This document shows positions 1-64,000 of a stretch of DNA of 64,000 nucleotides, piece by piece. The notes below the pieces were generated by a model. That model was not told the origin of the DNA. It did no database searches and saw only the letters and a program-made list of their open reading frames with translations. Origin of the DNA: Haloplanus ruber. GTDB taxonomy: Archaea; Halobacteriota; Halobacteria; Halobacteriales; Haloferacaceae. The DNA is taken from contig NZ_JANHDK010000002.1 of NCBI RefSeq assembly GCF_024494725.1, positions 248,001 to 312,000 of the forward strand. The letters run 5' to 3'. Each line of letters begins with the position of its first letter. Position 1 is the first letter of the stretch. Made by a program: the position numbers and the translations under genes.

Positions 1-1
1 C

Positions 2-610
2 GCCATCGCCTTCGCCTCGTCGTCGACGGTCTACGGCGAGGCGCCCCGGCCGACGCCGGAGGATTACGCTCCCTTGGAGCCGATCAGCATGTACGGGGCG
101 TCGAAACTCGCAAACGAGAGCCTCCTCTCCGTGTACGCACACAGCTACGACTGCACGGCCTGGATCTTTCGGTTCGCCAACGTCGTCGGGGAGCGCCTGC
201 AACTCGGCGCCGTCGTTCCGGACTTCATCGAGAAGTTGCGGGCGGATCCGACCGAACTCGAAATCCTCGGCGACGGGCGGCAGGAGAAGTCGTATCTCCA
301 CATCGAGGACTGTCTCGACGCGATGGAGCACATCATCGAGGAAACCGACCGCCCGGTGAACACCTACAACCTCGGCACCCGGACGACAACGTCGGTTCGC
401 CGCATCGCCGACATCGTGAGCGAGGAGATGGACCTCGACCCGACCTACGAGTACACGGGCGGGGACCGGGGCTGGACGGGGGACGTCCCGAAGATGCGTC
501 TCTCCATCGAGAAACTGAGCGCGCTGGGGTGGGAGCCGGCGTATGCGAGCGACGAGGCGGTTCGGGCGGCGACGCGAGCGTTGCTCACCGGCGAAGGCAT
601 CGAGGACTAA
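2..610 (+). CDS. NAD-dependent epimerase/dehydratase, C-terminal part (cut by window edge)
   Basis: The frame is open from the left edge of the window, so the gene is truncated at its 5' end; about 202 residues are visible. It shows the extended short-chain dehydrogenase active site: a Ser-rich strand SSSTVYGE followed by the catalytic YGASK (Tyr-x-x-x-Lys). Downstream are DGRQEKSYLHIEDC and a YNLGT segment, typical of UDP-glucose 4-epimerase-like sugar-nucleotide enzymes. The likely role is interconversion of nucleotide sugars for surface glycan synthesis, which fits the glycosyltransferases further on. The exact sugar substrate cannot be told from sequence. A second, complete epimerase lies at 46122-47063. 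Confidence 0.88.
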   Translation, partial: AIAFASSSTVYGEAPRPTPEDYAPLEPISMYGASKLANESLLSVYAHSYDCTAWIFRFANVVGERLQLGAVVPDFIEKLRADPTELEILGDGRQEKSYLHIEDCLDAMEHIIEETDRPVNTYNLGTRTTTSVRRIADIVSEEMDLDPTYEYTGGDRGWTGDVPKMRLSIEKLSALGWEPAYASDEAVRAATRALLTGEGIED

Positions 611-629
611 CCACGTCTCGGGACGTGTC

Positions 630-743
630 TCACTCGATGATCGCCAGGCAGGCATTACAGAGTGCGCCGATCCACGGTTCGTCTTGGTGTACCTCCGTTC
701 GCTCCTCACACTCGGGGCAGTATTTCCGGTCGTCTACGGCCAT
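630..743 (-). CDS. Small CPxC zinc-ribbon microprotein (37 aa)
   Basis: This short ORF runs from an ATG at 743 to a TGA at 630 and encodes 37 residues. It has two cysteine pairs, CPEC at residues 9-12 and CNAC at 29-32, separated by an acidic stretch with one Trp; that is the layout of a one-knuckle zinc ribbon. Haloarchaea carry many such small CPxCG-type zinc-finger proteins of unknown role. A TATA-like box on the same strand (766-776) sits about 27 bases above the ATG, as expected for a leaderless haloarchaeal transcript, and supports it being real. Function unknown; RNA or protein binding is a guess. Confidence 0.6.
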   Translation of the reverse strand: MAVDDRKYCPECEERTEVHQDEPWIGALCNACLAIIE

Positions 744-1056
744 CACCCAACACGTCACTCGATTGTCTATAAAACCTTCCGGAGAGTGAGGTCAATTGAA
801 AGCAATACCGCTTGGGGACATCCACAGCCACTCAACCGCAGCGATTTGAGGACGTACGGGGGACAGACGTAGCAGCAGGAACGTGATCGGCTATGATACC
901 AGTTAGCCGCGCGGAAGTAGAGATGCTCAGTATACGATAGACAGTAGCCGGGAACCACCTCGGATCGGCAGGTGGAAGTCAAATACGGAGACGGACCACC
1001 CCAAAGTGTATATCTTTTAGTTGATATAATCGGGACGAGCCGGCGCCCCCTGAAAC
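744..1056. promoter_or_regulatory. Intergenic promoter region
   Basis: No gene is seen here. A TATA-like box for the minus strand at 766-776 serves the zinc microprotein. On the plus strand an AT-rich patch around 1008-1030 (TATATC and GATATAAT) lies just upstream of the ABC transporter start at 1057 and is its likely core promoter. Confidence 0.45.
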
Positions 1057-2835
1057 ATGACAGATCTGCGCGAGAAACTACAGGCTGTTTATAAAGCAGC
1101 ACGATTCCGCCCCTGGCTCGGAACCACGATTGTCGTACTGAGCTTTGTCACCGCGTTGCTAGAAGGAATCGGACTCAGCTTCCTGCTTCCGATACTCGAG
1201 ATCGCGCAGTCGCCGTCATCACCCGCAGAAGCCGATGGGATCTTCGGCTTTTTCACCCGTGCGTACGCCTTATTGGGGGTTCCGTTTCAGCTCGAATATC
1301 TGATTATTGGGATTGCAGCCGTTATGACCGTTCGATTCGCGTTGACGTTTCTTACTGCGTGGCTCCGCTCGGTGTTCGGACTGGGCTATCAGCGCGAGTT
1401 ACGGAAGGAACTTTTCGATTCGGTCATGTACGGACCAATCGAATATATCGACGAAGTTGGGTCCGACGAACTCCTGAACAGCCTCATCACCGAGACGAAC
1501 AAGGGTGGAGGGGTTCTGATGATGACGTTCAGTATTGTCGGGACTGGTCTGCGGGGTGTTGTCTATCTCTGTCTGGCAGCCGTACTCTCGCCAACGCTGA
1601 CCGCAGTCGCACTGGTCAGCCTGGGGGTTAGTACGATAGTGGTCAGGTACGGCCTCGAGCCGGCATACGGTGTGGGAGACAAGTCAGCCAACGTGAATGA
1701 TAGGATTCAGGCTATCTCACAGACTAGTTTTCAGGGAGTACGCGATATCCGACTGTTCAACATGCAAGAGGAGTTGTCCGGGCGAATGACCGATGCGCTC
1801 GACGACTATCTGAACATCAACGTTCGGCTCCGGCGAAATCAGGCCGCGCTAAACAACCTCAACAAGTTCACGAACGCGCTCGTCGTGTTCGGGTTAGTGT
1901 ACGTCGGATTCACCTACACTGGGCTTTCGGTGTCGAGACTCGGGGTGTTTCTTTTCGCTGTATTCCGGCTGTCTCCCGTTCTAAACCAACTCAACACGCA
2001 GATATACGGCTTGGATGGACAGTTACCGCACGTGGTACGCATTCACGCTCGACTGCGAGAGATATCTGAACGAAAGTCGGCGATGTCTACCGACGGAGCT
2101 CCCGTTAACTCGGTGGAGACCATCCGATTCGAGGGGGTATCGTTCGCCTACGAAGGCGACAGTACGGTGCTTCAGGACATCTCGTTCGAAGTTGGCCGGG
2201 GTGAAGAGATTGCTCTCGTGGGACCGTCCGGAGCAGGTAAGTCGACCGTCGTCTCGCTGCTCGGCCGGTTACGGAACCCCAACGCCGGACGGATTCTCGC
2301 CGACGGAACGCCGATCAGCGAATTCGATACCGACGAGTGGCGGGATTGTATCGCAATCGTTCGGCAAAGCCCGTTCATATTCAACGGGACGCTTCGGGAG
2401 AACGTCACTATCGGCAACCGAGATGCCTCCCAGCGGGAGATAGAGCGAGTTTGTGAGGTGGCACAGGTGACGGAGTTCCTCTCCGGGTTGCCCGACAGGT
2501 ACGAAACGGAGTTGGGCGAAAACGGCGTCCGTCTATCGGGAGGGCAAAAGCAGCGAGTAGCAATCGCCCGGGCACTCCTCAAGGAAGCCGATATACTCGT
2601 TCTCGACGAAGCAACGAGCGAACTCGACACCAACATCGAACGGGACGTGTACCGTGGCATCAGAGAACTCGAAAATCGATTCGCAACGATCAGTATCGCG
2701 CATCGGCTGTCGACCGTTAGCGATGCCGACCGAATCTACACGTTCGTGAACGGCCGCATTACCGAAGTCGGCACACATACGCAACTTCTCGACAGCGAAG
2801 GAGACTACGCGGACTTATACACGACGCAATCGTAA
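1057..2835 (+). CDS. ABC exporter, fused membrane and ATPase domains (probable lasso peptide exporter, D protein)
   Basis: This 592-residue half-transporter has an N-terminal membrane domain (about residues 20-310, several hydrophobic helices) fused to a nucleotide-binding domain. Walker A is GPSGAGKST at residues 389-397, the signature is LSGGQKQR from 493, Walker B is ILVLDE from 513, and the switch His is in IAHRLS at 549. All catalytic residues are present, so it should be active as a homodimer. This type exports lipids, peptides or glycans. It is the first gene of a locus holding lasso precursors, B1, B2 and C proteins, so export of mature lasso peptide (D role) is the best reading. The nearby epimerase leaves glycolipid flipping as the alternative. 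Confidence 0.85.
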   Translation: MTDLREKLQAVYKAARFRPWLGTTIVVLSFVTALLEGIGLSFLLPILEIAQSPSSPAEADGIFGFFTRAYALLGVPFQLEYLIIGIAAVMTVRFALTFLTAWLRSVFGLGYQRELRKELFDSVMYGPIEYIDEVGSDELLNSLITETNKGGGVLMMTFSIVGTGLRGVVYLCLAAVLSPTLTAVALVSLGVSTIVVRYGLEPAYGVGDKSANVNDRIQAISQTSFQGVRDIRLFNMQEELSGRMTDALDDYLNINVRLRRNQAALNNLNKFTNALVVFGLVYVGFTYTGLSVSRLGVFLFAVFRLSPVLNQLNTQIYGLDGQLPHVVRIHARLREISERKSAMSTDGAPVNSVETIRFEGVSFAYEGDSTVLQDISFEVGRGEEIALVGPSGAGKSTVVSLLGRLRNPNAGRILADGTPISEFDTDEWRDCIAIVRQSPFIFNGTLRENVTIGNRDASQREIERVCEVAQVTEFLSGLPDRYETELGENGVRLSGGQKQRVAIARALLKEADILVLDEATSELDTNIERDVYRGIRELENRFATISIAHRLSTVSDADRIYTFVNGRITEVGTHTQLLDSEGDYADLYTTQS

Positions 2836-3116
2836 ACCGGTGAGACGCTGTGCTACAGTCGGAAACCTCGGACGTGGGGACGACAACTCGACGCACAGAA
2901 CATCCGAAACCGTGTTATAGCCGACATTCGCGGGTGCTGAGGGATTATGCGATGGTCGAACCGAAGCCGTAGAATCCGGTCGGACTGTTTCGGTAAGAGA
3001 GCTTCGCACTGATCAGGGGGAGTCGCCTCCTGAAGGCCGACAACGGCCGTTTCTCGGTCGAAGGGTCACCAGTACGGGCTGGAACGGTAGACTGAAAAAT
3101 CGCGAATGGCCGGCCG

Positions 3117-3278
3117 TTATGAGTCTTGGACGAAGTCGCCGTCCAGCGGGTTCGGATCGTTCGTGTCGGTGAAGCCGTCGACGGCTGAACCGATCTTGTC
3201 TTGACTGTTCTCGGTCACCGCGCCGACAGCACCGTACGATTCCACCGTGGGGGTCTGGTACGTTCGTTTTCTTGTCAT
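3117..3278 (-). CDS. Lasso peptide precursor A1 (53 aa)
   Basis: This short ORF runs from an ATG at 3278 to a TAA at 3117. The N-terminal half carries the lasso leader signature Tyr7-x-x-Pro10-x5-Gly16-x5-Thr22, the motif bound by lasso B1 recognition domains. The second half is Gly/Asp/Asn-rich and ends in Ser53. A block DKIGSAVD (residues 27-34) is nearly repeated in precursor A2 as EKIGSAMD. If the core starts at Gly30, Asp38 would be ring residue 9; if cleavage follows Thr-x as in classical lassos the core would start at Asn24 with no well-placed acid, so the cut site is uncertain. The gene lies just downstream of the cyclase gene and has its own TATA box. A C-terminal Ser is the residue phosphorylated by known lasso kinases. 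Confidence 0.75.
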   Translation of the reverse strand: MTRKRTYQTPTVESYGAVGAVTENSQDKIGSAVDGFTDTNDPNPLDGDFVQDS

Positions 3279-3301
3279 CAATTCAGTAACTATACCGAGA
3301 T

Positions 3302-3314
3302 AACATAAAAGTTT
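3302..3314 (-). promoter_or_regulatory. TATA box of precursor A1
   Basis: On the minus strand this reads CTTTTATGT, centred about 29 bases above the A1 start codon, the spacing of a leaderless haloarchaeal transcript. A1 can therefore be transcribed separately from, and more strongly than, the upstream B1-C operon. The rest of 3279-3463 shows nothing else. Confidence 0.4.
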
Positions 3315-3463
3315 GGTCGCGGGGTGAACACTATCCTAGCGATAGATTGCGGACGGCGATCTGAGGCCCCACAACGGCCGGACACGATACGAAGGCTGTC
3401 GTCCGAGAGCCTGTGGGCCTGTGTTCGTCGAGATGGGGTGACGCCACGCGAAACGCGAACGAA

Positions 3464-5326
3464 CTACTGAGTGTTCAACCACGTCCACAAGGCAAGTGCT
3501 CGCCAGAGAACCCGAACGTCTCCACCGTCTCGTTCCGTATTGAATCGTTCGTAGGTGGACCGGAGTACGTCCATGTCGTGATACTGCGCGATGACCCCGG
3601 GGGCGTCGAGCATCCGCGAGATCGCCTCGTCTTCCCGTGCTAGCGCATTACGAACCGCGTCATCCATCGTCGTTTTCTGTAGCCGTGACCGGATTTCCTC
3701 GGGAAGAACGTCGTGAAGGGAGCGGCGGACGATAGAGCGCGGGCGCCCCTCGGAAAACTGCTGGGTCGGCGGAAGCTTGATCAGGAACTCGAGGAGTCGC
3801 CTATCGGTGTACGGATGTCGGGATTCGATACCGAACGCTGCGTCACGCTGGTTACACACTTCGAGTGCTTCGGTGAACATACCGATCATTATCGACGTGT
3901 AATGCTGCCGTCTGTAGTTCGGACGTAACGATCGGTCGGCCACGTTTAGCGTTTTGTACCTACTACGAAGTGCAATCCGTTCCGCGAAGTCCGGATCTAT
4001 CGCCGGGTTCGCCCGTTCCTCGAGTACGGGATTACCCCGAATCTGTTGCAGCGTCCGAACGAGTCCGTCCGGAACGAGTCGCTTGATAACTTGATTGTAG
4101 AATATGTCCGTTTTTTTGCCGTTCCACGTCTCACTCGTTGTCTTGAGTTCGTCGTACAGTTGCAGCCAGTGGCCGGTTCGGAAGAGGTACAAAAATACGC
4201 CGAGTCCCTGACCGCCCGCTGCATCCCCCATGAGACCAGTCAACAACACATCGAGGCCGATCTCGTCGGCTTGCTTCGCTCGTTCCCACCCTGTAAAGTG
4301 TGCTGGATGATGTAGCGGTTGGTCGAAACAAGATACGAGATCGTCACGGTCAACGAGTATACTGACACCGTCGGTCTGGACGTACCACGGAGAGATCCCG
4401 TCCTGATCGGCCATGACGTCGATATACGCCCGCTCGTCGCTCCCGGGCGTGTCGTCAAAGACGTTCGAAATGGAGTGAAGGGTCTCGTGGTCGGGGACTA
4501 GCTCTCGGGCGACGGCAGTAACCGACGACGAATCGAGACCGCCGCTGAGCTCAACGCCGGCATCTCCGGAGGTGCGGAGGCGACACCGCACGGCCTCGGT
4601 GAACAGTTCTCGAAACCGGGTTTCGTACGCTGCATCGGATTCGAGACGGAGCGGAGTGTCGAGAGCGGGTTTCCAGTATCGTTCCATCGACCGCCCGGTG
4701 GCCGATAGCTGTAGTGTGTGCGCGGGGGGAAGTCGGCGCACCGATTGGTGGATCGTATTCTGCTTATCACCGAATCGTCCAACGAGAAAGTCGCCGATGC
4801 GTTCCGGATCAGATTCCGTCGGGATGAACGGTAACGAGAGGAGCGCTTTGATTTCCGAGGCGGCGGCGAACACGTCGTCAGCCCGGTAGTAGTACAGCGG
4901 CCGAACCCCAACGTGATCCCGCGCACAGAACAACGTGCCTGCGTCGAGATCGAAGATGACGAACGCGAACGCACCGACCAGGTGTTCGGCGCACTGGTTG
5001 CCCCACCTGCGGTACGCCGCAGCGATGAGTTCGCTATCCGAGATCTGTTCCGCAGGTTCGGAGATCGTGAGCTTCGAGAGGAGTTCGTGACGGTTGTCTA
5101 TCCTGGCATCCGCGCTCACGACCGTGTCGCCATCGCGATAGGGTTGATCGTCGAGCGCAGACTGCGGGGTGGTCTGGAACTGTTGGTGACCAAGGGCAAC
5201 GTGATCGTCGCACCACGAAGCACACCCGTCCGGGCCACGGTGGTCGATCGCCTCCAGCATCCGTCGAATATTGTTCCGGCTGTCGAACGCTCGATTCCGG
5301 TCGAAGAGTGCGACGATCCCGCTCAC
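3464..5326 (-). CDS. Lasso peptide cyclase (C protein, asparagine synthetase-like), 620 aa
   Basis: This is an asparagine synthetase B homologue: an N-terminal class II glutamine amidotransferase-like domain (residues 1 to about 200) followed by an ATP-pyrophosphatase domain with the P-loop SGGLDSS at 261-267. The protein begins Met-Ser-Gly-Ile-Val, whereas true asparagine synthetases begin Met-Cys-Gly-Ile. The glutaminase nucleophile Cys is therefore absent, as in many lasso cyclases, which adenylate an Asp/Glu side chain and close the macrolactam. It starts with GTG, overlapping the stop of the upstream ORF (GTGA), so it is translationally coupled into the B1-B2-C order. A1 follows downstream. 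The alternative, a sugar- or peptide-modifying amidotransferase, is less likely given B1, B2 and the leader peptides. Confidence 0.85.
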   Translation of the reverse strand: MSGIVALFDRNRAFDSRNNIRRMLEAIDHRGPDGCASWCDDHVALGHQQFQTTPQSALDDQPYRDGDTVVSADARIDNRHELLSKLTISEPAEQISDSELIAAAYRRWGNQCAEHLVGAFAFVIFDLDAGTLFCARDHVGVRPLYYYRADDVFAAASEIKALLSLPFIPTESDPERIGDFLVGRFGDKQNTIHQSVRRLPPAHTLQLSATGRSMERYWKPALDTPLRLESDAAYETRFRELFTEAVRCRLRTSGDAGVELSGGLDSSSVTAVARELVPDHETLHSISNVFDDTPGSDERAYIDVMADQDGISPWYVQTDGVSILVDRDDLVSCFDQPLHHPAHFTGWERAKQADEIGLDVLLTGLMGDAAGGQGLGVFLYLFRTGHWLQLYDELKTTSETWNGKKTDIFYNQVIKRLVPDGLVRTLQQIRGNPVLEERANPAIDPDFAERIALRSRYKTLNVADRSLRPNYRRQHYTSIMIGMFTEALEVCNQRDAAFGIESRHPYTDRRLLEFLIKLPPTQQFSEGRPRSIVRRSLHDVLPEEIRSRLQKTTMDDAVRNALAREDEAISRMLDAPGVIAQYHDMDVLRSTYERFNTERDGGDVRVLWRALALWTWLNTQ

Positions 5327-5754
5327 AGGTCATCACCTGTGCCGAAAGCGAGAGGCAGAGAGGGAGACGAAAAGCGGGTATCGGCGGCGGAATTCGCACC
5401 GTGCCCGATAGCGCCGAGTCTCTCGGACGGAGCATGAACGCGTAGTTCGGCACCCGTTCGAGATCTCGGGAAGCGTTCAAGCGGCGTATATATGGTTCCG
5501 ACATAGAAGGGTGAATCTCCGAAGTCACCACGGCCGGGGAAGGAGTGCTCAGTCGTTACGGTGGTTCGACGGACCAAATCGGGGTAAGAGGCGCAAAAAC
5601 TCTCACCACCGGCGGGTGACTGGCGGCGAGATGATTGCCGGGTGCTCGCGGATCGCGTCGGGGTAGTCGGAACGAGGCCAGATGACACACGTAGCGAGTG
5701 GAGCGATAGTGTTCTGTGTTGAACTGGTAACGCCTCGCTCGCAGATGGACTCAT
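5323..5754 (-). pseudogene. Degenerate lasso B2 peptidase (copy 1)
   Basis: This 143-codon open frame sits exactly where B2 is expected. Its ATG overlaps the B1 stop (ATGA) and its stop overlaps the cyclase GTG. It does not read as a normal protein (Ser/Arg/Pro-rich, no hydrophobic N-terminal helix). Aligned by eye to the intact B2 at 8024-8470, traces remain: PxLV....VT.E..FPG matches PSRIV....VTEYYLPG, and APSERLGAIGH matches PHSEDGFIAHS, which keeps the catalytic His register. The catalytic Cys segment is lost. I read it as a decayed B2 whose frame stayed open. It could instead be a diverged functional protein; nucleotide alignment would decide. Confidence 0.5.
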
Positions 5755-6059
5755 ACCTCATCCTGAGGGTCGGGAGTGTGAACCAAATCTAGTTCGAGGA
5801 GTTCCGAAACCAACGTTCGAACGTCCATCTTGCACCGGTCTTTATCAACGTCGTACGCTTCGAAGATGGTCTCATATATCTCCTCAACGGTGTGCGGTTC
5901 TTGGACGATATTCCAGATATCCGCCCCGACCCGGTTGAAGCCATAGTACGTTCCGCCTTCAATATGAAGGATCACCGATTCGTCGTCGATCTCTGTCGAA
6001 AGACAGTCCTCACTGGCGACGATTGTCGTCGAGTCCGAGAGATTAGGATTCGAAGACAT
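5751..6059 (-). CDS. Lasso B1 protein, PqqD-like precursor recognition element (102 aa)
   Basis: This stand-alone PqqD-fold protein has the family pattern: a beta-rich N-terminal half (ESVILHIEGGTYYGFN, then a GADIW turn) followed by helices (TVEEIYETIFEAY) and a final LVSELLELDLV helix. In lasso pathways this RiPP recognition element binds the leader's YxxP motif and delivers the precursor to the B2 peptidase and cyclase. It is the first gene of a minus-strand unit in which every junction overlaps (B1, degenerate B2, C). A TATA box lies about 35 bases upstream. PQQ biosynthesis is unlikely, because no other pqq gene is nearby and the partners are lasso genes. Confidence 0.82.
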   Translation of the reverse strand: MSSNPNLSDSTTIVASEDCLSTEIDDESVILHIEGGTYYGFNRVGADIWNIVQEPHTVEEIYETIFEAYDVDKDRCKMDVRTLVSELLELDLVHTPDPQDEV

Positions 6060-6070
6060 TCACGGTCAGG

Positions 6071-6098
6071 TATCAATATACTATCATAGGATATAAAT
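6071..6098 (-). promoter_or_regulatory. B1 promoter and conserved upstream element
   Basis: A TATA box (plus-strand TATAAAT, about 6092-6098) is followed toward the gene by TATCAATATACTATC at 6071-6085, 12 bases from the B1 start codon. The degenerate B1 copy has the same arrangement, TATCGATATACTGTC at 8785-8799 and TATAAAT at 8806-8812, with almost identical spacing. Shared sequence between two otherwise decayed upstream regions suggests a common promoter or operator inherited from a duplication. Confidence 0.5.
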
Positions 6099-6448
6099 TC
6101 TGCTGGTTCCCGGAGAGTCCGTATATAAAGCGTCACATCCTCACACGGTCTTCGACCCGTCGGACGTGAGTTACTACTGGTCGCCTGCTTTTCGACGGTG
6201 GAGACATGATGACAGTGGTTTCGGGTGGGCGTACCCTTCGCGCACAGCATCGTGGTATGTTTCCGGTAATCGCGTCACTGAACGCGGTTCGTGACTCTCG
6301 CGCACGATTCACCGTTGTACCGCGACGGCGGAGACAAGCGGATACGAGCTCTCGGCCTGCGCTCTTAGCAGGTGGAGCTATGGGAGTCGAAACACCGAAT
6401 GTCAGCAAAGTATATGTTCACGTACCGTTTATACACCAACGACGGTGA
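6099..6448. other. Intergenic spacer between B1 and the kinase
   Basis: No convincing gene is seen. It separates the divergent B1 and kinase genes. A TATA-like GTTTATACACC at 6427-6437 lies directly before the presumed kinase start and is probably its promoter. An unusually long spacer for a divergent promoter pair may mean lost coding sequence. Confidence 0.35.
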
Positions 6449-7348
6449 CTGATTATCTACTATAGAGTATACGGGCTGGTAGTTCGGTCGGATATCGAAC
6501 TACCGGAACTCCGGTCCGTCGATCCCGAGGATGCCACGGCCGATGTCGTCATCCAGCGCGATCAGCTCTCATCGGTCCCGGAATCAGCGAGGGGAAACGC
6601 TGGCGAGCGGTTTCAAGCTGGCCCAGAGAAGTGTCACCTTACGTATGACGGGGTCGGGTCGTTTCTGATCGAATCCGGTGAGCGAATCCAGTACGATCCG
6701 GCCGCGGCTCGGGCAACACAGACGGGGGCGTTCCGAAAGATACTGTTGAATCAAGGGCTCGGGCTGCTTCTTCATCAGCGGGGAACCCTCGTGTTGCACG
6801 CTAGTGCCGTGTCGATCGACGGACAGGCAGTTGTGTTTCTCGGGGAACGGGGTGCCGGAAAATCAACGACTGCCGCAGCACTTCACCTGCGAGGGTTTCC
6901 GATAATCGCGGACGATGTCGTTGGCATCACCCTCAAAGATGGTGAGCCAACCGTCGTGCCCGGGGTTGCACATCTCCATCTGACGGCGGATGCGGCCGGC
7001 CTTCTTGACGTCGCTCACTCTGCGACAGAGGGTACGGCACGAAAGGAGCAGTATCGAGCCGAAGGTGTCTCGGCGGCGGTACCCCTGTGCCGGATATATC
7101 ACCTCGAAGGCGGGGAGTCTGTTTCGCTTCGAACGCTATCGGGGAGAGAGTCGTTTTTAGCTCTGCTCGACAATAGTTACGCCACGGCGATCCTTTCAGA
7201 TACGGGAACAGTATCTACTCACTTTCAGCTGTGCTCGGACGTCCTCACGAAGGTACCCTGCCGACGGCTGCGGCGACCAAAGGACGCCGAAACGCTGCCA
7301 ACGGTCGTCGAGCAGGTTCGGGATGATTGTCCGCCACCGTCATCATAA
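6449..7348 (+). CDS. HPr kinase-like precursor kinase of the lasso locus; start codon disrupted
   Basis: The open frame from 6449 encodes about 299 residues. It contains the HPr kinase/phosphorylase-type P-loop GERGAGKST (from 6842), preceded by [12 protein letters not shown] and followed by IADDVVGI, both typical of the family. Homologues in bacterial lasso clusters phosphorylate the precursor's C-terminal Ser. The N-terminal part (YRVYGLVVRSDIELPEL) is clearly coding but has no in-frame ATG, GTG or TTG before 6746. A GTG at 6445 sits well behind the promoter but is out of frame and meets TAG six codons later. Either a frameshift near the start has damaged the gene, a rare start codon is used, or a shortened 200-residue form starts at 6746, keeping the P-loop. 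The paralogue at 41508-42425 has a comparable length (305 aa), supporting the long form. Confidence 0.7.
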   Translation: MIIYYRVYGLVVRSDIELPELRSVDPEDATADVVIQRDQLSSVPESARGNAGERFQAGPEKCHLTYDGVGSFLIESGERIQYDPAAARATQTGAFRKILLNQGLGLLLHQRGTLVLHASAVSIDGQAVVFLGERGAGKSTTAAALHLRGFPIIADDVVGITLKDGEPTVVPGVAHLHLTADAAGLLDVAHSATEGTARKEQYRAEGVSAAVPLCRIYHLEGGESVSLRTLSGRESFLALLDNSYATAILSDTGTVSTHFQLCSDVLTKVPCRRLRRPKDAETLPTVVEQVRDDCPPPSS

Positions 7349-7425
7349 ATAGGTAGCGCCCGGGGGGAGTATCCAGCCGTCGACGCTAATTCAACTGCCG
7401 TGACTCGCAGATGACGACGGGGTTG

Positions 7426-7575
7426 TCAGTCTGATTCGACATCGCCGCTCAGGATTATATCACTCGTCGTCGTGACTTCCGAGTCCATCGCACTTCCGAT
7501 CTTCTCGTCTCGTTCGGTCCGAGAACTCACGGTGCCGTACTCCTCGATCACGGGCGTTTCGTACGTCTTGCTCAT
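7426..7575 (-). CDS. Lasso peptide precursor A2 (49 aa)
   Basis: It runs from an ATG at 7575 to a TGA at 7426. It has the same leader motif as A1 with identical spacing: Tyr5-x-x-Pro8-x5-Gly14-x5-Thr20. This is followed by EKIGSAMD, which mirrors A1's DKIGSAVD. The tail is Thr/Ser/Asp-rich and ends ESD, so Ser is penultimate rather than terminal. If the core starts at Gly27, Glu33 would be at ring position 7; this is only a guess. The gene lies downstream of the degenerate cyclase copy, in the same relative position as A1 to the intact cyclase. A TATAAAA box (7607-7617) is about 35 bases upstream. Confidence 0.72.
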   Translation of the reverse strand: MSKTYETPVIEEYGTVSSRTERDEKIGSAMDSEVTTTSDIILSGDVESD

Positions 7576-7606
7576 TATACACCCCACATCATATTGTACG
7601 CTTCGT

Positions 7607-7617
7607 GGTATAAAACC
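7607..7617 (-). promoter_or_regulatory. TATA box of precursor A2
   Basis: The minus strand reads GGTTTTATACC, about 35 bases above the A2 start codon, giving A2 its own promoter independent of the B2 operon. Confidence 0.4.
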
Positions 7618-7676
7618 AGGGACCAAACAGGAGAAACCGGGGTGCGACAGCGCGCCGGAGAATCAGCGTCGGGAAA

Positions 7677-8027
7677 CTACGCGCGGGCTACGGTGCTGAC
7701 CGGCGACGAATCGAGACCGCCACGGCACAGATCCCAGCGATTGGTATCTCCGACCGACGAGTTCGCTATCCGCGATCCCGCCACCCGCTACGGAAACAGA
7801 CCGCGTCGCCCGTACCGGCTATCGATTCGGGTAAGGGCCGTCGCGGCGGTGGCTGATCGTCGAACCGAGATTCTGGCGTCGACTGGCGTTACCGGGGGCC
7901 GAGTCCGACCCGTCCACACACTGCGCCCGCTCGGACAGCGACCCTCAGGTGAGTTTGGTATCGCCGAAGTAGCGACGGGTGTGAACTCTCCCCGATGTCG
8001 CTCAGAGAGAACGGCGATACTGCTCAC
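7677..8027 (-). pseudogene. Degenerate lasso cyclase (copy 2), internally deleted
   Basis: This begins with GTG at 8027 overlapping the stop of B2, exactly as the intact cyclase does with its upstream ORF. Translated segments match the intact cyclase in order but in different frames. VSSIAVLSERHR matches the N-terminal MSGIVALFDRNR, VDARI matches ADARID, IADSELVGRRYQSLG matches ISDSELIAAAYRRWG, and GGLDSSPVSTVARA then TAG matches GGLDSSSVTAVAREL. About 150 residues between the last two blocks are deleted and several frameshifts are present, so it cannot make a working cyclase. It is the clearest evidence that a second full maturation operon once existed here. Confidence 0.78.
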
Positions 8028-8470
8028 GGGTTGCCCCCGCCATCTAACGGTGGGAGAGGCTCGTATTGCGACAGATCGTCGAGATCCCCGATCAGGACAT
8101 CCCCGTCGTATTCGAGCCAGCTGTGTGCGATGAAGCCGTCCTCGGAATGTGGGTTGACACCGATTCGATGAGTGGGTGCGTATCCGTACAGTCGGAGAAG
8201 CGTCTCGCCTGCTAGTGATCGAACGAGACAGGATCGACTGCCGGGGAGGTAATACTCTGTCACGTTGACTGCCCACACGATGCGCGAAGGGGGAGGCGTC
8301 CCGGGAACACGTCGGTTATCAGGTGTCGAGATACGCAGCAGTCCCGCGCGGACCTTCGAAAATGGCAGGAGGACGATACAGAAAGAGGTAAGCAGCAACA
8401 AAAGCGCCGAACAGAGCACTCTGAACTTATCGCCCGAAGAGAGAGACAAAAATCGTGTGATGCGTAGCAT
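8024..8470 (-). CDS. Lasso B2 leader peptidase, transglutaminase-like (148 aa)
   Basis: The start is set at the ATG at 8470, because the protein from there has the usual B2 form: a short basic start (MLRITRFLSL), one hydrophobic helix (about residues 18-38) ending LLPF, then the papain-like core. The catalytic triad is visible as Cys81 (SRSCLVRSLA), His116 (IAHSWLEYDG) and Asp129 (IGDLDDL). The family (lasso B2) cleaves the leader from the precursor, guided by B1. It is the only intact B2 in the window, so if copy 1 of the locus works at all it must borrow this protein. It is preceded by a degenerate B1 and overlaps a degenerate cyclase. Confidence 0.82.
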   Translation of the reverse strand: MLRITRFLSLSSGDKFRVLCSALLLLLTSFCIVLLPFSKVRAGLLRISTPDNRRVPGTPPPSRIVWAVNVTEYYLPGSRSCLVRSLAGETLLRLYGYAPTHRIGVNPHSEDGFIAHSWLEYDGDVLIGDLDDLSQYEPLPPLDGGGNP

Positions 8471-8772
8471 GGGTCTCAACTCGATCGCCGAACCGGGAGA
8501 GGGGTCGAGTGTCCGATCAGGAAGTGGTCCGTCCAGCTCCCGGGCCGGGGCTTGGCGATACGTGTCGATCCGATCGCGGACGTTTGGGGTCGTTCGAGTA
8601 TCGGGGGGATGAGAGTACTGAATCGTCGCCACAGAGTACGTCCCGTCGTCGCGTGACCACTACCACTAGGACGACTCAGGGGATCGATGAACCGTTGCCG
8701 CGATACTCGGGATCGACAGCCACGGTGCGCTACAGTCGGTGTTGATATCGGGGAAGTTGGGTTCTGAGCCAT
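8471..8772 (-). pseudogene. Degenerate lasso B1 (copy 2)
   Basis: Starting at an ATG at 8772, the first 21 codons read MAQNPTSPISTPTVAHRGCRS, aligning without gaps to the intact B1 start MSSNPNLSDSTTIVASEDCLS. Past a frameshift, DGTYSVATIQYS and P.T....VRDRIDTY match GGTYYGFNRVGADIW and PHTVEEIYETIFEAY of B1. In-frame stops and shifts break the rest. The promoter and its upstream element (8785-8812) also match those of the intact B1. It is followed immediately by intact B2, so the copy 2 order was B1-B2-C-A. Confidence 0.6.
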
Positions 8773-8784
8773 CCGTAGGGTTTC

Positions 8785-8812
8785 TATCGATATACTGTCG
8801 AATAGTATAAAT
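8785..8812 (-). promoter_or_regulatory. Promoter of the copy 2 lasso operon
   Basis: TATCGATATACTGTC (8785-8799) and TATAAAT (8806-8812) reproduce the intact B1 promoter with the same spacing to the start codon. It may still drive the intact B2 gene through the degenerate B1 region. Confidence 0.45.
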
Positions 8813-9530
8813 CTCCGATTGAGATACGAGGGACCGTTGGGATGAAATCATGTCATTACGTCCGTCGGAGGTCGTCGGTACCGGGAGCGACCCCCGCAAG
8901 ACGAAGCAACCGTCGCAGGCAATCAGCGGTATAGAGGTGGGCAGAGTGTGGGGACCGAAACGGATCGCGCTCCCAGCTGTGGGACGTTTGGGCTGGGACT
9001 CACTCCGTCGTACAACGAGCCGATCGCGTTCCGTTATGCGGGTACAACTGGAACTCCCCCCGAAATCACGCGGTGCCTTTTCGGAGAGCGGTGGGCGGAG
9101 TGAGCACGGCGAGCCGGGGATCGGGGGACGCAACGAACCTCCGCCTTCAGCGGCTCGGGACCGTTTGAATGCAGTCGGCCACGCGAAGCCGACGATGGCG
9201 AGACCGCGCTTCCACGCGTGGCTACTCGGTTGGATCGGTACCAACTGTAACGGCGACAACATCACGAACAGGGAGAATTATCGGGCTTAATATTGAGATT
9301 GAACGCGGCCGCTATCGACGCGGGTGACCGAGCGGCGTAGGCGACGCGGGTAGAGAGATCCGAGCGCTTACGAGGCGCTATGGAGCGGTCAAGACTGTGA
9401 GAAGGAAAAACAGCGACCGAGCAAGAGCTCTGAGGGGGATCATCGTGTCGTTACCAACGAAGGGGAGTAGAGGCGTGGCCGGTCACCAGAGTTGGCTTCA
9501 TTACCGCCCAAGGAGTACGTGGCTACGTGA
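8813..9530. other. Long non-coding or decayed stretch
   Basis: Several open frames cross this stretch on both strands but none shows recognisable motifs, consistent composition or a good start. Given its place opposite the degenerate B1, it could hold remains of a second kinase gene, but I could not align any convincing block. I see no supported feature. Confidence 0.3.
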
Positions 9531-9797
9531 ATGTTCGACGTGTACCTACGTGGATTATACCACTTCTTGTCTTCGGGTGCTGTGGGATTGCTGGCGTGGC
9601 TGTTGATCTGTTTGGCATCGTCCGGCACCTCATCGACGGGCCGCGGTGGTTCAACCGATTCGATTTGGCGGTGGCACTGGCGTATACCGCTGTTATTGGC
9701 GGTGTGGACGCATATCGCCGCCGACGTGATTGAACACGGTCATCTCCCTCGGCTCGCCTCGGGACTGACGGAACTGTGGAGAGCGCTGGGTGGCTGA
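9531..9797 (+). CDS. Small putative membrane protein (88 aa), frame uncertain
   Basis: This frame starts with ATG, has mostly G or C at third codon positions as in neighbouring genes, and encodes hydrophobic segments (AVGLLAWLLICLA and RIPLLLAVWTHIAA). The overlapping frame from GTG at 9527 to 9733 also gives a membrane-like 68-residue product (IIPLLVFGCCGIAGVAVDL), with weaker third-position bias. At most one is real. No family recognised. Confidence 0.3.
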   Translation: MFDVYLRGLYHFLSSGAVGLLAWLLICLASSGTSSTGRGGSTDSIWRWHWRIPLLLAVWTHIAADVIEHGHLPRLASGLTELWRALGG

Positions 9798-10200
9798 TGT
9801 GACTGCCGCAGTATCGACTCAGTAGGGGTGTACCCGAATCGGACACGAGGGTGTAGTCGACAGGAGCGATAGAGCAGGGTTCGGGGTGTGCCTGTGGACG
9901 TACGACACGCGTGAGGTGTCGGAGTCGGGGGGACCCTCGAACGAACGGAAAGAAGGTGACGATATTCCGTAGGTCCAACCGCTCCGCAGCTCTGCCGGTC
10001 AATCGCGCCGCGGACACGAACGAAATGTGACACTAAGTAGGATAGTGGATGGCGGGCGGCCGTCCGAGTATGCTGACACCTAAACCAGCACTCAAGAGGA
10101 CGAAAACGGGGCTGCAGTCGTTTCGCCGACGCGCCCGACAGAGGAAAAGGAAGTTCGGGGGCATCCAGAGGAGCCCCCACTTCACAGAGGCCGAGTCGCG
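9798..10200. other. Intergenic region without recognised content
   Basis: No ORF, RNA gene or repeat in this stretch is convincing. It separates the decayed region from the DUF1102-like gene, which ends at 10201. Confidence 0.3.
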
Positions 10201-10821
10201 CTACTTGAGCCCGAGGGTGGTCACGGTGACGCTTCCGTCGAAGAGGGGTTCGTCCGGATTCGCGTCGAAATCACGGGTATCGATGGCGATACCCATCGGC
10301 TGGCTGTCACCCGAGTCGAGAATCACACTTCGATTGATCCGGTCTCGGCCTTCTGGATGATTGATCGGCATCGGATCGTCGTCCTGCTCGTAGAATTCGA
10401 GGCCGAGTTCGGGCGTGGGATTGCTCGCGTTCGGATCGAGGCGGTCGGAGTCCACGTCGGGCATGAATCCCGACTGTGCGTCCTCGGGATCGTATGCGAT
10501 ATAGATGACTGCCCGCTGCGTCCCTTGGTTCGTGATCTGAAACATGTCGTCGAACGCCGTCCGCGCGTTCATGTTCACGCCGGCGCCGCCGGCGGTCGTC
10601 TCCGAGATGTCGATACCGAGCGTGCCGCCGTTGAGGCTGACGAACTCGTCGCTGTTGGAGCTATCGAGCGTGTCGAGGCCAAGAAACGCGTTTTCGTCGC
10701 TAGCCACCGCAACGTTCACCGTTCGTTCGGCGTCGACGCTGGTGAACGCACCGGTTCCCATCGCCGTCGCCGAGGCGGCGGCCAGCGATCCGAACCCCGC
10801 CAGGAACTTGCGTCGGTTCAT
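10201..10821 (-). CDS. Exported DUF1102-like protein with Tat signal (206 aa)
   Basis: The N-terminus has a twin-arginine signal, NRRKFLAGFG, followed by an Ala-rich hydrophobic stretch and a probable cut near Val-Asp-Ala. The mature part is acidic, with VNVAVASDENAFLGLD and an NMNARTAFDDMFQITNQG block, then a beta-rich domain ending FDGSVTVTTLGLK. This resembles the haloarchaeal secreted family often labelled DUF1102, whose function is unknown; some members neighbour archaeal signal peptidase and surface-protein genes. It stands alone here. Function not assigned. Confidence 0.75.
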   Translation of the reverse strand: MNRRKFLAGFGSLAAASATAMGTGAFTSVDAERTVNVAVASDENAFLGLDTLDSSNSDEFVSLNGGTLGIDISETTAGGAGVNMNARTAFDDMFQITNQGTQRAVIYIAYDPEDAQSGFMPDVDSDRLDPNASNPTPELGLEFYEQDDDPMPINHPEGRDRINRSVILDSGDSQPMGIAIDTRDFDANPDEPLFDGSVTVTTLGLK

Positions 10822-11080
10822 GATGCTCTTATCTTTCGATGCCGGCCACAGGTCATAGTATTAAACCGATTGACCGGGACCATTTCCAGCCAGTCCCGAG
10901 TAAATCGCTCATATCCAGGGGAGTTGACGACCACCTCAACCCGATATTCGGCCGGAGGTTTCCGCCGAACCTCCGGGTGTCGAGTCCGACGGCCCACCGT
11001 GAGCGGACTCCGGCCTGGTGTGACCGGGGACGTTCGTCCGCCCGAACGATATTAGTCAGTGCGTCGAAGTATCCCCGGAC

Positions 11081-11611
11081 ATGATCGATTCGACGCGCGG
11101 TCGGCTCCTCGCAGTCCTCTGTCTGCTCGCCGTACAGGCCTCGCTATTTCCACTGTACGCACAACAGCCGATAGATCCGGCGGCACACGTCTATCCGGAG
11201 GGCCCAGACGTCGCTAGCGATCCGGCGGCGTACATCGGCGAACGCGTCGAAATAACCGGAATCGTACAGCGGACGGCGCCACTCGTCGTTCGGGTCGAGA
11301 CGATGGAGGGATCGATGGCGATCAGAGTCGCCAATCACGGCCTCTCGCCGGAACGCGGCGCGAAGGTCCGCGTCTTCGGAACGCTCACCGCGGCAGGCGA
11401 ACTCCGTGCGACCGACGGGTTCGTCGTCCCTCAGCGCGGACGGTGGTACGCCTGGGGAATCTCTTTTCTGGCCGGCCTCTGGGTTCTCTACCGACTCGTC
11501 GTACACTGGCGAGTGAAGGCCGCGACGCTGGGGTTCGTCCCTCGGGAGACGCCAGCAACGATTCGGGCGTTGCTTGAACGAATCACGCCGGGAGCGGAGG
11601 GACTGGACTGA
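11081..11611 (+). CDS. Membrane-anchored OB-fold-like protein (176 aa)
   Basis: A hydrophobic N-terminal segment (RLLAVLCLLAVQASLF) is followed by an external domain with an OB-fold-like pattern: AAYIGERVEITGIVQR, then VRVETMEGSMAIRV and KVRVFGTLTAAGELRA. A second hydrophobic helix (AWGISFLAGLWVLYRLVV) precedes a short basic tail. This layout recalls nucleic-acid-binding or CcmE-like OB domains, but no binding residues are identifiable. It is coupled to the next gene by a TGATG overlap, so the two probably act together. A TATA-like GATATTAG lies about 30 bases upstream of the ATG. Confidence 0.65.
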   Translation: MIDSTRGRLLAVLCLLAVQASLFPLYAQQPIDPAAHVYPEGPDVASDPAAYIGERVEITGIVQRTAPLVVRVETMEGSMAIRVANHGLSPERGAKVRVFGTLTAAGELRATDGFVVPQRGRWYAWGISFLAGLWVLYRLVVHWRVKAATLGFVPRETPATIRALLERITPGAEGLD

Positions 11612-12120
11612 TGCCGGATTTACTGGCACACGCCTTCATCGCGTACGCTGTCTGTCGTGTCCTGTCGTGGCGCTGGGAGTGGCTCACGACGGAGTACGTC
11701 ACCGTCGGGATGGTCGGGGCGTTGATTCCGGACATCACGAAAGTCTATCTCGTCGTCCCGAATCACGCGATGGAACGGCTCCTAGGAACCCCCTTCTCGT
11801 GGTACAGTCTGGGCACCGGCGGCGGCGTACTGGTGAGCGTCCTGATCGGCGTCGTACTCGCCGCTTCGGAGGTTCGTCGACCCGTCGGGGTCGCCCTGGG
11901 AATCGGCGCCGGGAGCCATCTCCTCGCCGACAGCCTCCTCTTGACACCGACAGGGTACAGCACGCAACTCCTGTGGCCACTGTCACAGGTCCGGACGCTG
12001 AGCCCGGGGTTGTATTTGAGCACGCAACCGGGGCCGATGGTCGTGACCGGAGTCGTCGCGGCCGTGGTCTGGATGGTGCATCGTCGTCGTGTTTCGGTGT
12101 CAGACGCTGAATCCGAATAA
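11611..12120 (+). CDS. Predicted membrane-bound hydrolase, YdjM/DUF457-like (169 aa)
   Basis: This multi-pass protein starts MPDLLAHAFIAYAV and has ALIPDITK and GAGSHLLADSLL, the spaced His/Asp pattern (LLAH, PDI, SHLLAD) of the LexA-regulated membrane hydrolase family (YdjM/DUF457). About four hydrophobic helices are visible. The family is thought to be a metal-dependent membrane hydrolase related to phospholipase C-like folds, but substrates are not established. It overlaps the preceding OB-like gene by one base (TGATG). Confidence 0.7.
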   Translation: MPDLLAHAFIAYAVCRVLSWRWEWLTTEYVTVGMVGALIPDITKVYLVVPNHAMERLLGTPFSWYSLGTGGGVLVSVLIGVVLAASEVRRPVGVALGIGAGSHLLADSLLLTPTGYSTQLLWPLSQVRTLSPGLYLSTQPGPMVVTGVVAAVVWMVHRRRVSVSDAESE

Positions 12121-12228
12121 CGGGGGACAACAGTCGGTACGCCGAGAGCGTAACACGGAATCGACAGCCCGGCGGCGATCCGCGTCTGGTAAAGAAATAT
12201 ATGTATCCGGAGTCGTCCTGCATTCGTA

Positions 12229-13500
12229 ATGCCCGCTGACTGGGATCACGTGATCCTCCTCTCGGCCGACGCTCTCAGGGCGGATCACCTCTCGTGTTAC
12301 GGGTACCACCGTGATACGTCGCCGATCCTCGACGAACTCGCAACGGAGAGCATTCGGTTCACGAACGCCTACAGCGCGAGTTCCCACACCCGCGAGGCGG
12401 TGCCGGCGTTGCTCACCGGCGAATATCCGGACACAGCTGTCGGGGACGACTTCCGACTCGCGACGGAGACGGTCGCTTCGACGCTCTCGTCGGCGGGATA
12501 CGCGACGGCCGGCTTCCACTCGAACCCGTTTATTTCCCGAGCCTACGGCTTCGACCGCGGATTCGATACCTTCGACGACGACATGCATTTCGGGTCGAAC
12601 AAACTTCTCGCGCTCGCCCAGCGGGCGCTGGATAAGCTCCGCAACCGCCACTACGCCCGCGCCACGGAGATCAACGAGCGGTCGCTCGACTGGCTCGATT
12701 CGCGGGGTGACGAGCCGTTGTTCCTCTGGAACCACTACCTCGATACGCACGGACCCTACGAGCCACCGTCGGAGTACGCGACCGAGTATCGCGCGTCGAC
12801 GGTGTCGGATCGGGAGGCCCAATCGCTGTATCGGCGGGCGATCCGCGACCCCGAGTCGATCAGCGAGGACGAACGGGCGCTGTTGATCGACCTCTACGAC
12901 GCTGAGATCCGGTACAACGACGCGAAACTCGGCGAGATGCTGACGGCGCTGCGGGATCGGGGACTGCTAGAGCGATCACTGCTGGTGTTCACGTCGGATC
13001 ACGGCGACGCGTTCGGCGAACACGGCTACTACGAACACCCGCGCTACCTCCATGAGGAGATCACGCGCGTGCCGCTGTTAGTGCGGCCGCCCGGCGGCGT
13101 CGACGGGGAAACGGTGTCGACACCGGTGAGTACGCTGGATATCGCGGCGACGATCCGGGCCGGGCTGGATCGAGAGGTAGGCGAGGGGCGGGTGTCGTTG
13201 CTCGGTGAACTGCCCGCGGAACGGACGGTGTTCGTGCAGGCTCGCGGCGAGGACGAACACAGCCACCTACGGCGGTACGCCGCCCGGCGGAGCGACGGGG
13301 CGTGTTTCTGTGAACGGGATCGGGAGACCGAGACGGTGGAGTTCGGGGAGTGTTCGGGGCGCGAGCTTCGGGAGGAACTCGACGCGCACGTTGAGGCACG
13401 GGTGCGCGAAGGGGGAGAGACGAACGACGCGGCCGGCGAGGATGACGCGGTCGACGAGGAGATCGAACGGCGGCTGAGCGCGCTGGGGTACAAAGAGTAA
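12229..13500 (+). CDS. Sulfatase/alkaline-phosphatase superfamily protein (423 aa)
   Basis: Metal-binding motifs of the superfamily are present: SADALRADHLSCYGY near the start, TSDHGDAFGEHGYYEHP in the second half, and an RVPLLVRPPGG strand. The nucleophile region reads SSHTREAVPALLTG, so the usual sulfatase Cys/Ser-x-Pro-x-Arg motif is absent and a Ser or Thr would serve. That makes it more like a phosphotransferase or phosphodiesterase such as phosphoethanolamine/phosphoglycerol transferases than a classical sulfatase. The C-terminus ends in the common RLSALGYKE tail. It has a TATA-like AAATATAT upstream and is followed by a related pair of genes, so modification of a surface glycan is the likely role. 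Confidence 0.8.
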   Translation: MPADWDHVILLSADALRADHLSCYGYHRDTSPILDELATESIRFTNAYSASSHTREAVPALLTGEYPDTAVGDDFRLATETVASTLSSAGYATAGFHSNPFISRAYGFDRGFDTFDDDMHFGSNKLLALAQRALDKLRNRHYARATEINERSLDWLDSRGDEPLFLWNHYLDTHGPYEPPSEYATEYRASTVSDREAQSLYRRAIRDPESISEDERALLIDLYDAEIRYNDAKLGEMLTALRDRGLLERSLLVFTSDHGDAFGEHGYYEHPRYLHEEITRVPLLVRPPGGVDGETVSTPVSTLDIAATIRAGLDREVGEGRVSLLGELPAERTVFVQARGEDEHSHLRRYAARRSDGACFCERDRETETVEFGECSGRELREELDAHVEARVREGGETNDAAGEDDAVDEEIERRLSALGYKE

Positions 13501-13554
13501 CATGCACACGACGAACCACGTCGAACCGATGAGGACGAAAAAACAGGATTGCCG

Positions 13555-13767
13555 ATGACGGAGATTTCACTCTCGGACGACCTCGCGGAACGTATCGAGG
13601 GACGGATCGACGGCACCGAGTTCGACGGCGTCGACGAGTATGCCGAGTTCGTCCTTGGAGAGGTACTCGCACGGGTCGAACACGACGCCGCCGAGTCGCA
13701 GGAGGAGACGGCGTCGCGCGAGCAGGTGCAGAACCGCCTCCAGTCGCTCGGCTATCTGGAGGAGTGA
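13555..13767 (+). CDS. Small protein carrying a sulfatase-type tail (70 aa)
   Basis: An ATG at 13555 is preferred over a TTG at 13549. The N-terminal part, MTEISLSDDLAERIEGRI, followed by VDEYAEFVLGEVLARVE, is like a ribbon-helix-helix or CopG-type regulator. The C-terminus, VQNRLQSLGYLEE, is the same tail that closes the sulfatase-superfamily proteins of this window. Its stop overlaps the GTG of the next sulfatase gene. It may be a small partner or regulator of that enzyme. Function unknown. Confidence 0.65.
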   Translation: MTEISLSDDLAERIEGRIDGTEFDGVDEYAEFVLGEVLARVEHDAAESQEETASREQVQNRLQSLGYLEE

Positions 13768-15089
13768 CTGTGGCGACCGACCCGGCCCCGAATCTTGTCT
13801 TCGTGACGGTCGACAGCTTGCGGGCCGATCACTGTGGATACGTCGACGCGGGAACTGGACCGACCGACGACCTCACCCCGACGATAGACCGACTCGCCGA
13901 CGAGGGCGTGGCGTTCACGCAAGCGGTCGCACCGGGCCCCCGGACGCCGTCGTCGGTGCCGGTCTTTTTTACAGGGGAGTTCATGTCGGACGACCCGGAC
14001 TGGACGATGGCGGATTGGCAGGGTCGACAGGGACGGATCGGCCGGCACATGGCACGGTTCACCCACCTGAGCGAGCGGTTACAACGCCGTGGCTACGAGA
14101 CGGCGACGTTCACCGCGAACCCGTGGACGACGCGGGAGAGCAACTTCCACCTCGGCTTCGACGACTTCAACGAGGTGAGCGCCGACAGCGACGACGTTCA
14201 ATCGAGCTACCTCTCGGATTCGACACTGTTCAAACTCGCCGACGCAGGTTTGGAGACGCTCCCCGTCGACCCCGTTGGCTGGGCCGATAAGAAGGAGTGG
14301 TTCTCCCAGTGGACGGGCTACTTCGAGTTGCTTCAGGAGCGACTGGCCGACCTCTCCGAACCCTTCTTCCTCTGGGTGTTCGTCCTCGACTCCCACCAGC
14401 CGTACATCACCCCCCGTCGCTTCCGCGAGGAGTGTGCGGCGTGGGAGATGTACTACTCGATCCTTCGGTACTGGCACGGTGAGACCGCCGACGAGGCGAT
14501 CCCACCCCACGCCCGGAAGATGATCGCAGCGACCTACCGCGACGCGGTGCGCTCCGTCGACGCCTTCGTCGACGCCGTCCACGAAGCGACCGCACCGTAC
14601 GATCCCGTGACCGTGTTCTGCTCCGATCACGGGGAGGCCCTGGGCGAACACGGCAACTTCGGCCACGAACAGACGCTCTACGAGGAGAACCTCCGAGTGC
14701 CGTGTTTCGTCCACGGCACCGACGCGTCGGCGACGGTCCGCGAGCAACTCCCCTTGCGGGGGTTGCCGGAACTACTGACCGAACTGACGGAGCCCGGGAC
14801 GTTCGACCCGCGGCGACACACGCGGCCGTTCGCCGTCTCACAGATCGAAGACAACCGGGCGACCGCGGTCCGGACGACGCGCTGGAAACTCGTCACACGC
14901 CAGGAGGGCACACGACTCTACGACCTCCAGGCTGATCCCGACGAAACCGCTGACGTTCGGACCGACTATCCGGCCGTCGCGTCCGCGCTGGCCGACCTCC
15001 GCGACCGGCACGAAGCGACCCAAGCCGAGAAGGGGGCGACCGAGACGGCGACGGCCGACCTTGTTACCGCCGAGAGGGGATCGCTGTGA
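13764..15089 (+). CDS. Sulfatase/phosphotransferase superfamily protein (441 aa)
   Basis: Starting at GTG overlapping the previous stop, it shows FVTVDSLRADHCGYVD (metal ligand), the nucleophile region PGPRTPSSVPVFFTG, LDSHQPYITPRRF and FCSDHGEALGEHGNFGHE. The catalytic position looks like Thr or Ser rather than formylglycine-forming Cys. It ends with a short LYDLQADPDETADV segment found in many sulfatases. Its last bases overlap the start of a glycosyltransferase gene, so four genes from 12229 to 16255 appear to be one transcription unit. A role in adding or removing phosphate or sulfate groups on a surface glycan is inferred. Confidence 0.8.
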   Translation: MTVATDPAPNLVFVTVDSLRADHCGYVDAGTGPTDDLTPTIDRLADEGVAFTQAVAPGPRTPSSVPVFFTGEFMSDDPDWTMADWQGRQGRIGRHMARFTHLSERLQRRGYETATFTANPWTTRESNFHLGFDDFNEVSADSDDVQSSYLSDSTLFKLADAGLETLPVDPVGWADKKEWFSQWTGYFELLQERLADLSEPFFLWVFVLDSHQPYITPRRFREECAAWEMYYSILRYWHGETADEAIPPHARKMIAATYRDAVRSVDAFVDAVHEATAPYDPVTVFCSDHGEALGEHGNFGHEQTLYEENLRVPCFVHGTDASATVREQLPLRGLPELLTELTEPGTFDPRRHTRPFAVSQIEDNRATAVRTTRWKLVTRQEGTRLYDLQADPDETADVRTDYPAVASALADLRDRHEATQAEKGATETATADLVTAERGSL

Positions 15090-16255
15090 GCGACGGGTTG
15101 AACATCTGTTTCGTGACGAAAATGTACCCTCCGCGAACGGGTGGGGGGGCAACGTACGCCTACGAACTGGCGAACGCCCTCGGCGAACGAGGCCACGAGG
15201 TCGACGTCTACACGCAGGCCGTGCCCGGCGAGGAGATGGCAGGGGATATCCACCCGAACGTGGACGTGACGCGGATCACGAAGGCCCGACCGCTCGTCGT
15301 CTTCTCGACGCTGTATTTCAGTATCGCCTGTCGCTTCCGGATCGACTTCGAAGCGTACGACGTGATCCACGGGACGCTGATGCCGGCATCGACGATTGCG
15401 TTCGATCCCGTTCTCTTGCGCTCGCTCGACGCGCCGCTGGTGTTGACGAGTCACGGCACGTCGTACGACGAGGCGCGGTCAGTGGCTCCACAGCGTCCGG
15501 TCGACTACGTGTTTCGGTACTTCTTCCACCCGCTCAATATTATTATGGACGCAGTTGCAGGACGGTCGGCCGACCGGATCATCGCCGTGAGCGATCACAC
15601 GCGCGAACAGCTGCGCGAACTGTATCGGTTCGACGAGGATCGGTTGGTGACGATTCCGCCCGGGATCGATACAGAGCGGTTCAGGCCGGTCGAGGAGCGC
15701 CACTCCGCGGTTGATCCGGATCGCGAGTCGATACTCGTGTTGAGTCGCCTCGATCCGCGAAAGGGGATCGACACGGCGATCCGAGGGTTCGCGGAGTTGG
15801 ACCGGCCTGATGCGGAGTTGTTGATCGCTGGGACCGGGCGGCTGGAAGCGTCGCTGAAGGAACTGGCCGAAGAGTTGGGTGTTCGTGAGGACGTACGGTT
15901 CCTCGGCTTCGTGCCCGACGAGGAACTTCCGTCGCTGTACTCCTCCGTCGATCTCTTCGTGTTACCCTCGGAGTACGAGGGGTTCGGCATCGTGTTCATC
16001 GAGGCGATGGCGTGTGGAACGCCAGTGATTGGGACGGACGTGGGTGGGATTCCGACGGCCGTTAATGAGGGAGAGACGGGGTATCTGGTTTCTCGCGGTA
16101 GGATCGAGGACCTAGCGGATCGGATGGCCGCTCTTTTGATCGACCCCGGACAGTACGAGCGGATGTCGAGACAGGCGCGTGCCCGCGCCGAGGCGCACGA
16201 CTGGAGCGAGATCGCTATCCAGATCGAAGAAGCGTACGCGATCAGTCGTCGATAG
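15086..16255 (+). CDS. Glycosyltransferase family 4 (389 aa)
   Basis: This is a GT-B retaining transferase. The N-terminal domain has the Gly-rich acceptor loop PPRTGGGATYAYELANALGE, and the C-terminal domain has SRLDPRKGIDTAIRGFAEL, then SEYEGFGIVFIEAMACGTPVIG, which contains the E-x7-E donor-binding motif. It transfers a hexose from a nucleotide sugar to a lipid- or protein-linked glycan at the inner membrane face. The GTG start overlaps the preceding sulfatase gene. Its last 14 bases overlap convergently with the membrane protein on the other strand. Confidence 0.9.
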   Translation: MSDGLNICFVTKMYPPRTGGGATYAYELANALGERGHEVDVYTQAVPGEEMAGDIHPNVDVTRITKARPLVVFSTLYFSIACRFRIDFEAYDVIHGTLMPASTIAFDPVLLRSLDAPLVLTSHGTSYDEARSVAPQRPVDYVFRYFFHPLNIIMDAVAGRSADRIIAVSDHTREQLRELYRFDEDRLVTIPPGIDTERFRPVEERHSAVDPDRESILVLSRLDPRKGIDTAIRGFAELDRPDAELLIAGTGRLEASLKELAEELGVREDVRFLGFVPDEELPSLYSSVDLFVLPSEYEGFGIVFIEAMACGTPVIGTDVGGIPTAVNEGETGYLVSRGRIEDLADRMAALLIDPGQYERMSRQARARAEAHDWSEIAIQIEEAYAISRR

Positions 16256-18458
16256 GGGACGAACCGTCCATGGCGTTGTAGTAGAGTTCGTCACGTCCAG
16301 TGGTGTAGACACGATTCGACTCGTGGAACGACGGGAGAGGTTGGTACGTAAAGTACGTGAATCCTATTAATCCGTCAGTATTCGTCCCGGTCACAGTATC
16401 CGCCTCGGACAGATACACGTATTCGGGACGGGGTTCGCCGATGGCACCCAGTTGTGTGAAACCAAGGTTCGGTCTTGGGCCGCTGTGGAACTGCTGGACG
16501 AACTTCCCCAACGTGGTCGTGCCGAGAGTCGATCTGTCCGGCACGTGATCGAGGACGAAGGTCGAGGCGACGACAGTGTTCCGATGGGTCGAGACCTGGT
16601 AGTAGGTGAATCGCTCCAGCGTCGATCCCGATTCGACGATGTCCTCCCCGTCGATCTCTGGTTGAGGTGAGACGTCGTGGGTCACGGTCGCGGAAACGAA
16701 CCCGGATGTCACCAGCAGCAGGGCAAAGAGGGACGCTAGCGCCGGTTTGGCCCCGATCCGTTCGAACCGTGTCGAGCGTAACAGCAGGATCGGGAACGGG
16801 GCCAGCAGCATCATGACGAGCCCAAACGTACGACCGGCGCTCAGGACCTGTGGGCCGAACGACAACGGGAAAAATAGGTAGATGCCCGCCGCGAGGTGGA
16901 GGTAGTTTGAGTCCGTGAGCGTGCGTTCGGACAGCCCCGAGTAGATGGTCCGTCGTAGCCAATCCGTGACTTGCTGTCCATACGGGAACCCGTCACCGAG
17001 ATAGCGGAGGTAGACTAGACCGAGTCCCAGCGACGTCAGGACGCCGACAAGCAGGTGGCTGAATAACATCACCTGATACGAGAACGACGGCATTGCGAAG
17101 CTGATCGATCTCGTTGCGGTACTCGAACTGGTCATCAATACTTCGCCGGTGAAGCTTTCGGCGATCACGTTTGTCACGAACCCGAACGTTCCGGACGTGA
17201 GATACATGTACCAGATGATGGTGAGCATCGCGTATAGTGTGATCCGCTCAAAGGGGAGTTCCGTTGGGCGCTTGTCCTCCAACACGACCGACGAGAGGAA
17301 ATTCAGCCCGAACGCGGAGACGATCGCGAAGAGCACCAGCGGGCCGATCCCGTAGTGCGAGGTGATTACCGACCAGAAGAACGCGAACGCTAAGAAGGAC
17401 TTGTACCGCTGGGGAAAGTCGTCATCAAGGAGGACTAACAGAAGGAACGCCGTGAACATGATCGCGGAGCCGGTCCGCGTGTTCCGCCCGAGGAGCTGGT
17501 ATGTCCGTGGCAGGAATATATAAAGCGTCGCACTCAGAAACGCGATGTCTTTGCAGAAGTACCGGGACGTGATCTCGTAGGTGATGACAGGCACCAGCGC
17601 AAACAGGAGCGGGTGAATAAGTTTGTACTCCCAGAACAGGTTTAGATCCATGATCAGCGCGTAGACAGGGTGGAGAACCCCAATCCGGGGCATCCCGGCT
17701 TTGCCGCCGAGAGGAACCCAAAACCCGTTCTGGAGCACCTGCCGCCCGATTTCGTACTCGACTAGCCCGTCGCCTCGACCGAGATACGTCACGATAATCG
17801 TGTTCTGCAGGACGAGTGCGAGCGAGATCGCCGCGATGGCGGCTGGGTAATACTTCCGAGCCGTGTCGAACGTGTAAACACACACGGGGACCAGCCCGAC
17901 GAGGAAGATTGTGAAGAGCGTCAGCCCGTTGAATCCAGTCCGGTTGATCAACACCGCGCCGGTGATTGACAGCGTCGGCACGGTCAGCAGGACGAGCAGG
18001 ATTCTGGGATCGTAGTCGTTGAGGAGGTAACCCAACGGGTGTCGTGGTGTCCGATCACCGAAGTACCACACAGCGGCGGTCAGGAGCCCGTACGCGCCGA
18101 CGTAGACGAACGAAATGGTGGGCTGTGACAGGGGTCTCGGCCCGGCTTCCAGTTGCAGGTAGACGGAGTTCGGAACCCAGCCGACGAACATGGAGAGGGT
18201 GACGCTGAGTCCGACCGCGTACAGCACGTCAACCGCGTGGAACTCGTCTTTGATCGCGTCGACGACCAGGTAGCCGGGCACGAACGAGAGGAGCACGAAC
18301 CCGGTCACGTCGCGGACGAGCGAGAATCCCAGTCCGCCATCGGCGAGAAACACCACCGAATAGACGAACAGCACGAACAGCGAGAGGCGGACGGAGTGGG
18401 GCATGGGCGGCAACTCCCGGTCGAAAATCAGCCGCGTGGTCGGAAACGACGTGCTCAT
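16242..18458 (-). CDS. Large multi-pass membrane protein, probable glycan-related (738 aa)
   Basis: This has at least ten hydrophobic helices through the first 580 residues, then an external C-terminal domain of about 150 residues. Segments such as LSFVPGYLVVDAIKD, YEIGRQVLQNGFWVP and PRIGVLHPVYALIMDL recall DUF2206/GT-C-like archaeal membrane glycosyltransferases, where a loop between early helices carries acidic catalytic residues. No firm family motif is seen. Its position between glycosyltransferase genes suggests work on polyprenol-linked sugars or glycan transfer outside the membrane. Confidence 0.65.
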   Translation of the reverse strand: MSTSFPTTRLIFDRELPPMPHSVRLSLFVLFVYSVVFLADGGLGFSLVRDVTGFVLLSFVPGYLVVDAIKDEFHAVDVLYAVGLSVTLSMFVGWVPNSVYLQLEAGPRPLSQPTISFVYVGAYGLLTAAVWYFGDRTPRHPLGYLLNDYDPRILLVLLTVPTLSITGAVLINRTGFNGLTLFTIFLVGLVPVCVYTFDTARKYYPAAIAAISLALVLQNTIIVTYLGRGDGLVEYEIGRQVLQNGFWVPLGGKAGMPRIGVLHPVYALIMDLNLFWEYKLIHPLLFALVPVITYEITSRYFCKDIAFLSATLYIFLPRTYQLLGRNTRTGSAIMFTAFLLLVLLDDDFPQRYKSFLAFAFFWSVITSHYGIGPLVLFAIVSAFGLNFLSSVVLEDKRPTELPFERITLYAMLTIIWYMYLTSGTFGFVTNVIAESFTGEVLMTSSSTATRSISFAMPSFSYQVMLFSHLLVGVLTSLGLGLVYLRYLGDGFPYGQQVTDWLRRTIYSGLSERTLTDSNYLHLAAGIYLFFPLSFGPQVLSAGRTFGLVMMLLAPFPILLLRSTRFERIGAKPALASLFALLLVTSGFVSATVTHDVSPQPEIDGEDIVESGSTLERFTYYQVSTHRNTVVASTFVLDHVPDRSTLGTTTLGKFVQQFHSGPRPNLGFTQLGAIGEPRPEYVYLSEADTVTGTNTDGLIGFTYFTYQPLPSFHESNRVYTTGRDELYYNAMDGSSPIDD

Positions 18459-18497
18459 GTTATCGACTTGTATTAACGTCTCGGCTGGGATACATAT

Positions 18498-19604
18498 TTA
18501 TTTCTCCTTGATGACCGCTTCGAGTTCTGCCTCGAACTCCCGCCGGTCTCCGTCTGCCGCTAGGCGGGCGTCCTCGATTGCGTCGGCTGCGGGAATCGAG
18601 TCGTAAGCGATGATAGGCGTTCCGAATCGGTTAGCCTCTGACAGCGGGAGCCCCCACCCTTCGGAGTGCGAGCAGGTGGCGTAGACATCACTCCGGTCGT
18701 ACAGCCCGGCCAACGTCTCGTCGTCGACGAATCCGGTGAGGATCACGTCGTCGCTGGCACGGTCTCGGACGGTGGCGGAGTACTCGTTCATGTTCTCCTT
18801 GCCGACGAGGACGAGCTTGTACCCCGCCTCGCAGTCGGTGACTCGTTCGAAGGACGCCACCAGTTCGTGGATGTTCTTCCGGGGCGTGATCCGCCCGACG
18901 TGGAGGACGACCGTGTCCGACGGGTCGATGTCATACTGGTCTTCGATCTCCTCTCTTGACGCAACGCTTTCGAACCGCGACTCGGGGACGCTGTTCGGGA
19001 CGAGGATGGCGTCCCGGCCTGTCTTGGACTCAATGTACGCTCTGGAGCCCTCACTCACGGCACAGACGTAGTCTGCCCGCCCGACGGTCAGGTGCTTCGT
19101 CTCCAAGTGGTGCTGGAGTTTCGCCCAGATCTTCGCCACGCCATCGAAGAGGTCGTCCGAAGACTGCGAGGGGTGCGACCAGAAGACATAGGTCGTCCCG
19201 TAGAGAGTTGACGACAAATACCCCAACACAGAGAACGGGAACCGATGGGCGATGACGAGGTCGGCGTCGCCGAGTCGCGAGAGCGAGCGCCACCCTGGAG
19301 GCGTGACCGGAACAAGGAGTTTATCCAGTTCTTTGTAGGGCGTGGTCTCGAACCGGCCATACTCATATAGTGTGACGCCGTCTGGGGGGTCCTTGGTCGC
19401 CGTCAGAGTGTGGATCTCGACATCGTAGCCCTCGCTGGAGAGATCGATGGCCTGCTGTTCGACAACTCGGGCAACGCCGCCAGTGTCAGTATAGGAGGTG
19501 GCGCAGATTGCAACCGAATAGATGGTTTCGGGGAGTGCATTCACAAAATCCGCCATTGTGGAGTAGCGGTTATTCATGTGGGGAGTATCTGGATTTATTG
19601 ACAT
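18498..19604 (-). CDS. Glycosyltransferase family 4 (about 368 aa)
   Basis: GT-B fold: YSVAICATSYTDTGGVARVVEQQA near the N-terminus, then HVGRITPRKNIHELVASFERV and SHSEGWGLPLSEANRFGTPIIAYD, carrying the E-x7-E type donor site. I set the start at the ATG at 19604; an ATG at 19556 (MADFVNALPETIYS) fits the family length even better. The frame stays open a further 89 codons upstream, but that part is AT-rich and does not resemble a protein family. It marks the left border of the AT-rich island. Confidence 0.82.
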   Translation of the reverse strand: MSINPDTPHMNNRYSTMADFVNALPETIYSVAICATSYTDTGGVARVVEQQAIDLSSEGYDVEIHTLTATKDPPDGVTLYEYGRFETTPYKELDKLLVPVTPPGWRSLSRLGDADLVIAHRFPFSVLGYLSSTLYGTTYVFWSHPSQSSDDLFDGVAKIWAKLQHHLETKHLTVGRADYVCAVSEGSRAYIESKTGRDAILVPNSVPESRFESVASREEIEDQYDIDPSDTVVLHVGRITPRKNIHELVASFERVTDCEAGYKLVLVGKENMNEYSATVRDRASDDVILTGFVDDETLAGLYDRSDVYATCSHSEGWGLPLSEANRFGTPIIAYDSIPAADAIEDARLAADGDRREFEAELEAVIKEK

Positions 19605-19993
19605 ATCTGCTCTCAAGATTAAAAAAGCATGAGAAACAAGTTGATTTGGCCGCCACCTCCGCATATTACAGCGGGTAGTAGGACTGTATCGCCCTATGAG
19701 GAGGTGCGCCAAACGGTACATGATCCCTATAGAATAGTCGTTATCAGGAATTAGTAGATTACCCCACTCCTCTGAGAATACGGCCACTTCGGTATCACGA
19801 TTCAATCGTTTATGTAGGGGTGCCACAATTTTTACAAAAATTTTATGAGGTAGAATGGTCCACGGTTCCACTTCTATTTGACTTCTAAAATAATACTATC
19901 AATCCTCATCTTAGGGAGATATGCTGCTGCTTCCAAATGACTTTAGTCTTCCATGATTAAGCGCAGATCAGACCTATACAGCGACTCATCAAG
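19605..19993. other. AT-rich intergenic spacer
   Basis: Composition changes here from G+C-rich to AT-rich. It holds upstream regions for the divergent glycosyltransferase genes at 19604 (minus) and 19994 (plus). No other feature is supported. Confidence 0.35.
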
Positions 19994-21076
19994 ATGAAAA
20001 TAAGTATAATTTCGAGTGCATACGATGAAGAGTGTGGGATCAATCACTATACCACTAGCTTGGAGTCTGTACTAAGCGTTCAGTACGAGAGGATAGGAAT
20101 TAAGTCCTATTCACTAGACTTTCTACATTATATAAGGAGAACGTGGTCAGCAGTAACCAATGACTCTGATATAATACATCTTCAACACGAGTACAATATG
20201 TTCGGTCCTGGTTCTATCTGTAGCTGGCCGGTCATATTCTTATTAATTCTATCGAAAATATTCGCCAGAAAGAGGATCGTGATTACGCTTCATACTGCTT
20301 GGGAAAGCGAAACACTGGAGCGATTTGTATTCCCGCTTAATCTCCTAGGAAGATTCTACATTTGGCTGAATAACCAATTGTTAGTGTGGTGTGCTGATCA
20401 TATGATTTTCCTCTCAGAGAACGTCGAAGAGTACTTTATCAACAATTTCAATGTGAAAAGCACGACTAGAGTCCCCCATGGGGTGCAGGCACAGAAAGTA
20501 GACTTAACAAGGAATGAAGCTAGAGATATCCTAGGATGGGATGTCGAAGCCGAGATAGTAATTTTACCAGGATATATCCGCCCTCAGAAGAATCACGAAT
20601 CATTCCTTAGTTTGGCAGAAGAGGATAAGTCTCGGCAGTATGTTATTGCGGGTGGAGTAAGAAATAATAAATTTGAACAGTACTCAGAGAAGTTACGATC
20701 CAAATCTTCTGAGAATGTAGAAATAACTGGCGTACTCAACGACGAAGAATTCGAAGCAGCGTTCATTGCGGCAGACCTCTGTTATCTACCGTACCAAGAC
20801 GTGAGTCAGAGTGGGATTGTTAATTGGTCACTCGCTAGTGGACTTCCCGTATTTGGGAGTGAAATAAAATATTTTCGGGAATTATCAGAGAGTACGGAAG
20901 CAGTAAAGATAGTGGGGATTAGTCCCGAGGGTGTCATCCCTGAAATCCGATCATACTTCGATAATGAAAAGCTCCGAACTCGAATGTCCAATTCAGCACA
21001 GGAATTCGCAAAAAATAATAGTATGAAAGAGGTAGCTGATGAACACATTCGGATTTATCGCTCGTTCTTTGATTAA
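19994..21076 (+). CDS. Glycosyltransferase, GT4-like, AT-rich (360 aa)
   Basis: This shows the GT-B pattern: MKISIISSAYDEECGINHY at the N-terminus, VILPGYIRPQKNHESFLSLA at the domain junction and LPYQDVSQSGIVNWSLASGLPVFGSE in the donor domain. The E-x7-E motif is replaced by a Ser-rich version, as in some family 4 members. Codon choice is strongly A/T at third positions, unlike the genes to its left, so it was probably acquired by transfer as part of the surface-glycan island. Confidence 0.78.
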   Translation: MKISIISSAYDEECGINHYTTSLESVLSVQYERIGIKSYSLDFLHYIRRTWSAVTNDSDIIHLQHEYNMFGPGSICSWPVIFLLILSKIFARKRIVITLHTAWESETLERFVFPLNLLGRFYIWLNNQLLVWCADHMIFLSENVEEYFINNFNVKSTTRVPHGVQAQKVDLTRNEARDILGWDVEAEIVILPGYIRPQKNHESFLSLAEEDKSRQYVIAGGVRNNKFEQYSEKLRSKSSENVEITGVLNDEEFEAAFIAADLCYLPYQDVSQSGIVNWSLASGLPVFGSEIKYFRELSESTEAVKIVGISPEGVIPEIRSYFDNEKLRTRMSNSAQEFAKNNSMKEVADEHIRIYRSFFD

Positions 21077-21356
21077 TACCTGTCGTGATTCGTTATGAAT
21101 TAGAAGATTTGCCAAGAGTGTTACCCAGAAAGACGCCATCTCAGCAAAGAGCTGATTCTGTGAATATCACAAGTTCATCCATAAATACTCTTCTTTTCAC
21201 AAATATTTAACTCGATGATAAGTTTCGTCGCTATCAGAATGTTTCCCGTACATTGAGATCCGCTCCGCTTGAAGCATATTATCTGTTTATACCTTTGTTC
21301 AGAATCATTACTATTCGTTCAAATATGGGAATGAGCGGGGCAAAGAGAATCAGTAA

Positions 21357-21525
21357 AGGCCAAAATAAGGAAGGGTAGGCGAGACAGCGATCATAGAGGT
21401 TGTGCGCCCACTCAGCTAGTTGGTAGTCGGGTACGCACTATTCACTCAGGGGTTCGGTATCTACGCGCTGGTATATAGTTATTTGATCGGGTCTCTTCTC
21501 AGGGCTGTAATCGATTGATGAAAAA
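21357..21525 (+). pseudogene. Fragment of a polysaccharide flippase gene
   Basis: In one plus-strand frame this reads GETAIIEVVRPLS, a TAG, LVVGYALFTQGFGIYALVYSYLIGS, then ends. The complete flippase at 23640-25085 has GETAILEVIRPLSWLVVGYFLYLRGYGVYALVYGYLVGT, so the fragment is a decayed homologue in which a Trp codon (TGG) became TAG. It covers only about 45 residues of the middle of the protein and is followed by an IS6-family remnant, the probable cause of its truncation. Confidence 0.7.
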
Positions 21526-21529
21526 TCTC

Positions 21530-22221
21530 GGTAGTGTATAGATAAGCTGGTTCCATGCGAAAGAAAATACTCACAACCAGTTTTCGGCTGTATTCGGTTC
21601 AACGTGACTAAATATATTGAGGATTGGTCAGTCGTTTTACTTCACGAAAGACACGGTCAATGGCATTCCGATTTCCACGTGTAATATGCTGAACTCGGAG
21701 CCCGTGTCGGTGATAGACTGCCTGCAGCCACGGTGCGCCGTTGACGGGAAAGACTGTGTCGTCGGCCTGATTTTTTCGCGCAATTCTGAGAGAAACATCG
21801 AGGTGATCGCGATGTTTCTCGTCGGATAGAGCCGTACATGGAGCAGGCGGTTGGTGCCGAGATCAACAGCGGCATACAGCCAATATCGCTCGTCATTGGG
21901 TTAGATCACGTTTCATCAACCGCAACGTGATCCGAGTCGGCACCGTCTGTAGGCTGTGGATCGGCCTTCTGCACCCAGTTGTGAATAGTGGAACGGCAGC
22001 GCTCGACACCCAAACTATCAAGAATTGAGATGGTATTTGAAAGTGATAGTCCAGCCAAATGGAGTCGAATACCAAGCTTCATCGCTGGCTCGGGTGTCGA
22101 CTCTCGTTCCTCAAATCCTAATTTGAAGCGGTCGCTACCGTCGCTGAGGAGTGCGATTTCGAGCATATGTACTCAAAAATCGTACCACCACATCTTTGCT
22201 GCTTATCTGAACACCGCCATC
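21530..22221 (-). mobile_element. IS6-family insertion sequence, degenerate copy 1
   Basis: The minus strand encodes broken pieces of a haloarchaeal IS6-type DDE transposase: MLEIALLSDGSDRFKLGFEE, TPEPAMKLGIRLHLAGLSLSN, STIHNWVQKADPQ, DHVAVDE, NDERYWLYAAVD, GAPWLQAVYHRHG, GNRNAIDRVFREVK and SHVEPNTAENWL, spread over several frames with in-frame stops. The right end near 22200-22221 carries GCTTATCTGAACACCGCC, almost repeated at the end of copy 2. Exact left terminus not determined. It is inactive. It lies directly before the start of a sulfatase-like gene. Confidence 0.75.
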
Positions 22222-22256
22222 AAAAAATATATAAAAACAGAGACAAGCTCAAATGT

Positions 22257-23198
22257 GTGAAAAAGAACCAGTTAATGAGAGAGGTTTATGCTGGATATCT
22301 TTTATTATGGTTAATCGTCACCTCACGGTATCCCTTAGGAACTAATGTGTACGAAGAAGACTGGGACGTACTGTTAGTACTTGATACATGTCGTGTAGAT
22401 GCTCTTCAAGAGGTGGAAGATGAGTACGATTTCCTGGGTAATATCGGTAGTATCTGGTCTGTCGGTAGTACATCGAAGGAGTGGGTCGAACAGACGTTCA
22501 TTGATAAGTTTCACCAAGGAATATCAAATACTGCCTACATTACCGGAAATCCATTTTCTGATACCCTAGCCGGCGATAGGAACCAATTCGACTATGGAGC
22601 AACAACTAGAGGCGCCTGGATCGAAAACGCAGAGAGATTAGCGGGTCTGGTGAAATCCAATATCGTATCTGATACGCATATTGGGCACGTTGAGTTTCTC
22701 CAGCCCGGGGATTCAAAGACGGTTAAGCCACGCCCAATCACAGACCATGTTATAAAAGCCGCTAGATCTAACGATTTTGACCGAATTATAGCCCACTACA
22801 TGCAGCCACATACACCATACTATTCGTCTTCAAAAATATACGATGAACTGGCAGAATATGAAAAATACCCATTTAGAGCCATCAGAAGAGGTGATAAAAA
22901 CAAAAATGAAGTATGGGAGGCCTACATAGATAACCTGCGATATGTCTTGAACGACATACAGTTGATAGTAGACAACGTAGATGGGGAGGTTATCATAACG
23001 GCAGATCATGGTGAACTATTTGGAGAATGCGGTATGTTCTATCACCACGCTGGAAATATCCATCCCCATCTTAGGAAGGTGCCTTGGGTGAAAATTGAAA
23101 CCAACGATAGAAGAACGTACGAATCTGATGTTGAATTTCGGGGAAAGTCGGTAGAAAGGATGACCGATGAGCAGCTCGAGGCCTTAGGATATTTGTAA
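22257..23198 (+). CDS. Short sulfatase/alkaline-phosphatase-superfamily protein, paralogue 1 (313 aa)
   Basis: The start is taken at GTG 22257; an ATG at 22275 (MREVYAGYLLLW) matches the two paralogues better. Shared blocks are WDVLLVLDTCRVDAL (metal ligand), WSVGSTSKEWVEQTF (nucleophile region with Ser/Thr), HYMQPHTPYY, ITADHGELFGECG and the tail EQLEALGYL. It lacks the long C-terminal domain of classical sulfatases. A hydrophobic N-terminal stretch suggests membrane association. It is AT-rich and part of the island. Its ancestral upstream region was replaced by the IS6 remnant, so its promoter may lie within that element. Confidence 0.75.
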   Translation: MKKNQLMREVYAGYLLLWLIVTSRYPLGTNVYEEDWDVLLVLDTCRVDALQEVEDEYDFLGNIGSIWSVGSTSKEWVEQTFIDKFHQGISNTAYITGNPFSDTLAGDRNQFDYGATTRGAWIENAERLAGLVKSNIVSDTHIGHVEFLQPGDSKTVKPRPITDHVIKAARSNDFDRIIAHYMQPHTPYYSSSKIYDELAEYEKYPFRAIRRGDKNKNEVWEAYIDNLRYVLNDIQLIVDNVDGEVIITADHGELFGECGMFYHHAGNIHPHLRKVPWVKIETNDRRTYESDVEFRGKSVERMTDEQLEALGYL

Positions 23199-23392
23199 CC
23201 CGACAGTATCGTACTAGAGGTATTTTTACAATAAACTTCCCCCATTCGAATAACCAGTCTATAAGTTCAAAAGCAGTGTATTTCCATTTTTGATTTCTTC
23301 AATGACCGCAGCAAAAGCTACTTGAACACCCCTTAGGAAGTTATGTATGCACATAAAAAATAAAAATAGGGAACGTGACTAATACATCCTAT

Positions 23393-23622
23393 TGACGGTG
23401 AGATCTTTTTCGTTAATTCTGCACCGTGGTTGCAAGCTGCGCTCCACCGAAATGGCTTTGATTACAAATACGAAAAACATGGTAATGGGAACGACGTCGA
23501 ACGTGGCTTCTGAGAATCAAAACGCAGAACAAGTTGGTTCTCAAACCGTTTTAGCCACGTTGAACTGAGTACCGCTGAAAGTCGGGGACAAGCACTCACT
23601 CTCCATGGAACTCACCTGAACA
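23393..23622 (+). mobile_element. IS6-family transposase 3' remnant, copy 3
   Basis: The plus strand reads VNSAPWLQAALHRNGFDYKYEKHGNGNDVERGF, a stop, ESKRRTSWFSNRFSHVE and on to LSTAES, matching the end of haloarchaeal IS6-type transposases (APWLQAAL.R.G, HGNRN.VERVF.E.KRRT..FSN.FSHV). Only the 3' third remains and it carries a stop codon. It ends just beside the flippase stop codon, in the orientation opposite to copies 1 and 2. The stretch 23199-23392 holds nothing else recognised. Confidence 0.7.
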
Positions 23623-23639
23623 CTACCTTCCCTAACAAC

Positions 23640-25085
23640 TTAAGATACTAATTCTGTCAACAATGGTCTCAAAGTCCGCTGTGCCTCCAGTCGGATCGGG
23701 CTATATGTAAGAATTGCTACTGTATAAATGATCACACCAAGTACAATTATCGCAAGTAGCTGAATGATGCTATTGAGTTCGATCATCAATCGAGCACCGT
23801 ACACTCCGATCCCCATAGCAGCGGAAGCAACGACACTCCAGATTGCTTCACGCAAGGGGAGTTCGATATCCAAGAACTGATTCAGATAATGTGCATGAAG
23901 AATGGTGTTTATCATAAACGAGCCGACCGTCGCAATGGCAGCACCGACGATTCCGAACTGCCAAATCAACACGATGTTGAAAATCATGTTGAGTAACGCC
24001 GAAGATATCGCCGCGTAGGCGGCCAAGTCTGGATAGTCAATCGCATTGAGTGATCTGCTGAGTAGAGTGTGGAGTGACTGCGGAATCTTCCCTGCAGCGA
24101 GAACGATCAGCGCAAGCCACGCAACGGTGAATTCCGGGCCGAACAGAATTCGGAGAAGGTCTTTCGAGAGGATCAGCGTACCGACGAATGCAGGGATGAC
24201 GAGTAATAACGAGGGAAGAAGCGCCGTCGGGATAGCAGACTCGATCCGGTCGGTCGCATCGTCTGCGTCCCATCGGCTTATCTGCGGGAAAAGAGCAGTC
24301 GCTATTGACTTACCGAACAACATGGTGACGAGCGACAAGCGCCAGGCGTTCTCGTAGGCACCGATATCTGCTCGAGTTACACCAATTCCCCAGACGACAA
24401 ATAGTGTCAATATACCTACATCGGTCCAGCTATAAAAGTAGCCACCGACCGAAGAGATTGCACTGAAACGGGCGTAGTCGAAGAGAGATCGTGCGTGTTC
24501 GACTGTCGGTCGACCAATTGATACTGAAACCTTCCACCAACCTACCATCGATGCAAGTATTGTTCCAACAAGGTAACCGTAAACGAGAGCGTAAACTCCG
24601 TATCCCCGGAGGTAGAGGAAATACCCCACGACAAGCCAGCTTAACGGACGGATGACTTCTAGAATAGCAGTTTCACCCACACGAAGTTCCCCATGAAGAA
24701 TACTTATTGAAAATCTTCCCAGCTGATCAATTATTAATGTTATAACAACTAACTGAGCAAGATTCGCCCCGAGAAATTTATTTATATAGGTCCCAGAGAA
24801 CCAAAGTATGCCCGAGATAGCAAAAACTATTGCCGACTTAAGTATTAGACCAGTCCCGAGATACGCACTTTTGTCGTTGCCTTCACTAATGCGCTTTTTA
24901 GTAGCCTGTCTTATCCCGAGGTTTGCGGGAAGCCCAATTATTCCGAGTAATGCTAGAAACGGATAGTATGTTCCTAACGGTGAAGCGCCTAACTCTCTGG
25001 AAAACACAGTCACTGCTAAAAATCCAATAGCAGCTTTGCAAACACGTGCCGAAAATATTAGTATACTTGATTTCGCCAAATTCAT
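23640..25085 (-). CDS. Polysaccharide/oligosaccharide flippase, Wzx-like (481 aa)
   Basis: An ATG at 25085 (MNLAKSSILIFSARV) is preferred to a TTG at 25118. About 12-14 hydrophobic helices are visible, with the N-terminal pattern GFLAVTVFSRELGASPLGTYY and the internal GLPANLGIRQATKKRI typical of polysaccharide transporter/MATE-like flippases. The family moves polyprenol-linked glycans across the membrane. Together with the glycosyltransferases it would complete a surface-glycan pathway. A broken homologous fragment lies at 21357-21525. Confidence 0.88.
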   Translation of the reverse strand: MNLAKSSILIFSARVCKAAIGFLAVTVFSRELGASPLGTYYPFLALLGIIGLPANLGIRQATKKRISEGNDKSAYLGTGLILKSAIVFAISGILWFSGTYINKFLGANLAQLVVITLIIDQLGRFSISILHGELRVGETAILEVIRPLSWLVVGYFLYLRGYGVYALVYGYLVGTILASMVGWWKVSVSIGRPTVEHARSLFDYARFSAISSVGGYFYSWTDVGILTLFVVWGIGVTRADIGAYENAWRLSLVTMLFGKSIATALFPQISRWDADDATDRIESAIPTALLPSLLLVIPAFVGTLILSKDLLRILFGPEFTVAWLALIVLAAGKIPQSLHTLLSRSLNAIDYPDLAAYAAISSALLNMIFNIVLIWQFGIVGAAIATVGSFMINTILHAHYLNQFLDIELPLREAIWSVVASAAMGIGVYGARLMIELNSIIQLLAIIVLGVIIYTVAILTYSPIRLEAQRTLRPLLTELVS

Positions 25086-25142
25086 TCTATGAGAACTACT
25101 CGCGTAGTTGTCACCCAATGCATTATTTTAACTCTATTGATT

Positions 25143-26264
25143 CTATAAAATTGAGATATATTGTTCTGCAGCAGCGTTAGTAGAGAATTTTCTTGCCCTT
25201 TCTTTTAACAAACGTGGTTCATATGGGTCGGCAAGTGCAGATTTCAGTCCCTCAGCAACAGCCGTAGGATTATCTTCCTCAACTAAGTACCCGATTTCTC
25301 CGTCCAATAAGACCTCACTTGGACCACTCGGGCAGTCCGTCGAAACTACTTGGGTTCCACAAGCCATCGCCTCGATAAGGATGTATGAAAGACCCTCCCA
25401 ACTACTTGTGAGAGCGAAGACATCCGTATGATAGAGATATGGATAAATATCTTCAACTAATCCAATTATATCTACATTATCAGAAATATTTAATCGATTC
25501 GCTTTCTTTTTGAGCTTATTTTCCTCATTCCCTTGTCCAACAATTATAATTCGTACCTCTCTCTCCAATTGGGTGACAGATTCAAGCAACAGCGACAGAT
25601 TCTTCTGTGGTTGCGGTTTCGCTGCAAGGATGACAGGCATTTCTCTGCTGGAACTCAGCCACGCGTGATCTGGTGGCGGAAAGTCGGTATTAAGCAATTC
25701 TTCAGTAACGACGGGATTGTAAATAGTTGATACCCTATCTTGTGAACACCCTAATTGGTCGGCTACACTCTTGGACACACCTTTCGAAACTCCTATTAAG
25801 TCAGTGTTTGAATCAATGGAGTGTTTTATACCACGATATATTGCCCTAGATCGGATACGCCGAAATAGGTCTCTTTTTTGAGTTAATCTTGATGCGTTAT
25901 TATGAAATGTCAGAATCGTTTTTGGAGACTGGTAAGAAAATTTCGCTGCCAACAGTACTGACAGATTAGCATGACGCATCGCACTAATCATGGTCCCAGG
26001 ATTTTGTTCATTAATATATTCACATAACGCTGGTACCGTAGCCAAAACACCGGGTCCAAGACTCATACCTTTTGAAAGCTCTTGTACAGCTACGGTTTGA
26101 GAAATGTCGCTTACTAAGGGACCTTGAGAGGCACCTTCTGGAGTAAGTACCGTCACTTGTTTATTTTTACTCAGGCCATTAGACAAATTGACGGCATATC
26201 TTTCAACTCCTCCCGCCCCCGACAAAGTAGGCGTGAATAAAACAACACCATCGGAGGTGGCCAT
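25143..26264 (-). CDS. Glycosyltransferase family 4 (373 aa)
   Basis: The start is set at an ATG at 26264 (MATSDGVVLFTP), because the first beta strand and Gly-rich loop SGAGGVERYAVNLSNGL follow at once; ATGs further upstream are possible. The donor domain has ILAAKPQPQKNLSLLLESV and TSSWEGLSYILIEAMACGTQVVSTD with the E-x7-E motif, then DCPSGPSEVL, as in N-acetylgalactosamine and glucosyl transferases. It is AT-rich and convergent with nothing; it lies head to tail with the flippase gene 57 bases downstream, so the two probably form an operon. Confidence 0.88.
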   Translation of the reverse strand: MATSDGVVLFTPTLSGAGGVERYAVNLSNGLSKNKQVTVLTPEGASQGPLVSDISQTVAVQELSKGMSLGPGVLATVPALCEYINEQNPGTMISAMRHANLSVLLAAKFSYQSPKTILTFHNNASRLTQKRDLFRRIRSRAIYRGIKHSIDSNTDLIGVSKGVSKSVADQLGCSQDRVSTIYNPVVTEELLNTDFPPPDHAWLSSSREMPVILAAKPQPQKNLSLLLESVTQLEREVRIIIVGQGNEENKLKKKANRLNISDNVDIIGLVEDIYPYLYHTDVFALTSSWEGLSYILIEAMACGTQVVSTDCPSGPSEVLLDGEIGYLVEEDNPTAVAEGLKSALADPYEPRLLKERARKFSTNAAAEQYISIL

Positions 26265-26369
26265 ATTAACAAATGGTAATTCTTTCCACATAACCGTTTC
26301 TATAATAGAGGACCTCACAGAGGTCCAGTGTCATATTCTTTCATATAAATATATCATTAGACACACTGA

Positions 26370-27056
26370 GTAGGTAGTCAAGTGGTTCCATGCGAAGGCG
26401 AACACTTGCACCTAACTTTCAGCGGTACTCGGTTCGTTGTGACTAAATATGTTTAGATCTGATATTTCATTCATTTTAATTCTCATAAGATACGTTCGAT
26501 GGCATTCTGGTTCCCATGTGTAACATGCTGGGATTGGAGTCCCAGACGGTGACAGGCCGCCTGCAATCACGATGCGCCGTCGGCGAGAAAACCATTATCA
26601 ACGAGATACCTTTCGCGGAGTTCAGAAAGGAGTATCTCGCTCAACGCCTATATTCTCATGGAACAGTACCGCACATAGAGCAGGGAGTTGGTGTTGGAAT
26701 CAACCGCGGCGTACCGCCAATATCGCTCGTCACTGAGTTGGATCACGGTTTCATCAACCACAACGTGATCCAGATCGACACCGCCTGGGGGATGTAAGTC
26801 AGCCTTCCGAACCCAATTATGAACGATTGATCGGTAGCGTTTGACAATCAACTAAAAAATGGAGATAGTATTTAAAAATGTTAATTTATCCAAATGGAGT
26901 CGAATACCAAGCTTCATCGCTGGCTCGGATGTTGACCCTCGCTCTACAAATCCTAACTCAAAACGATCGCTAGCACCGCTGAGGTGTGTAACTTCGGGCA
27001 TGGACCCCTTAGAAATCATACTGTTTTATTCTTGACACTTATTTGAACACCGCCTA
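26370..27056 (-). mobile_element. IS6-family insertion sequence, degenerate copy 2
   Basis: The minus strand has SEPAMKLGIRLHLDKLTF, a stop, SIVHNWVRKADLHPPGG, DLDHVVVDETVIQLSDERYWRYAAVDS and SHNEPSTAES, a second decayed copy of the same IS6-type transposase as at 21530-22221. The end at 27035-27056 reads ACTTATTTGAACACCGCC, matching copy 1's end. Stops and shifts make it inactive. The two copies lie in the same orientation about 4.2 kb apart and flank a sulfatase, the flippase and a glycosyltransferase. Confidence 0.72.
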
Positions 27057-27246
27057 TGACCGTTTCGACAACTTCAGCGTCACAGTGGTTGTATTAATTA
27101 GAGCGGTATCTGGTTGAGTTAAGCAGAAATCTAGCTACAAATTCAACCATTATCTGACTGAAGTAGATATTTTCAGGAATCAGTTCTCTTAAAACTATTT
27201 GGGTTTCAGCTGTATTCGCTTCCAATGAGATAAGTCAATACCAAAA

Positions 27247-28752
27247 TTAAATACTCGCTTCTAGGTCAACCATCTCTACCCACTTTGAACCATTCCAGAT
27301 AACGATCTCGGCATTTCCATCATTATCTGGGTCCCAATTGGTTCCATCTGCTAATGCCATTGCTCCTGTTTGATAGAAGTTTGGTTCTGACTTATGAACC
27401 TGAAAATACGTTTGTGTTTGGGGTGCCTCATCATCGCCACCAATCTGAAATCCGCCACTCTGACTCTGTGGATTAATATGCGTAACAGTATGGGGTAAGT
27501 TTCCCCGGGCACGTACTTTGTTCCCTCCCCAAACAGTTACATGGGCTTTTGGTGAAGAATCCACTTCTTCAATCTCAAAGATTATGTCATTAAGTGGGTT
27601 CATAAACGTCACATCATCTATTGCATTTTCCACTTTGATCACAGCGAATCCCTCGTCCGGTTTTCCCTGTTCACGCTCGTTCATGCTTGCTCCAAGGATA
27701 ACCGCGTGGTTGCACCCTGTGCCTGTACTTTGAGTAAGTCCAAATTGCATATTGTACTCTTTGCTTGACTCGTATGAGCATGGCCCGACCAACAGTCGGC
27801 TGGTTCCGTTAAACAGTATATCACGGTTTCCACCACCGGATCCACCGACGTTGGTGAACGTTACACCCCCTGTAATACTACCAGACCCCGTTGAAATGTA
27901 TGCCGCTTCATTTGCGTATTCCGAGCCAGCTTTATTTGAATATGTACCTCCAACAATAGCAAACGTTGCTCCGGTCATGCAGAGCGCCGCAGTAGTTTGA
28001 TACGTGTACTGTTTGTTCCACGGAATTGTGATAGGGGTTGTGTGGAAACTAGCGCAGGTGACATTGCGAAGCGTGTTTCGTGGTCCGTTCATTACAATTG
28101 GACCCGCACGGAATCGGCAATTATAGACCTCCCAGTTGACAGCGCCCGATTCATCCTGAAACCCGTCTCGATTGGTGTATATCGCGGGGCCGCTATCATT
28201 ACCGCCAACTACTTTGAGGCCCTCAAGAGTGATATGAGCAACTCGATTATCACCAGTATGGAACACAGGATTTCCATCCTGTGGATCGTTAATTACAGAG
28301 AACGTCCCCGAACCATATCCTGTAATTGATATATTATCTCTTTCTAAGAGTATGTTACCTTCAGTGATTTCCTCTGCCAATATTATATCATCAAAACCTT
28401 GATCAAGTGCACCCTGAATTGAATCGAAGGCACTACTCACTGACGGTGCAACGACCGCTGTTGACGACTCCCCTGCTTTCAATAACTCACCCGCCGACAC
28501 TCTTCCTGCGTTCATCGATTCTACCTTCCGATCGGCCAGCACCCACGTATCGCCATTCCCGTAATACACCGCGCCTGAATCGGTCGCCTCGTATTTAGCC
28601 CCTTGTTTCGGCTTGTAGTCACTCTTGTCAGCCTCGGTGCCGCGAATCTCGATGTCAGCGTCGATATTCTCGAAGTTCTCGTTCAGCGCGAGATGCCAGT
28701 CTGTCGCACCCTTCTTTGGCCGATTGTAGCCGTGGTTGGGCGTATCAGTCAT
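27247..28752 (-). CDS. Right-handed beta-helix protein, virus tail-like (501 aa)
   Basis: The N-terminus (GYNRPKKGATDWHLALNENF) resembles the short head domain found in tail or structural proteins of haloarchaeal viruses. It is followed by a region ending GELLKAGESSTAVV. Residues from about 110 to 400 show short repeating strands rich in Gly, Asn and Ser (AHITLEGLKVVGGNDSG, TLRNVTCASF, ITGGVTFTNVGGSGGG), the pattern of a pectate-lyase-like beta-helix. It closes with NAEIVIWNGSKWVEM, another virus-like ending. It could be a tailspike-like glycan lyase or a secreted surface protein; no signal peptide is seen. An imperfectly known family; its place inside a glycan island suggests glycan binding or cleavage. 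Confidence 0.62.
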   Translation of the reverse strand: MTDTPNHGYNRPKKGATDWHLALNENFENIDADIEIRGTEADKSDYKPKQGAKYEATDSGAVYYGNGDTWVLADRKVESMNAGRVSAGELLKAGESSTAVVAPSVSSAFDSIQGALDQGFDDIILAEEITEGNILLERDNISITGYGSGTFSVINDPQDGNPVFHTGDNRVAHITLEGLKVVGGNDSGPAIYTNRDGFQDESGAVNWEVYNCRFRAGPIVMNGPRNTLRNVTCASFHTTPITIPWNKQYTYQTTAALCMTGATFAIVGGTYSNKAGSEYANEAAYISTGSGSITGGVTFTNVGGSGGGNRDILFNGTSRLLVGPCSYESSKEYNMQFGLTQSTGTGCNHAVILGASMNEREQGKPDEGFAVIKVENAIDDVTFMNPLNDIIFEIEEVDSSPKAHVTVWGGNKVRARGNLPHTVTHINPQSQSGGFQIGGDDEAPQTQTYFQVHKSEPNFYQTGAMALADGTNWDPDNDGNAEIVIWNGSKWVEMVDLEASI

Positions 28753-29197
28753 TAATGACCCCCCAAGGCGCGGACGGGAATAAGATATGGGTGATGTGTC
28801 GGTACGTGAGTTCTCGGCGGAAAGCGGCTACCATACTTTAGTATGTCGTGTCGCTACTAATGTTTTCTTGGGCCCCGCTATCACCGTTGATACCCTTATG
28901 AATTATGTTGAATCGCTACGATGAAAAGCCGTCAAATTCGTTATATTTGATTATTTTACTACACACTCAAAATTTATATTTATATCTAAATCAATCTAAA
29001 GATGTTTTTCGCTCGGGCGGGTGAAACTGTCGCTCAAATGACAAAAGGTATTCGCATATGGTAACTTTAATTCATACACAAGTAATAGATATCCCGGTGT
29101 TGACTTGATCAATCAGCTCTGTAGTATCGGCCTGCAGGCTTTGAATATACTCGTTAAGATTATACTAATTGAACTACCGTTTTATCGTGTGATCAAT
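28753..29197. promoter_or_regulatory. AT-rich spacer with a perfect inverted repeat
   Basis: No gene is supported. CATACT-TT-AGTATG at 28832-28845 is a perfect palindrome about 80 bases above the start of the beta-helix gene and may be an operator. The rest is AT-rich DNA leading to the sulfatase-like gene at 29198. Confidence 0.3.
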
Positions 29198-30130
29198 ATG
29201 GTAAAGCGCGAGTTGGCGGGCGTATGGGGTGTCGGGTGGGCAATAGCACAGTCACATTTACGCTTCGGTTTCAACATCTACGATTACGAATGGGATGCTC
29301 TCGTTATCCTCGATGCATGTCGGGTCGATGCTCTTCGTCAAGTCGCGAACGAGTTTGATTTTCTCGACACCATCGGGTCTAAGTGGTCACGCGGGAGTAC
29401 CTCGAAAGAATGGCTTGACAATACATTCGTGGAAAAACACCGAAGCAAGGTGGCTCAAACAGCATATGTGACGGCTAATTCGTTTGCACGCAAGTTACAG
29501 TGGGATAAACTTGACCGGCTGGATTATGTTTTATGTTCGGGTTCCACACTCGCTAGCAGCAACTTTCTCGAGGGTCTAGTAAAATCTGATCAGTTAAGTG
29601 CCTCTGATTTTTTATACTTCGATTCGTTATGGGACAGGATGGTAGGTGAATCAAGTCATCACGAGATTCATCCAAAGGTAGTAACCGATAGAGCGATTGA
29701 TGCTGGTCGGAACACGGACTGCGATCGTCTGATTGTTCACTATATGCAGCCCCATCACCCATTTATATATAAAGATCAGTTGGATGACCTGCATCAAAAT
29801 CCATTCCAATATCTCGATAGTCAAGATGCGCGAAATAAAGTCTGGAATGCATATATTGAAAATCTCCGGTTCGTATTAGATTACGTCAGCACATTACTTG
29901 ATAATCTCAACGCCAAAAAAGTTGTAATTACCTCGGATCACGGCGAGTTATTTGGAAAATATCTCAAGACACATCCGGTAGGAGTTATGCACCCAAACCT
30001 ACGAAAGGTCCCGTGGACAACAGCAACAGCAACTGATAACAAGACACATCAGACAGACAAGTACAATATTGATGACAGTTTGAAAGAAAAAGAAATAAAA
30101 GATCGATTGGCGGACCTTGGTTATCTTTAA
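29198..30130 (+). CDS. Short sulfatase-superfamily protein, paralogue 2 (310 aa)
   Basis: An ATG at 29198 (MVKRELAGVWGVGWA) lines up with the starts of its paralogues; an upstream TTG at 29105 would add 31 residues. It has YEWDALVILDACRVDALRQV, WSRGSTSKEWLDNTF, HYMQPHHPFI, ITSDHGELFGK and the tail DRLADLGYL. Key metal residues (Asp of LDACR, Asp-His of SDHG) are present. It is closely similar in layout to the proteins at 22257-23198 and 30353-31306, so these arose by duplication. Likely a transferase or hydrolase acting on phosphate or sulfate groups of the surface glycan. Confidence 0.75.
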   Translation: MVKRELAGVWGVGWAIAQSHLRFGFNIYDYEWDALVILDACRVDALRQVANEFDFLDTIGSKWSRGSTSKEWLDNTFVEKHRSKVAQTAYVTANSFARKLQWDKLDRLDYVLCSGSTLASSNFLEGLVKSDQLSASDFLYFDSLWDRMVGESSHHEIHPKVVTDRAIDAGRNTDCDRLIVHYMQPHHPFIYKDQLDDLHQNPFQYLDSQDARNKVWNAYIENLRFVLDYVSTLLDNLNAKKVVITSDHGELFGKYLKTHPVGVMHPNLRKVPWTTATATDNKTHQTDKYNIDDSLKEKEIKDRLADLGYL

Positions 30131-30352
30131 CTTACTTACTCGTGAGCCAATTGACCTATGTGGGCGCAGATATATTTCATGGGAAGTGAAGTAAGTTTCA
30201 GATGGCAGAAGCAATCCGCTTGAATAGCCTAGATGGGATACTTTAACTACAAATTTATTTGTTTGTAGTGTACTTACTTTGTTGATGTACTATAGCGAGT
30301 GTCAGACGGCCTCGCCACCGAACGATCAAACAAGCAGCACTTTACTTACAAA

Positions 30353-31306
30353 ATGAAAGAAAAATTAAGGGAACTATACGCCGCCTATTTGATTGCATGG
30401 CTATCAATTACTTCAAGACAGACAATTGGAACTAATATTTTCGAATCGGACTGGGATATTTTGATAATACTTGATGCGTGTCGGACGGACGCACTACGCG
30501 AGGTTGAATCAGAATACGAGTTCTTGCAGGATGTTGATCAAATATGGTCAGTAGGAAGTACTTCAATGGAGTGGATGCAAAAGACGTTCGTCCGGGAATA
30601 CGAGGAGGAGATATCGAACACCGCGTATATAACCGCTAATACATTTTCTAATGTGCTCACAGGAGACCGAGAGAAGCTTCAATATGGAGCAATTAAGAAC
30701 ACACGTATACAGCAATCAAGCTTGGGAGATAGACTAATCAATTACGGAACTGTCCGGGCAGAAGACTTTGCACATATTGAGCCACTCTGGGCTGACGCGG
30801 ACTCAAATGATAAGTTTCAGTCAACACAGAAGCCTGGTACTGTGACAGACCATACTGTGAAGGCAGCCAGAAACAGCGACTTTGACCGGGTCGTCGCACA
30901 CTATATGCAACCACACGCACCGTATTTTTCCACATCAAAAGAGTATCCTGAATTGAACGAATATGAGAAATATCCGTTTCGTTTCCTAAAGACTAAGTCT
31001 GAAAAAGAGAAAGTTTGGGAATCCTATATCGACAATCTTCGATACGTGCTTGACCATGTTGAGAGGCTATTGAAAAATGCAGACGGAGATGTTGTGATAA
31101 CTGCAGATCATGGAGAACTATTTGGAAGGCAGGGAATCTATTCACACATACCAGGATTGCCCCATCCAAGATTAAAACGGGTGCCATGGGTTCAAACTGA
31201 AGCAACAGATACGAACACAGTTAACCCCAGTATCAAATTGAATGGAGTTGAAGCGGCTCAGGAGGTTTCTGAGGAGCAGCTGGAAGCACTAGGATATTTA
31301 GATTAA
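30353..31306 (+). CDS. Short sulfatase-superfamily protein, paralogue 3 (317 aa)
   Basis: An ATG at 30353 (MKEKLRELYAAYLIAW) matches the other paralogues; a GTG at 30299 is the alternative. It has WDILIILDACRTDALREV, WSVGSTSMEWMQKTF, HYMQPHAPYF, ITADHGELFGRQG and EEQLEALGYLD. It resembles paralogue 1 more than paralogue 2 (the same ITSRxxxGTN start and NEYEKYPFR segment). AT-rich. It is the last gene of the island before composition returns to G+C-rich at about 31930. Confidence 0.75.
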   Translation: MKEKLRELYAAYLIAWLSITSRQTIGTNIFESDWDILIILDACRTDALREVESEYEFLQDVDQIWSVGSTSMEWMQKTFVREYEEEISNTAYITANTFSNVLTGDREKLQYGAIKNTRIQQSSLGDRLINYGTVRAEDFAHIEPLWADADSNDKFQSTQKPGTVTDHTVKAARNSDFDRVVAHYMQPHAPYFSTSKEYPELNEYEKYPFRFLKTKSEKEKVWESYIDNLRYVLDHVERLLKNADGDVVITADHGELFGRQGIYSHIPGLPHPRLKRVPWVQTEATDTNTVNPSIKLNGVEAAQEVSEEQLEALGYLD

Positions 31307-31936
31307 CTTATTAAGCCACAGACACTTGTGTATCCCGTTGGTTAGCCTATCTTGGGATAGTCAGAGACTCCATTCCACGATTGTTCTTAATGTCATAACA
31401 AATTAGAACACGGATATCGATGGGTCATGGAGTTCTCCTAACATCAACTACTTCTATGCATGAAGATTGGTTATACATAACTAGTTCAGCTTTATTATCG
31501 CCATCGGGGCCTCACTTTGAACTATCTGCCACGATCATTCCTGCTTTAGTCGGATTTGGTGGTTCGGAGGTATGATTGTGCGGGACGAACTGCGTTGAAG
31601 ACGGTTCCCACGTGCCGCCTATGAATGACGTTTCTTGTTCGCTCAGCAACGCACAGTATCACACTCGGTCCATGTTGGCCCACACAGTCCTTCTTGTATT
31701 GCTTCGACTCAACGGTGACTGTTCGCGACCCCCACAGATCGACGGAAAGCGTCCAGTTCGAGCCGTGATCCGGGTGTGTAAGACTATCGGGTAGAAAAAT
31801 GATTTGTGCCGCGGTTCACGACTGACTTGATTGGCGAACAATTGTGCGAAATCTCCGCCATCTGAGGATGGCCTTTGGACAGTCTTCTGGCGCCCGTCGC
31901 GGTGTTTTATAATGGTCGGGGGTATGATACGATTAC
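31307..31936. other. Island border without recognised genes
   Basis: Short open frames are present on both strands but none has a recognisable motif or a supported start. Composition shifts from AT-rich to G+C-rich toward the right end. It may contain remains of mobile DNA, but I could not align any part to a known transposase. Confidence 0.3.
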
Positions 31937-33484
31937 ATGCGAGCTACGCGCCGGTACTGGAGTACCGTTACCCTTACCGGCGGCCTCACCGCTCTCGGCG
32001 TCGCCGCCTCCAATCCGATTCTCCTCGCCGGCGGCGTCACGCTCGGCGTGTGGCTCCTCGCTAACCAAGTCGCGTTTCTCCGAACGCTTCGAACGCTCGC
32101 CGCGAGTGACCTCTCGGTCGGGACACTCCGGGAGCGCGTCGCCGTGGGCGAACCCGTTCTCGTCCGCCTGCAGGCGCATCTCGACGAAGCGCTTCCGTTC
32201 GGCGTGAGCGTCGATCCGACCCTCCCACCGAGCGCCGAGTGTTCCGAGCCGTCACCGACGGTGTCACTCGAGGCGGGCGACCGATCCGTCGACACGACGT
32301 TCGAGGTGACGAGTCCACTGGTGGGTGACCTGATGCTCGGCCCGCCACGCGTCGCAATCCGGGCCGCCGGCGGTCTTTTCGATACCACCATCTGGACCTC
32401 GACGGCGGCCGAAGTGACCGTCCGCCCCCGTGCTCCGCGGAACCTCCACGTCGGCGAGGGTGGCAGTCCACTCACCAGCCGCTACGGCGAGCACCGCTCC
32501 GACACCACCGGCTCGGGACTGGAACCGTACGAGGTGCGGGAGTACGCCCCAGGCGACGAACTGGCACGCATCGACTGGAAGGCGACGGCGCGTCTCAACC
32601 ACCCGCACATCCGGGAGTTCGAACTCACGACGACCCACGAGACGGTGCTCGTGGTCGACCACCGGGCGACGATGGGAGTGGGGCTGAACGACGAGAGCAA
32701 ACTCGACTACCTGCGCGGTATCGCCCACTCGTTTATCAACGCCGCCGCGAGCTTCGGCGACCCGCTGGGGCTGTACACCGTCGGCGACGAGGGGACGACG
32801 ACGACCCGGAAGCCGACAGCAGGCATCGAGTCCTACGATCCGATCCGAGGGCTCGTCGAGAACATCGAACCGACCGAGTCGAACGCCGAGCGGAGCGGGA
32901 GCGACGACGTCTCGCCGAGTCGGGCGCGGAACAGGGCCTCGCGCCTCGACGACGGGTCGGCGCTCGGCACCACGCTTCGGCCGTACTTCGAGACGACGAC
33001 GACGTACGTGCGCCGACTGCGCGAGCGTCCGCTCTTTCGGACGATGCAACTCGCCCACTCCCGTCTCGGGGGCGGCGCTTGGACGGTTCTGCTCACCGAC
33101 GACTCCAACCCCACGGAGGTCCGCGAAGCGATCAAACTCGCCCGCCGGAACGGCGGTCAAGTGCTCGTCTTTCTCGCCCCGTCGGTGCTCTACGAGCCGG
33201 GAGGGCTCGACGACCTAGATCAGGCGTACGACCGCTACCTGACGTTCGAGGAGTTCCGTGCGTCGCTCGCCCGGATGGACCGCGTCTCGGCGTTCGAGGT
33301 GGCGCCCGGCGACCGTCTTGACGCGGTAATCGACCGACACGGCGCGCTGACCCGCCGGGAGCGGAGCCGCGACGTCGCACGCGCGAGCCGCCGATACCAG
33401 GAGTACGGCGAGAACCCACGGCAGGGGCTCGCGTACGGCGACGATCCGATGCGTTCGAACGAGGGAGGAGATGTCGATGAGTGA
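31937..33484 (+). CDS. DUF58 domain protein (515 aa)
   Basis: Two hydrophobic helices near the N-terminus (about residues 12-50) are followed by a beta-rich part and the DUF58 core GLEPYEVREYAPGDELARIDWKATARLNHPHIREFE, then VLVVDHRATMGVG, which begins a vWA-like domain. DUF58 proteins accompany MoxR AAA+ ATPases, and together are thought to act as chaperone-like systems for protein or metal-cofactor assembly. Here MoxR is on the opposite strand at 38741. The gene is coupled to the next ORF by overlap. Function in haloarchaea is not established. Confidence 0.85.
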   Translation: MRATRRYWSTVTLTGGLTALGVAASNPILLAGGVTLGVWLLANQVAFLRTLRTLAASDLSVGTLRERVAVGEPVLVRLQAHLDEALPFGVSVDPTLPPSAECSEPSPTVSLEAGDRSVDTTFEVTSPLVGDLMLGPPRVAIRAAGGLFDTTIWTSTAAEVTVRPRAPRNLHVGEGGSPLTSRYGEHRSDTTGSGLEPYEVREYAPGDELARIDWKATARLNHPHIREFELTTTHETVLVVDHRATMGVGLNDESKLDYLRGIAHSFINAAASFGDPLGLYTVGDEGTTTTRKPTAGIESYDPIRGLVENIEPTESNAERSGSDDVSPSRARNRASRLDDGSALGTTLRPYFETTTTYVRRLRERPLFRTMQLAHSRLGGGAWTVLLTDDSNPTEVREAIKLARRNGGQVLVFLAPSVLYEPGGLDDLDQAYDRYLTFEEFRASLARMDRVSAFEVAPGDRLDAVIDRHGALTRRERSRDVARASRRYQEYGENPRQGLAYGDDPMRSNEGGDVDE

Positions 33485-34046
33485 GACGGCGCGGTCAACC
33501 GATCACTACAGCCCGATCAGCCGACTGGAGGAGCGTTCACAGCGGGTACCGGAACTGCTCGCCGTGCTCGTCGCCCTCGCCGGCCTTCTGCTTCAAGGCG
33601 AGCGTCTCGGCGTCCTCGCCGGCGTCGTCCTCGTCGTCCTCTGGCTGTTCCTCCGAGTGGAGTTCGTGTTCGCGACGGGCGTCCTCGCCGTCGCCGGCCT
33701 CGGTGATCCGCTCTCACTCGGGACGGTCCTGACGCTCTCGGGGCTTGGCGGCTTGCTGGCCGTCGACTTGGCTCGCACCTGGGACTCGATTGGCGCCGTC
33801 GCCCTGTTCTTGGCCCTGTTCGTCGTCGCCGGGGGAATACTCGCCGCGACTCAAGTCGTCGCCGTACGGGGGCTTGGACTCGGCGCGGCCGCCCTCCTCG
33901 CGGGGCTGGCGTACGCCCTCCACCGGTACGAGCGCTTTCGTTTCGGGACGATCGACACCGCGACGGCCGGCGATACCGGTCCCGTCGGGGAGAGCGACTG
34001 GCCGGGCGCCGACCGCGACACGGGAACTCCGGAGGATGAACCATGA
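33471..34046 (+). CDS. Membrane protein of the DUF58/MoxR set (191 aa)
   Basis: This hydrophobic protein has four or five helices (LLAVLVALAGLLL, LGVLAGVVLVVLWLFL, VFATGVLAVAGL, AVALFLALFVVAGGIL, GLGAAALLAGLAYAL) and an acidic tail. It overlaps the end of the DUF58 gene by 14 bases and precedes the 302-aa protein, so it belongs to the same transcription unit. No catalytic motif seen; probably a membrane partner of the DUF58 protein. Confidence 0.7.
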   Translation: MSMSETARSTDHYSPISRLEERSQRVPELLAVLVALAGLLLQGERLGVLAGVVLVVLWLFLRVEFVFATGVLAVAGLGDPLSLGTVLTLSGLGGLLAVDLARTWDSIGAVALFLALFVVAGGILAATQVVAVRGLGLGAAALLAGLAYALHRYERFRFGTIDTATAGDTGPVGESDWPGADRDTGTPEDEP

Positions 34047-34070
34047 ACGACTCAGTCGAGGTGTCCGTCA

Positions 34071-34979
34071 ATGAGTAGTCAAGAGGAGACGACACGCGAG
34101 CGGGGAGACGGGAACGCGTCGGCCCGCGACCCGGGGGAGCGTCGCCCGGATCAGAAGCCCTCGCTCTCGGAGTTCGACGAGGCGGAACTGACGGCACTCG
34201 TGGAGGAACTTCGGGCCGAGAATCGACGGCTCCGGGAGGAGTACGCCCGCGCACAGCAGGCGGAGTACCGGCGTTCTGCGGCGGCACTACTCGCGCTCGG
34301 CGTCCTCGCGGTCCTCGGAGGACTCGTGTTGCCCATCGGGACCGAACTCCTCTTCATTTTGGGGGCGATCGGACTCTTCGGCGGCGCGATGACGTGGTTT
34401 CTCACGCCCGAGCGACTCGTCACCACGACGGTCGGGCGCTCGGTCTACGGGTCGGTCGCCGACACGGGCGAACGCTTACGGGCCGAACTCGGACTCCGGG
34501 AGACGAACGTCTACGTGCCCGTCGATGGCGGGGCGGGCGATGGGGTTCCGGTCCGGCTGTTCGTTCCGCAGTCGTCGAGTTACGAGCTCCCGGCGAGCGA
34601 GGAGTTGACCTCGCTGTTTGTCCTGCCCGAGTCGCGGACGCGGCGAGGGATCGCGGTGCGGCCGACCGCCGCTCGCATAGTCCAGGAGTTCGAGACTGCA
34701 GTCGGGGGCATCGCCGAGACGCCGGCTGATCTCGGGGCGCAGTTGGCCGACGCGCTCGTCGAACAGTTCGAAGTCGTCGACGGGGCGGAGCCGGAGATCG
34801 ACGCCGACGGCGGGCGGATCACACTCGTGATCCGGGGAAGCGCCTACGACGACGTCGCCGCGTTCGATCACCCGGTCGCGTCGTTTCTCGGGACGGGAAT
34901 CGCCTACAGCCTCGACCGACCGGTCACCGTCGAAACGACCGAGGACGGGGGGCGGACGCTCGTCACCTGCCGGTGGTGA
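34071..34979 (+). CDS. Membrane protein with coiled-coil start (302 aa)
   Basis: A charged N-terminus with a predicted coiled coil (DEAELTALVEELRAENRRLREEYARAQ, residues about 35-62) is followed by two hydrophobic helices (ALLALGVLAVLGGLVL and LLFILGAIGLFGGAM) and a soluble domain of about 180 residues with DGVPVRLFVPQSS and ITLVIRGSAYDDVAAFDHPVASFLGTGIAYSL. Family not recognised beyond its habitual place after DUF58 genes. It may sense or assemble with the membrane partner encoded just upstream. Confidence 0.68.
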   Translation: MSSQEETTRERGDGNASARDPGERRPDQKPSLSEFDEAELTALVEELRAENRRLREEYARAQQAEYRRSAAALLALGVLAVLGGLVLPIGTELLFILGAIGLFGGAMTWFLTPERLVTTTVGRSVYGSVADTGERLRAELGLRETNVYVPVDGGAGDGVPVRLFVPQSSSYELPASEELTSLFVLPESRTRRGIAVRPTAARIVQEFETAVGGIAETPADLGAQLADALVEQFEVVDGAEPEIDADGGRITLVIRGSAYDDVAAFDHPVASFLGTGIAYSLDRPVTVETTEDGGRTLVTCRW

Positions 34980-34997
34980 GACGCCCGAGCAGCGCCG

Positions 34998-35177
34998 TCA
35001 CTCGCCGTATCCTCCCGTACCGTAGCCGTCGACGCCGTAGGTCCCTGTCTCTCCACTGAAAGCCGACAATCCGGACTCCGACGGCTCGGAGACGCTCGTG
35101 TAGGCGGCGACGGAAGCCGCTGCGACCGCGATGGCGACATATTCACGTCGAGTCAACGACTGTTCTGGCAGATCCAT
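34998..35177 (-). CDS. Small Tat-type protein with a YG-rich C-terminus (59 aa)
   Basis: It runs from an ATG at 35177 to a TGA at 34998. Residues 8-28 look like a twin-arginine signal or anchor (LTRREYVAIAVAAASVAAYT). The C-terminus reads TYGVDGYGTGGYGE, with three YG steps. The MinD-like fusion protein at 42422-44269 ends in a closely related [16 protein letters not shown] shared end on two otherwise different exported proteins suggests a sorting or modification signal, or an adhesive tip. No known family. Confidence 0.55.
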   Translation of the reverse strand: MDLPEQSLTRREYVAIAVAAASVAAYTSVSEPSESGLSAFSGETGTYGVDGYGTGGYGE

Positions 35178-35274
35178 AGGTGCGTGGTCGACGGTGACGT
35201 GTTGGTCGACGTGATAGTTGATAATTGTGGTGGGAATGGAGTCTATCGGGAGATACAGAGGGAATCAGGTGTCG

Positions 35275-36375
35275 TCACGCCGTCGTTCGTGGCTCCCGTG
35301 TCGTCGATGCCACAGCCGGTGACAGCCCCTCGGGACGGACCGAGGGCTCGGCCGTCCCGTTCGTCGGCGCGGTCACGTTCACCCAGAGGTGGACCTCGCG
35401 GTACGCGTTGTCGGTCGTCGGCTCAGCGGGCAGATCGCCTCTGTACAACATGTAGGTCAACCGGAGACGTTCGCCCGTCATCGTCGGGGTGAAGCGGTGT
35501 CGGTAGTGCCAACTTTTGTTATGGGGCACCGTCGACGAAAACTGCTCTAACGGTTCGACTTCAAGCACACGCGTCGAGTTGTCTTCGATGCGGACGCGTT
35601 GAAGTTCGCTGACCACGGTGTAGGTAACCGTTTCGTACTCGTAGTTGCCGACGCCGACGATCAACTGCTGAGACTCGCCGGCAGTGAACTCCGTCGGGTA
35701 GTCGTCGGCAACAAGCTCGCCGCTCTCGTCTTCTGTTAAGATGTAGAACTCGGAGAATGTCCCGGCCTGTCGTGGGGCGCCGACCGCGTAGCCGACGCTT
35801 CCGAGGGCCAAGATGACACTCACCACCACCAGGATATTAAGTGCGAGGTCGGTTCGCGTGTCCGGTTCAAGTAGCGTCGAACGGGCCCGCTCGATCCATC
35901 GCTCGTACGGGATGTGCAATCTGTCCGAAGGGTCGAGAGCGGTTCGGCGGCGGGCTGCGAGATACGCCAACGCAAGTGTGAGCGCACCGATCGGAGCCAC
36001 GGTTGAAACGAGACGGCTTGCTCCTGGGATGAGGCTCAGTATCAGATCGGTGGCGACAACGATAGCGAGACTCGCGCCGAATGAAAGGGCGGCCCGCTTG
36101 GAGCCGCTCATCCCACGACTGCCGAGATCGGTCGTCGTTTCGTCGACATCCGGTGCGCTCTCTCCAGCGTGACTACTGGCCGCGGGAAAGAGCACCGCGA
36201 CAACGACGTAACCGGGGGCGAACAGCATGATCGGGAGAGTGATCAAAGTGCTTAGCGTCGTTCCACGTATTCCCGGAAGCAATGAGAGGGCAACAGCGAG
36301 AACGACGAAGATCACAAGACCCACAAGATCGACCGGAGGGGCTCGACGGTCGGCGTCGTGATCTGCACTCATCAA
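35275..36375 (-). CDS. DUF1616 family membrane protein (366 aa)
   Basis: The first pair of helices, LVGLVIFVVLAVALSLLPGI and ITLPIMLFAPGYVVVAVLFP, is the recognisable DUF1616 start. Four helices in all precede an external beta-rich domain of about 170 residues (GTFSEFYILTEDESGELV..., then SQQLIVGVGNYEYETVTYTV), which looks like an Ig-type fold. DUF1616 proteins are common in archaeal surface-glycan and MoxR neighbourhoods; function unknown. It follows the DUF4129 gene on the same strand. Confidence 0.8.
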   Translation of the reverse strand: MMSADHDADRRAPPVDLVGLVIFVVLAVALSLLPGIRGTTLSTLITLPIMLFAPGYVVVAVLFPAASSHAGESAPDVDETTTDLGSRGMSGSKRAALSFGASLAIVVATDLILSLIPGASRLVSTVAPIGALTLALAYLAARRRTALDPSDRLHIPYERWIERARSTLLEPDTRTDLALNILVVVSVILALGSVGYAVGAPRQAGTFSEFYILTEDESGELVADDYPTEFTAGESQQLIVGVGNYEYETVTYTVVSELQRVRIEDNSTRVLEVEPLEQFSSTVPHNKSWHYRHRFTPTMTGERLRLTYMLYRGDLPAEPTTDNAYREVHLWVNVTAPTNGTAEPSVRPEGLSPAVASTTREPRTTA

Positions 36376-36450
36376 CGCCCACTATTCAGACGAGCGACAA
36401 AAATTGGTCGCCCGTGATCGAGACAGCTCGACACTGTCCCGTGATCGATA

Positions 36451-38670
36451 TCAATCATCCGCATGGGACGTTCGATCAGAGACACGTTCCCGCCCGAGAA
36501 CGTGTGCTGCGCTATCGAGGGCAGCATGAGCTGTCTCAACCGTGCTCCGAGCGGGTGAGAACGCCGCACTCTCATAGGCCGCGGTGAGTCGTTCGAGCGC
36601 CTCGCGCTGGTCGTCGGCGAGCGCGTCTCGGTGGACGGTCAGAAGTTCCCAGTGTGTGAGTGACGGGTCGACGCCGAGTCGCGACTGCAAGTGGTGCCTG
36701 ACCGCACCGTAAGCGACGATGACGGCGTCGTCCGTCCGTCCGTCGTTGAACCGGGAGTGAGCCGCCTGCATGAATGTTTCCTCCTGGTCTACGTCGGCGT
36801 CAGCGGTGTCGCCGTCGCCTCCGCGCTCCGTCGCGGGAGACGGCATCTCGGCCGGCCAGTCCGTCCCAGCACTACCGGAGTCGTGTCCGAGCAACGATCC
36901 TACGGCGCCGATACGTCGGCTCATGCCGCCAAATCGGAGACGACCACGGCCCCGGAGGGCCGCCCCCGACGCGACGAGAAAGATGAGGAGGACAGCGAGC
37001 GAGCCGACGGCGAAGGGCACGGGATCGAGGCGCAACAGCGGTTGGATGCGGTCGGCGACGACCTCACTAGCGGGGGGTATCTCCGGTAAGCCCGTCGAGA
37101 CGGGTCCGACGCCCGCCCGAAGTTCGACCGGTTCGAGATTGCCGCCCGGGGGATCGTAGACGACCGTCAGTACCGCCGTCCCGTTCGCAGGGAGATCGAG
37201 AAGCGAGACGTTGCGCTCGAAGGTGCCTTCGTCGGAGAGCGAGACAGTCGTGATGGGGTTCCCGTCGCGGCGAATCTCCAGACTCGCATTGGAGACGCGC
37301 GTCGTCCCGACTCGCATGGCGCCAAAGATCCGAGCAGTATCGGCGTCGAGGCGTTCGGTACCGGCGAAGAGTCGCGGAGTCGTCCGCTCCACCTCGACGG
37401 AACGGGATACCGGATCGGCCCGGAGCGCGCGGTCGCCCGGCGCCAGCGAGACGGTGAGTGACGACGATCCGGAGGGGACGGCCGCGGGAACTTGTCCCGT
37501 CGCCACGAATCTCCCCGTCTCGTTGGTTTCCGTCGTGGCCAAGGGAGTCCCGTCGACCGAGACGATCACGGAGGCGTTCGGCGCGCCGACGCCGCCAGCG
37601 CCGAGTCGCCCGCGGACCCGCAGTTCGTCGCCGAACCCGACCGTGGAGGTCGTCTCGTTCAACTGCAGGGTCGCCTCGGTCGGCCGGACCGAGACGTTGG
37701 TTCGGTTCTCGACCGGCGTGTATTCGGAGTCGTCGCGGGGACGGTACCGGACGACGACCGTCGCGTTCCCGACGGGTGCCGCGGTCGGCCGGTAGGTGAC
37801 GTTGAACGTTCCGTTCGCGTTCGTTTCGGTTCGAAGGGTCATCTCGGGGGTCTGAACGACGATGGAGCGGTCCGACAGCGGGCGTCCGTCGTCGGGGTCG
37901 GACAGTCGTCCACGGACGACGGCCGGATCGTCGAACGACGCCGGGGTCACGTTCCGGGAGAGAACGAGTCGGGGCGGGTTGAACGACGCGGTTCGGACCT
38001 CCTCGGTCGTCGCGGAGGCGTTCGACATCGTCGACGACGTGATCGAACGGGCACGGGAAACGGGGATGGTGCTGTTGCCGGCGAGGATCCGATAGTCGGA
38101 TATAACCCGGTCGCCCGCGGCCACGACGGCGTCACCCTGCTGTGAGACGCGGCGGGCGAGCGCCTGTGCCCGCCGAACCCGACCCTGCTGGCGCACCCGA
38201 CGGTAGGTTTCGAGCGTCGAACGGTAGCGAACGACCGCCCGGACGAACGCGAACTGGTGTTCGGCCGTCCGGTTCAGTACGCGACTCGCCGCGTCATCGC
38301 CGGGATCGCCGGTCAGTCGCGCCACGTTGGAGTATCGCGCCGCGAGAGACGAATACGCGCCGCCCTCGGTGAGAGCGGCACAGGTACCGTTGGCCGCAGG
38401 GTCAGTCCGGCGGGCGCAGTCCGCAAGCGTCGTCCCGATCCGGTCGCCGAGCCAAGATTGGACGGCCGTGAGGTTGCCACGCGCACGCACGTTGTCTGGG
38501 TTCTGATGCACCGTCGTCGAGTTGTTCGTCGACTGCATCTGTGCCGCCGTCGGGTCGGCGGCTGGCTCGGTAGTCTCGGCGGTCACAGGTGTCGTCGCGG
38601 GCATCACGACCGGCGTGACGAGCAACAGTACCCCGATCACGACGGCCGCCCTCTGGCGCGTGTCGGTCAT
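36451..38670 (-). CDS. DUF4129 domain membrane protein with Ig-like repeats (739 aa)
   Basis: A signal peptide-like start (AAVVIGVLLLVTPVVMPA) is followed by a helical region (residues 60-230), several beta-sandwich modules (VVRGRLSDPDDGRPLSDRSI..., LRVRGRLGAGGVGAPNASV), one transmembrane helix (VPFAVGSLAVLLIFLVASGA) and a cytoplasmic C-terminal DUF4129-type domain (HSRFNDGRTDDAVIVAYGAVRHHLQSRLGVDPSLTHWELL). This links an external domain to MoxR partners inside. The gene lies directly after MoxR in the same direction, so it is a likely component of that system. Confidence 0.78.
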   Translation of the reverse strand: MTDTRQRAAVVIGVLLLVTPVVMPATTPVTAETTEPAADPTAAQMQSTNNSTTVHQNPDNVRARGNLTAVQSWLGDRIGTTLADCARRTDPAANGTCAALTEGGAYSSLAARYSNVARLTGDPGDDAASRVLNRTAEHQFAFVRAVVRYRSTLETYRRVRQQGRVRRAQALARRVSQQGDAVVAAGDRVISDYRILAGNSTIPVSRARSITSSTMSNASATTEEVRTASFNPPRLVLSRNVTPASFDDPAVVRGRLSDPDDGRPLSDRSIVVQTPEMTLRTETNANGTFNVTYRPTAAPVGNATVVVRYRPRDDSEYTPVENRTNVSVRPTEATLQLNETTSTVGFGDELRVRGRLGAGGVGAPNASVIVSVDGTPLATTETNETGRFVATGQVPAAVPSGSSSLTVSLAPGDRALRADPVSRSVEVERTTPRLFAGTERLDADTARIFGAMRVGTTRVSNASLEIRRDGNPITTVSLSDEGTFERNVSLLDLPANGTAVLTVVYDPPGGNLEPVELRAGVGPVSTGLPEIPPASEVVADRIQPLLRLDPVPFAVGSLAVLLIFLVASGAALRGRGRLRFGGMSRRIGAVGSLLGHDSGSAGTDWPAEMPSPATERGGDGDTADADVDQEETFMQAAHSRFNDGRTDDAVIVAYGAVRHHLQSRLGVDPSLTHWELLTVHRDALADDQREALERLTAAYESAAFSPARSTVETAHAALDSAAHVLGRERVSDRTSHADD

Positions 38671-38740
38671 CGGTCGTTCGTGTCACTACCGGAGCGGTCG
38701 GATGCCGATCGGGATGGGGGTCGGCTGGGTGACACGAGGA

Positions 38741-39799
38741 TCAGTCGTCGGTCCCGTCGGCGTCGTCGGGGGCGTCGCCGCCGTCGCCGACGGGGGTCGC
38801 AGCGGTGGTTTCCGCGCTAGCGTGCGTGTAGTCCGCACTCGCATCCGGCGGCGTCACGTCGGCGAGAACGTTCCGGATGACCGCCCGGGGCGCGACGTCG
38901 CTCAGTTCCGCGTCCGTCGAGAGGACGAGTCGGTGGGCCAACACCGGCTCGGCCAAGGCCTTCGGATCGTCGGGGATGGCGTAACTGCGCCCTCGGATCG
39001 CGGCGCGGGCCTTCGAGGCCTGGAGCAGGGCGATGGCAGCACGGGGAGAGGCCCCGTAGGCGACGTCGGCGCTCTCTCGTGTCCGCTCGACGATGTCGAG
39101 AACGTAGTCCCGGACCTCCGCGTTCAGAAACACGTCGTCGACGGCTCGCTGGGCGGCGAGGATGCCGTCGGCGTCGACGACGGGCGTGACGTCGTCGGAG
39201 TCTTGGGCGGGGTCGGCGTCGAACGCGTCGAGCAGTTCGGTTTCGAGCGATCGATCCGGAATTCCGACCCGGAGCTTCGCCAGAAAGCGGTCGCGCTGGG
39301 CCTCCGGCAGGCCGAACGTGCCCTCCATCTCGATTGGGTTCTGGGTCGCCACGACCATGAACGGCTCCGGGAGGTCGTGAGTCTCGCCCTCGATGGTCAC
39401 CTGTCCCTCCTGCATGGCTTCGAGCAGCGCGCTCTGTGTCTTCGGCGTCGCGCGGTTGATCTCGTCGACGACGACGAGATTCGAGAAGATCGGCCCCTTC
39501 TGCAGATCGAACTCCCCCGTTTCGGCGCGATAGATCCGGGTCCCCGTGATGTCCGCCGGAAGAAGGTCTGGGGTCATCTGGATGCGGCGATAGTCGAACC
39601 CGAGCGTGCGCGCAAAGAGGGTCGCTATCGTCGTCTTGGCCACCCCCGGGACGCCTTCGAGCAGGACGTGTCCCCGCGTGAACAGCGCGATAGTGAGCCC
39701 CTCCAGGATCTCCCTGTTGCCGACGAGCACCTGCCCCGCTTCGGTTCGTATCCCGTCGAACAACGCAGCGGGGTCACCCATTGTCTCCTCTGTTGTCAT
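38741..39799 (-). CDS. MoxR-family AAA+ ATPase (352 aa)
   Basis: The core MoxR pattern is complete: LVGNREILEGLTIALFTRGHVLLEGVPGVAKTTIA (Walker A GVPGVAKT), VVVDEINRA (Walker B), VVATQNPIEMEGTFGLPEAQRDRF (sensor 1 and Arg finger region) and SPRAAIALLQASKA. MoxR ATPases act as chaperones that insert cofactors or mature vWA/DUF58 partners. The start may be the ATG at 39799 or at 39781 (MGDPAALFDG); both overlap the end of the DUF4350 gene, so the two are translationally coupled. Confidence 0.9.
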   Translation of the reverse strand: MTTEETMGDPAALFDGIRTEAGQVLVGNREILEGLTIALFTRGHVLLEGVPGVAKTTIATLFARTLGFDYRRIQMTPDLLPADITGTRIYRAETGEFDLQKGPIFSNLVVVDEINRATPKTQSALLEAMQEGQVTIEGETHDLPEPFMVVATQNPIEMEGTFGLPEAQRDRFLAKLRVGIPDRSLETELLDAFDADPAQDSDDVTPVVDADGILAAQRAVDDVFLNAEVRDYVLDIVERTRESADVAYGASPRAAIALLQASKARAAIRGRSYAIPDDPKALAEPVLAHRLVLSTDAELSDVAPRAVIRNVLADVTPPDASADYTHASAETTAATPVGDGGDAPDDADGTDD

Positions 39800-40859
39800 T
39801 GGTCGACTCAAGTGTCTCTTGTTCACCATCAGTGATAACTCCTGCCACCAGACGTGTCAGAACCTCGTTATTCCAGTCGGGATGTCGACGGGCGAGCCCA
39901 CGGCGGAGGCGGTCGCGTGAGGCAGCCGTCGGGTCTCTCGATTTCGACCGCGACCTCGACAGGCGATCCCTGACGAACCGTGTGTTCACGGCCAGCAGAA
40001 TCACCAGGAGACCGACCCCGACGAGAACCAACAGGCCAGGGCTCTGCTGGAGCGCGAGCGTCGCGCTGGCGAGCAAGGGAAGCCCGCTCGTGTGCGAGTA
40101 ATCGAGGACCGTCGTCCTGGCACCGTCGACGAGTCCACGAACGAAACGTCGGTTTCCCTCGTGTTCGAGCATGGCGTTGATGAAGAGACTGGAGTCGGCG
40201 ACGACGATAGCCTGCCCCTCCCCGACCTGTTCGACGGTGACGACGGGGTAGCGCCGCAGCGACTCGGTGCCGTCGAGTCGTTCGTTCCCGTTCGCGTCGA
40301 CGTACGCGAACGGCGATGTTTCGACGAGAACGTTCGCGTCGCCGGGGCGGAGAGCGGTGCCGTGATTCAAGACGAGTTCGTCGACGCCAGCCGTCGGGCC
40401 GGCATCCCTGACACCGGTCGCGGCCGTGATATTCGGCGATCGGTAGTAGTGTCGCTCGTCGCGCACCGGCCGGCCGTCGACGCGGGCGCTGGCGCCGATT
40501 CGCTGGAGCAGCGGGTTCGTCTGCGGGCCGAAGTCCTCCGCGACGACGAGCGTCCCGCCCGCACGAACGAACCGTCGGAGTCGTGTCGCCTCCGCGTCAC
40601 TGTACGGCTCGTCGGGCGAGAGGACGATGGCGACAGTGCCCTCAGGCGCGACGCCGTCGTAGGCTGTCATCCGGGGAGCGAGCAAGAGCGACGTCTCGGC
40701 CGCACCGACCTCGCTCCGAAGCTCCGACGTACCCGACCAGCCCGGGTTGTACGCGCCGAAGGCGTCGTCGGAGACGGACACCGCCCACCCGCCGGTGACG
40801 AGGAGGGCAACGGCCAGTCCAACCGCGAGCATGCCCGGAACGCCCTGAAGTCGGACCAT
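39774..40859 (-). CDS. DUF4350 domain membrane protein (361 aa)
   Basis: An ATG at 40859 (MVRLQGVPGMLAVGLAVAL) overlaps the stop of the small membrane protein upstream. One N-terminal helix is followed by an external DUF4350-type domain (VAIVLSPDEPYSDAEATRLRRFVRAGGTLVVAEDFG, FINAMLEHEGNRRFVRGLVDG), a fold related to glutamine amidotransferases without their nucleophile. A second helix (LLVLVGVGLLVILLAVN) and a basic cytoplasmic tail follow. DUF4350 genes regularly neighbour moxR; function unknown. Confidence 0.82.
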   Translation of the reverse strand: MVRLQGVPGMLAVGLAVALLVTGGWAVSVSDDAFGAYNPGWSGTSELRSEVGAAETSLLLAPRMTAYDGVAPEGTVAIVLSPDEPYSDAEATRLRRFVRAGGTLVVAEDFGPQTNPLLQRIGASARVDGRPVRDERHYYRSPNITAATGVRDAGPTAGVDELVLNHGTALRPGDANVLVETSPFAYVDANGNERLDGTESLRRYPVVTVEQVGEGQAIVVADSSLFINAMLEHEGNRRFVRGLVDGARTTVLDYSHTSGLPLLASATLALQQSPGLLVLVGVGLLVILLAVNTRFVRDRLSRSRSKSRDPTAASRDRLRRGLARRHPDWNNEVLTRLVAGVITDGEQETLESTNDNRGDNG

Positions 40860-41134
40860 CAGAACACCTCGGGCGGGAGCAAGGCCAGCAGGCGCCGGAG
40901 GAGAATGTAGCCGAAGCCGGCAAGCCCGAGCAGGACCACCCAGCGCAACCGTCGGCGCCAGCGGGGTGTCACCCTGAACGGCGCGGTCAGTTCGACGGCG
41001 ATCAACAGGCCGATGAGCGAGACGATAAAAAATAGTTCGTACGTAAGCGACTCCAAGAGTGTGAGCACGAGCGCCGCGGCCAGCATCCACGCGACGTGGA
41101 TATGAACGAACCGACGGCGTTTCGTGACGGGCAT
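40859..41134 (-). CDS. Small membrane protein heading the MoxR operon (91 aa)
   Basis: The frame from the ATG at 41134 encodes MPVTKRRRFVHIHVAWMLAA, with three hydrophobic helices (AWMLAAALVLTLLESL, LFFIVSLIGLLIAVEL, WVVLLGLAGFGYILL) and a basic N-terminus. Its TGA overlaps the next ATG (TGATG), so it is the first gene of the minus-strand unit DUF4350-MoxR-DUF4129. Unknown function. Confidence 0.65.
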   Translation of the reverse strand: MPVTKRRRFVHIHVAWMLAAALVLTLLESLTYELFFIVSLIGLLIAVELTAPFRVTPRWRRRLRWVVLLGLAGFGYILLRRLLALLPPEVF

Positions 41135-41285
41135 ACGATCAGCCACGACACCCACCGATTTGAACGTGACGCCTGTTCGACAATCTATCGGGGTGTCATA
41201 TCCATCTGTCCGCGACTCGGGTTGGCAATCAGCAGTGATAGATGGGCGAAAAGGTACATCACTGACTTCACGAAAACACGCGAGC

Positions 41286-41486
41286 ATGAAGCAATACGAG
41301 TCGCCGGAGGTCGTCGAACTCGGCGACATCGATGAGGTGACCGACACGTGGAACCAGTCACCAGCGGGAAACGATCACACGACGAAATGGGATGACGACG
41401 GCTGGGACTGGGGCTGGGGAGATGACGACCACGACGACTGGGACTGGGGTTGGGGGGACGACGATGACGACGACTGGGGCCGGTAA
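41286..41486 (+). CDS. RiPP precursor with lasso-type leader and Trp/Asp/Gly repeat core (66 aa)
   Basis: Residues 4-19 carry the same leader motif as the two lasso precursors: Tyr4-x-x-Pro7-x5-Gly13-x5-Thr19. After a linker (NQSPAGNDHTTKWDDDG) comes a perfect 12-residue tandem repeat, WDWGWGDDDHDD at 40-51 and WDWGWGDDDDDD at 52-63, then WGR. Such a core is unlike any lasso peptide I know: no fitting short ring, eight Trp in 66 residues, and 24 Asp. The kinase-like gene begins 21 bases after its stop, with no B2 or C gene beside it. The B1 at 5751 could recognise the leader in trans. Possibly a metal-binding or modified surface peptide; function unknown. Confidence 0.7.
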   Translation: MKQYESPEVVELGDIDEVTDTWNQSPAGNDHTTKWDDDGWDWGWGDDDHDDWDWGWGDDDDDDWGR

Positions 41487-41507
41487 GAGCGAAACGAGGA
41501 CGCGGTC

Positions 41508-42425
41508 GTGACGAACCCCGGGCGAGACAGATACGAGGCGTTCGGGCTCTCGGTCGCGTCGGCGTGGCCGCTCTCGCAGCTTTCGCCCGTCGAGGGACAG
41601 TCCGCCGAGCCGGACGTGATCGTCGAAACCGGAGCGTTACCCCAGCGCCCCGAAGGCGTCACGGAGGAGTCGACGACGATCCACGCGGACGACGACCGAG
41701 GATTCACCACCCTCCGAACACCCGATGCACTCTACTGGTTCTACGAGGGTGTCGGCACGCTTCGGATTCGAGAGGGACGTGACATCGTCGTCGACCCGGC
41801 ACCGGCCGCCGCGCGAGCGGCAGTCGAGCGACTGCTCCTCGGACCGGGGATGCAGTCGGTGCTCGTCCAGCGGGAACACCTAGTATTGCACGCCAGCGCG
41901 GTCGTGATCGGGGATAGCCTCGTCGCGGTGGCCGGCCCGTCCGGGCGGGGGAAGTCGACGGTGGCCGCGGCGTGTTCTGCCGCGGGGCACGTCGTTCACG
42001 CCGACGACACCGTGGCGGTCGACTCCGGTGACTGCGGGCCGTGTGTCCCGCCGGGAGTTCCGTCGCTCGGGGTGGCTCCCGTGGTCGCCAACTCGCTGTC
42101 GCTGGGGGGCGACGAGGTTGAAGGAAGAATCGCGGTCGACGACGACCGCTTCTCGGACGGAGCACGGCGGATCGAGCGGGTCTACCTGCTGGCGGACGAC
42201 GAGGCGTTCGGCGTCGATCCGCTACCGAACGGGGCCGCCGTGTTCGCACTGTTGCGGGCCTCGTACTCCCTGTACGACGACACGAACGCGGACAGGGCGG
42301 CCAGCCACCTGAGCGCCTGCGGGACGCTCGCGGGTACGGCAAGGATTCGGCGACTTCGGCGGCCTCGGTCGCTGGATCGACTCCCCGAACTCGTCCGGTT
42401 GTTGGAACGGGATCTGAGCGACTAA
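41508..42425 (+). CDS. HPr kinase-like protein paired with the Trp/Asp precursor (305 aa)
   Basis: It starts with GTG at 41508. The P-loop GPSGRGKST is preceded by [18 protein letters not shown] and followed by VHADDTVAV, the HPr kinase/phosphorylase-like pattern. It is homologous along its whole length to the lasso-locus kinase ([17 protein letters not shown] against YRVYGLVVRSDIELPEL at the N-terminus). It lies 21 bases after the precursor gene and is almost certainly co-transcribed. Known homologues phosphorylate a C-terminal Ser of lasso precursors, but this precursor ends in Arg and has few hydroxyl residues (Ser6, Ser25 and Thr19, 21, 32, 33), so the target or chemistry may differ. Its end overlaps the convergent MinD-like gene by 4 bases. 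Confidence 0.8.
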
Positions 42426-44269
42426 ACTGTGCCGCCGTATCCGCCCTCGCCGTACCCGAACTCGCCGTAGTCGTCCACATCGTCGTCCGGAACCGGAGTT
42501 GGCGTGCTGGTGGGTGTCTCTGTTGGTGTTGGAGTGCTGGTAGGAGTCTCTGTCGGCGTTGGCGTGCTGGTAGGGGTCTCCGTCGGCGTCGGCGTTGGCG
42601 TTGGGGTGCTGGTAGGAGTCTCTGTTGGCGTCGGCGTTGGGGTGCTGGTAGGAGTCTCTGTTGGCGTCGGCGTTGGGGTGCTGGTAGGAGTCTCTGTTGG
42701 CGTCGGCGTTGGGGTGCTGGTAGGAGTCTCTGTTGGCGTCGGCGTTGGTGTACTGGTAGGAGTCTCCGTTGGTGTACTGGTAGGAGTCTCCGTTGGTGTA
42801 CTGGTAGGAGTCTCTGTTGGCGTCGGCGTTGGGGTGCTGGTAGGAGTCTCCGTCGGCGTGCTGGTGGGTGTCTCCGTCGGTGTACTGGTAGGAGTCTCCG
42901 TCGGCGTACTAGTAGGAGTCTCTGTCGGCGTACTAGTAGGTGTAGGAGTCGAGGTGGTCTGTGACGAGCCACCACCACCGCCACCACCACCGACTGCAGC
43001 GGCGGGGGACGGCGAATCGGGCGTAGGTGTTGGCGTTGGCGTTTTGGTTGGCGTCGCCGTCGACGTGTCGGTTGGTATCGCGGTCACCGTGTCGGTTGGC
43101 GTCGTCGCCGCGGATTCGGTCGCAGTCGCCGTCGGGGTCGCGGTTTCGTCGTTCGCCGCGATGGAGGTGGCGGTCCGGGTCGCCGTCGCGGTCGGCGATT
43201 CGGTCGTTGCCGTCCCGCCGTTGTTCGTGAGCGGCGTCCCTCCGTATCCGAAGCCCTCGACGTCGGGAACCGATTCGGTCGGCGCCGCGTTCTCGACGTC
43301 GCTCGGGCCGAGAAGACCGGTCGAGAACGCACCCACGATCCCCATGACGAGCGTTACGAGGGCGCGACGGGTAGTCAGGAGGGGCGCGGAGTCCTCGTCT
43401 GGCCCCGCGGACGGCTCGCCGTCTGTGGACGCGGTACCCCGCCCGGCAGGTGCCGTATCGGCGTCGGCTCCGTCCGACGAGTCGCCGCCCGATCCATCCG
43501 TCACCGCGTCCCCGGCGAGCGACGCTTCGAGTTCGTGGACGGGCGTCTCGCCCTCGGCGACCGCTCCGTCGTCGGTTCCGAGCGCCGTCTTGGGAGAATC
43601 GATCAGGCTCGTCGCAAGGTCCTCGGCAGCCAGCGACAGCGGGTGTTCGGGCGCGTTACTCAGGAAGGAGAGATCCGACTGATCGCCGTCTATCTCCGGG
43701 ATCCGACCGATTTCCGGGGCGTCACGGTCGAGCGGTTCGGGATCGGACCCATCCTCGACACGCGTCAAGACGGTCCCGATGGGTTCGTTGCCCCGGTCGT
43801 CTAGGTGTTCGAGGAGGATCGCGGAGTCCTGTCGGGCGATACGTCCCGGCGTCGAGACGACGAGAGTTCCGTCGGCGGCGTCGAGTGCCACGCTCGTATC
43901 CGGCGCAGTCGGGCGACCTGTATCGAGAAGGACGACGTCGAACGTTTCGACTCGTTCGGCGAGTTCGTGCAATCCCGACGGATCGACGGTCGCGAACGCG
44001 TCCGCCGTTCGTGAACCCGACAGGAGTGAAACGCCCGTCGGCGTCGAACACACGGCGTCGTCGAGGGATACGTCCCCGGCGAGGACGTCGTGAACCGTCG
44101 GTTCGTCCGCGTCAAGGCCGAGATACGCTCCCAGATCGGGACTCGTGAGGTCAAAATCGACTAACAGGACGGCGTGCCCGGCATCGGCGAGTGCGTCGCC
44201 GAGCGCCGCGACGGTGACGGTTTTCCCGACACCGCGTTTTCCGCTCGCCACGGCGTAGATGTCCACCAT
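42422..44269 (-). CDS. MinD/ParA-like ATPase fused to a membrane-anchored Thr/Pro stalk (615 aa)
   Basis: Residues 1 to about 230 are a MinD/ParA-type P-loop ATPase: [20 protein letters not shown] (deviant Walker A), [19 protein letters not shown] and [12 protein letters not shown]. An acidic linker follows, then one hydrophobic helix ([18 protein letters not shown], about residue 310). Next comes a Thr/Ser/Pro/Ala-rich region, an eight-Gly run, and about 130 residues of [10 protein letters not shown] repeats, which are probably glycosylated outside the cell. The last residues are [15 protein letters not shown]. Such a fusion would place a cytosolic positioning ATPase on the inside of a surface stalk, which is unusual. 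The coding repeats at 42500-42955 could slip during replication. Confidence 0.75.
42500..42955. repeat. Tandem repeats encoding Pro-Thr-Glu-Thr-Pro-Thr-Ser-Thr units
   Basis: A short unit of about 30 bases (GTGCTGGTAGGAGTCTC and variants on the plus strand) is repeated more than ten times with small changes. It lies inside the MinD fusion gene and keeps both strands open, which explains a long Val-Gly frame on the other strand. Unit number is likely to vary between strains. Confidence 0.85.
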
Positions 44270-44450
44270 TTGGAATCACGACGGACTCAACGGTCCCGAA
44301 ATATATGCTCGCGGGCGCAATTATCAACAGAGAATTTTGTGGCGTCCGCGTGAATCAAGATAATGATAAGGAGGAGTACTGCTGAGATAGACGTTAGCGA
44401 GCCGAGATTAGAAGATAAGCCAGCGGTTCTGATGCCGAGGACAGCTCCGA
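44270..44450. promoter_or_regulatory. Upstream region of the MinD fusion gene
   Basis: AT-richer than its surroundings. It contains a plus-strand AAATATATG (about 44299-44307) that on the minus strand gives a TATA-like CATATATTT about 30 bases above the MinD start. No gene seen. Confidence 0.4.
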
Positions 44451-46028
44451 TTATCGAGAGCGAACTGGTGAGGTCGCGTACCCCTCTCGTTCGAGTTGGT
44501 CCGCGAAGTGCTGCGGGAGGTACTCGTGGGCCCGAGGGTCATCCGGTTCGTAGCGGGTCCACCCACTTTTCGTAGACCTGTCCGAAATATCGTCTTCCGG
44601 ATCAGGAGGCTTGTACTGTGGGTCCGGTTCTCCCAGAATATTCTGCAGGAGTCCGCGGATAATGAGTCGGTCACGGTATGGGATGGTTCCTCCCCGCGGA
44701 GCCCTCTGGTCCTCGTCGACTAACACCACGCGTCCGGGCGTCTCGGCCCATCCATCGTAGTTGATCTCTTCATCGTGTAGTCGCGCGAGTATCACGTGGT
44801 GATAGACTTCCTTGCGGGAACCCATCGTGTCAGTCGTTGAGTTCAGCCGAGCAGCCCACTGCGCTGTGACTCCATGAGAAAACTCACGCTCCATCGGGAC
44901 TGACCCACCACTAGCGAAGTGCACGTCGATACCCGTCGTTCCGTCTGGATTCTCGACGTTCATGTTCTTGAACGCCGCGCGGATGGTCGTCCGTTCGCTG
45001 TCCCGGAACCGCCACGCCTCCTCGGAGTGAGAGACGAGAACGTAGAGATCCATCGCCAGGGGGTCCGCGCCGGGCAGGTCGGCGCCGCCCGGCGTCTCGC
45101 CCCGCACCTCCCAGCCGTCCAACAGCGAGTCGCCGTCCGTGTCGGGGTTGGTGGCGTTCGTGCCGAGTTCGAGTTCGCGCCCGTCGTCGAGCGCGTCCTC
45201 GTCGGTGTCGTTCATCGTCGCGTTGGTCGGTCCCGTGATTTCGGTGTTATCGTCGAGGCCGTCCCCATCCGTATCGACAGTCAGCGGATCCGTTCCCAGC
45301 GTCACTTCGCGCCCGTCACGAATTCCGTCGTCGTCCGTGTCGACGGACAGCGGATCGGTTCCCCGCTGTAGTTCGGCGCTGTCGTTGAGGCCGTCCTCAT
45401 CGGTGTCGGCGAGGGTGGGGTTCAATCCCGCTTCGATTTCCCGCCCGTCGAGGACGCCGTCGCCGTCCGTGTCCGCGACCAGCGGATCGGTCCGACCGTC
45501 GAGTTCGGCCGCGTCGTCGAGTTTGTCATCGTCGGTATCGACCAGTAGGGGGTCGGTACCGAGTTCCCGCTCTCGACCGTCCTCGAGTCCGTCGCCGTCC
45601 GTATCGGCGACCAGCGGATCGGTGCCGAGTTCCACCTCTTTGCCGTCGTTGAGACCGTCACCGTCCGTGTCGGGATTGGTCGGGTCGGTGCCGACGAGCC
45701 GTTCGCGTTCCGCGGAGAGCCCGTCGTCGTCAAGTTGTCCCGTCGATTCGGCCCCGGAACCGGACTGTCCCCCAGCACCCGACATGGACTCGGTCGGCGC
45801 CGACGTCGAACTGCCGGACTGGGAGGTCGATGAGGTACCGCTTGGAGTCGCAGTCGACGTCTCCGTCCCCGGCTGGTCGTCGGAAGCGATGCCGGCACAG
45901 CCAGCGGAAAGCACCAACAGCGAGGCGATCAGCGTCGCAACGAGCCGACGCGTCGAGCGACTTCGGGACTCGGACGTCGCTCGTTCCGAGCGCGAGTCTC
46001 GGCGTTCTCTCCGGGCCTCATCTGGCAT
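44451..46028 (-). CDS. Lipoprotein with thrombospondin type 3-like calcium repeats (525 aa)
   Basis: A basic N-terminus leads to a hydrophobic helix and a lipobox (SLLVLSAGCAG), so the protein is probably lipid-anchored outside the cell. A Ser/Thr linker follows. Residues from about 110 to 310 hold nine or so repeats of the form TDPxxxDTDGDGLxDGxExxxG, the calcium-binding thrombospondin type 3 pattern. The C-terminal domain (about 200 residues) has MDLYVLVSHSEEAWRF and VYHHVILARLHDEEINYDGWAE, in the place where metallopeptidase-like domains sit in related proteins, but no HExxH is visible. Role: calcium-stabilised surface protein of unknown activity. Confidence 0.82.
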   Translation of the reverse strand: MPDEARRERRDSRSERATSESRSRSTRRLVATLIASLLVLSAGCAGIASDDQPGTETSTATPSGTSSTSQSGSSTSAPTESMSGAGGQSGSGAESTGQLDDDGLSAERERLVGTDPTNPDTDGDGLNDGKEVELGTDPLVADTDGDGLEDGRERELGTDPLLVDTDDDKLDDAAELDGRTDPLVADTDGDGVLDGREIEAGLNPTLADTDEDGLNDSAELQRGTDPLSVDTDDDGIRDGREVTLGTDPLTVDTDGDGLDDNTEITGPTNATMNDTDEDALDDGRELELGTNATNPDTDGDSLLDGWEVRGETPGGADLPGADPLAMDLYVLVSHSEEAWRFRDSERTTIRAAFKNMNVENPDGTTGIDVHFASGGSVPMEREFSHGVTAQWAARLNSTTDTMGSRKEVYHHVILARLHDEEINYDGWAETPGRVVLVDEDQRAPRGGTIPYRDRLIIRGLLQNILGEPDPQYKPPDPEDDISDRSTKSGWTRYEPDDPRAHEYLPQHFADQLEREGYATSPVRSR

Positions 46029-46090
46029 CGGTGGTCGTCTATGTCGAAACAGTCAAACAACATAGGTCTTGAGGTGTTCGGGGGACCGAA

Positions 46091-46126
46091 ACGTGAGCGT
46101 TCTCTATTACGTGAGCGTTCTCTATT
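46091..46126. repeat. Two tandem copies of a 17-18 base repeat
   Basis: CGTGAGCGTTCTCTATT occurs twice in succession, and the second copy overlaps the last codons of the epimerase gene. It is short and may be a local duplication that touched the gene's end. Confidence 0.5.
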
Positions 46127-47063
46127 CCTTGTACGCCGCGCACACACGCGCGACGCCGTCCTCGAAGTCGACAGCGGGCTCCCAGCCGGTCGCCTCGTGA
46201 AGCTTCGTGGCGTCTGCCATCGTATCGTGGACGTAGACGTCGAGCGGATTCTCGATGTACTGGGGGTCGATATCGGTCCCGAGTTCGTCGTTGATCATCT
46301 CGACCATCGAGTTGAACGTGTAGCTCTCGCCGGTGCCGACGTTGTAGATACCGTCGAGTTCGTGGTCGGCGGCGAGTTCGGTGGCCCGCACCACGTCGTC
46401 GACGTGGGTGAAATCGCGGGTCTGCGTGCCGTCGCCGAACAGTTCGGGCGACTCGCCCGAGGCGATGGCGTCGGCGAACTGCGCCACCGTGTTCGCGTAC
46501 TCGCCTTTGTGTTCCTCCGCGCCGCCGTAGCCCTGGTAGACCGAGAAAAATCGCAGGCCAGCGAGGGTCATGTCGTAGTGGTTGCCGAAGTACTCACCGT
46601 ACTGCTCGCGCGCGAGCTTCGACGCCTCGTAGCAGGTGCGTGCCTCGATGTCCATATCCTCGGGCGACGGTTCGGTTCGAGACCCGTAGATGGAGGAAGT
46701 GGTGGCGTAGACGACGGTGTCACAGCCGTCGCGGCGGGCCTGTTCGACCGTGTTGACGAACCCCTCGACGTTGACCCGCGTGGCCTCGCGTTTGTGCTCC
46801 TCGACCATCGTATACGAGGAGTAGGCCGCGAGGTGAAAGACGACGTCGACGTCCGTCGGCAGGTCGTCGTCGAGGACGCTCCCGTCGACAAACTCGACCG
46901 GCCCACTGGCGTTGCCTTCGGCGTCGACGCCGTCGAGATTCTCCGGCGTCCCGAGGTGACAGTCGTCGAGCGCGATTACGTCGTTGTCGGCGGCGAGATG
47001 ATTCGCCAGATTCGAGCCGATGAACCCCGCCCCGCCCGTCACGAGGACTCGCTTTCCTCTCAT
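46122..47063 (-). CDS. NAD-dependent sugar-nucleotide epimerase/dehydratase (313 aa)
   Basis: The start is set at the ATG at 47063 (MRGKRVLVTGGAGFIGSNL), giving the Rossmann motif GGAGFIGSN at once; the frame is open 34 codons further. TSSIYGS and YEASKLAREQYGEYF supply the catalytic Ser/Tyr-x3-Lys, and FGDGTQTRDFTHVDDVV and YNVGTGESYTFNSMVEMI the C-terminal substrate domain. It is a complete extended short-chain dehydrogenase, likely a UDP-glucose or UDP-GlcNAc 4-epimerase for surface sugars. Confidence 0.88.
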   Translation of the reverse strand: MRGKRVLVTGGAGFIGSNLANHLAADNDVIALDDCHLGTPENLDGVDAEGNASGPVEFVDGSVLDDDLPTDVDVVFHLAAYSSYTMVEEHKREATRVNVEGFVNTVEQARRDGCDTVVYATTSSIYGSRTEPSPEDMDIEARTCYEASKLAREQYGEYFGNHYDMTLAGLRFFSVYQGYGGAEEHKGEYANTVAQFADAIASGESPELFGDGTQTRDFTHVDDVVRATELAADHELDGIYNVGTGESYTFNSMVEMINDELGTDIDPQYIENPLDVYVHDTMADATKLHEATGWEPAVDFEDGVARVCAAYKE

Positions 47064-47248
47064 AGCCTGGACAAGTTTCGGCAGCGTCAAAGCCGTACCG
47101 GTTCTTGCAATCTGTTCGTTCGGGGAGTACGTCGGGACACGCTCGACTCGGTGTCGCCCGACCACGGCTTCCGGAGACTCACTCGCCTCGGGCCGTGAGG
47201 TTCACGTCTCCGGAACACTTACCGTAGTCAATTCTACACCGATATGGT

Positions 47249-49675
47249 ATGGGGAGAGGGACCCGGAGACGCGTCGTAGCGACGGGAGTGATCGTGTTGC
47301 TCGTCATCTCGGGGATGGCGTCGACAGTCGCGGCCGCACCCACGCTCGATGTCAGGGTGGATGGGGCAAGCGTCGACGACGGGGCGACGGTCACCGTCAC
47401 CGACGACCCGCGGCTCCGCGTCGAGGCAAGCGGCGAGTCGGCCGTCGCGTCGATAGCGGTCGAGGTCGATGGCGAGACCCGCCACTCGTTCCAGCCGGAC
47501 GCCGAGTCGGTCTCGGAACAGGTGACACTCGACATCGACGACGGGGAACACGAGGTACGAGTCGTCGCCGAGGGATCGGGGACGACCGAGTGGACGGCGA
47601 CGATTCGGAAAGACTCGGACGGCCCGCGCGTGAGTTACACGTCGCCGTTCACCACCGAGCGAGGACGGCCGTCCGAGGCGGTGGTGCTCGATCACGCGGA
47701 CACGACGCTCGCCGCCGACCTCGCGGACGAGAGCGGCGTCCAACTGGTCCGGATCGAGCGAGACTACGAGTGGACGTTCGGCGGCCGGTCACGGCGTGAC
47801 CGGCAGACCTACCGCATCTCGGATCCCGGGGACAACTTCTCCCGGCCGATGCTGTTTGGTCTCGGAGAGAACGATCTGACCGTCGAGACCCGCGACGTCC
47901 ACGGACAGCGAACCACGCACGACATCACCATCAGAGTCGAGGACATCTCGCAGCCGTCGATCGACCTCGACCGATTCGAGCGGAACGGGAACACGCTCGA
48001 AATCGCGGGCGTCGTCGAGGACGAGGTGAAGGTACGGTCGCTCGACGTGCGGGTCGACCGGGACCGCAAGTCGGTGGTGACCGAAACGTCGCGGGAGCCG
48101 ACCCGCGAACGGCTCTCGGTGGCCTTCGAGGATCGCGTCCGTCTCACAGGCGACGTACAGGAGGTTACGTTCGTCGCGACGGACGTGGCCGGCAACACCC
48201 GGGAGTGGACGGTCCCGCTCGATTACCGGGGCCACATCGTGCCGACCATCGACATCGACGACGAGGCGACCCGGGTCGACGGCGACGCCGTCGCCGTCGA
48301 GGGGACGGTCACCGACGGCCAGGTCCGGCGGGTCGTCGTCGAGACGCTCGACGCCGACGGGAACACCGTCTCGACGGCCACCGCCTACGACGGCGAGGTG
48401 ACCGAACGGGTCGACGTACGAGCACGCCTCGGCCGCGCCGAGGGGGAAACGACCGTCGTCGTCCGCGCCGTCGACGTCGACGGGCAGGAACACGAGCGGA
48501 CGCTGACCCTAGACGCGGGGGGGACGCCGACGGCGACGAGTGCGCCGTCGACCACCGCCGCCACGTCGACACCCGCGGCGAGCACTCCGGCGACGACGGC
48601 GACGACGGCCGCGGCCGACGTGGACCGTGCCACGGCGACAGCCTCGTCCGGGGCAGGGGTCGACTGGTTGGTCCCGCTTTCGTCGCCGCTCTCCATCGTT
48701 GTGGCCATCTTGGTCCTCGGCCTTGCCCTCGTCATCGGCCTCGTGACGAACGCGAGGAGTGGATCGGGTGGGCACGCGGCGGCCACGGACTCCGACGACG
48801 GGGCGAGAGGTCGAACCGACGAGGATCCGTCGGCCGACCGGCCGGACGACGTCGCGTCGGCTGTCGGCGGGGAGAGCGACCCTGTGTCTCGCCACCCCAG
48901 CGGCGAGGACGAGCGAGAGTCACCGCCGGTTGACGACGGAGTGACCAACACGGATCGCGGCGGACCCGATGTCGACGGTCCGGCGGAGGGGGCAGAGCCG
49001 CCGGAGGTGGACGAGGATATGCCTCCGAACGGTGATGTCGAGACCGGCGCCGATTCCGACGGTCCCGACGTCGACAGCCTGGGGGACGGGACAGAACCGC
49101 CAGAAGTCGACGAGGATGTTGCGCCCGAGGACGGTGTCGAGACAGATACCGCACCCGACGGAACCGACGCCGACGACCCGGCGGAGGGGCCGGGGACGGC
49201 AGAGGGCGACGAGGACGGTACCTCTGAGGACGGTGTCGAGACCGATCCCGATTCCGACGGAACCGACGCCGACAGCCCGGCCGACGAAGCGGGGACGACG
49301 GAGGTCGACGGGGAGATGACTCCCGAGGACGGCGGCGAGACAGGCACCGATCCCGACGGGACCGACGCCGACACACGGATCGACGACGATTCAGCCCCGG
49401 CGTTCGACGTGACCGACCACCTGGGGGTGGCGTCGATAGACGAGGTCGGGACGGCGGAGGTGTCGACGCTCACCGCGGAACTCGGCCGCGACGACCCGGA
49501 CGCCGTGGTGGACGCAGTCCGCGGATTGGCGGCCATCGCCGGCGAGCGGCCGGAGTTGATCGCGGGGACCGAAGTGGAGTTCCGCCTCCGTGACCTCCGT
49601 CTCGAACCGGACCGGGCGGTGAGCGACGCCGCAGACGCGGCGATCCGTCGGCTGTCCGAGGCCAGAGAGGAGTGA
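47249..49675 (+). CDS. Large Ig-like membrane protein with acidic repeat tail (808 aa)
   Basis: A signal peptide (VVATGVIVLLVISGMASTVAAAP) leads to about 430 residues of beta-sandwich modules (VEVDGETRHSF, DGEHEVRVVAEGS, VTFVATDVAGNTREWTVP), a Thr/Ala-rich linker and one helix (VPLSSPLSIVVAILVLGLALVIGLV). Unlike most surface proteins, the long part after the helix is cytoplasmic and very acidic. It has four or five repeats of about 30 residues (DGTDAD..AEG...EVDEDM.PEDGVET) and a last 80-residue helical domain (LTAELGRDDPDAVVDAVRGLAAIAGERPELIAG). The haloarchaeal HEAT-like ending suggests protein binding inside the cell. Function unknown. Confidence 0.75.
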   Translation: MGRGTRRRVVATGVIVLLVISGMASTVAAAPTLDVRVDGASVDDGATVTVTDDPRLRVEASGESAVASIAVEVDGETRHSFQPDAESVSEQVTLDIDDGEHEVRVVAEGSGTTEWTATIRKDSDGPRVSYTSPFTTERGRPSEAVVLDHADTTLAADLADESGVQLVRIERDYEWTFGGRSRRDRQTYRISDPGDNFSRPMLFGLGENDLTVETRDVHGQRTTHDITIRVEDISQPSIDLDRFERNGNTLEIAGVVEDEVKVRSLDVRVDRDRKSVVTETSREPTRERLSVAFEDRVRLTGDVQEVTFVATDVAGNTREWTVPLDYRGHIVPTIDIDDEATRVDGDAVAVEGTVTDGQVRRVVVETLDADGNTVSTATAYDGEVTERVDVRARLGRAEGETTVVVRAVDVDGQEHERTLTLDAGGTPTATSAPSTTAATSTPAASTPATTATTAAADVDRATATASSGAGVDWLVPLSSPLSIVVAILVLGLALVIGLVTNARSGSGGHAAATDSDDGARGRTDEDPSADRPDDVASAVGGESDPVSRHPSGEDERESPPVDDGVTNTDRGGPDVDGPAEGAEPPEVDEDMPPNGDVETGADSDGPDVDSLGDGTEPPEVDEDVAPEDGVETDTAPDGTDADDPAEGPGTAEGDEDGTSEDGVETDPDSDGTDADSPADEAGTTEVDGEMTPEDGGETGTDPDGTDADTRIDDDSAPAFDVTDHLGVASIDEVGTAEVSTLTAELGRDDPDAVVDAVRGLAAIAGERPELIAGTEVEFRLRDLRLEPDRAVSDAADAAIRRLSEAREE

Positions 49676-49752
49676 GAAGCGACCGTCGCGAAGGCGACGA
49701 TCACGCCACCAAGGCGTGACCGCTCGGTGATCCCGACGGAACCGGCCGGGCG

Positions 49753-51306
49753 CTACTCTAGATAGCCCAGGTCGCGCAGGCGCTCTTGGGCGTCGTCGTC
49801 CATGTCGGCGACGGCGTCGTCGGTCACGTCGGCGTCGGCGGTGCCGGTCCACGCGCCGCCGACCGCCGACTCGAAGTCCGCGAGGGTGTTTTCGGCGGCA
49901 CGGATCGCGGAATCGTCGTCGACAGCGGCGGCGTGGTCCGTGGTTTCCTCGGGATCGGAGTCGAGGCGGTAGGCCTCGTCGGGGATACGGTCGATCCGGA
50001 CGTACTTCGCGTCGGGCCGGCGCGCGGCGCGCATCCGGGCGTAGAACCGGGAGTCCTCGGAGATTTCGATCCCGGCGGCCGCGGCCTTCTCCTCCAGTTG
50101 CTTGAGTTCGACCACCGGCCGGGAGTACTCGACGAAGCCGAACGCCCCCTCGGGCGCGGCCGCCTGTCCGGGGTCGGGGTCGGCGACGGTGTCGAAGGCG
50201 CGGTAGTCGTCGGCGAGCAGCGAGCGGGTCTGGTCGCGGGCGACGGCCGTCTCGCCGGGGGCGGCAGGCTCACCGCCCGCGACATCGAGGGCGTCGAGCA
50301 CGGTGTGATACAGGTCGACGAGTTCGACGGTGTCCGTCCGTCGGTCGGGGGACAGGTCGGGGTGTTTCACCATGAGCGGGACGTTCACCAGCGGGTCGTA
50401 GAGGCAGAACTCGTGGCCGTAGAGGTCGTGTTCACCGTGGAGTTCGCCGTGGTCGGCCGCAACGATCACCGTGGTATCTTCCCACTCGCCGCGCTCCTTG
50501 AGCCAGTCGAACAGACGGGTGAGTTGAGCGTCGATGTGGGCAATCTCGGCGTCGTATAGGTCGCGGATGTCCGCCCACTCGTCGTCGTCGATGGCGCGAG
50601 CGCCCGCGTTGAACTCCTTGGAGTTCTGGCAGACGGCGGTCGAGTCGACGCCGGGCGCGAACTCGTCGGCGAACTCGTCGGGCGGGTGGTAGGGGAGGTG
50701 AGCGTCCATCAGGTTGACGAACGCGAACCAGTCCTCGGAGTCCGCGACGAACTCCATCGTCCGGTCGATCACGGCGGGGGTCTTGGAGTCGGCGCCCTCG
50801 CCGCCCGCCAGATACTCGTGAGCGACGTTGCCGAGGGAGACGAGTTTGTCCGCGAGGGTCCGGAGACGGTCACTGTCGTTCATCGTCTTCCAGGCGCGGG
50901 CGAGGGGGCCGGAGAGCAAGTCGCCGGGCATCACCTCGAAGAAGTTATCCTGGGCGTCGAAGCCGTCGGTGAGGTGGGTGTAGGGGGTGATCCAGGCGTT
51001 CGAGGAGTAACAGGCGGTGTCGTAGCCGGCGGCCGAGAGCGTCTGGGCGAGCGTGGTCGCGCCCTCCAGATAGGGGTTCTCCTGATCGGCGCCGTGCTGA
51101 CTGGGGTAGAGGCCGGTAAAGAGGGAGGCGTGGACGGGAAGCGTCCAAGGCGCGGGCGCGACGGCTTCCTCGAAGACGGCCGCCTCGGTCGCGAACTCCG
51201 CGAGGCCGGGCGTGGTCGGCCGGTCGTAGCCGTACGGCGTCAGGTGGTCGGCCCGAACGGTGTCCATGACGACGAAGAGGACGTTCCCGGGGGCGTCACG
51301 CGACAT
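49753..51306 (-). CDS. Sulfatase-superfamily protein (517 aa)
   Basis: A full-length member: VLFVVMDTVRADHLTPYGYDRPTTPG near the start, the nucleophile region APAPWTLPVHASLFTGLYPSQHG (Thr in place of Cys, as in many archaeal members), MDAHLPYHPPDEFAD, AADHGELHGEHDLYGHEF and LVNVPLMVKHPDL. It ends in DAQERLRDLGYLE, the tail shared by the other sulfatase-like proteins here. The absence of the Cys/Ser-x-Pro-x-Arg motif argues for a phosphotransferase or phosphodiesterase-like role. It sits apart from the glycan region. Confidence 0.85.
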   Translation of the reverse strand: MSRDAPGNVLFVVMDTVRADHLTPYGYDRPTTPGLAEFATEAAVFEEAVAPAPWTLPVHASLFTGLYPSQHGADQENPYLEGATTLAQTLSAAGYDTACYSSNAWITPYTHLTDGFDAQDNFFEVMPGDLLSGPLARAWKTMNDSDRLRTLADKLVSLGNVAHEYLAGGEGADSKTPAVIDRTMEFVADSEDWFAFVNLMDAHLPYHPPDEFADEFAPGVDSTAVCQNSKEFNAGARAIDDDEWADIRDLYDAEIAHIDAQLTRLFDWLKERGEWEDTTVIVAADHGELHGEHDLYGHEFCLYDPLVNVPLMVKHPDLSPDRRTDTVELVDLYHTVLDALDVAGGEPAAPGETAVARDQTRSLLADDYRAFDTVADPDPGQAAAPEGAFGFVEYSRPVVELKQLEEKAAAAGIEISEDSRFYARMRAARRPDAKYVRIDRIPDEAYRLDSDPEETTDHAAAVDDDSAIRAAENTLADFESAVGGAWTGTADADVTDDAVADMDDDAQERLRDLGYLE

Positions 51307-51372
51307 GTCTCTCCGTGGGTGGGTCGAGCGAATAAAGCCCGCGGTCCCGGATCGTGGCCCGTAAAGCGCCGG

Positions 51373-51537
51373 CTACCGCCAGTCGTCGAGTCCGGGGGCG
51401 TCGGCGAGTTGGACGGACATCCAGGCGTCGTCCCGGGAGACGTCGGCGATGACGAACTCCGGAAGCCCGGTCCCCTCGTCGACCGCGGCCATGACATCCG
51501 AACCCTGCCCGCCTGCTGCCGTCACGTCGGGCGTCAT
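51373..51537 (-). CDS. Small conserved-looking protein (54 aa)
   Basis: From an ATG at 51537 to a TAG at 51373, it encodes MTPDVTAAGGQGSDVMAAVD followed by LPEFVIADVSRDDAWMSVQ and a short acidic end with LDDWR. It has good third-position G/C bias. The block FVIADVSRDDAW looks like a haloarchaeal small conserved protein, but I do not know a function. It shares an intergenic space with the CBS gene and may be divergently regulated with it. Confidence 0.55.
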   Translation of the reverse strand: MTPDVTAAGGQGSDVMAAVDEGTGLPEFVIADVSRDDAWMSVQLADAPGLDDWR

Positions 51538-51662
51538 GTGTGACACATGGTCACACCCTCATATAAACACGTCGATACGACGGCAGGGGGCGGGATCGAG
51601 ACGGGAGCGGCGGCGGGACGGTGTTCGCAGAGTATTAGAGGGTGGGCGGCGGAACGGGGAGC

Positions 51663-52508
51663 ATGCACGTAGCCGACGCGATGACGCCCCGCGCGGACGT
51701 CGTCACGGTCGAACTCCCGGGAACCCGGGACGACGCCCTCGAGTATCTGCAGGAGCGGGGCTTCTCGTCGATCCCCGTCGTCAAGCCGACGGACGACGGC
51801 GAGGTGTACCGCGGGCTGGTCTCGCGGGACGACCTCATCGAAAATCCCGACGAGGACCAGCTCGCGCTGTTGATGCGCGAGGTGCCGACGACGACGGCCG
51901 ACGCCGACCTCGTCGAGGTGGCCCACATGATGGCCGCCGAGGGCGCTCGTCGAGTCCCCGTCGTCGACGGGACACTGGAGGGCATCCTCACCGTGACGGA
52001 CGTGGTCCGGGCCATCGCCCGAGGCGACGTGGACGGCGAGACCGAGGTGGGTGCCCTGGCGTCCCGCGACGTGAACGCCGTCTACCACGAGACGCCGCTG
52101 CCGGTCGCCGAGCGAGAGATCAACTACGCGAACGTCCCCTACGCGGTCGTCCTCGACGACGACGGCAAGATGTCGGGGATGCTGACCGAAGTGGACATCA
52201 TCGAGGTGGCCCGTGTCGTCGAGGGCGAGGACGACACCGGCGAGAGCATCGCCAACCAGGACGACGAGTGGATGTGGGAGGGGATCAAGGCCGTGGGGAA
52301 CCGCTACTATCCCACGCGGAACGTCGAAATCCCGCGCGAACCCGTCAGCACCTTCATGACCGACGAACTGGTGACGGTGTCGGGCCACCGGACGGCCAAG
52401 GAGGTGGCTCGCGTCCTGCTCTCGAACGACGTCGAACAGGTGCCGCTGGTCGACGGCGGCACGCTCGCCGGCATCGTCCGGGACGTCGACCTGCTGGAGG
52501 GTGTATGA
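51663..52508 (+). CDS. CBS-domain protein with four repeats (281 aa)
   Basis: The start is set at an ATG at 51663 (MHVADAMTPRADVV). Two CBS pairs are visible: VADAMTPRADVVTVE...GFSSIPVV with LVSRDDLIE, and VEVAHMMAAEGARRVPVVD...GILTVTDVVRAI; then the second half with YAVVLDDDGKMSGMLTEVDIIEVA and MTDELVTVSGHRTAKEVARVLLSNDVEQVPLVDGG. Such proteins bind adenine nucleotides (AMP, ATP or SAM) and regulate partner proteins. Its last codons overlap the start of glyS, so it is in one unit with it. Confidence 0.88.
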   Translation: MHVADAMTPRADVVTVELPGTRDDALEYLQERGFSSIPVVKPTDDGEVYRGLVSRDDLIENPDEDQLALLMREVPTTTADADLVEVAHMMAAEGARRVPVVDGTLEGILTVTDVVRAIARGDVDGETEVGALASRDVNAVYHETPLPVAEREINYANVPYAVVLDDDGKMSGMLTEVDIIEVARVVEGEDDTGESIANQDDEWMWEGIKAVGNRYYPTRNVEIPREPVSTFMTDELVTVSGHRTAKEVARVLLSNDVEQVPLVDGGTLAGIVRDVDLLEGV

Positions 52509-54316
52509 GCGACGCGCGCGCCATCACCGAACTCGCGAAGCGCCGCGGCTTCTTCTTCGGCTCGAACGAGGCGTACGGCGGCGTCGCCGGGTTCTACACG
52601 TTCGGACCCGAGGGGGCCGCCCTCAAGCGCAACGTCGAGGCGGCGTGGCGGGACCGCTTTACCGTCCGCGAGGGCAACGACGAAATCGAGGCGCCGACGA
52701 TCATGCCCGAACCCGTCTTCGAGGCCTCGGGTCACCTCGACGGCTTCGACGACATGCTCGTCGAGTGTGGCGAGTGCGGTGAGAGCCACCGCGCCGACCA
52801 CTTAGTCGAGGACGCGAGCGACGTCGAGGAGGCCGAGAGCCTGCCGATCCCCGAGGTCGAGGAACTCGTCGCCGAGTACGAAATCGCCTGTCCCTCCTGT
52901 GGGGCGGCGCTCGCCGGCCGGTCCATCGAGGAGTTCAACCTCATGTTCGCGACGACCATCGGGCCGGGGTCGGGTCAGCAGGGATATCTCCGCCCCGAGA
53001 CCGCCCAGGGCATCTTCGTCGAGTTCCCCCGGCTGAAGGAATACGCGCGAAACAAGCTCCCGTTCGGGGTGACCCAGATCGGCCGGGCATACCGCAACGA
53101 GATCAGCCCCCGCAAAGGGATCGTTCGCACGCGCGAGTTCACACAGGCGGAGCTGGAGCAGTTCGTCGACCCCGACGACGACGACCCGCCACTCGACCGC
53201 GTCGCGGACGTGTCGCTGCGCCTCTACCCCGCCGACCAACAGGAGGATCCCGACGGCGAGTACGTTGAGGCGACGGTCGCGGAGGCCGTCGAGGAGGGAA
53301 TCGTCGCGAGCGAGTGGGTCGCCTACTATCTGGGAGTCGCCCGCGAGTGGTACGACCGGATCGGCGTCGACGGCGACCGCTTTCGCTTCCGCCAGCACCT
53401 GCCCGGTGAGCGCGCCCACTACGCCGCGGACTGCTGGGACGCCGAGAGCGAGGTGAGCGGGGTCGCGAGTGCGGACCCCACGGCGGGCGACTGGATCGAG
53501 ATTGCGGGCTTTGCCTACCGCGGCGACTACGACCTCTCGAAACACGCCGCCCACGGCGACGACGACTTCACCGTCTTCGAGCAGTACGACGAACCCAGAA
53601 CCGTCGAGCGGGCGGTCGCCGATCCCGACATGAGCGTCCTCGGCCCCGAGTTCGGCGGGCGGGCCGGTGACGTGGCGGACGCGCTCCGCGCCCTCGCCGA
53701 GCGCGATCCGTCGGCGTTCGAGGGCGAGACTGTGACCGTCGAAGTCGACGGCGAGGCCGTCACCGTCGACACCGACGTGGCGAACTTCCGGATCGAGGAG
53801 CGGACGGAGGCGGGCGAACACGTCACACCCCACGTGGTCGAACCCTCCTTCGGCGTCGACCGGACGGTCTACACCCTGATCGCTCACGGCTACGGCCACG
53901 ACCTGATCGACGGCGAGGAGCGAACCTACCTCTCGCTGTCGCCGGAGGTGGCGCCGACGGACGTGGCCGTCTTCCCGCTCGTGAGCGACGCGGCACTGGA
54001 GGAGGTAGCCGACGACATCGTGGCCGACCTGCGGGCGGCGGGACTCTCGGTCGCCCACGACGACTCCGGCAACATCGGGCGGCGCTACCGCCGGCAGGAC
54101 GAGGTGGGCACGCCGCTGTCGGTGACCGTCGACCACGAGAGCGTCGAGGAGACGCCGACGACGGTGACGGTTCGCGACCGGGACACCACCGCCCAGGTGC
54201 GGGTCCCAGTCGACGAACTCGCGGCGGAACTGGAGGGTGTGCTGGAGAGCGGTGGGAGCTTCGAGACGCTACTCGCGGGCTACGACCGCGTCGAGACGGA
54301 CGTCACGCGCTCCTGA
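52505..54316 (+). CDS. glyS: Glycyl-tRNA synthetase (603 aa)
   Basis: The ATG at 52505 overlaps the end of the CBS gene (GTATGA). Class II synthetase motifs are clear: RGFFFGSNEAYGGVAGFYTFGPEGAALKRN near the start, the zinc-like CGECGESH and CPSCGAAL, LRPETAQGIFVEFPRL, motif 2 GRAYRNEISPRKGIVRTREFTQAELEQF, and FGVDRTVYTLIAHGY (motif 3 region), followed by the anticodon-binding domain. It charges tRNA-Gly. The alpha2 type with the archaeal/eukaryal layout is expected for Halobacteria. Confidence 0.96.
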   Translation: MSDARAITELAKRRGFFFGSNEAYGGVAGFYTFGPEGAALKRNVEAAWRDRFTVREGNDEIEAPTIMPEPVFEASGHLDGFDDMLVECGECGESHRADHLVEDASDVEEAESLPIPEVEELVAEYEIACPSCGAALAGRSIEEFNLMFATTIGPGSGQQGYLRPETAQGIFVEFPRLKEYARNKLPFGVTQIGRAYRNEISPRKGIVRTREFTQAELEQFVDPDDDDPPLDRVADVSLRLYPADQQEDPDGEYVEATVAEAVEEGIVASEWVAYYLGVAREWYDRIGVDGDRFRFRQHLPGERAHYAADCWDAESEVSGVASADPTAGDWIEIAGFAYRGDYDLSKHAAHGDDDFTVFEQYDEPRTVERAVADPDMSVLGPEFGGRAGDVADALRALAERDPSAFEGETVTVEVDGEAVTVDTDVANFRIEERTEAGEHVTPHVVEPSFGVDRTVYTLIAHGYGHDLIDGEERTYLSLSPEVAPTDVAVFPLVSDAALEEVADDIVADLRAAGLSVAHDDSGNIGRRYRRQDEVGTPLSVTVDHESVEETPTTVTVRDRDTTAQVRVPVDELAAELEGVLESGGSFETLLAGYDRVETDVTRS

Positions 54317-54319
54317 AGG

Positions 54320-54910
54320 ATGGGCGGGGAACTCCGGCGGCGCGCCGTCCACGCCAGCGGCGTCGGCTTCCCGGCGCTGTACCTGCTGGATCTCACGGCG
54401 TGGCGGACCGTCGGCTACCTCCTCGTCGCCGGCTCCGTCGCCGCCGCGGCTCTCGAGGCGGTACGGCTTCTGATCGGACTGGACTGGGCCGTCTACGAGA
54501 CGCTCACCCGAGAGTACGAACGGGACAGCGTCGCCGGCTACGCGCTCTATATGTTCAGCATGACCGCCGTCGCGTGGGTGTTCGACCCGGTGGTCGCGGT
54601 CCCCGGGATGCTCATGCTCGCGCTCGGTGACCCCGTGAGCGGTCTCCTCGGCTCGAACGAGGCGGGACGGGCCAAGCGCGCCGGCGTCGTCGCCGCCATG
54701 TTCGCCGTCTGCTTCGCGCTCGGCGCGGTCGTGTTGCTCCCGGCCGTGACGCTCCCGAGGGCGGTGTTGGCCGCGGCCGTCGGCGCCGCGGGCGCCACCG
54801 TTGCCGACGGCTACACGCCCGTCGTCGCCGGCTACGTAGTCGACGACAACATCACCATTCCCCCGGTCGCCTGCCTGGGAATCTGGGTCGTCTTGCGCGT
54901 CGGGGGCTGA
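54320..54910 (+). CDS. Dolichol/polyprenol kinase-like membrane protein (196 aa)
   Basis: Six or more hydrophobic helices are present with the SEC59/phosphatidate cytidylyltransferase-like pattern RRAVHASGVGFPALYLLDL, LMLALGDPVSGLLGSNEAG and GAAGATVADGYTPVVAGYVVDDNITIP. The DP-x-SG-L and DDN residues are typical of CTP-dependent polyprenol or dolichol kinases. These provide lipid carriers for N-glycosylation. It begins three bases after the glyS stop, so it is in the same unit. Confidence 0.78.
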   Translation: MGGELRRRAVHASGVGFPALYLLDLTAWRTVGYLLVAGSVAAAALEAVRLLIGLDWAVYETLTREYERDSVAGYALYMFSMTAVAWVFDPVVAVPGMLMLALGDPVSGLLGSNEAGRAKRAGVVAAMFAVCFALGAVVLLPAVTLPRAVLAAAVGAAGATVADGYTPVVAGYVVDDNITIPPVACLGIWVVLRVGG

Positions 54911-54930
54911 GCGTCGACGACGATACCGAA

Positions 54931-56367
54931 CTACGTCGGATAGCGGTCCGCCCACGGGCGTCGCCGTTCGAGGGCGGCGCTGGCCGCGAGCACGTCGTCG
55001 TCCGCGTGTCGTCGGCCGGCGACCTGCATCCCGACCGGAAGCCCGTCGACGAACCCCGCCGGGACGGACGCCGCGGGATGCCCCGTGAAGTTGTACGGTT
55101 GCGTGAGCACCCACCCGCGGTACGGTTCGACCTCCTGTCCGTCGACCGTCGTCGGCTCCGCGCCGTGTGGGAAGGGAAGCGTCCCGAGCGTCGCGGAGAC
55201 GATCAGGTCGTATCGGTCGAAACAGTCCTGAAGACCGTCGAAGACGTCGGTGCGGACGATATCGGCGCGCTTGTACTCCCGGGCCGACGGGACCGGCGTC
55301 TCCATGACGAGGTCGACGAGATAGGGGCGGAGGCGGTCCCGGTCGTCGCCACGGGGGTCGAACCCCTGTCGTTCGAGGTCGTCGAGCAGCGACTGCCACA
55401 GGACGGTCGCCATCGTGTAGTAGGCATCGAGAATCTCCGTCCGGTCGTGGTCGAAGTTGGGGTCGACCTCGTCGACGGTCGCCCCGGCTCGTTCGAGGGC
55501 GGAGACGGCGTCGTCGAGCGTCTCCCGGACCGCCGGGTCGACGGGGTAGACGCCCAGATCCGGGCTGTACGCGACCGTGAGGTCGTCGATTGGGCGGTCG
55601 ACGGCGGCTCGGTACGCCGTCGTGGTCGGCACAGAAAAGGGGTCACGGGAATGGGTCCCGGCCACGACATCGAGGGCGAGTGCCGCGTCCTCGACCGTCC
55701 GTGCCATCGGCCCCTTGTGGGACATGGGCGTGTGGCTGACGAAGGCATTCGGCCGGGCGGCCTGTGGCACGAGGCCGTACGTGGGCTTCAGGCCGAAGAC
55801 CCCACAGAAACTCGCCGGCGTGCGGATCGATCCGCCGACGTCCGATCCCTGGGCGAGCGGAACGAGCGAGTCGCCGAGCGCCGCCCCGGCACCGCCGGAG
55901 GAGCCGCCAGCCGTTCGGTCGGGGTCGAAAGGGGTGCCCGTCGGCCCCACGATCCGGTTGTCGGTGGTCGTTCCAAGCCCGAACTCCGGGGTGTTGGTCT
56001 TCCCGACGACGACGGCGCCGGCCGCCCGCAGGCGCTCGACAACGGGCGTGTCGGCGTCGGCAATGTGGTCCTCGAATAGCAACGATCCAGAGGTCGTCGG
56101 GACGCCTTCGACGTCGTCGAGGTCCTTGATCGCGACGGGAACGCCGTGGAGTGGTCCGAGCGGCTCGCCGTCCGCGATGGCGCGTTCGGCGTCCGCGGCC
56201 ATCCGACGGGCGAGTTCGTCCGTGACCGTAACGAAGGCGTTCGTGCGGTCGTTGCGCTCGTGAATCCGGTCGAGGTGCGCGTCGACGACATCCACCGGCG
56301 AACGGGTCCCCTCCTTGACGTCCCTAGCGATGGCGGCGGCCGTCATGCGGGTCGGCTCTCGGGTCAC
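54931..56367 (-). CDS. Amidase, signature family (478 aa)
   Basis: The Ser-Ser-Lys triad is present: Lys in VPVAIKDLDDVEG, the Gly/Ser-rich signature AGGSSGGAGAALGDSLVPLAQGSDVGGSIRTPASFCGVFGLKPT, with the cis-Ser and catalytic Ser inside, and the following PTYGLVP. It hydrolyses a carboxamide; the substrate is unknown. The Gat complex subunit A is closely related but has gatB/C partners, none of which are near. Convergent with the polyprenol kinase-like gene. Confidence 0.88.
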   Translation of the reverse strand: MTREPTRMTAAAIARDVKEGTRSPVDVVDAHLDRIHERNDRTNAFVTVTDELARRMAADAERAIADGEPLGPLHGVPVAIKDLDDVEGVPTTSGSLLFEDHIADADTPVVERLRAAGAVVVGKTNTPEFGLGTTTDNRIVGPTGTPFDPDRTAGGSSGGAGAALGDSLVPLAQGSDVGGSIRTPASFCGVFGLKPTYGLVPQAARPNAFVSHTPMSHKGPMARTVEDAALALDVVAGTHSRDPFSVPTTTAYRAAVDRPIDDLTVAYSPDLGVYPVDPAVRETLDDAVSALERAGATVDEVDPNFDHDRTEILDAYYTMATVLWQSLLDDLERQGFDPRGDDRDRLRPYLVDLVMETPVPSAREYKRADIVRTDVFDGLQDCFDRYDLIVSATLGTLPFPHGAEPTTVDGQEVEPYRGWVLTQPYNFTGHPAASVPAGFVDGLPVGMQVAGRRHADDDVLAASAALERRRPWADRYPT

Positions 56368-56725
56368 GTCGAACGCTCTCGCTCACGAAGACAAAAATAG
56401 TTCGCCCGTTGACACCCAATGCGCCGACGTGTCGACCCGACAACCGCGCGCTGTGGCACCTGCGCTGATGGGCGAACCGCGCGTCAGTCACGGATTCGGT
56501 GAACGAACGTCGATTCGTATCCGGTTTAGTGAACAGAATACAACCTTATATCCCGGATATTCCATAATAAACCGGACATCCATCCGGCGATACAGCGTGC
56601 AATACAATAATGTAAACGGTTATGCTTATACATCGCTGTCAATAGATACTCTCTCATGCGAAATATTGAATCTGCGGGGCGTAATCAGCCAAAAGCTGGA
56701 CGTACACTAAACGACGGTGGGCGAG
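56368..56725. promoter_or_regulatory. Upstream region of nirA
   Basis: No gene. AT-rich from about 56520. An inverted repeat ATATCC-C-GGATAT at 56548-56560 and a TATA-like TTATACAT (about 56625-56632) lie upstream of the nitrite reductase gene. The palindrome could be an operator for nitrogen control, but this is a guess. Confidence 0.35.
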
Positions 56726-58492
56726 ATGAGTAGCAAAAAAGAGACGTGGAAGGAAGGGATGTACGGCGACGAAGTCCGCGAGAAGTTGCTGGAGTTCGCC
56801 GAGAAGGGATGGGAGTCCATCCCCGAGGACGAACGCGACATGTGGTTCTCGCGGTTCAAGTTCTGGGGGGTCTTCCACCAGCGGAGCGGCCAGGAGAGCT
56901 ACTTCATGATGCGGCTGACGAACGCGAACGGGCAACTGAACGCCGACCAACTCCGGGCCATCGGCGAGGTGGCCCGCGACTACGCCACCGGCCCGGTCGA
57001 GAACCCCGAGTTCGGCGACGCCTGGATCGACTTCACGACCCGACAGTCGATCCAACTGCACTGGATTAGCTTGGCGGACGTGCCCGCCATCTGGGAGAAG
57101 TTGGAGTCCGTCGGCGTGACGACGCGGTCCTCGGGCGGCGATACGATGCGCAACATCGTCGGCTGTCCGGTCGCGGGCAAGGACGAAGAGCAGTTGATCG
57201 AGACCGAGTCACTCTTAGAGCGCCTCCAGACGGACCTTCGCGGAGACGACGACCTGGCGAACATGCCCCGGAAGTTCAACATCAGCGTCACGGGCTGTCG
57301 CGAGGGGTGTGCCCAGGACGCGATCAACGGAATCGGCCTCGACCCCGCCGAGAAGGAGGTAGACGGCGAGGTTGTGCGTGGGTTCAACGTCCGGATCGGT
57401 GGCGGCCTCGGCGGCCGCGAACCCCGTAAGGCGCGGGACCTCGACGTGTTCGTCACGCGAGAGAACGCCTACCACGTGATCCGCGGGTTCGTGGAACTGT
57501 ACCACGACCACGGGCGGCGGGACAACAGACAGAAAAACCGGAGCCGCTTTTTCGTCGACGACGAGGGGACAGAGGCCATCCGGGACCTCCTGCAAGCGGA
57601 GTACGTTGACGTCGACCTCCACCGCGCCGGACGGAGCTTCCGCGAGGAGTACACCTACAACGCTGGCCGGCCCCCCGAGGAAGGGAAGACCGACCACGTG
57701 GGCGTCCACGACCAGCCCGACGGCCGGAAGTACGTCGGCCTGAACGTCCCCGTCGGCCGGATGACCGCCAAGGAGGCCATCGCGCTCGCCGACGTGGCTA
57801 AGGCGTACGGCTCCGGCCAGATTCGCCTCACCCGACGCCAGAACCCGATCATCATGGACGTCGAGGAGGCGGCGCTCAACGACCTGCTTGCCGAGCCACT
57901 TCTCGACACCCACCAGCCGAACCCGACGCCGTTCGACCGCGGCGGCATGGCCTGTACGGGGACGGAGTTCTGTGATATCGCGCTGACGGAGACGAAACTC
58001 CGCTTGACGCGGATGCTCCGCTGGCTCAACACGAACGTCGACCTGCCGGACGACGTGGAGACGCTCAAGATTCACTACTCCGGCTGTACCGCCGACTGCG
58101 GGCACGCCTACACTGCCGACATCGGGTTACAGGGGATGCGCGCCCAGAAGGACGGCGACATCGTCGAGGCACTCGACATCGGCGTCGGCGGTGGTCTCGG
58201 TCCACACCCCGAGTTCGTCGAGTGGGTTAGCCAGCGCGTGCCCGCCGACGAGGTGCCGGGCGCCATCGAGAGCCTGATCGGCGCGTTTGCCGCACACCGC
58301 GAGACGGGCCAGACCTTCCGCGAGTGGGTAGCGTCGTTCGGCACCGAGTCGGTCGTCGATCTCTGTGAGCCAACCGAGACCACCTACGAGGACCCGTACA
58401 TGCACGACGCCAAGCAGACGTGGTACCCGTTCGCGGAGGGGGAAAGTCCAGCACCGACCACCGTCGACGACGTGCCGATCACCTCGGACTGA
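56726..58492 (+). CDS. nirA: Ferredoxin-dependent nitrite reductase (588 aa)
   Basis: The start is taken at an ATG at 56726; a GTG at 56717 is possible. The two-fold ferredoxin-like/siroheme repeats are evident: FWGVFHQRSGQESYFMMRLTNANGQLN, IVGCPVAGKDEEQ, NISVTGCREGCAQDAINGIGL in the first half and MACTGTEFCDIALTETK, IHYSGCTADCGHAYTADIGL in the second. Cys residues in CTGTEFC and GCTADC bind the [4Fe-4S]-siroheme centre. It reduces nitrite to ammonium (sulfite reductase is the close relative). The genes that follow (a small partner and cobA, which makes the siroheme precursor) support the assimilatory nitrite role. Confidence 0.9.
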   Translation: MSSKKETWKEGMYGDEVREKLLEFAEKGWESIPEDERDMWFSRFKFWGVFHQRSGQESYFMMRLTNANGQLNADQLRAIGEVARDYATGPVENPEFGDAWIDFTTRQSIQLHWISLADVPAIWEKLESVGVTTRSSGGDTMRNIVGCPVAGKDEEQLIETESLLERLQTDLRGDDDLANMPRKFNISVTGCREGCAQDAINGIGLDPAEKEVDGEVVRGFNVRIGGGLGGREPRKARDLDVFVTRENAYHVIRGFVELYHDHGRRDNRQKNRSRFFVDDEGTEAIRDLLQAEYVDVDLHRAGRSFREEYTYNAGRPPEEGKTDHVGVHDQPDGRKYVGLNVPVGRMTAKEAIALADVAKAYGSGQIRLTRRQNPIIMDVEEAALNDLLAEPLLDTHQPNPTPFDRGGMACTGTEFCDIALTETKLRLTRMLRWLNTNVDLPDDVETLKIHYSGCTADCGHAYTADIGLQGMRAQKDGDIVEALDIGVGGGLGPHPEFVEWVSQRVPADEVPGAIESLIGAFAAHRETGQTFREWVASFGTESVVDLCEPTETTYEDPYMHDAKQTWYPFAEGESPAPTTVDDVPITSD

Positions 58493-58794
58493 TGCCCATC
58501 AGACTGCTCGATGTGACCGCGTACACGACGTTCGACTTCGTATCGGGACGGGCCGTCGGCCCGGACTGGAGCGACGAGTCGGCGGCCGTCGTCGACGTGG
58601 ACCGTCCGGACGAGGCGCCGGAAACCGTCAGGCTGCGGATGGAGTTCGACGGCTCGGACCTGGAACACGTCGCGCCTCACGCCGACCACCTGTCGCTGTC
58701 GCCGGAGCAGGCCCGTGGCCTGGCGGCCGAACTGGAACGCAAGGCGGCGAGTGCCGAGGCCGGCGAGGACGTCCCCGGAGGCCGAGGGCGATGA
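58492..58794 (+). CDS. Small protein linked to nirA (100 aa), DUF6360-like
   Basis: The ATG overlaps the nirA stop by one base (TGATG) and its end overlaps cobA, so it is translated together with both. It starts MPIRLLDVTAYTTFDFVSGR, has an acidic beta-rich middle (VRLRMEFDGSDLEHV) and the conserved-looking block ADHLSLSPEQARGLAAELE. As I recall, haloarchaeal proteins labelled DUF6360 look like this and lie beside nitrate/nitrite genes. Function unknown; a role in siroheme or nitrite reductase assembly is an inference. Confidence 0.65.
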   Translation: MPIRLLDVTAYTTFDFVSGRAVGPDWSDESAAVVDVDRPDEAPETVRLRMEFDGSDLEHVAPHADHLSLSPEQARGLAAELERKAASAEAGEDVPGGRGR

Positions 58795-59636
58795 CCGACT
58801 ACGTCGGCGGGGGACGAGAGATGCGGCCCGGGACGGTGTCGCTCGTCGGCGCGGGACCGGGCGACCCCGAACTCCTGACGGTAAAGGCCCGCCGGCTACT
58901 GGAGGAGGCCGACGCCGTACTCTACGACTCGCTCGTGAGCGAGGCGATCCGAGAGCTACCACCGGCGTCGGTCGAGCGGATCGACGTTGGCAAGCGAGGC
59001 GACGGCGAGCGGACGACACAGGCGGCGATCAACGGGCTGATGGTCCGGCGGGCGGCCGCGGGCGACGACTTGGTGCGGCTGAAAAGCGGCGATCCCTGCG
59101 TGTTCGGTCGGGGCGGGGAGGAGGCCGAACACCTCGCGGCGGCGGGGATTCCGGTCGAGGTGGTCCCAGGGATCACCAGCGCTATCGCCGGGCCGGAACT
59201 GATCGGGGTGCCGGCGACCCACCGCGATCACGCGTCCAGCCTGACGGTCGTGACGGGCCACGATGACCCCACTAAGACAGAGGGCGCCCTCGACTGGGAC
59301 GCCCTCGCTGGGTCGGTGACCGCCGGCGGCACGCTGGTGATCCTCATGGGTGTCGGCCGACTCCCGGACAACATGGGGGCGCTTCGTGCGGGCGGCGTCG
59401 ACCCCGAGACGCCCGTCGCGGTGGTCGAACGCGCCTCCCGGCCCGACGAGTTCGCCGTCACCGGAACGGTCGAGACGATCACCGACCGCGCCCGCGAGGT
59501 GGGGATCGACCCCCCGGCTGTCACCGTCGTCGGCGACGTGGTGTCGGTCCGCGACCGGGTGGCCGACGCCTTGCGGGCGGCCGGTACCGCGCGGCCCCCG
59601 GGTGGAGCCGACGACCCGGCTGTGCCGACGGAGTGA
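58791..59636 (+). CDS. cobA: Uroporphyrinogen-III C-methyltransferase (281 aa)
   Basis: The ATG at 58791 overlaps the previous stop. Signature blocks are VSLVGAGPGDPELLTVKARRLLEEADAVLYDSLVS, the KRGD region, DLVRLKSGDPCVFGRGGEEAEHL, VEVVPGITSAIAGPELIGVPATHRD and LMGVGRLPDNMGAL. It uses SAM to methylate uroporphyrinogen III twice to precorrin-2, feeding siroheme (needed by nirA) and cobalamin. As it is a single-domain CobA, other steps to siroheme must be encoded elsewhere. Confidence 0.93.
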   Translation: MTDYVGGGREMRPGTVSLVGAGPGDPELLTVKARRLLEEADAVLYDSLVSEAIRELPPASVERIDVGKRGDGERTTQAAINGLMVRRAAAGDDLVRLKSGDPCVFGRGGEEAEHLAAAGIPVEVVPGITSAIAGPELIGVPATHRDHASSLTVVTGHDDPTKTEGALDWDALAGSVTAGGTLVILMGVGRLPDNMGALRAGGVDPETPVAVVERASRPDEFAVTGTVETITDRAREVGIDPPAVTVVGDVVSVRDRVADALRAAGTARPPGGADDPAVPTE

Positions 59637-59685
59637 CGCCAGCGGTTCGCAAGATATTAGTACCGAGACGGGCTGTATTCCGATA

Positions 59686-59766
59686 ATGGACCGGACGGTG
59701 TTCCGCTCGTCCGCACTCGTCTCACCGATGCCCGTAGTCCGCCGACCGCGACGACTGGGCCGTTAG
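59686..59766 (+). CDS. Possible Arg-rich leader peptide upstream of argG (26 aa)
   Basis: From an ATG at 59686 to a TAG at 59764, it encodes a 26-residue peptide with seven Arg, five in the last ten residues (VVRRPRRLGR). AAGATATTAG at 59651-59660 lies about 31 bases above the ATG, as for a leaderless transcript. A perfect hairpin, TGGGCC-GTTA-GGCCCA (59756-59771), overlaps the stop codon. This layout resembles amino-acid attenuation leaders of bacteria, but argG has its own TATA box, and such attenuation is not established in archaea. It may be coincidence. Confidence 0.4.
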   Translation: MDRTVFRSSALVSPMPVVRRPRRLGR

Positions 59767-59862
59767 GCCCACCTACTACACTTCTCCAGTTCCACGTGCC
59801 GATTTCCCGCTTTTGTGTCCGTGAGCGTCCCGTTTCTAATTTAATTTCGATAATAAAAACGT

Positions 59863-59897
59863 AGAATATAAGTCCGACAAGGGCGAAGTCGCCGGTA
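59863..59897 (+). promoter_or_regulatory. argG core promoter and inverted repeat
   Basis: GAATATAAG (59864-59872) is about 30 bases above the argG ATG at 59898, giving a leaderless mRNA. Between them GGCGA-AG-TCGCC (59882-59893) is a perfect inverted repeat close to the expected transcript start, a possible operator. Arginine-responsive control is an inference. Confidence 0.45.
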
Positions 59898-61130
59898 ATG
59901 ACACGTGTGGCACTCGCGTTCTCCGGCGGACTCGACACGACAGTATGCGTTCCGCTCCTCGAGGAGGAGTGGGGATACGACGAAGTCGTCGGCGTCACGG
60001 TCGACGTCGGGCAGCCCGAATCGGAGTTCGCCGAGGCCGCGGAGACGGCCGAGGCGCTCGATCTGGAACATCACGTCGTCGACGCCAAGGCGGAGTTCGC
60101 GTCGCTGTGTTTCGACTCCGTTCGGGCCAACGCCACGTACCAAGGCTACCCGCTCGGGACGGCGCTCGCGCGGCCGGTCATCGCCGAGGCCATCCTCGAC
60201 GTGGCCCAAGAACACGACTGTGACGCCGTTGCCCACGGCTGTACGGGGAAGGGCAACGACCAGTTGCGCTTCGAGGCCGTCTGGCGTAGCTCCGACTTAG
60301 AGGTCATCGCGCCCGTGCGCGAACTCGGCCTGACCCGCGAGTGGGAGATAGAGTACGCAGACGAGCAGGACCTGCCGGTCGAGGGCGGCAACGAGGGCGT
60401 CTGGAGCATCGACACGAACCTCTGGAGTCGGTCCATCGAAGGTGGCGACCTCGAACAGCCCGGCCACGTCCCGGGCGAGGAGATTTACGACTGGACCCGC
60501 TCGCCGGCGGGCGACAGCGAGGAAATCGAGATCACCTTCGAGGACGGCTACCCCGTCGCCGTCGACGGCGAGGAGATGGCGCCTGTCGCGCTCATCGACC
60601 ACCTCAACGAGGTGGCCGGCGAGTACGGCGTCGGCCGTACCGACATGATGGAAGACCGGATGCTCGGGCTGAAGGTGCGCGAGAACTACGAGCACCCGGC
60701 GGCGACGGCGCTGTTGAACGCCCACGAGACGCTGGAGAGCCTGGTGCTGACGAAAGAGGAGCGGGACTTCAAGAAACTCGTCGACGACGAGTGGTCCCAG
60801 AAGGGGTACGAGGGGCTGGTCGACGCCCCCCTGATGGGCGCGCTGGAGGGCTTCATCGACGAGACCCAGACCCGCGTCACGGGCACGGTGACGATTCGGT
60901 TCGAGGGCGGGCAGGCCCGTCCGGTCGGCCGTGACAGCGAGTACGCCGTCTACGACGAGTCCTTCGCCTCGTTCAACACCGAGGACGTGGGGTCGATTAC
61001 GCAGGCGGACGCGACGGGCGTGGCGAAATACCACGGGTTCCAAGAGCGCATGGCCGCGACGGTACTGGCGAAGGTCAAGGGTGACGAACCCGAAGCGGTG
61101 ACCGACGGCGCGGACTGGAGCGAGGAGTGA
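59898..61130 (+). CDS. argG: Argininosuccinate synthase (410 aa)
   Basis: The N-terminus, MTRVALAFSGGLDTTVCVPLLEEEWGYDEVVGVTVDVGQPESEF, has the PP-loop SGGLDT. The central CTGKGNDQLRFE and the GGNEGVWSIDTNLWSRSIEGG block are typical of argininosuccinate synthases, and the overall length fits the family. It joins citrulline and aspartate with ATP to give argininosuccinate. It heads the arginine operon; its stop overlaps the argX ATG. In haloarchaea argH and argW usually come next but are absent here. Confidence 0.96.
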   Translation: MTRVALAFSGGLDTTVCVPLLEEEWGYDEVVGVTVDVGQPESEFAEAAETAEALDLEHHVVDAKAEFASLCFDSVRANATYQGYPLGTALARPVIAEAILDVAQEHDCDAVAHGCTGKGNDQLRFEAVWRSSDLEVIAPVRELGLTREWEIEYADEQDLPVEGGNEGVWSIDTNLWSRSIEGGDLEQPGHVPGEEIYDWTRSPAGDSEEIEITFEDGYPVAVDGEEMAPVALIDHLNEVAGEYGVGRTDMMEDRMLGLKVRENYEHPAATALLNAHETLESLVLTKEERDFKKLVDDEWSQKGYEGLVDAPLMGALEGFIDETQTRVTGTVTIRFEGGQARPVGRDSEYAVYDESFASFNTEDVGSITQADATGVAKYHGFQERMAATVLAKVKGDEPEAVTDGADWSEE

Positions 61131-61990
61131 TGCACGTCGGACTGCTGTACTCGCGGATCAGGCGGGACGAGAAGCTCCTGCTCTCGGAGCTTCGGGACCG
61201 CGACCACGAGGTGACGAAAATCGACGTCCGGAAAGAGCGGTTCAACATCGGTGAGACCGCCGACGTCTTCGAGGACATCGACATCGCGGTCGACCGGTGT
61301 CTGGCGACGAGTCGGAGTCGCTACGTGACGCGCTTTCTCGACGCCTACGACGTGCCCGTGGTCAACACGGCCGACACCGCAGAGTTGTGTGCCGATAAGG
61401 TGAAAAATAGCCTCGCTCTGGAGGCCGCGGGCGTGCCGACGCCCAACACCGACGTTGCGTTCACCACCGACAGCGCCCTCGAATCCATCGAGGCCTTTGG
61501 CTACCCCTGCGTGCTCAAACCCGTCATCGGCTCGTGGGGCCGGCTGATGGCCAAGGTCGACTCCCGGAGCGCCGCCGAGGCAATCCTCGAACACAAGGCC
61601 ACGCTCGGTCACTACGAGCACAAGGTGTTCTACATCCAGGAGTTCGTCGAGAAGCCGGGACGGGACATCCGCGTCGTCGCCACCGACGGCGACCCCGTCG
61701 CGGCGATGACCCGTAGCTCCGACCACTGGCTGACCAACGCCGCGAAGGGCGGCGAGGTGGATCAGTTCCCGGTCGACGACGAGGTGGCGTCCCTGGTGGA
61801 ACGGGCCTCCGACGCCGTCGGCGGCGGGTTACTGGGCGTCGACCTCATGGAGACGGGCGACTCCTACACCGTCCACGAGGTGAATCACACGGTGGAGTTC
61901 AAGGCGCTCGACTCCTGTGTCGACTTCGACGTCCCCGCGGCCATCGTCGACTGGCTCGAAGGGAAGGCCCGGCAGGAGGCGACGGCGTGA
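61130..61990 (+). CDS. argX: Glutamate-ArgW ligase, RimK-like (286 aa)
   Basis: An ATG at 61130 overlaps the argG stop (TGATG); a GTG three bases earlier would add one Met. The ATP-grasp pattern is clear: ADKVKNSLALEAAGVPTPNTDVAFT, CVLKPVIGSWGRLMAKVDS, FYIQEFVEKPGRDIRVVATDG and LLGVDLMETGDSYTVHEVNHTVEFK. It resembles LysX/ArgX, which ligates glutamate to the C-terminal Glu of carrier protein LysW/ArgW in the archaeal arginine pathway. The carrier gene itself is not seen in this window. Confidence 0.9.
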   Translation: MHVGLLYSRIRRDEKLLLSELRDRDHEVTKIDVRKERFNIGETADVFEDIDIAVDRCLATSRSRYVTRFLDAYDVPVVNTADTAELCADKVKNSLALEAAGVPTPNTDVAFTTDSALESIEAFGYPCVLKPVIGSWGRLMAKVDSRSAAEAILEHKATLGHYEHKVFYIQEFVEKPGRDIRVVATDGDPVAAMTRSSDHWLTNAAKGGEVDQFPVDDEVASLVERASDAVGGGLLGVDLMETGDSYTVHEVNHTVEFKALDSCVDFDVPAAIVDWLEGKARQEATA

Positions 61991-63024
61991 CCTACACCGC
62001 AAGCGTCGTCGGCGGCAGCGGCTTCACCGGCGGGGAACTCCTCCGCCTGCTCGACGGTCACCCCGAGTTCGAGGTGGTCCAGGCGACCAGCCGGAGCTAC
62101 GAGCGCAAGACCGTGGGCCACCAACACCCCAATCTGCGGGGGATGGACCTCCGCTTTACCGATCCGGCGGAACTCGAACCCGTCGACGTGCTCTTCGCGG
62201 CGACGCCACACGGCGTCTCGATGGAGCGCATCGACGCCTTCCAGGCGGCGGCCGAGACGGTCGTCGACCTGAGCGCGGACTTCCGGCTGGGGAGCGAGGC
62301 GCAGTACGACGAGTGGTACGACGGCCACGACCGGCCGGAACTGCTCGCCGACGCCGAGTACGCCCTGCCGGAGCTCAACCGCGAGAATCTCGCCGGCGCC
62401 GACCTGATCGCCTCCGGCGGCTGTAACGCGACGGCGACCATCCTGGGCCTGAAGCCCCTCTTCGACGCCGGCATCCTCTCGGGCGACGAGGACGTCGTCG
62501 TGGACGTGAAAGTCGGCTCTTCGGAGGGTGGCGCCGGCGGCGGCGCGGCCTCCTCCCACCCCGAGCGCTCGGGAATCGTCCGTCCCTACGCCCCGACGGG
62601 CCACCGCCACGAGGCAGAGATCGAGGAGTTCCTCGGCCTCTCAGTCTCGTTTACCGTCCACGCGGTCGACATGACGCGTGGGGCGGCCGCGACCTGTCAC
62701 GTCTTCCCGGACGGCCCGGTGGGAAAGAAGGACATGTGGAGCGCCTACCGCGAGAGCTACGACGACGAGCCGTTCATGCGGACCGTCGCCGGCGGCGGCG
62801 GTGTCTACCGTTATCCCGAGCCGAAGGCGGTCGCGGGCACCAACTACGGCGAGGTTGGGTTCGACATCGACCCCGGAAACGAGCGGGTAGTGGTGTTCTC
62901 CGCCATCGACAACATGATGAAAGGCTCGGCGGGACAGGCAGTCCACGCCGCGAACGTCGCGCTCGGCGTCAAGGAGACGGCCGGCCTCTCGTTCCAGGGG
63001 CTACACCCGGTGGGGGCACCCTGA
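61987..63024 (+). CDS. argC: N-acetyl-gamma-glutamyl-phosphate reductase type (345 aa)
   Basis: The GTG start overlaps the argX stop. VVGGSGFTGGELLRLLDGHP is the NADP-binding motif, and SGGCNATATILGLKPL contains the catalytic Cys. KVGSSEGGAGGGAASSHPERSGIVRPYAPTGHRHEAEIEEF is typical of the LysY/ArgC family. It reduces the carrier-bound glutamyl phosphate to the semialdehyde. Its product feeds argD. Confidence 0.94.
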   Translation: MTYTASVVGGSGFTGGELLRLLDGHPEFEVVQATSRSYERKTVGHQHPNLRGMDLRFTDPAELEPVDVLFAATPHGVSMERIDAFQAAAETVVDLSADFRLGSEAQYDEWYDGHDRPELLADAEYALPELNRENLAGADLIASGGCNATATILGLKPLFDAGILSGDEDVVVDVKVGSSEGGAGGGAASSHPERSGIVRPYAPTGHRHEAEIEEFLGLSVSFTVHAVDMTRGAAATCHVFPDGPVGKKDMWSAYRESYDDEPFMRTVAGGGGVYRYPEPKAVAGTNYGEVGFDIDPGNERVVVFSAIDNMMKGSAGQAVHAANVALGVKETAGLSFQGLHPVGAP

Positions 63025-63102
63025 GATGACGTCGGAACGCCGTTCCTGCACGGGGACGCAGGGGCTTGCCGCGGGCCGCCAGCGTCTGGCGAGCCACGGG
63101 AG

Positions 63103-63936
63103 GTGTCTCGGGTGACGGTCGTCGTCAAGATTGGGGGCGCGAAGGCGGTCGATCCAGCCGGCGCCGTCGGCGACGTGGCCGATCTGGTCGCGGCGGGCGA
63201 ACCCGTCGTCGTCGTCCACGGTGGCTCCACGGCGGTCGACGACCTACTGGATCGGCTCGGCATCGACCCGACGTACGTCGAGACACCGGGCGGCGTGGTC
63301 GGGCGCTTCACCGACGAGGCGACGATGGAGGCGTTCACGATGGCGATGGGAACGGTCAACACGGATCTGGTCGCGGCGTTCCGCAGGGCTGGCGTCGACG
63401 CCGTCGGCCTCTCGGGGGTCGATGGCGGCCTGCTCACGGGCGCCCGGAAGTCCGCGGTGCGGGTGGTCGAGGACGGCAAGAAGAAGATCAAACGCGGCGA
63501 CCACTCGGGGAAGCTCGAGTCGGTGAACGCCGAGTTGCTGGAGACGCTGTTGGAAGACGGCTACGTGCCCGTCACGGGGCCGCCGATGCTGGCCGACGAC
63601 GGGACACCGGTCAACACGGACGCCGACCGGGCGGCCGCGGCCGTCGCGGGCGCGCTCGGCGCCCGGCTGGTCGTCCTCACCGACGTGGCGGGCGTGTACG
63701 CCGACCCCGACGACCCGTCGACGCTGATCGACTCGGTAACGACCCCCGCGGAGTACGACGCGCTGACCGACGCCGCGGAGGGATTCATGACAAAGAAGGT
63801 GATGGCCGCGACGGAAGCCCTCGAGTCGGGGGCGTCCGAGGTGGTCGTCGCCGACGCCAACGCCGACGCGCCCGTGACGGACGCGCTCGGCGACGACGGT
63901 ACACATATCCACGCGAGCGCACTGGAGGACACATGA
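63103..63936 (+). CDS. argB: Acetylglutamate kinase type (277 aa)
   Basis: GTG at 63103 or 63112 (VTVVVKIGGAKAV) may be the start; the latter fits other ArgB/LysZ proteins better. Family motifs are VVVKIGGAKA, EPVVVVHGGSTAVDDLL, TMEAFTMAMGTVNTDLV, GGLLTGARKSAVRV and DADRAAAAVAGALGARLVVLTDVAGVYADPDDPSTLI. It phosphorylates the carrier-bound glutamate. It overlaps the next gene (ATGA). The 78-base gap before it is larger than at the other junctions of this operon. Confidence 0.94.
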   Translation: MSRVTVVVKIGGAKAVDPAGAVGDVADLVAAGEPVVVVHGGSTAVDDLLDRLGIDPTYVETPGGVVGRFTDEATMEAFTMAMGTVNTDLVAAFRRAGVDAVGLSGVDGGLLTGARKSAVRVVEDGKKKIKRGDHSGKLESVNAELLETLLEDGYVPVTGPPMLADDGTPVNTDADRAAAAVAGALGARLVVLTDVAGVYADPDDPSTLIDSVTTPAEYDALTDAAEGFMTKKVMAATEALESGASEVVVADANADAPVTDALGDDGTHIHASALEDT

Positions 63937-64000
63937 GCGGATTCGTCTTTTCAGAGAAGCCGATACAGATCGAACGCGGCGAGGGGGCGACCCTCTACGC
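63933..64000 (+). CDS. argD: Acetylornithine aminotransferase type, start only (cut by window edge)
   Basis: The ATG at 63933 overlaps the argB stop. Only 22 codons are visible, MSGFVFSEKPIQIERGEGAT and on, matching the start of pyridoxal-phosphate class III aminotransferases of the arginine/lysine LysJ/ArgD type. The assignment rests mostly on its position after argB. Confidence 0.8.
   Translation, partial: MSGFVFSEKPIQIERGEGATLY

Follow-up and report, generated by a model that had tools for sequence, protein, structure and literature searches.

The window, the whole stretch of 64,000 nucleotides of Haloplanus ruber DNA that was analysed, probably carries a haloarchaeal lasso peptide cluster whose sole working maturation set is divided over two adjacent operons, A1-C1-B1 beside an exporter gene and A2-(dead C2)-B2 beside a kinase gene. 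A preliminary description had claimed an archaeal lasso peptide locus here, and the claim held, with the cyclase (C), B2 and PqqD proteins scoring above curated cut-offs. Overall, what that description observed was partly confirmed, and its reading of the locus as a duplication followed by reciprocal loss was partly supported. The cluster was found in none of 11 congeners, and an Rfam search of window positions 1-12000 gave zero matches.

Maturation enzymes and accessory genes

The predicted ATP-dependent macrolactam cyclase of the cluster is C1 (3464-5326, reverse strand), a protein with GATase and Asn-synthase domains that exceeds the NF033535 cut-off of 525 with 584 bits and retains the SGGLDSS motif, bearing out the proposal that the cyclase of the first operon is intact. 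The solved structures matching C are asparagine synthetases and a hydroxyamidotransferase. C1 is altered at 14 of 120 otherwise invariant positions (1-6 in relatives), and the branch length of C is 0.94 against a median of 0.42, the proteins of the window lying on long branches.

B1 (5751-6059, reverse strand) is a PqqD/RRE leader-binding protein matching PF05402 with 65 bits (cut-off 23.4), which supplies the RiPP recognition element and agrees with the intact PqqD-like B1 assigned to the first operon; none of its 11 invariant positions is altered. The narrower model lasso_PqqD_Bac gave B1 71 bits where 80 are needed, a cut-off passed by none of the ten haloarchaeal genomes tested. B2 (8024-8470, reverse strand) reaches 96 bits with NF033537, for which 33 suffice, and keeps the Cys, His and Asp residues of a transglutaminase-like leader peptidase, as had been stated for the second operon. 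Starts of B2 at 8632 or 8772 were rejected and the start corrected to the ATG at 8470, and an ORF at 8476-8772 was ruled out as a gene by its codon-position GC and the absence of family matches. Comparison of B2 with solved structures yielded no match. Over the whole genome, B1, B2 and lasso-type C each occur exactly once, confirming the earlier statement that a single intact set is left for two precursors.

Both the ABC exporter and the HPr-kinase-like kinase reported at the locus are present, the former recognised by its Pfam domains and the latter, as a candidate, by its likeness to the lasso kinases of relatives. The exporter (D; 1057-2835, forward strand) is of the MsbA/peptide-exporter type with ABC_tran and ABC_membrane domains, and its identity to exporters encoded in four haloarchaeal lasso loci is 62-68%. 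The kinase (6449-7348, forward strand) stays below the cut-offs of both PF07475 (33.0 of 33.3 bits) and TIGR04352 (45 of 200 bits), and it has the P-loop GERGAGKST and 42-46% identity to kinases in relatives' lasso loci. Its full-length frame opens at 6449 with CTG, whereas ATG or GTG stands there in most relatives; no ordinary start occurs before the TTG at 6746, and beginning there would remove the N-terminal third.

Precursors and a conserved core block

The precursors A1 (3117-3281, reverse strand; the Thr(-2) rule gives leader YQTPTVESYGAVGAVTE and core NSQDKIGSAVDGFTDTNDPNPLDGDFVQDS) and A2 (7426-7572, reverse strand; leader YETPVIEEYGTVSSRTE and core RDEKIGSAMDSEVTTTSDIILSGDVESD by the same rule) are 44% identical. 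As first described, both carry the lasso leader motif, here YxxPx[V/I]...G.....T, in keeping with the pattern YxxPx[L/V/I] with Thr at -2; curated precursor models gave sub-threshold matches only.

The ring-closing Asp or Glu of lasso peptides is known to occupy core position 7-9. With cleavage placed by Tyr(-17)/Thr(-2), the acidic residues of A1 are D4 and D11 and those of A2 are D2, E3, D10 and E12, and 11 of the 23 precursors adjoining this haloarchaeal cyclase clade, A1 and A2 among them, have no acidic residue at positions 7-9. A core block [N/D/E]-K-x-G-x3-D is found in 22 of these 23 precursors and was absent from 79 non-haloarchaeal lasso loci. It is not tied to the standard cleavage point: the block Asp falls at core position 9-13, and the spacing between block and leader motif shifts by 0-4 residues. 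When the core is started at the [N/D/E] of the block, the Asp becomes D8 and a uniform 8-residue ring results; rings beginning with Asn1 exist, as in metanodin (PMC12670498). The alignments point either to leader cleavage that does not keep its fixed spacing or to rings exceeding the known sizes.

We tentatively propose, without favouring it strongly, a haloarchaeal lasso-like family with a rule of its own, in which a fixed ring block stands at a variable distance from the leader, B2 or later trimming would cut at a sequence-defined site (or rings would comprise 10-13 residues), and B1 and B2 would be pooled between precursors and cyclases. Such pooling, if true, would explain the repeated splitting of operons. 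Because the shape of the ring block is constant while its distance to the leader motif varies, what sets the site of leader cleavage becomes a sharp question.

Remnants and origin of the two operons

The second cyclase C2 (7656-8027, reverse strand) is, judging from its stops, frameshifts and internal deletions, a dead pseudogene. That it is a genuine remnant, as had been suggested, was established by significant nucleotide and translated matches: 73.7% identity with the Halopiger C across 99 nt (blastn 4.8e-9), 80% with C1 across 55 nt (blastn 1.3e-5) and a best tblastn value of 2e-10.

The degenerate B2 that had been proposed between B1 and C1 (5323-5754, reverse strand) was not upheld. The interval matches no family, and its GC at codon position 2 is 0.63 against 0.32-0.48 in real genes. 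Local and global nucleotide alignment to B2 with shuffled controls gave no signal above the shuffles (NW z=1.9 with the B2 at 8024-8470, near 0 with those of relatives), and neither tblastn with some 30 haloarchaeal B2s nor a frameshift-aware profile alignment returned anything convincing. The one feature in favour is geometry, namely 143 open codons with an ATGA overlap at the B1 stop and a GTGA overlap at the C start, and the interval is probably non-coding. Pairs of B1 and C lacking an intervening B2, with no remnant found, occur in Halosimplex salinum (L087) and in loci L033 and L037, in the last two as a distinct second cyclase subcluster, and an original B2 in this slot therefore need not be assumed. 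The degenerate B1 suggested upstream of B2 is weakly supported: in the region 8471-8820 (reverse strand, ATG at 8772) a probable promoter and about 25 codons near 8772 align with the B1 promoter and 5' end (a match equalled by 1 of 300 shuffles; NW z between -1.1 and 3.4).

The second operon may be either a paralogous copy or a second acquisition, in both cases followed by loss of redundant genes. Tandem duplication in this lineage of a complete unit (ABC-KIN / A-C-B2-B1), then reciprocal loss including exporter and kinase, is plausible but falls short of probable. The window can be read as two such canonical units as in locus L034, with matching gene order and strands, ABC, C and B1 surviving from one and the kinase and B2 from the other; the slot sizes and overlaps suit a lost B2 and a lost B1 (302 nt), the region upstream of B2 resembles the B1 promoter and start, and the best tree sets the C2 remnant beside C1. 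That placement has 50% support, however, and does not beat its alternatives, C2 being no nearer C1 (52%) than the Halopiger C (52%) or the L056 C (54%), and A1 and A2 share only the 44% identity given above. Of the genes required to have been lost, C2 is visible and B1 weakly so, but B2 left no detectable trace, nor did kinase or ABC in 2836-3116 and 6060-6448, although a full tandem copy would leave remnants of these two.

It is also possible, and we hold this with some reserve, that an A1-C1-B1 block without B2 joined a resident A2-C2-B2-kinase locus, after which the redundant C2 decayed. The remnant-free B1-C pairs of other haloarchaea provide a precedent, and the distance between C1 and C2 equals that between cyclases of different genera; arguing against it, a stretch resembling the B1 promoter and 5' sequence like that of B1 lie ahead of B2, and the gap between B1 and C1 has the size of a B2 and coupling-type overlaps.

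Split layouts in other haloarchaea

In other haloarchaea and on a plasmid of Halopiger xanaduensis SH-6, ABC, kinase, A, C, B2 and B1 form compact loci, so that the search among relatives for an undivided operon succeeded (e.g. B1-B2-C in SH-6). A B2 apart from the B1-C pair was also found in Halosimplex salinum and three other haloarchaeal genomes, and two-precursor loci are common (L035, L054, L055, L087). Three genomes (G384, locus L033; G146, L035; G200, L037) have two intact cyclases, with B1 and B2 present once each and at separate places, from which sharing of lasso enzymes in trans appears to be a recurrent and persistent haloarchaeal arrangement. A contig scan with C alone as query found nothing, and an alignment-based scan returned one named haloarchaeon, the remaining loci being bacterial apart from a few of other archaea.

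Proposed function

In the proposed pathway, B1 would bind the YxxP leader of either precursor and B2 would cleave it, upon which C1 would adenylate an Asp side chain, most likely on the conserved Asp of the [N/D/E]KxGx3D block, and close the ring onto the N-terminus thus freed; if translated, the kinase would phosphorylate a C-terminal Ser, and the ABC protein would export the product. Since a single enzyme set is spread over two operons and the second cyclase is dead, the enzymes would have to be shared, with B1, B2 and C1 acting in trans on both precursors.

The invariant positions of C1, the most changed among its relatives, the long branches and the abnormal kinase start suggest that the cluster may be losing function. 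Together with the dead C2, they could even mean that the entire locus is decaying and no lasso peptide is made; we consider this unlikely, as C, B1, B2, ABC and both precursors are long open frames of coding-type base composition, and nearly all invariant residues are kept in B1 and B2. Working enzymes that yield a non-classical product, an unthreaded or differently sized macrolactam, would fit the conserved Asp at core position 9-13 under the standard cleavage rule and the missing acidic residue at 7-9 in nearly half of the precursors. This appears quite improbable, given that C scores above the lasso cyclase cut-off and that a core anchored at [N/D/E] gives the uniform ring with a known Asn1 counterpart. 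A divided but working lasso set remains our preferred reading. No characterised archaeal lasso peptide was found in the literature searched, whose scope mostly excluded subscription journals and preprints; the haloarchaeal loci offer a concrete, expressible gene set for testing one, and a natural test of the pooling of lasso enzymes from separate operons.

Comparison with known systems

In Bacillota and Proteobacteria, lasso clusters of the paeninodin type (A, K, C, B1, B2, D) have separate B1 and B2, an HprK-like kinase, an ABC exporter and a YxxP leader (PMC8498205), all shared, with the kinase as a candidate, by this locus, which differs in being archaeal, in the spread of its enzymes over two operons, in the abnormal kinase start codon, in the [N/D/E]KxGx3D block and in its precursor ends (Ser in A1, Ser-Asp in A2). 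Clusters for linear polyphosphorylated peptides (LPP) in Bacillota combine an RRE, an HprK-like kinase, an MsbA-type exporter and a YxxP leader with a SipW-like peptidase and no cyclase (PMC13381572); the first four features recur here, again with a candidate kinase, whereas this locus has C and B2. The pHALXA01 locus of Halopiger xanaduensis SH-6 (L036/L086) has the same gene set and core block (identities: C 49%, B2 53%, ABC 66%), but its B1-B2-C is compact and undivided and its precursor single. L033, L035 and L037 resemble this locus in having one B1 and one B2 apart and a common leader type; in them both cyclases are intact, whereas in Haloplanus ruber only one survives.

Organization and genomic setting of the lasso genes

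The minus strand of the window, which comes from a haloarchaeal genome of 3.28 Mb in 9 contigs, carries the lasso genes in two groups. The first reads, 5′ to 3′, the PqqD-type leader-binding protein B1 (6059-5751), a gap of ~425 nt, the cyclase C1 (5326-3464) and precursor A1 (3281-3117); apart from these stand the leader peptidase B2 (8470-8024), a dead second cyclase (8027-7656) and precursor A2 (7572-7426). An ABC exporter (1057-2835) and an HprK-like kinase (6449-7348) lie on the plus strand. B1 (as PqqD), B2 and C1 all score over curated cut-offs and are single copies genome-wide, in agreement with the preliminary description, which had counted one intact copy of each across the two operons. 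B2 was absent from all congeners examined (0/11). In a sample of 394 genomes from the order, 31 had it.

A surface-glycan region adjoins the lasso block. An epimerase-like ORF was recognized by eye at 74-610, and genes between 11.6 and 25 kb encode a YdjM hydrolase (intact, 11611-12120), two sulfatases, glycosyltransferases and a flippase. Two overlapping plus-strand frames at 9527-9797 resemble, by eye, part of a YdjM-type membrane hydrolase broken by a frameshift; in Halopiger (L086) and Halosimplex (L087), the lasso loci adjoin genes for YdjM or a metal-dependent hydrolase. The stretch at ~19500-31300 is low in GC3 and, where profiled, has ~42-47% GC, between flanks of 60-65% GC; it carries glycosyltransferase and flippase genes and likely represents acquired glycan genes.

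Probable sharing of B1 and B2 among haloarchaeal cyclases

The common layout in related haloarchaea is a compact B1-B2-C-A (L034, Halopiger L036, L050, L052, L054-L057, L068 and L069), and split layouts recur among relatives. In Halosimplex salinum L087 the order is B1-C-A-A, and B2 lies behind a YdjM gene on the opposite strand; L033 and L037 combine a B2-C subcluster with a second one made up of B1 and a divergent C; in L035, which has two cyclases, B1 and B2 sit at opposite ends. Searches of whole genomes using the B1 and B2 models found one B1 and one B2 in each of the genomes harboring L033, L037 and L035 (G384, G200 and G146), yet two lasso-type cyclases, which argues that B1/B2 sharing between cyclases is a repeated haloarchaeal state; judged by gene content, the window is a reduced form of it with one cyclase remaining. 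The divergent second-cyclase subclusters (L033:13192-15855 and L037:2730-5046) lack a B2 of their own and come with a distinct precursor type, ..G[RN]HFS[RA]VDGNSGTTGNRG...

The preliminary description had proposed duplication of the operon with reciprocal loss. Its degenerate second cyclase is confirmed: the copy aligns to the Halopiger cyclase (73.7% over 99 nt, 4.8e-9) and to C1 (80% over 55 nt, 1.3e-5), is interrupted by stops and lacks roughly residues 111 to 262, features that mark it as certainly a real remnant. A second B1 remnant upstream of B2 is likely, if weakly so: the promoter (ATTTATA..CTAT...AGTATAT.GAT) and ~25 codons align, an alignment equaled by 1 of 300 dinucleotide shuffles, and global alignment to the B1 of relatives gave z from -1.1 to 3.4. 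A second B2 could not be demonstrated: the slot between B1 and C1 (5323-5754, 143 codons) has the length and overlaps expected for B2, but no B2 similarity was detected by alignment, and its codon-position GC of 0.61/0.63/0.55 departs from the 0.32-0.48 of real genes at position 2. Nor were kinase or ABC remnants found at 2836-3116 or 6060-6448. With one firm remnant, one weak one and the slot geometry in its favor, duplication with reciprocal loss is a possible history, although we lean slightly against it.

Of the invariant positions, B1 retains 11/11, B2 28/30 and C1 106/120. Other cyclases alter just 1-6 each, which makes C1 the most divergent of them; within its clade it also has the longest branch. 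The full-length kinase frame needs CTG at 6449 as start, a position at which most relatives have ATG or GTG, and this looks like either start-codon loss or non-standard initiation; a TTTATA box lies ~20 nt upstream of this codon (6449-6451). Because of the C1 divergence and the CTG start, the cluster is possibly in partial decay, but the open frames and coding-type base composition of C1, B1 and B2 speak for their maintenance.

A clade-specific core block and ring size

Among precursors selected by leader pattern alone, 23 lie next to cyclases of the main clade, and 22 of these have the core block [N/D/E]-K-x-G-x3-D, the exception (L068) retaining N-K-x5-D; the block occurs in 0/79 non-haloarchaeal lasso loci, nearly all bacterial. 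Under the established leader rule of Tyr at -17 and Thr at -2 (PMC10368454), its first residue falls at core position 2-6 and its Asp at 9-13, compared with known acceptor positions of 7-9 (PMC6784204); D/E is absent from core 7-9 in 11 of the 23 precursors, including A1 and A2. The precursors that go with the divergent cyclase of L033 and L037 retain the normal G1...D8. If the core started at [N/D/E], every ring would have eight residues, and either the leader would be cut at no fixed distance or a trimming step would come before cyclization. Asn has been observed as first ring residue in metanodin (PMC12670498).

Comparison with known systems

Loci L038-L044, L046, L048 and L058-L060 (genus g43 and others) encode B1, B2, an HprK-like kinase and an ABC exporter with no cyclase nearby, except L040, which has a C; in most of these loci the precursor is MKEYETPSVETYGTVEEKTNWWDHDDGYGKWS with almost no variation, and genome G225 lacks a lasso-type cyclase altogether. 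These cyclase-less loci possibly make a RiPP that is linear and phosphorylated, as an archaeal equivalent of the linear polyphosphorylated peptide (LPP) clusters of Bacillota. At L066:13309-16923 (minus strand, genome G468), at least six tandem precursors share an almost identical leader, MTYE[KQ]PTLETYG[RH][VI]ESLTQ/R, and differ in their short cores, most with SEP; B1, B2, ABC and kinase genes lie alongside, and no lasso cyclase over the cut-off was found in the genome. The array resembles a cassette of genes for short peptides matured by leader cleavage.

Putative lasso genes were already known in archaea (PMC6784204); an earlier study noted a haloarchaeal cluster that has B1, B2 and a kinase and resembles the Halopiger one (PMC10093198). 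The literature searched contained no experimentally shown archaeal lasso peptide. In bacteria, the C-terminal Ser of lasso precursors is phosphorylated by HprK-like kinases (PMC8498205); A1 ends in Ser and A2 in Ser-Asp. From its sequence, the locus is best described as a variant of known lasso clusters, one whose genes are split, whose enzymes would be pooled and whose core is specific to its clade.
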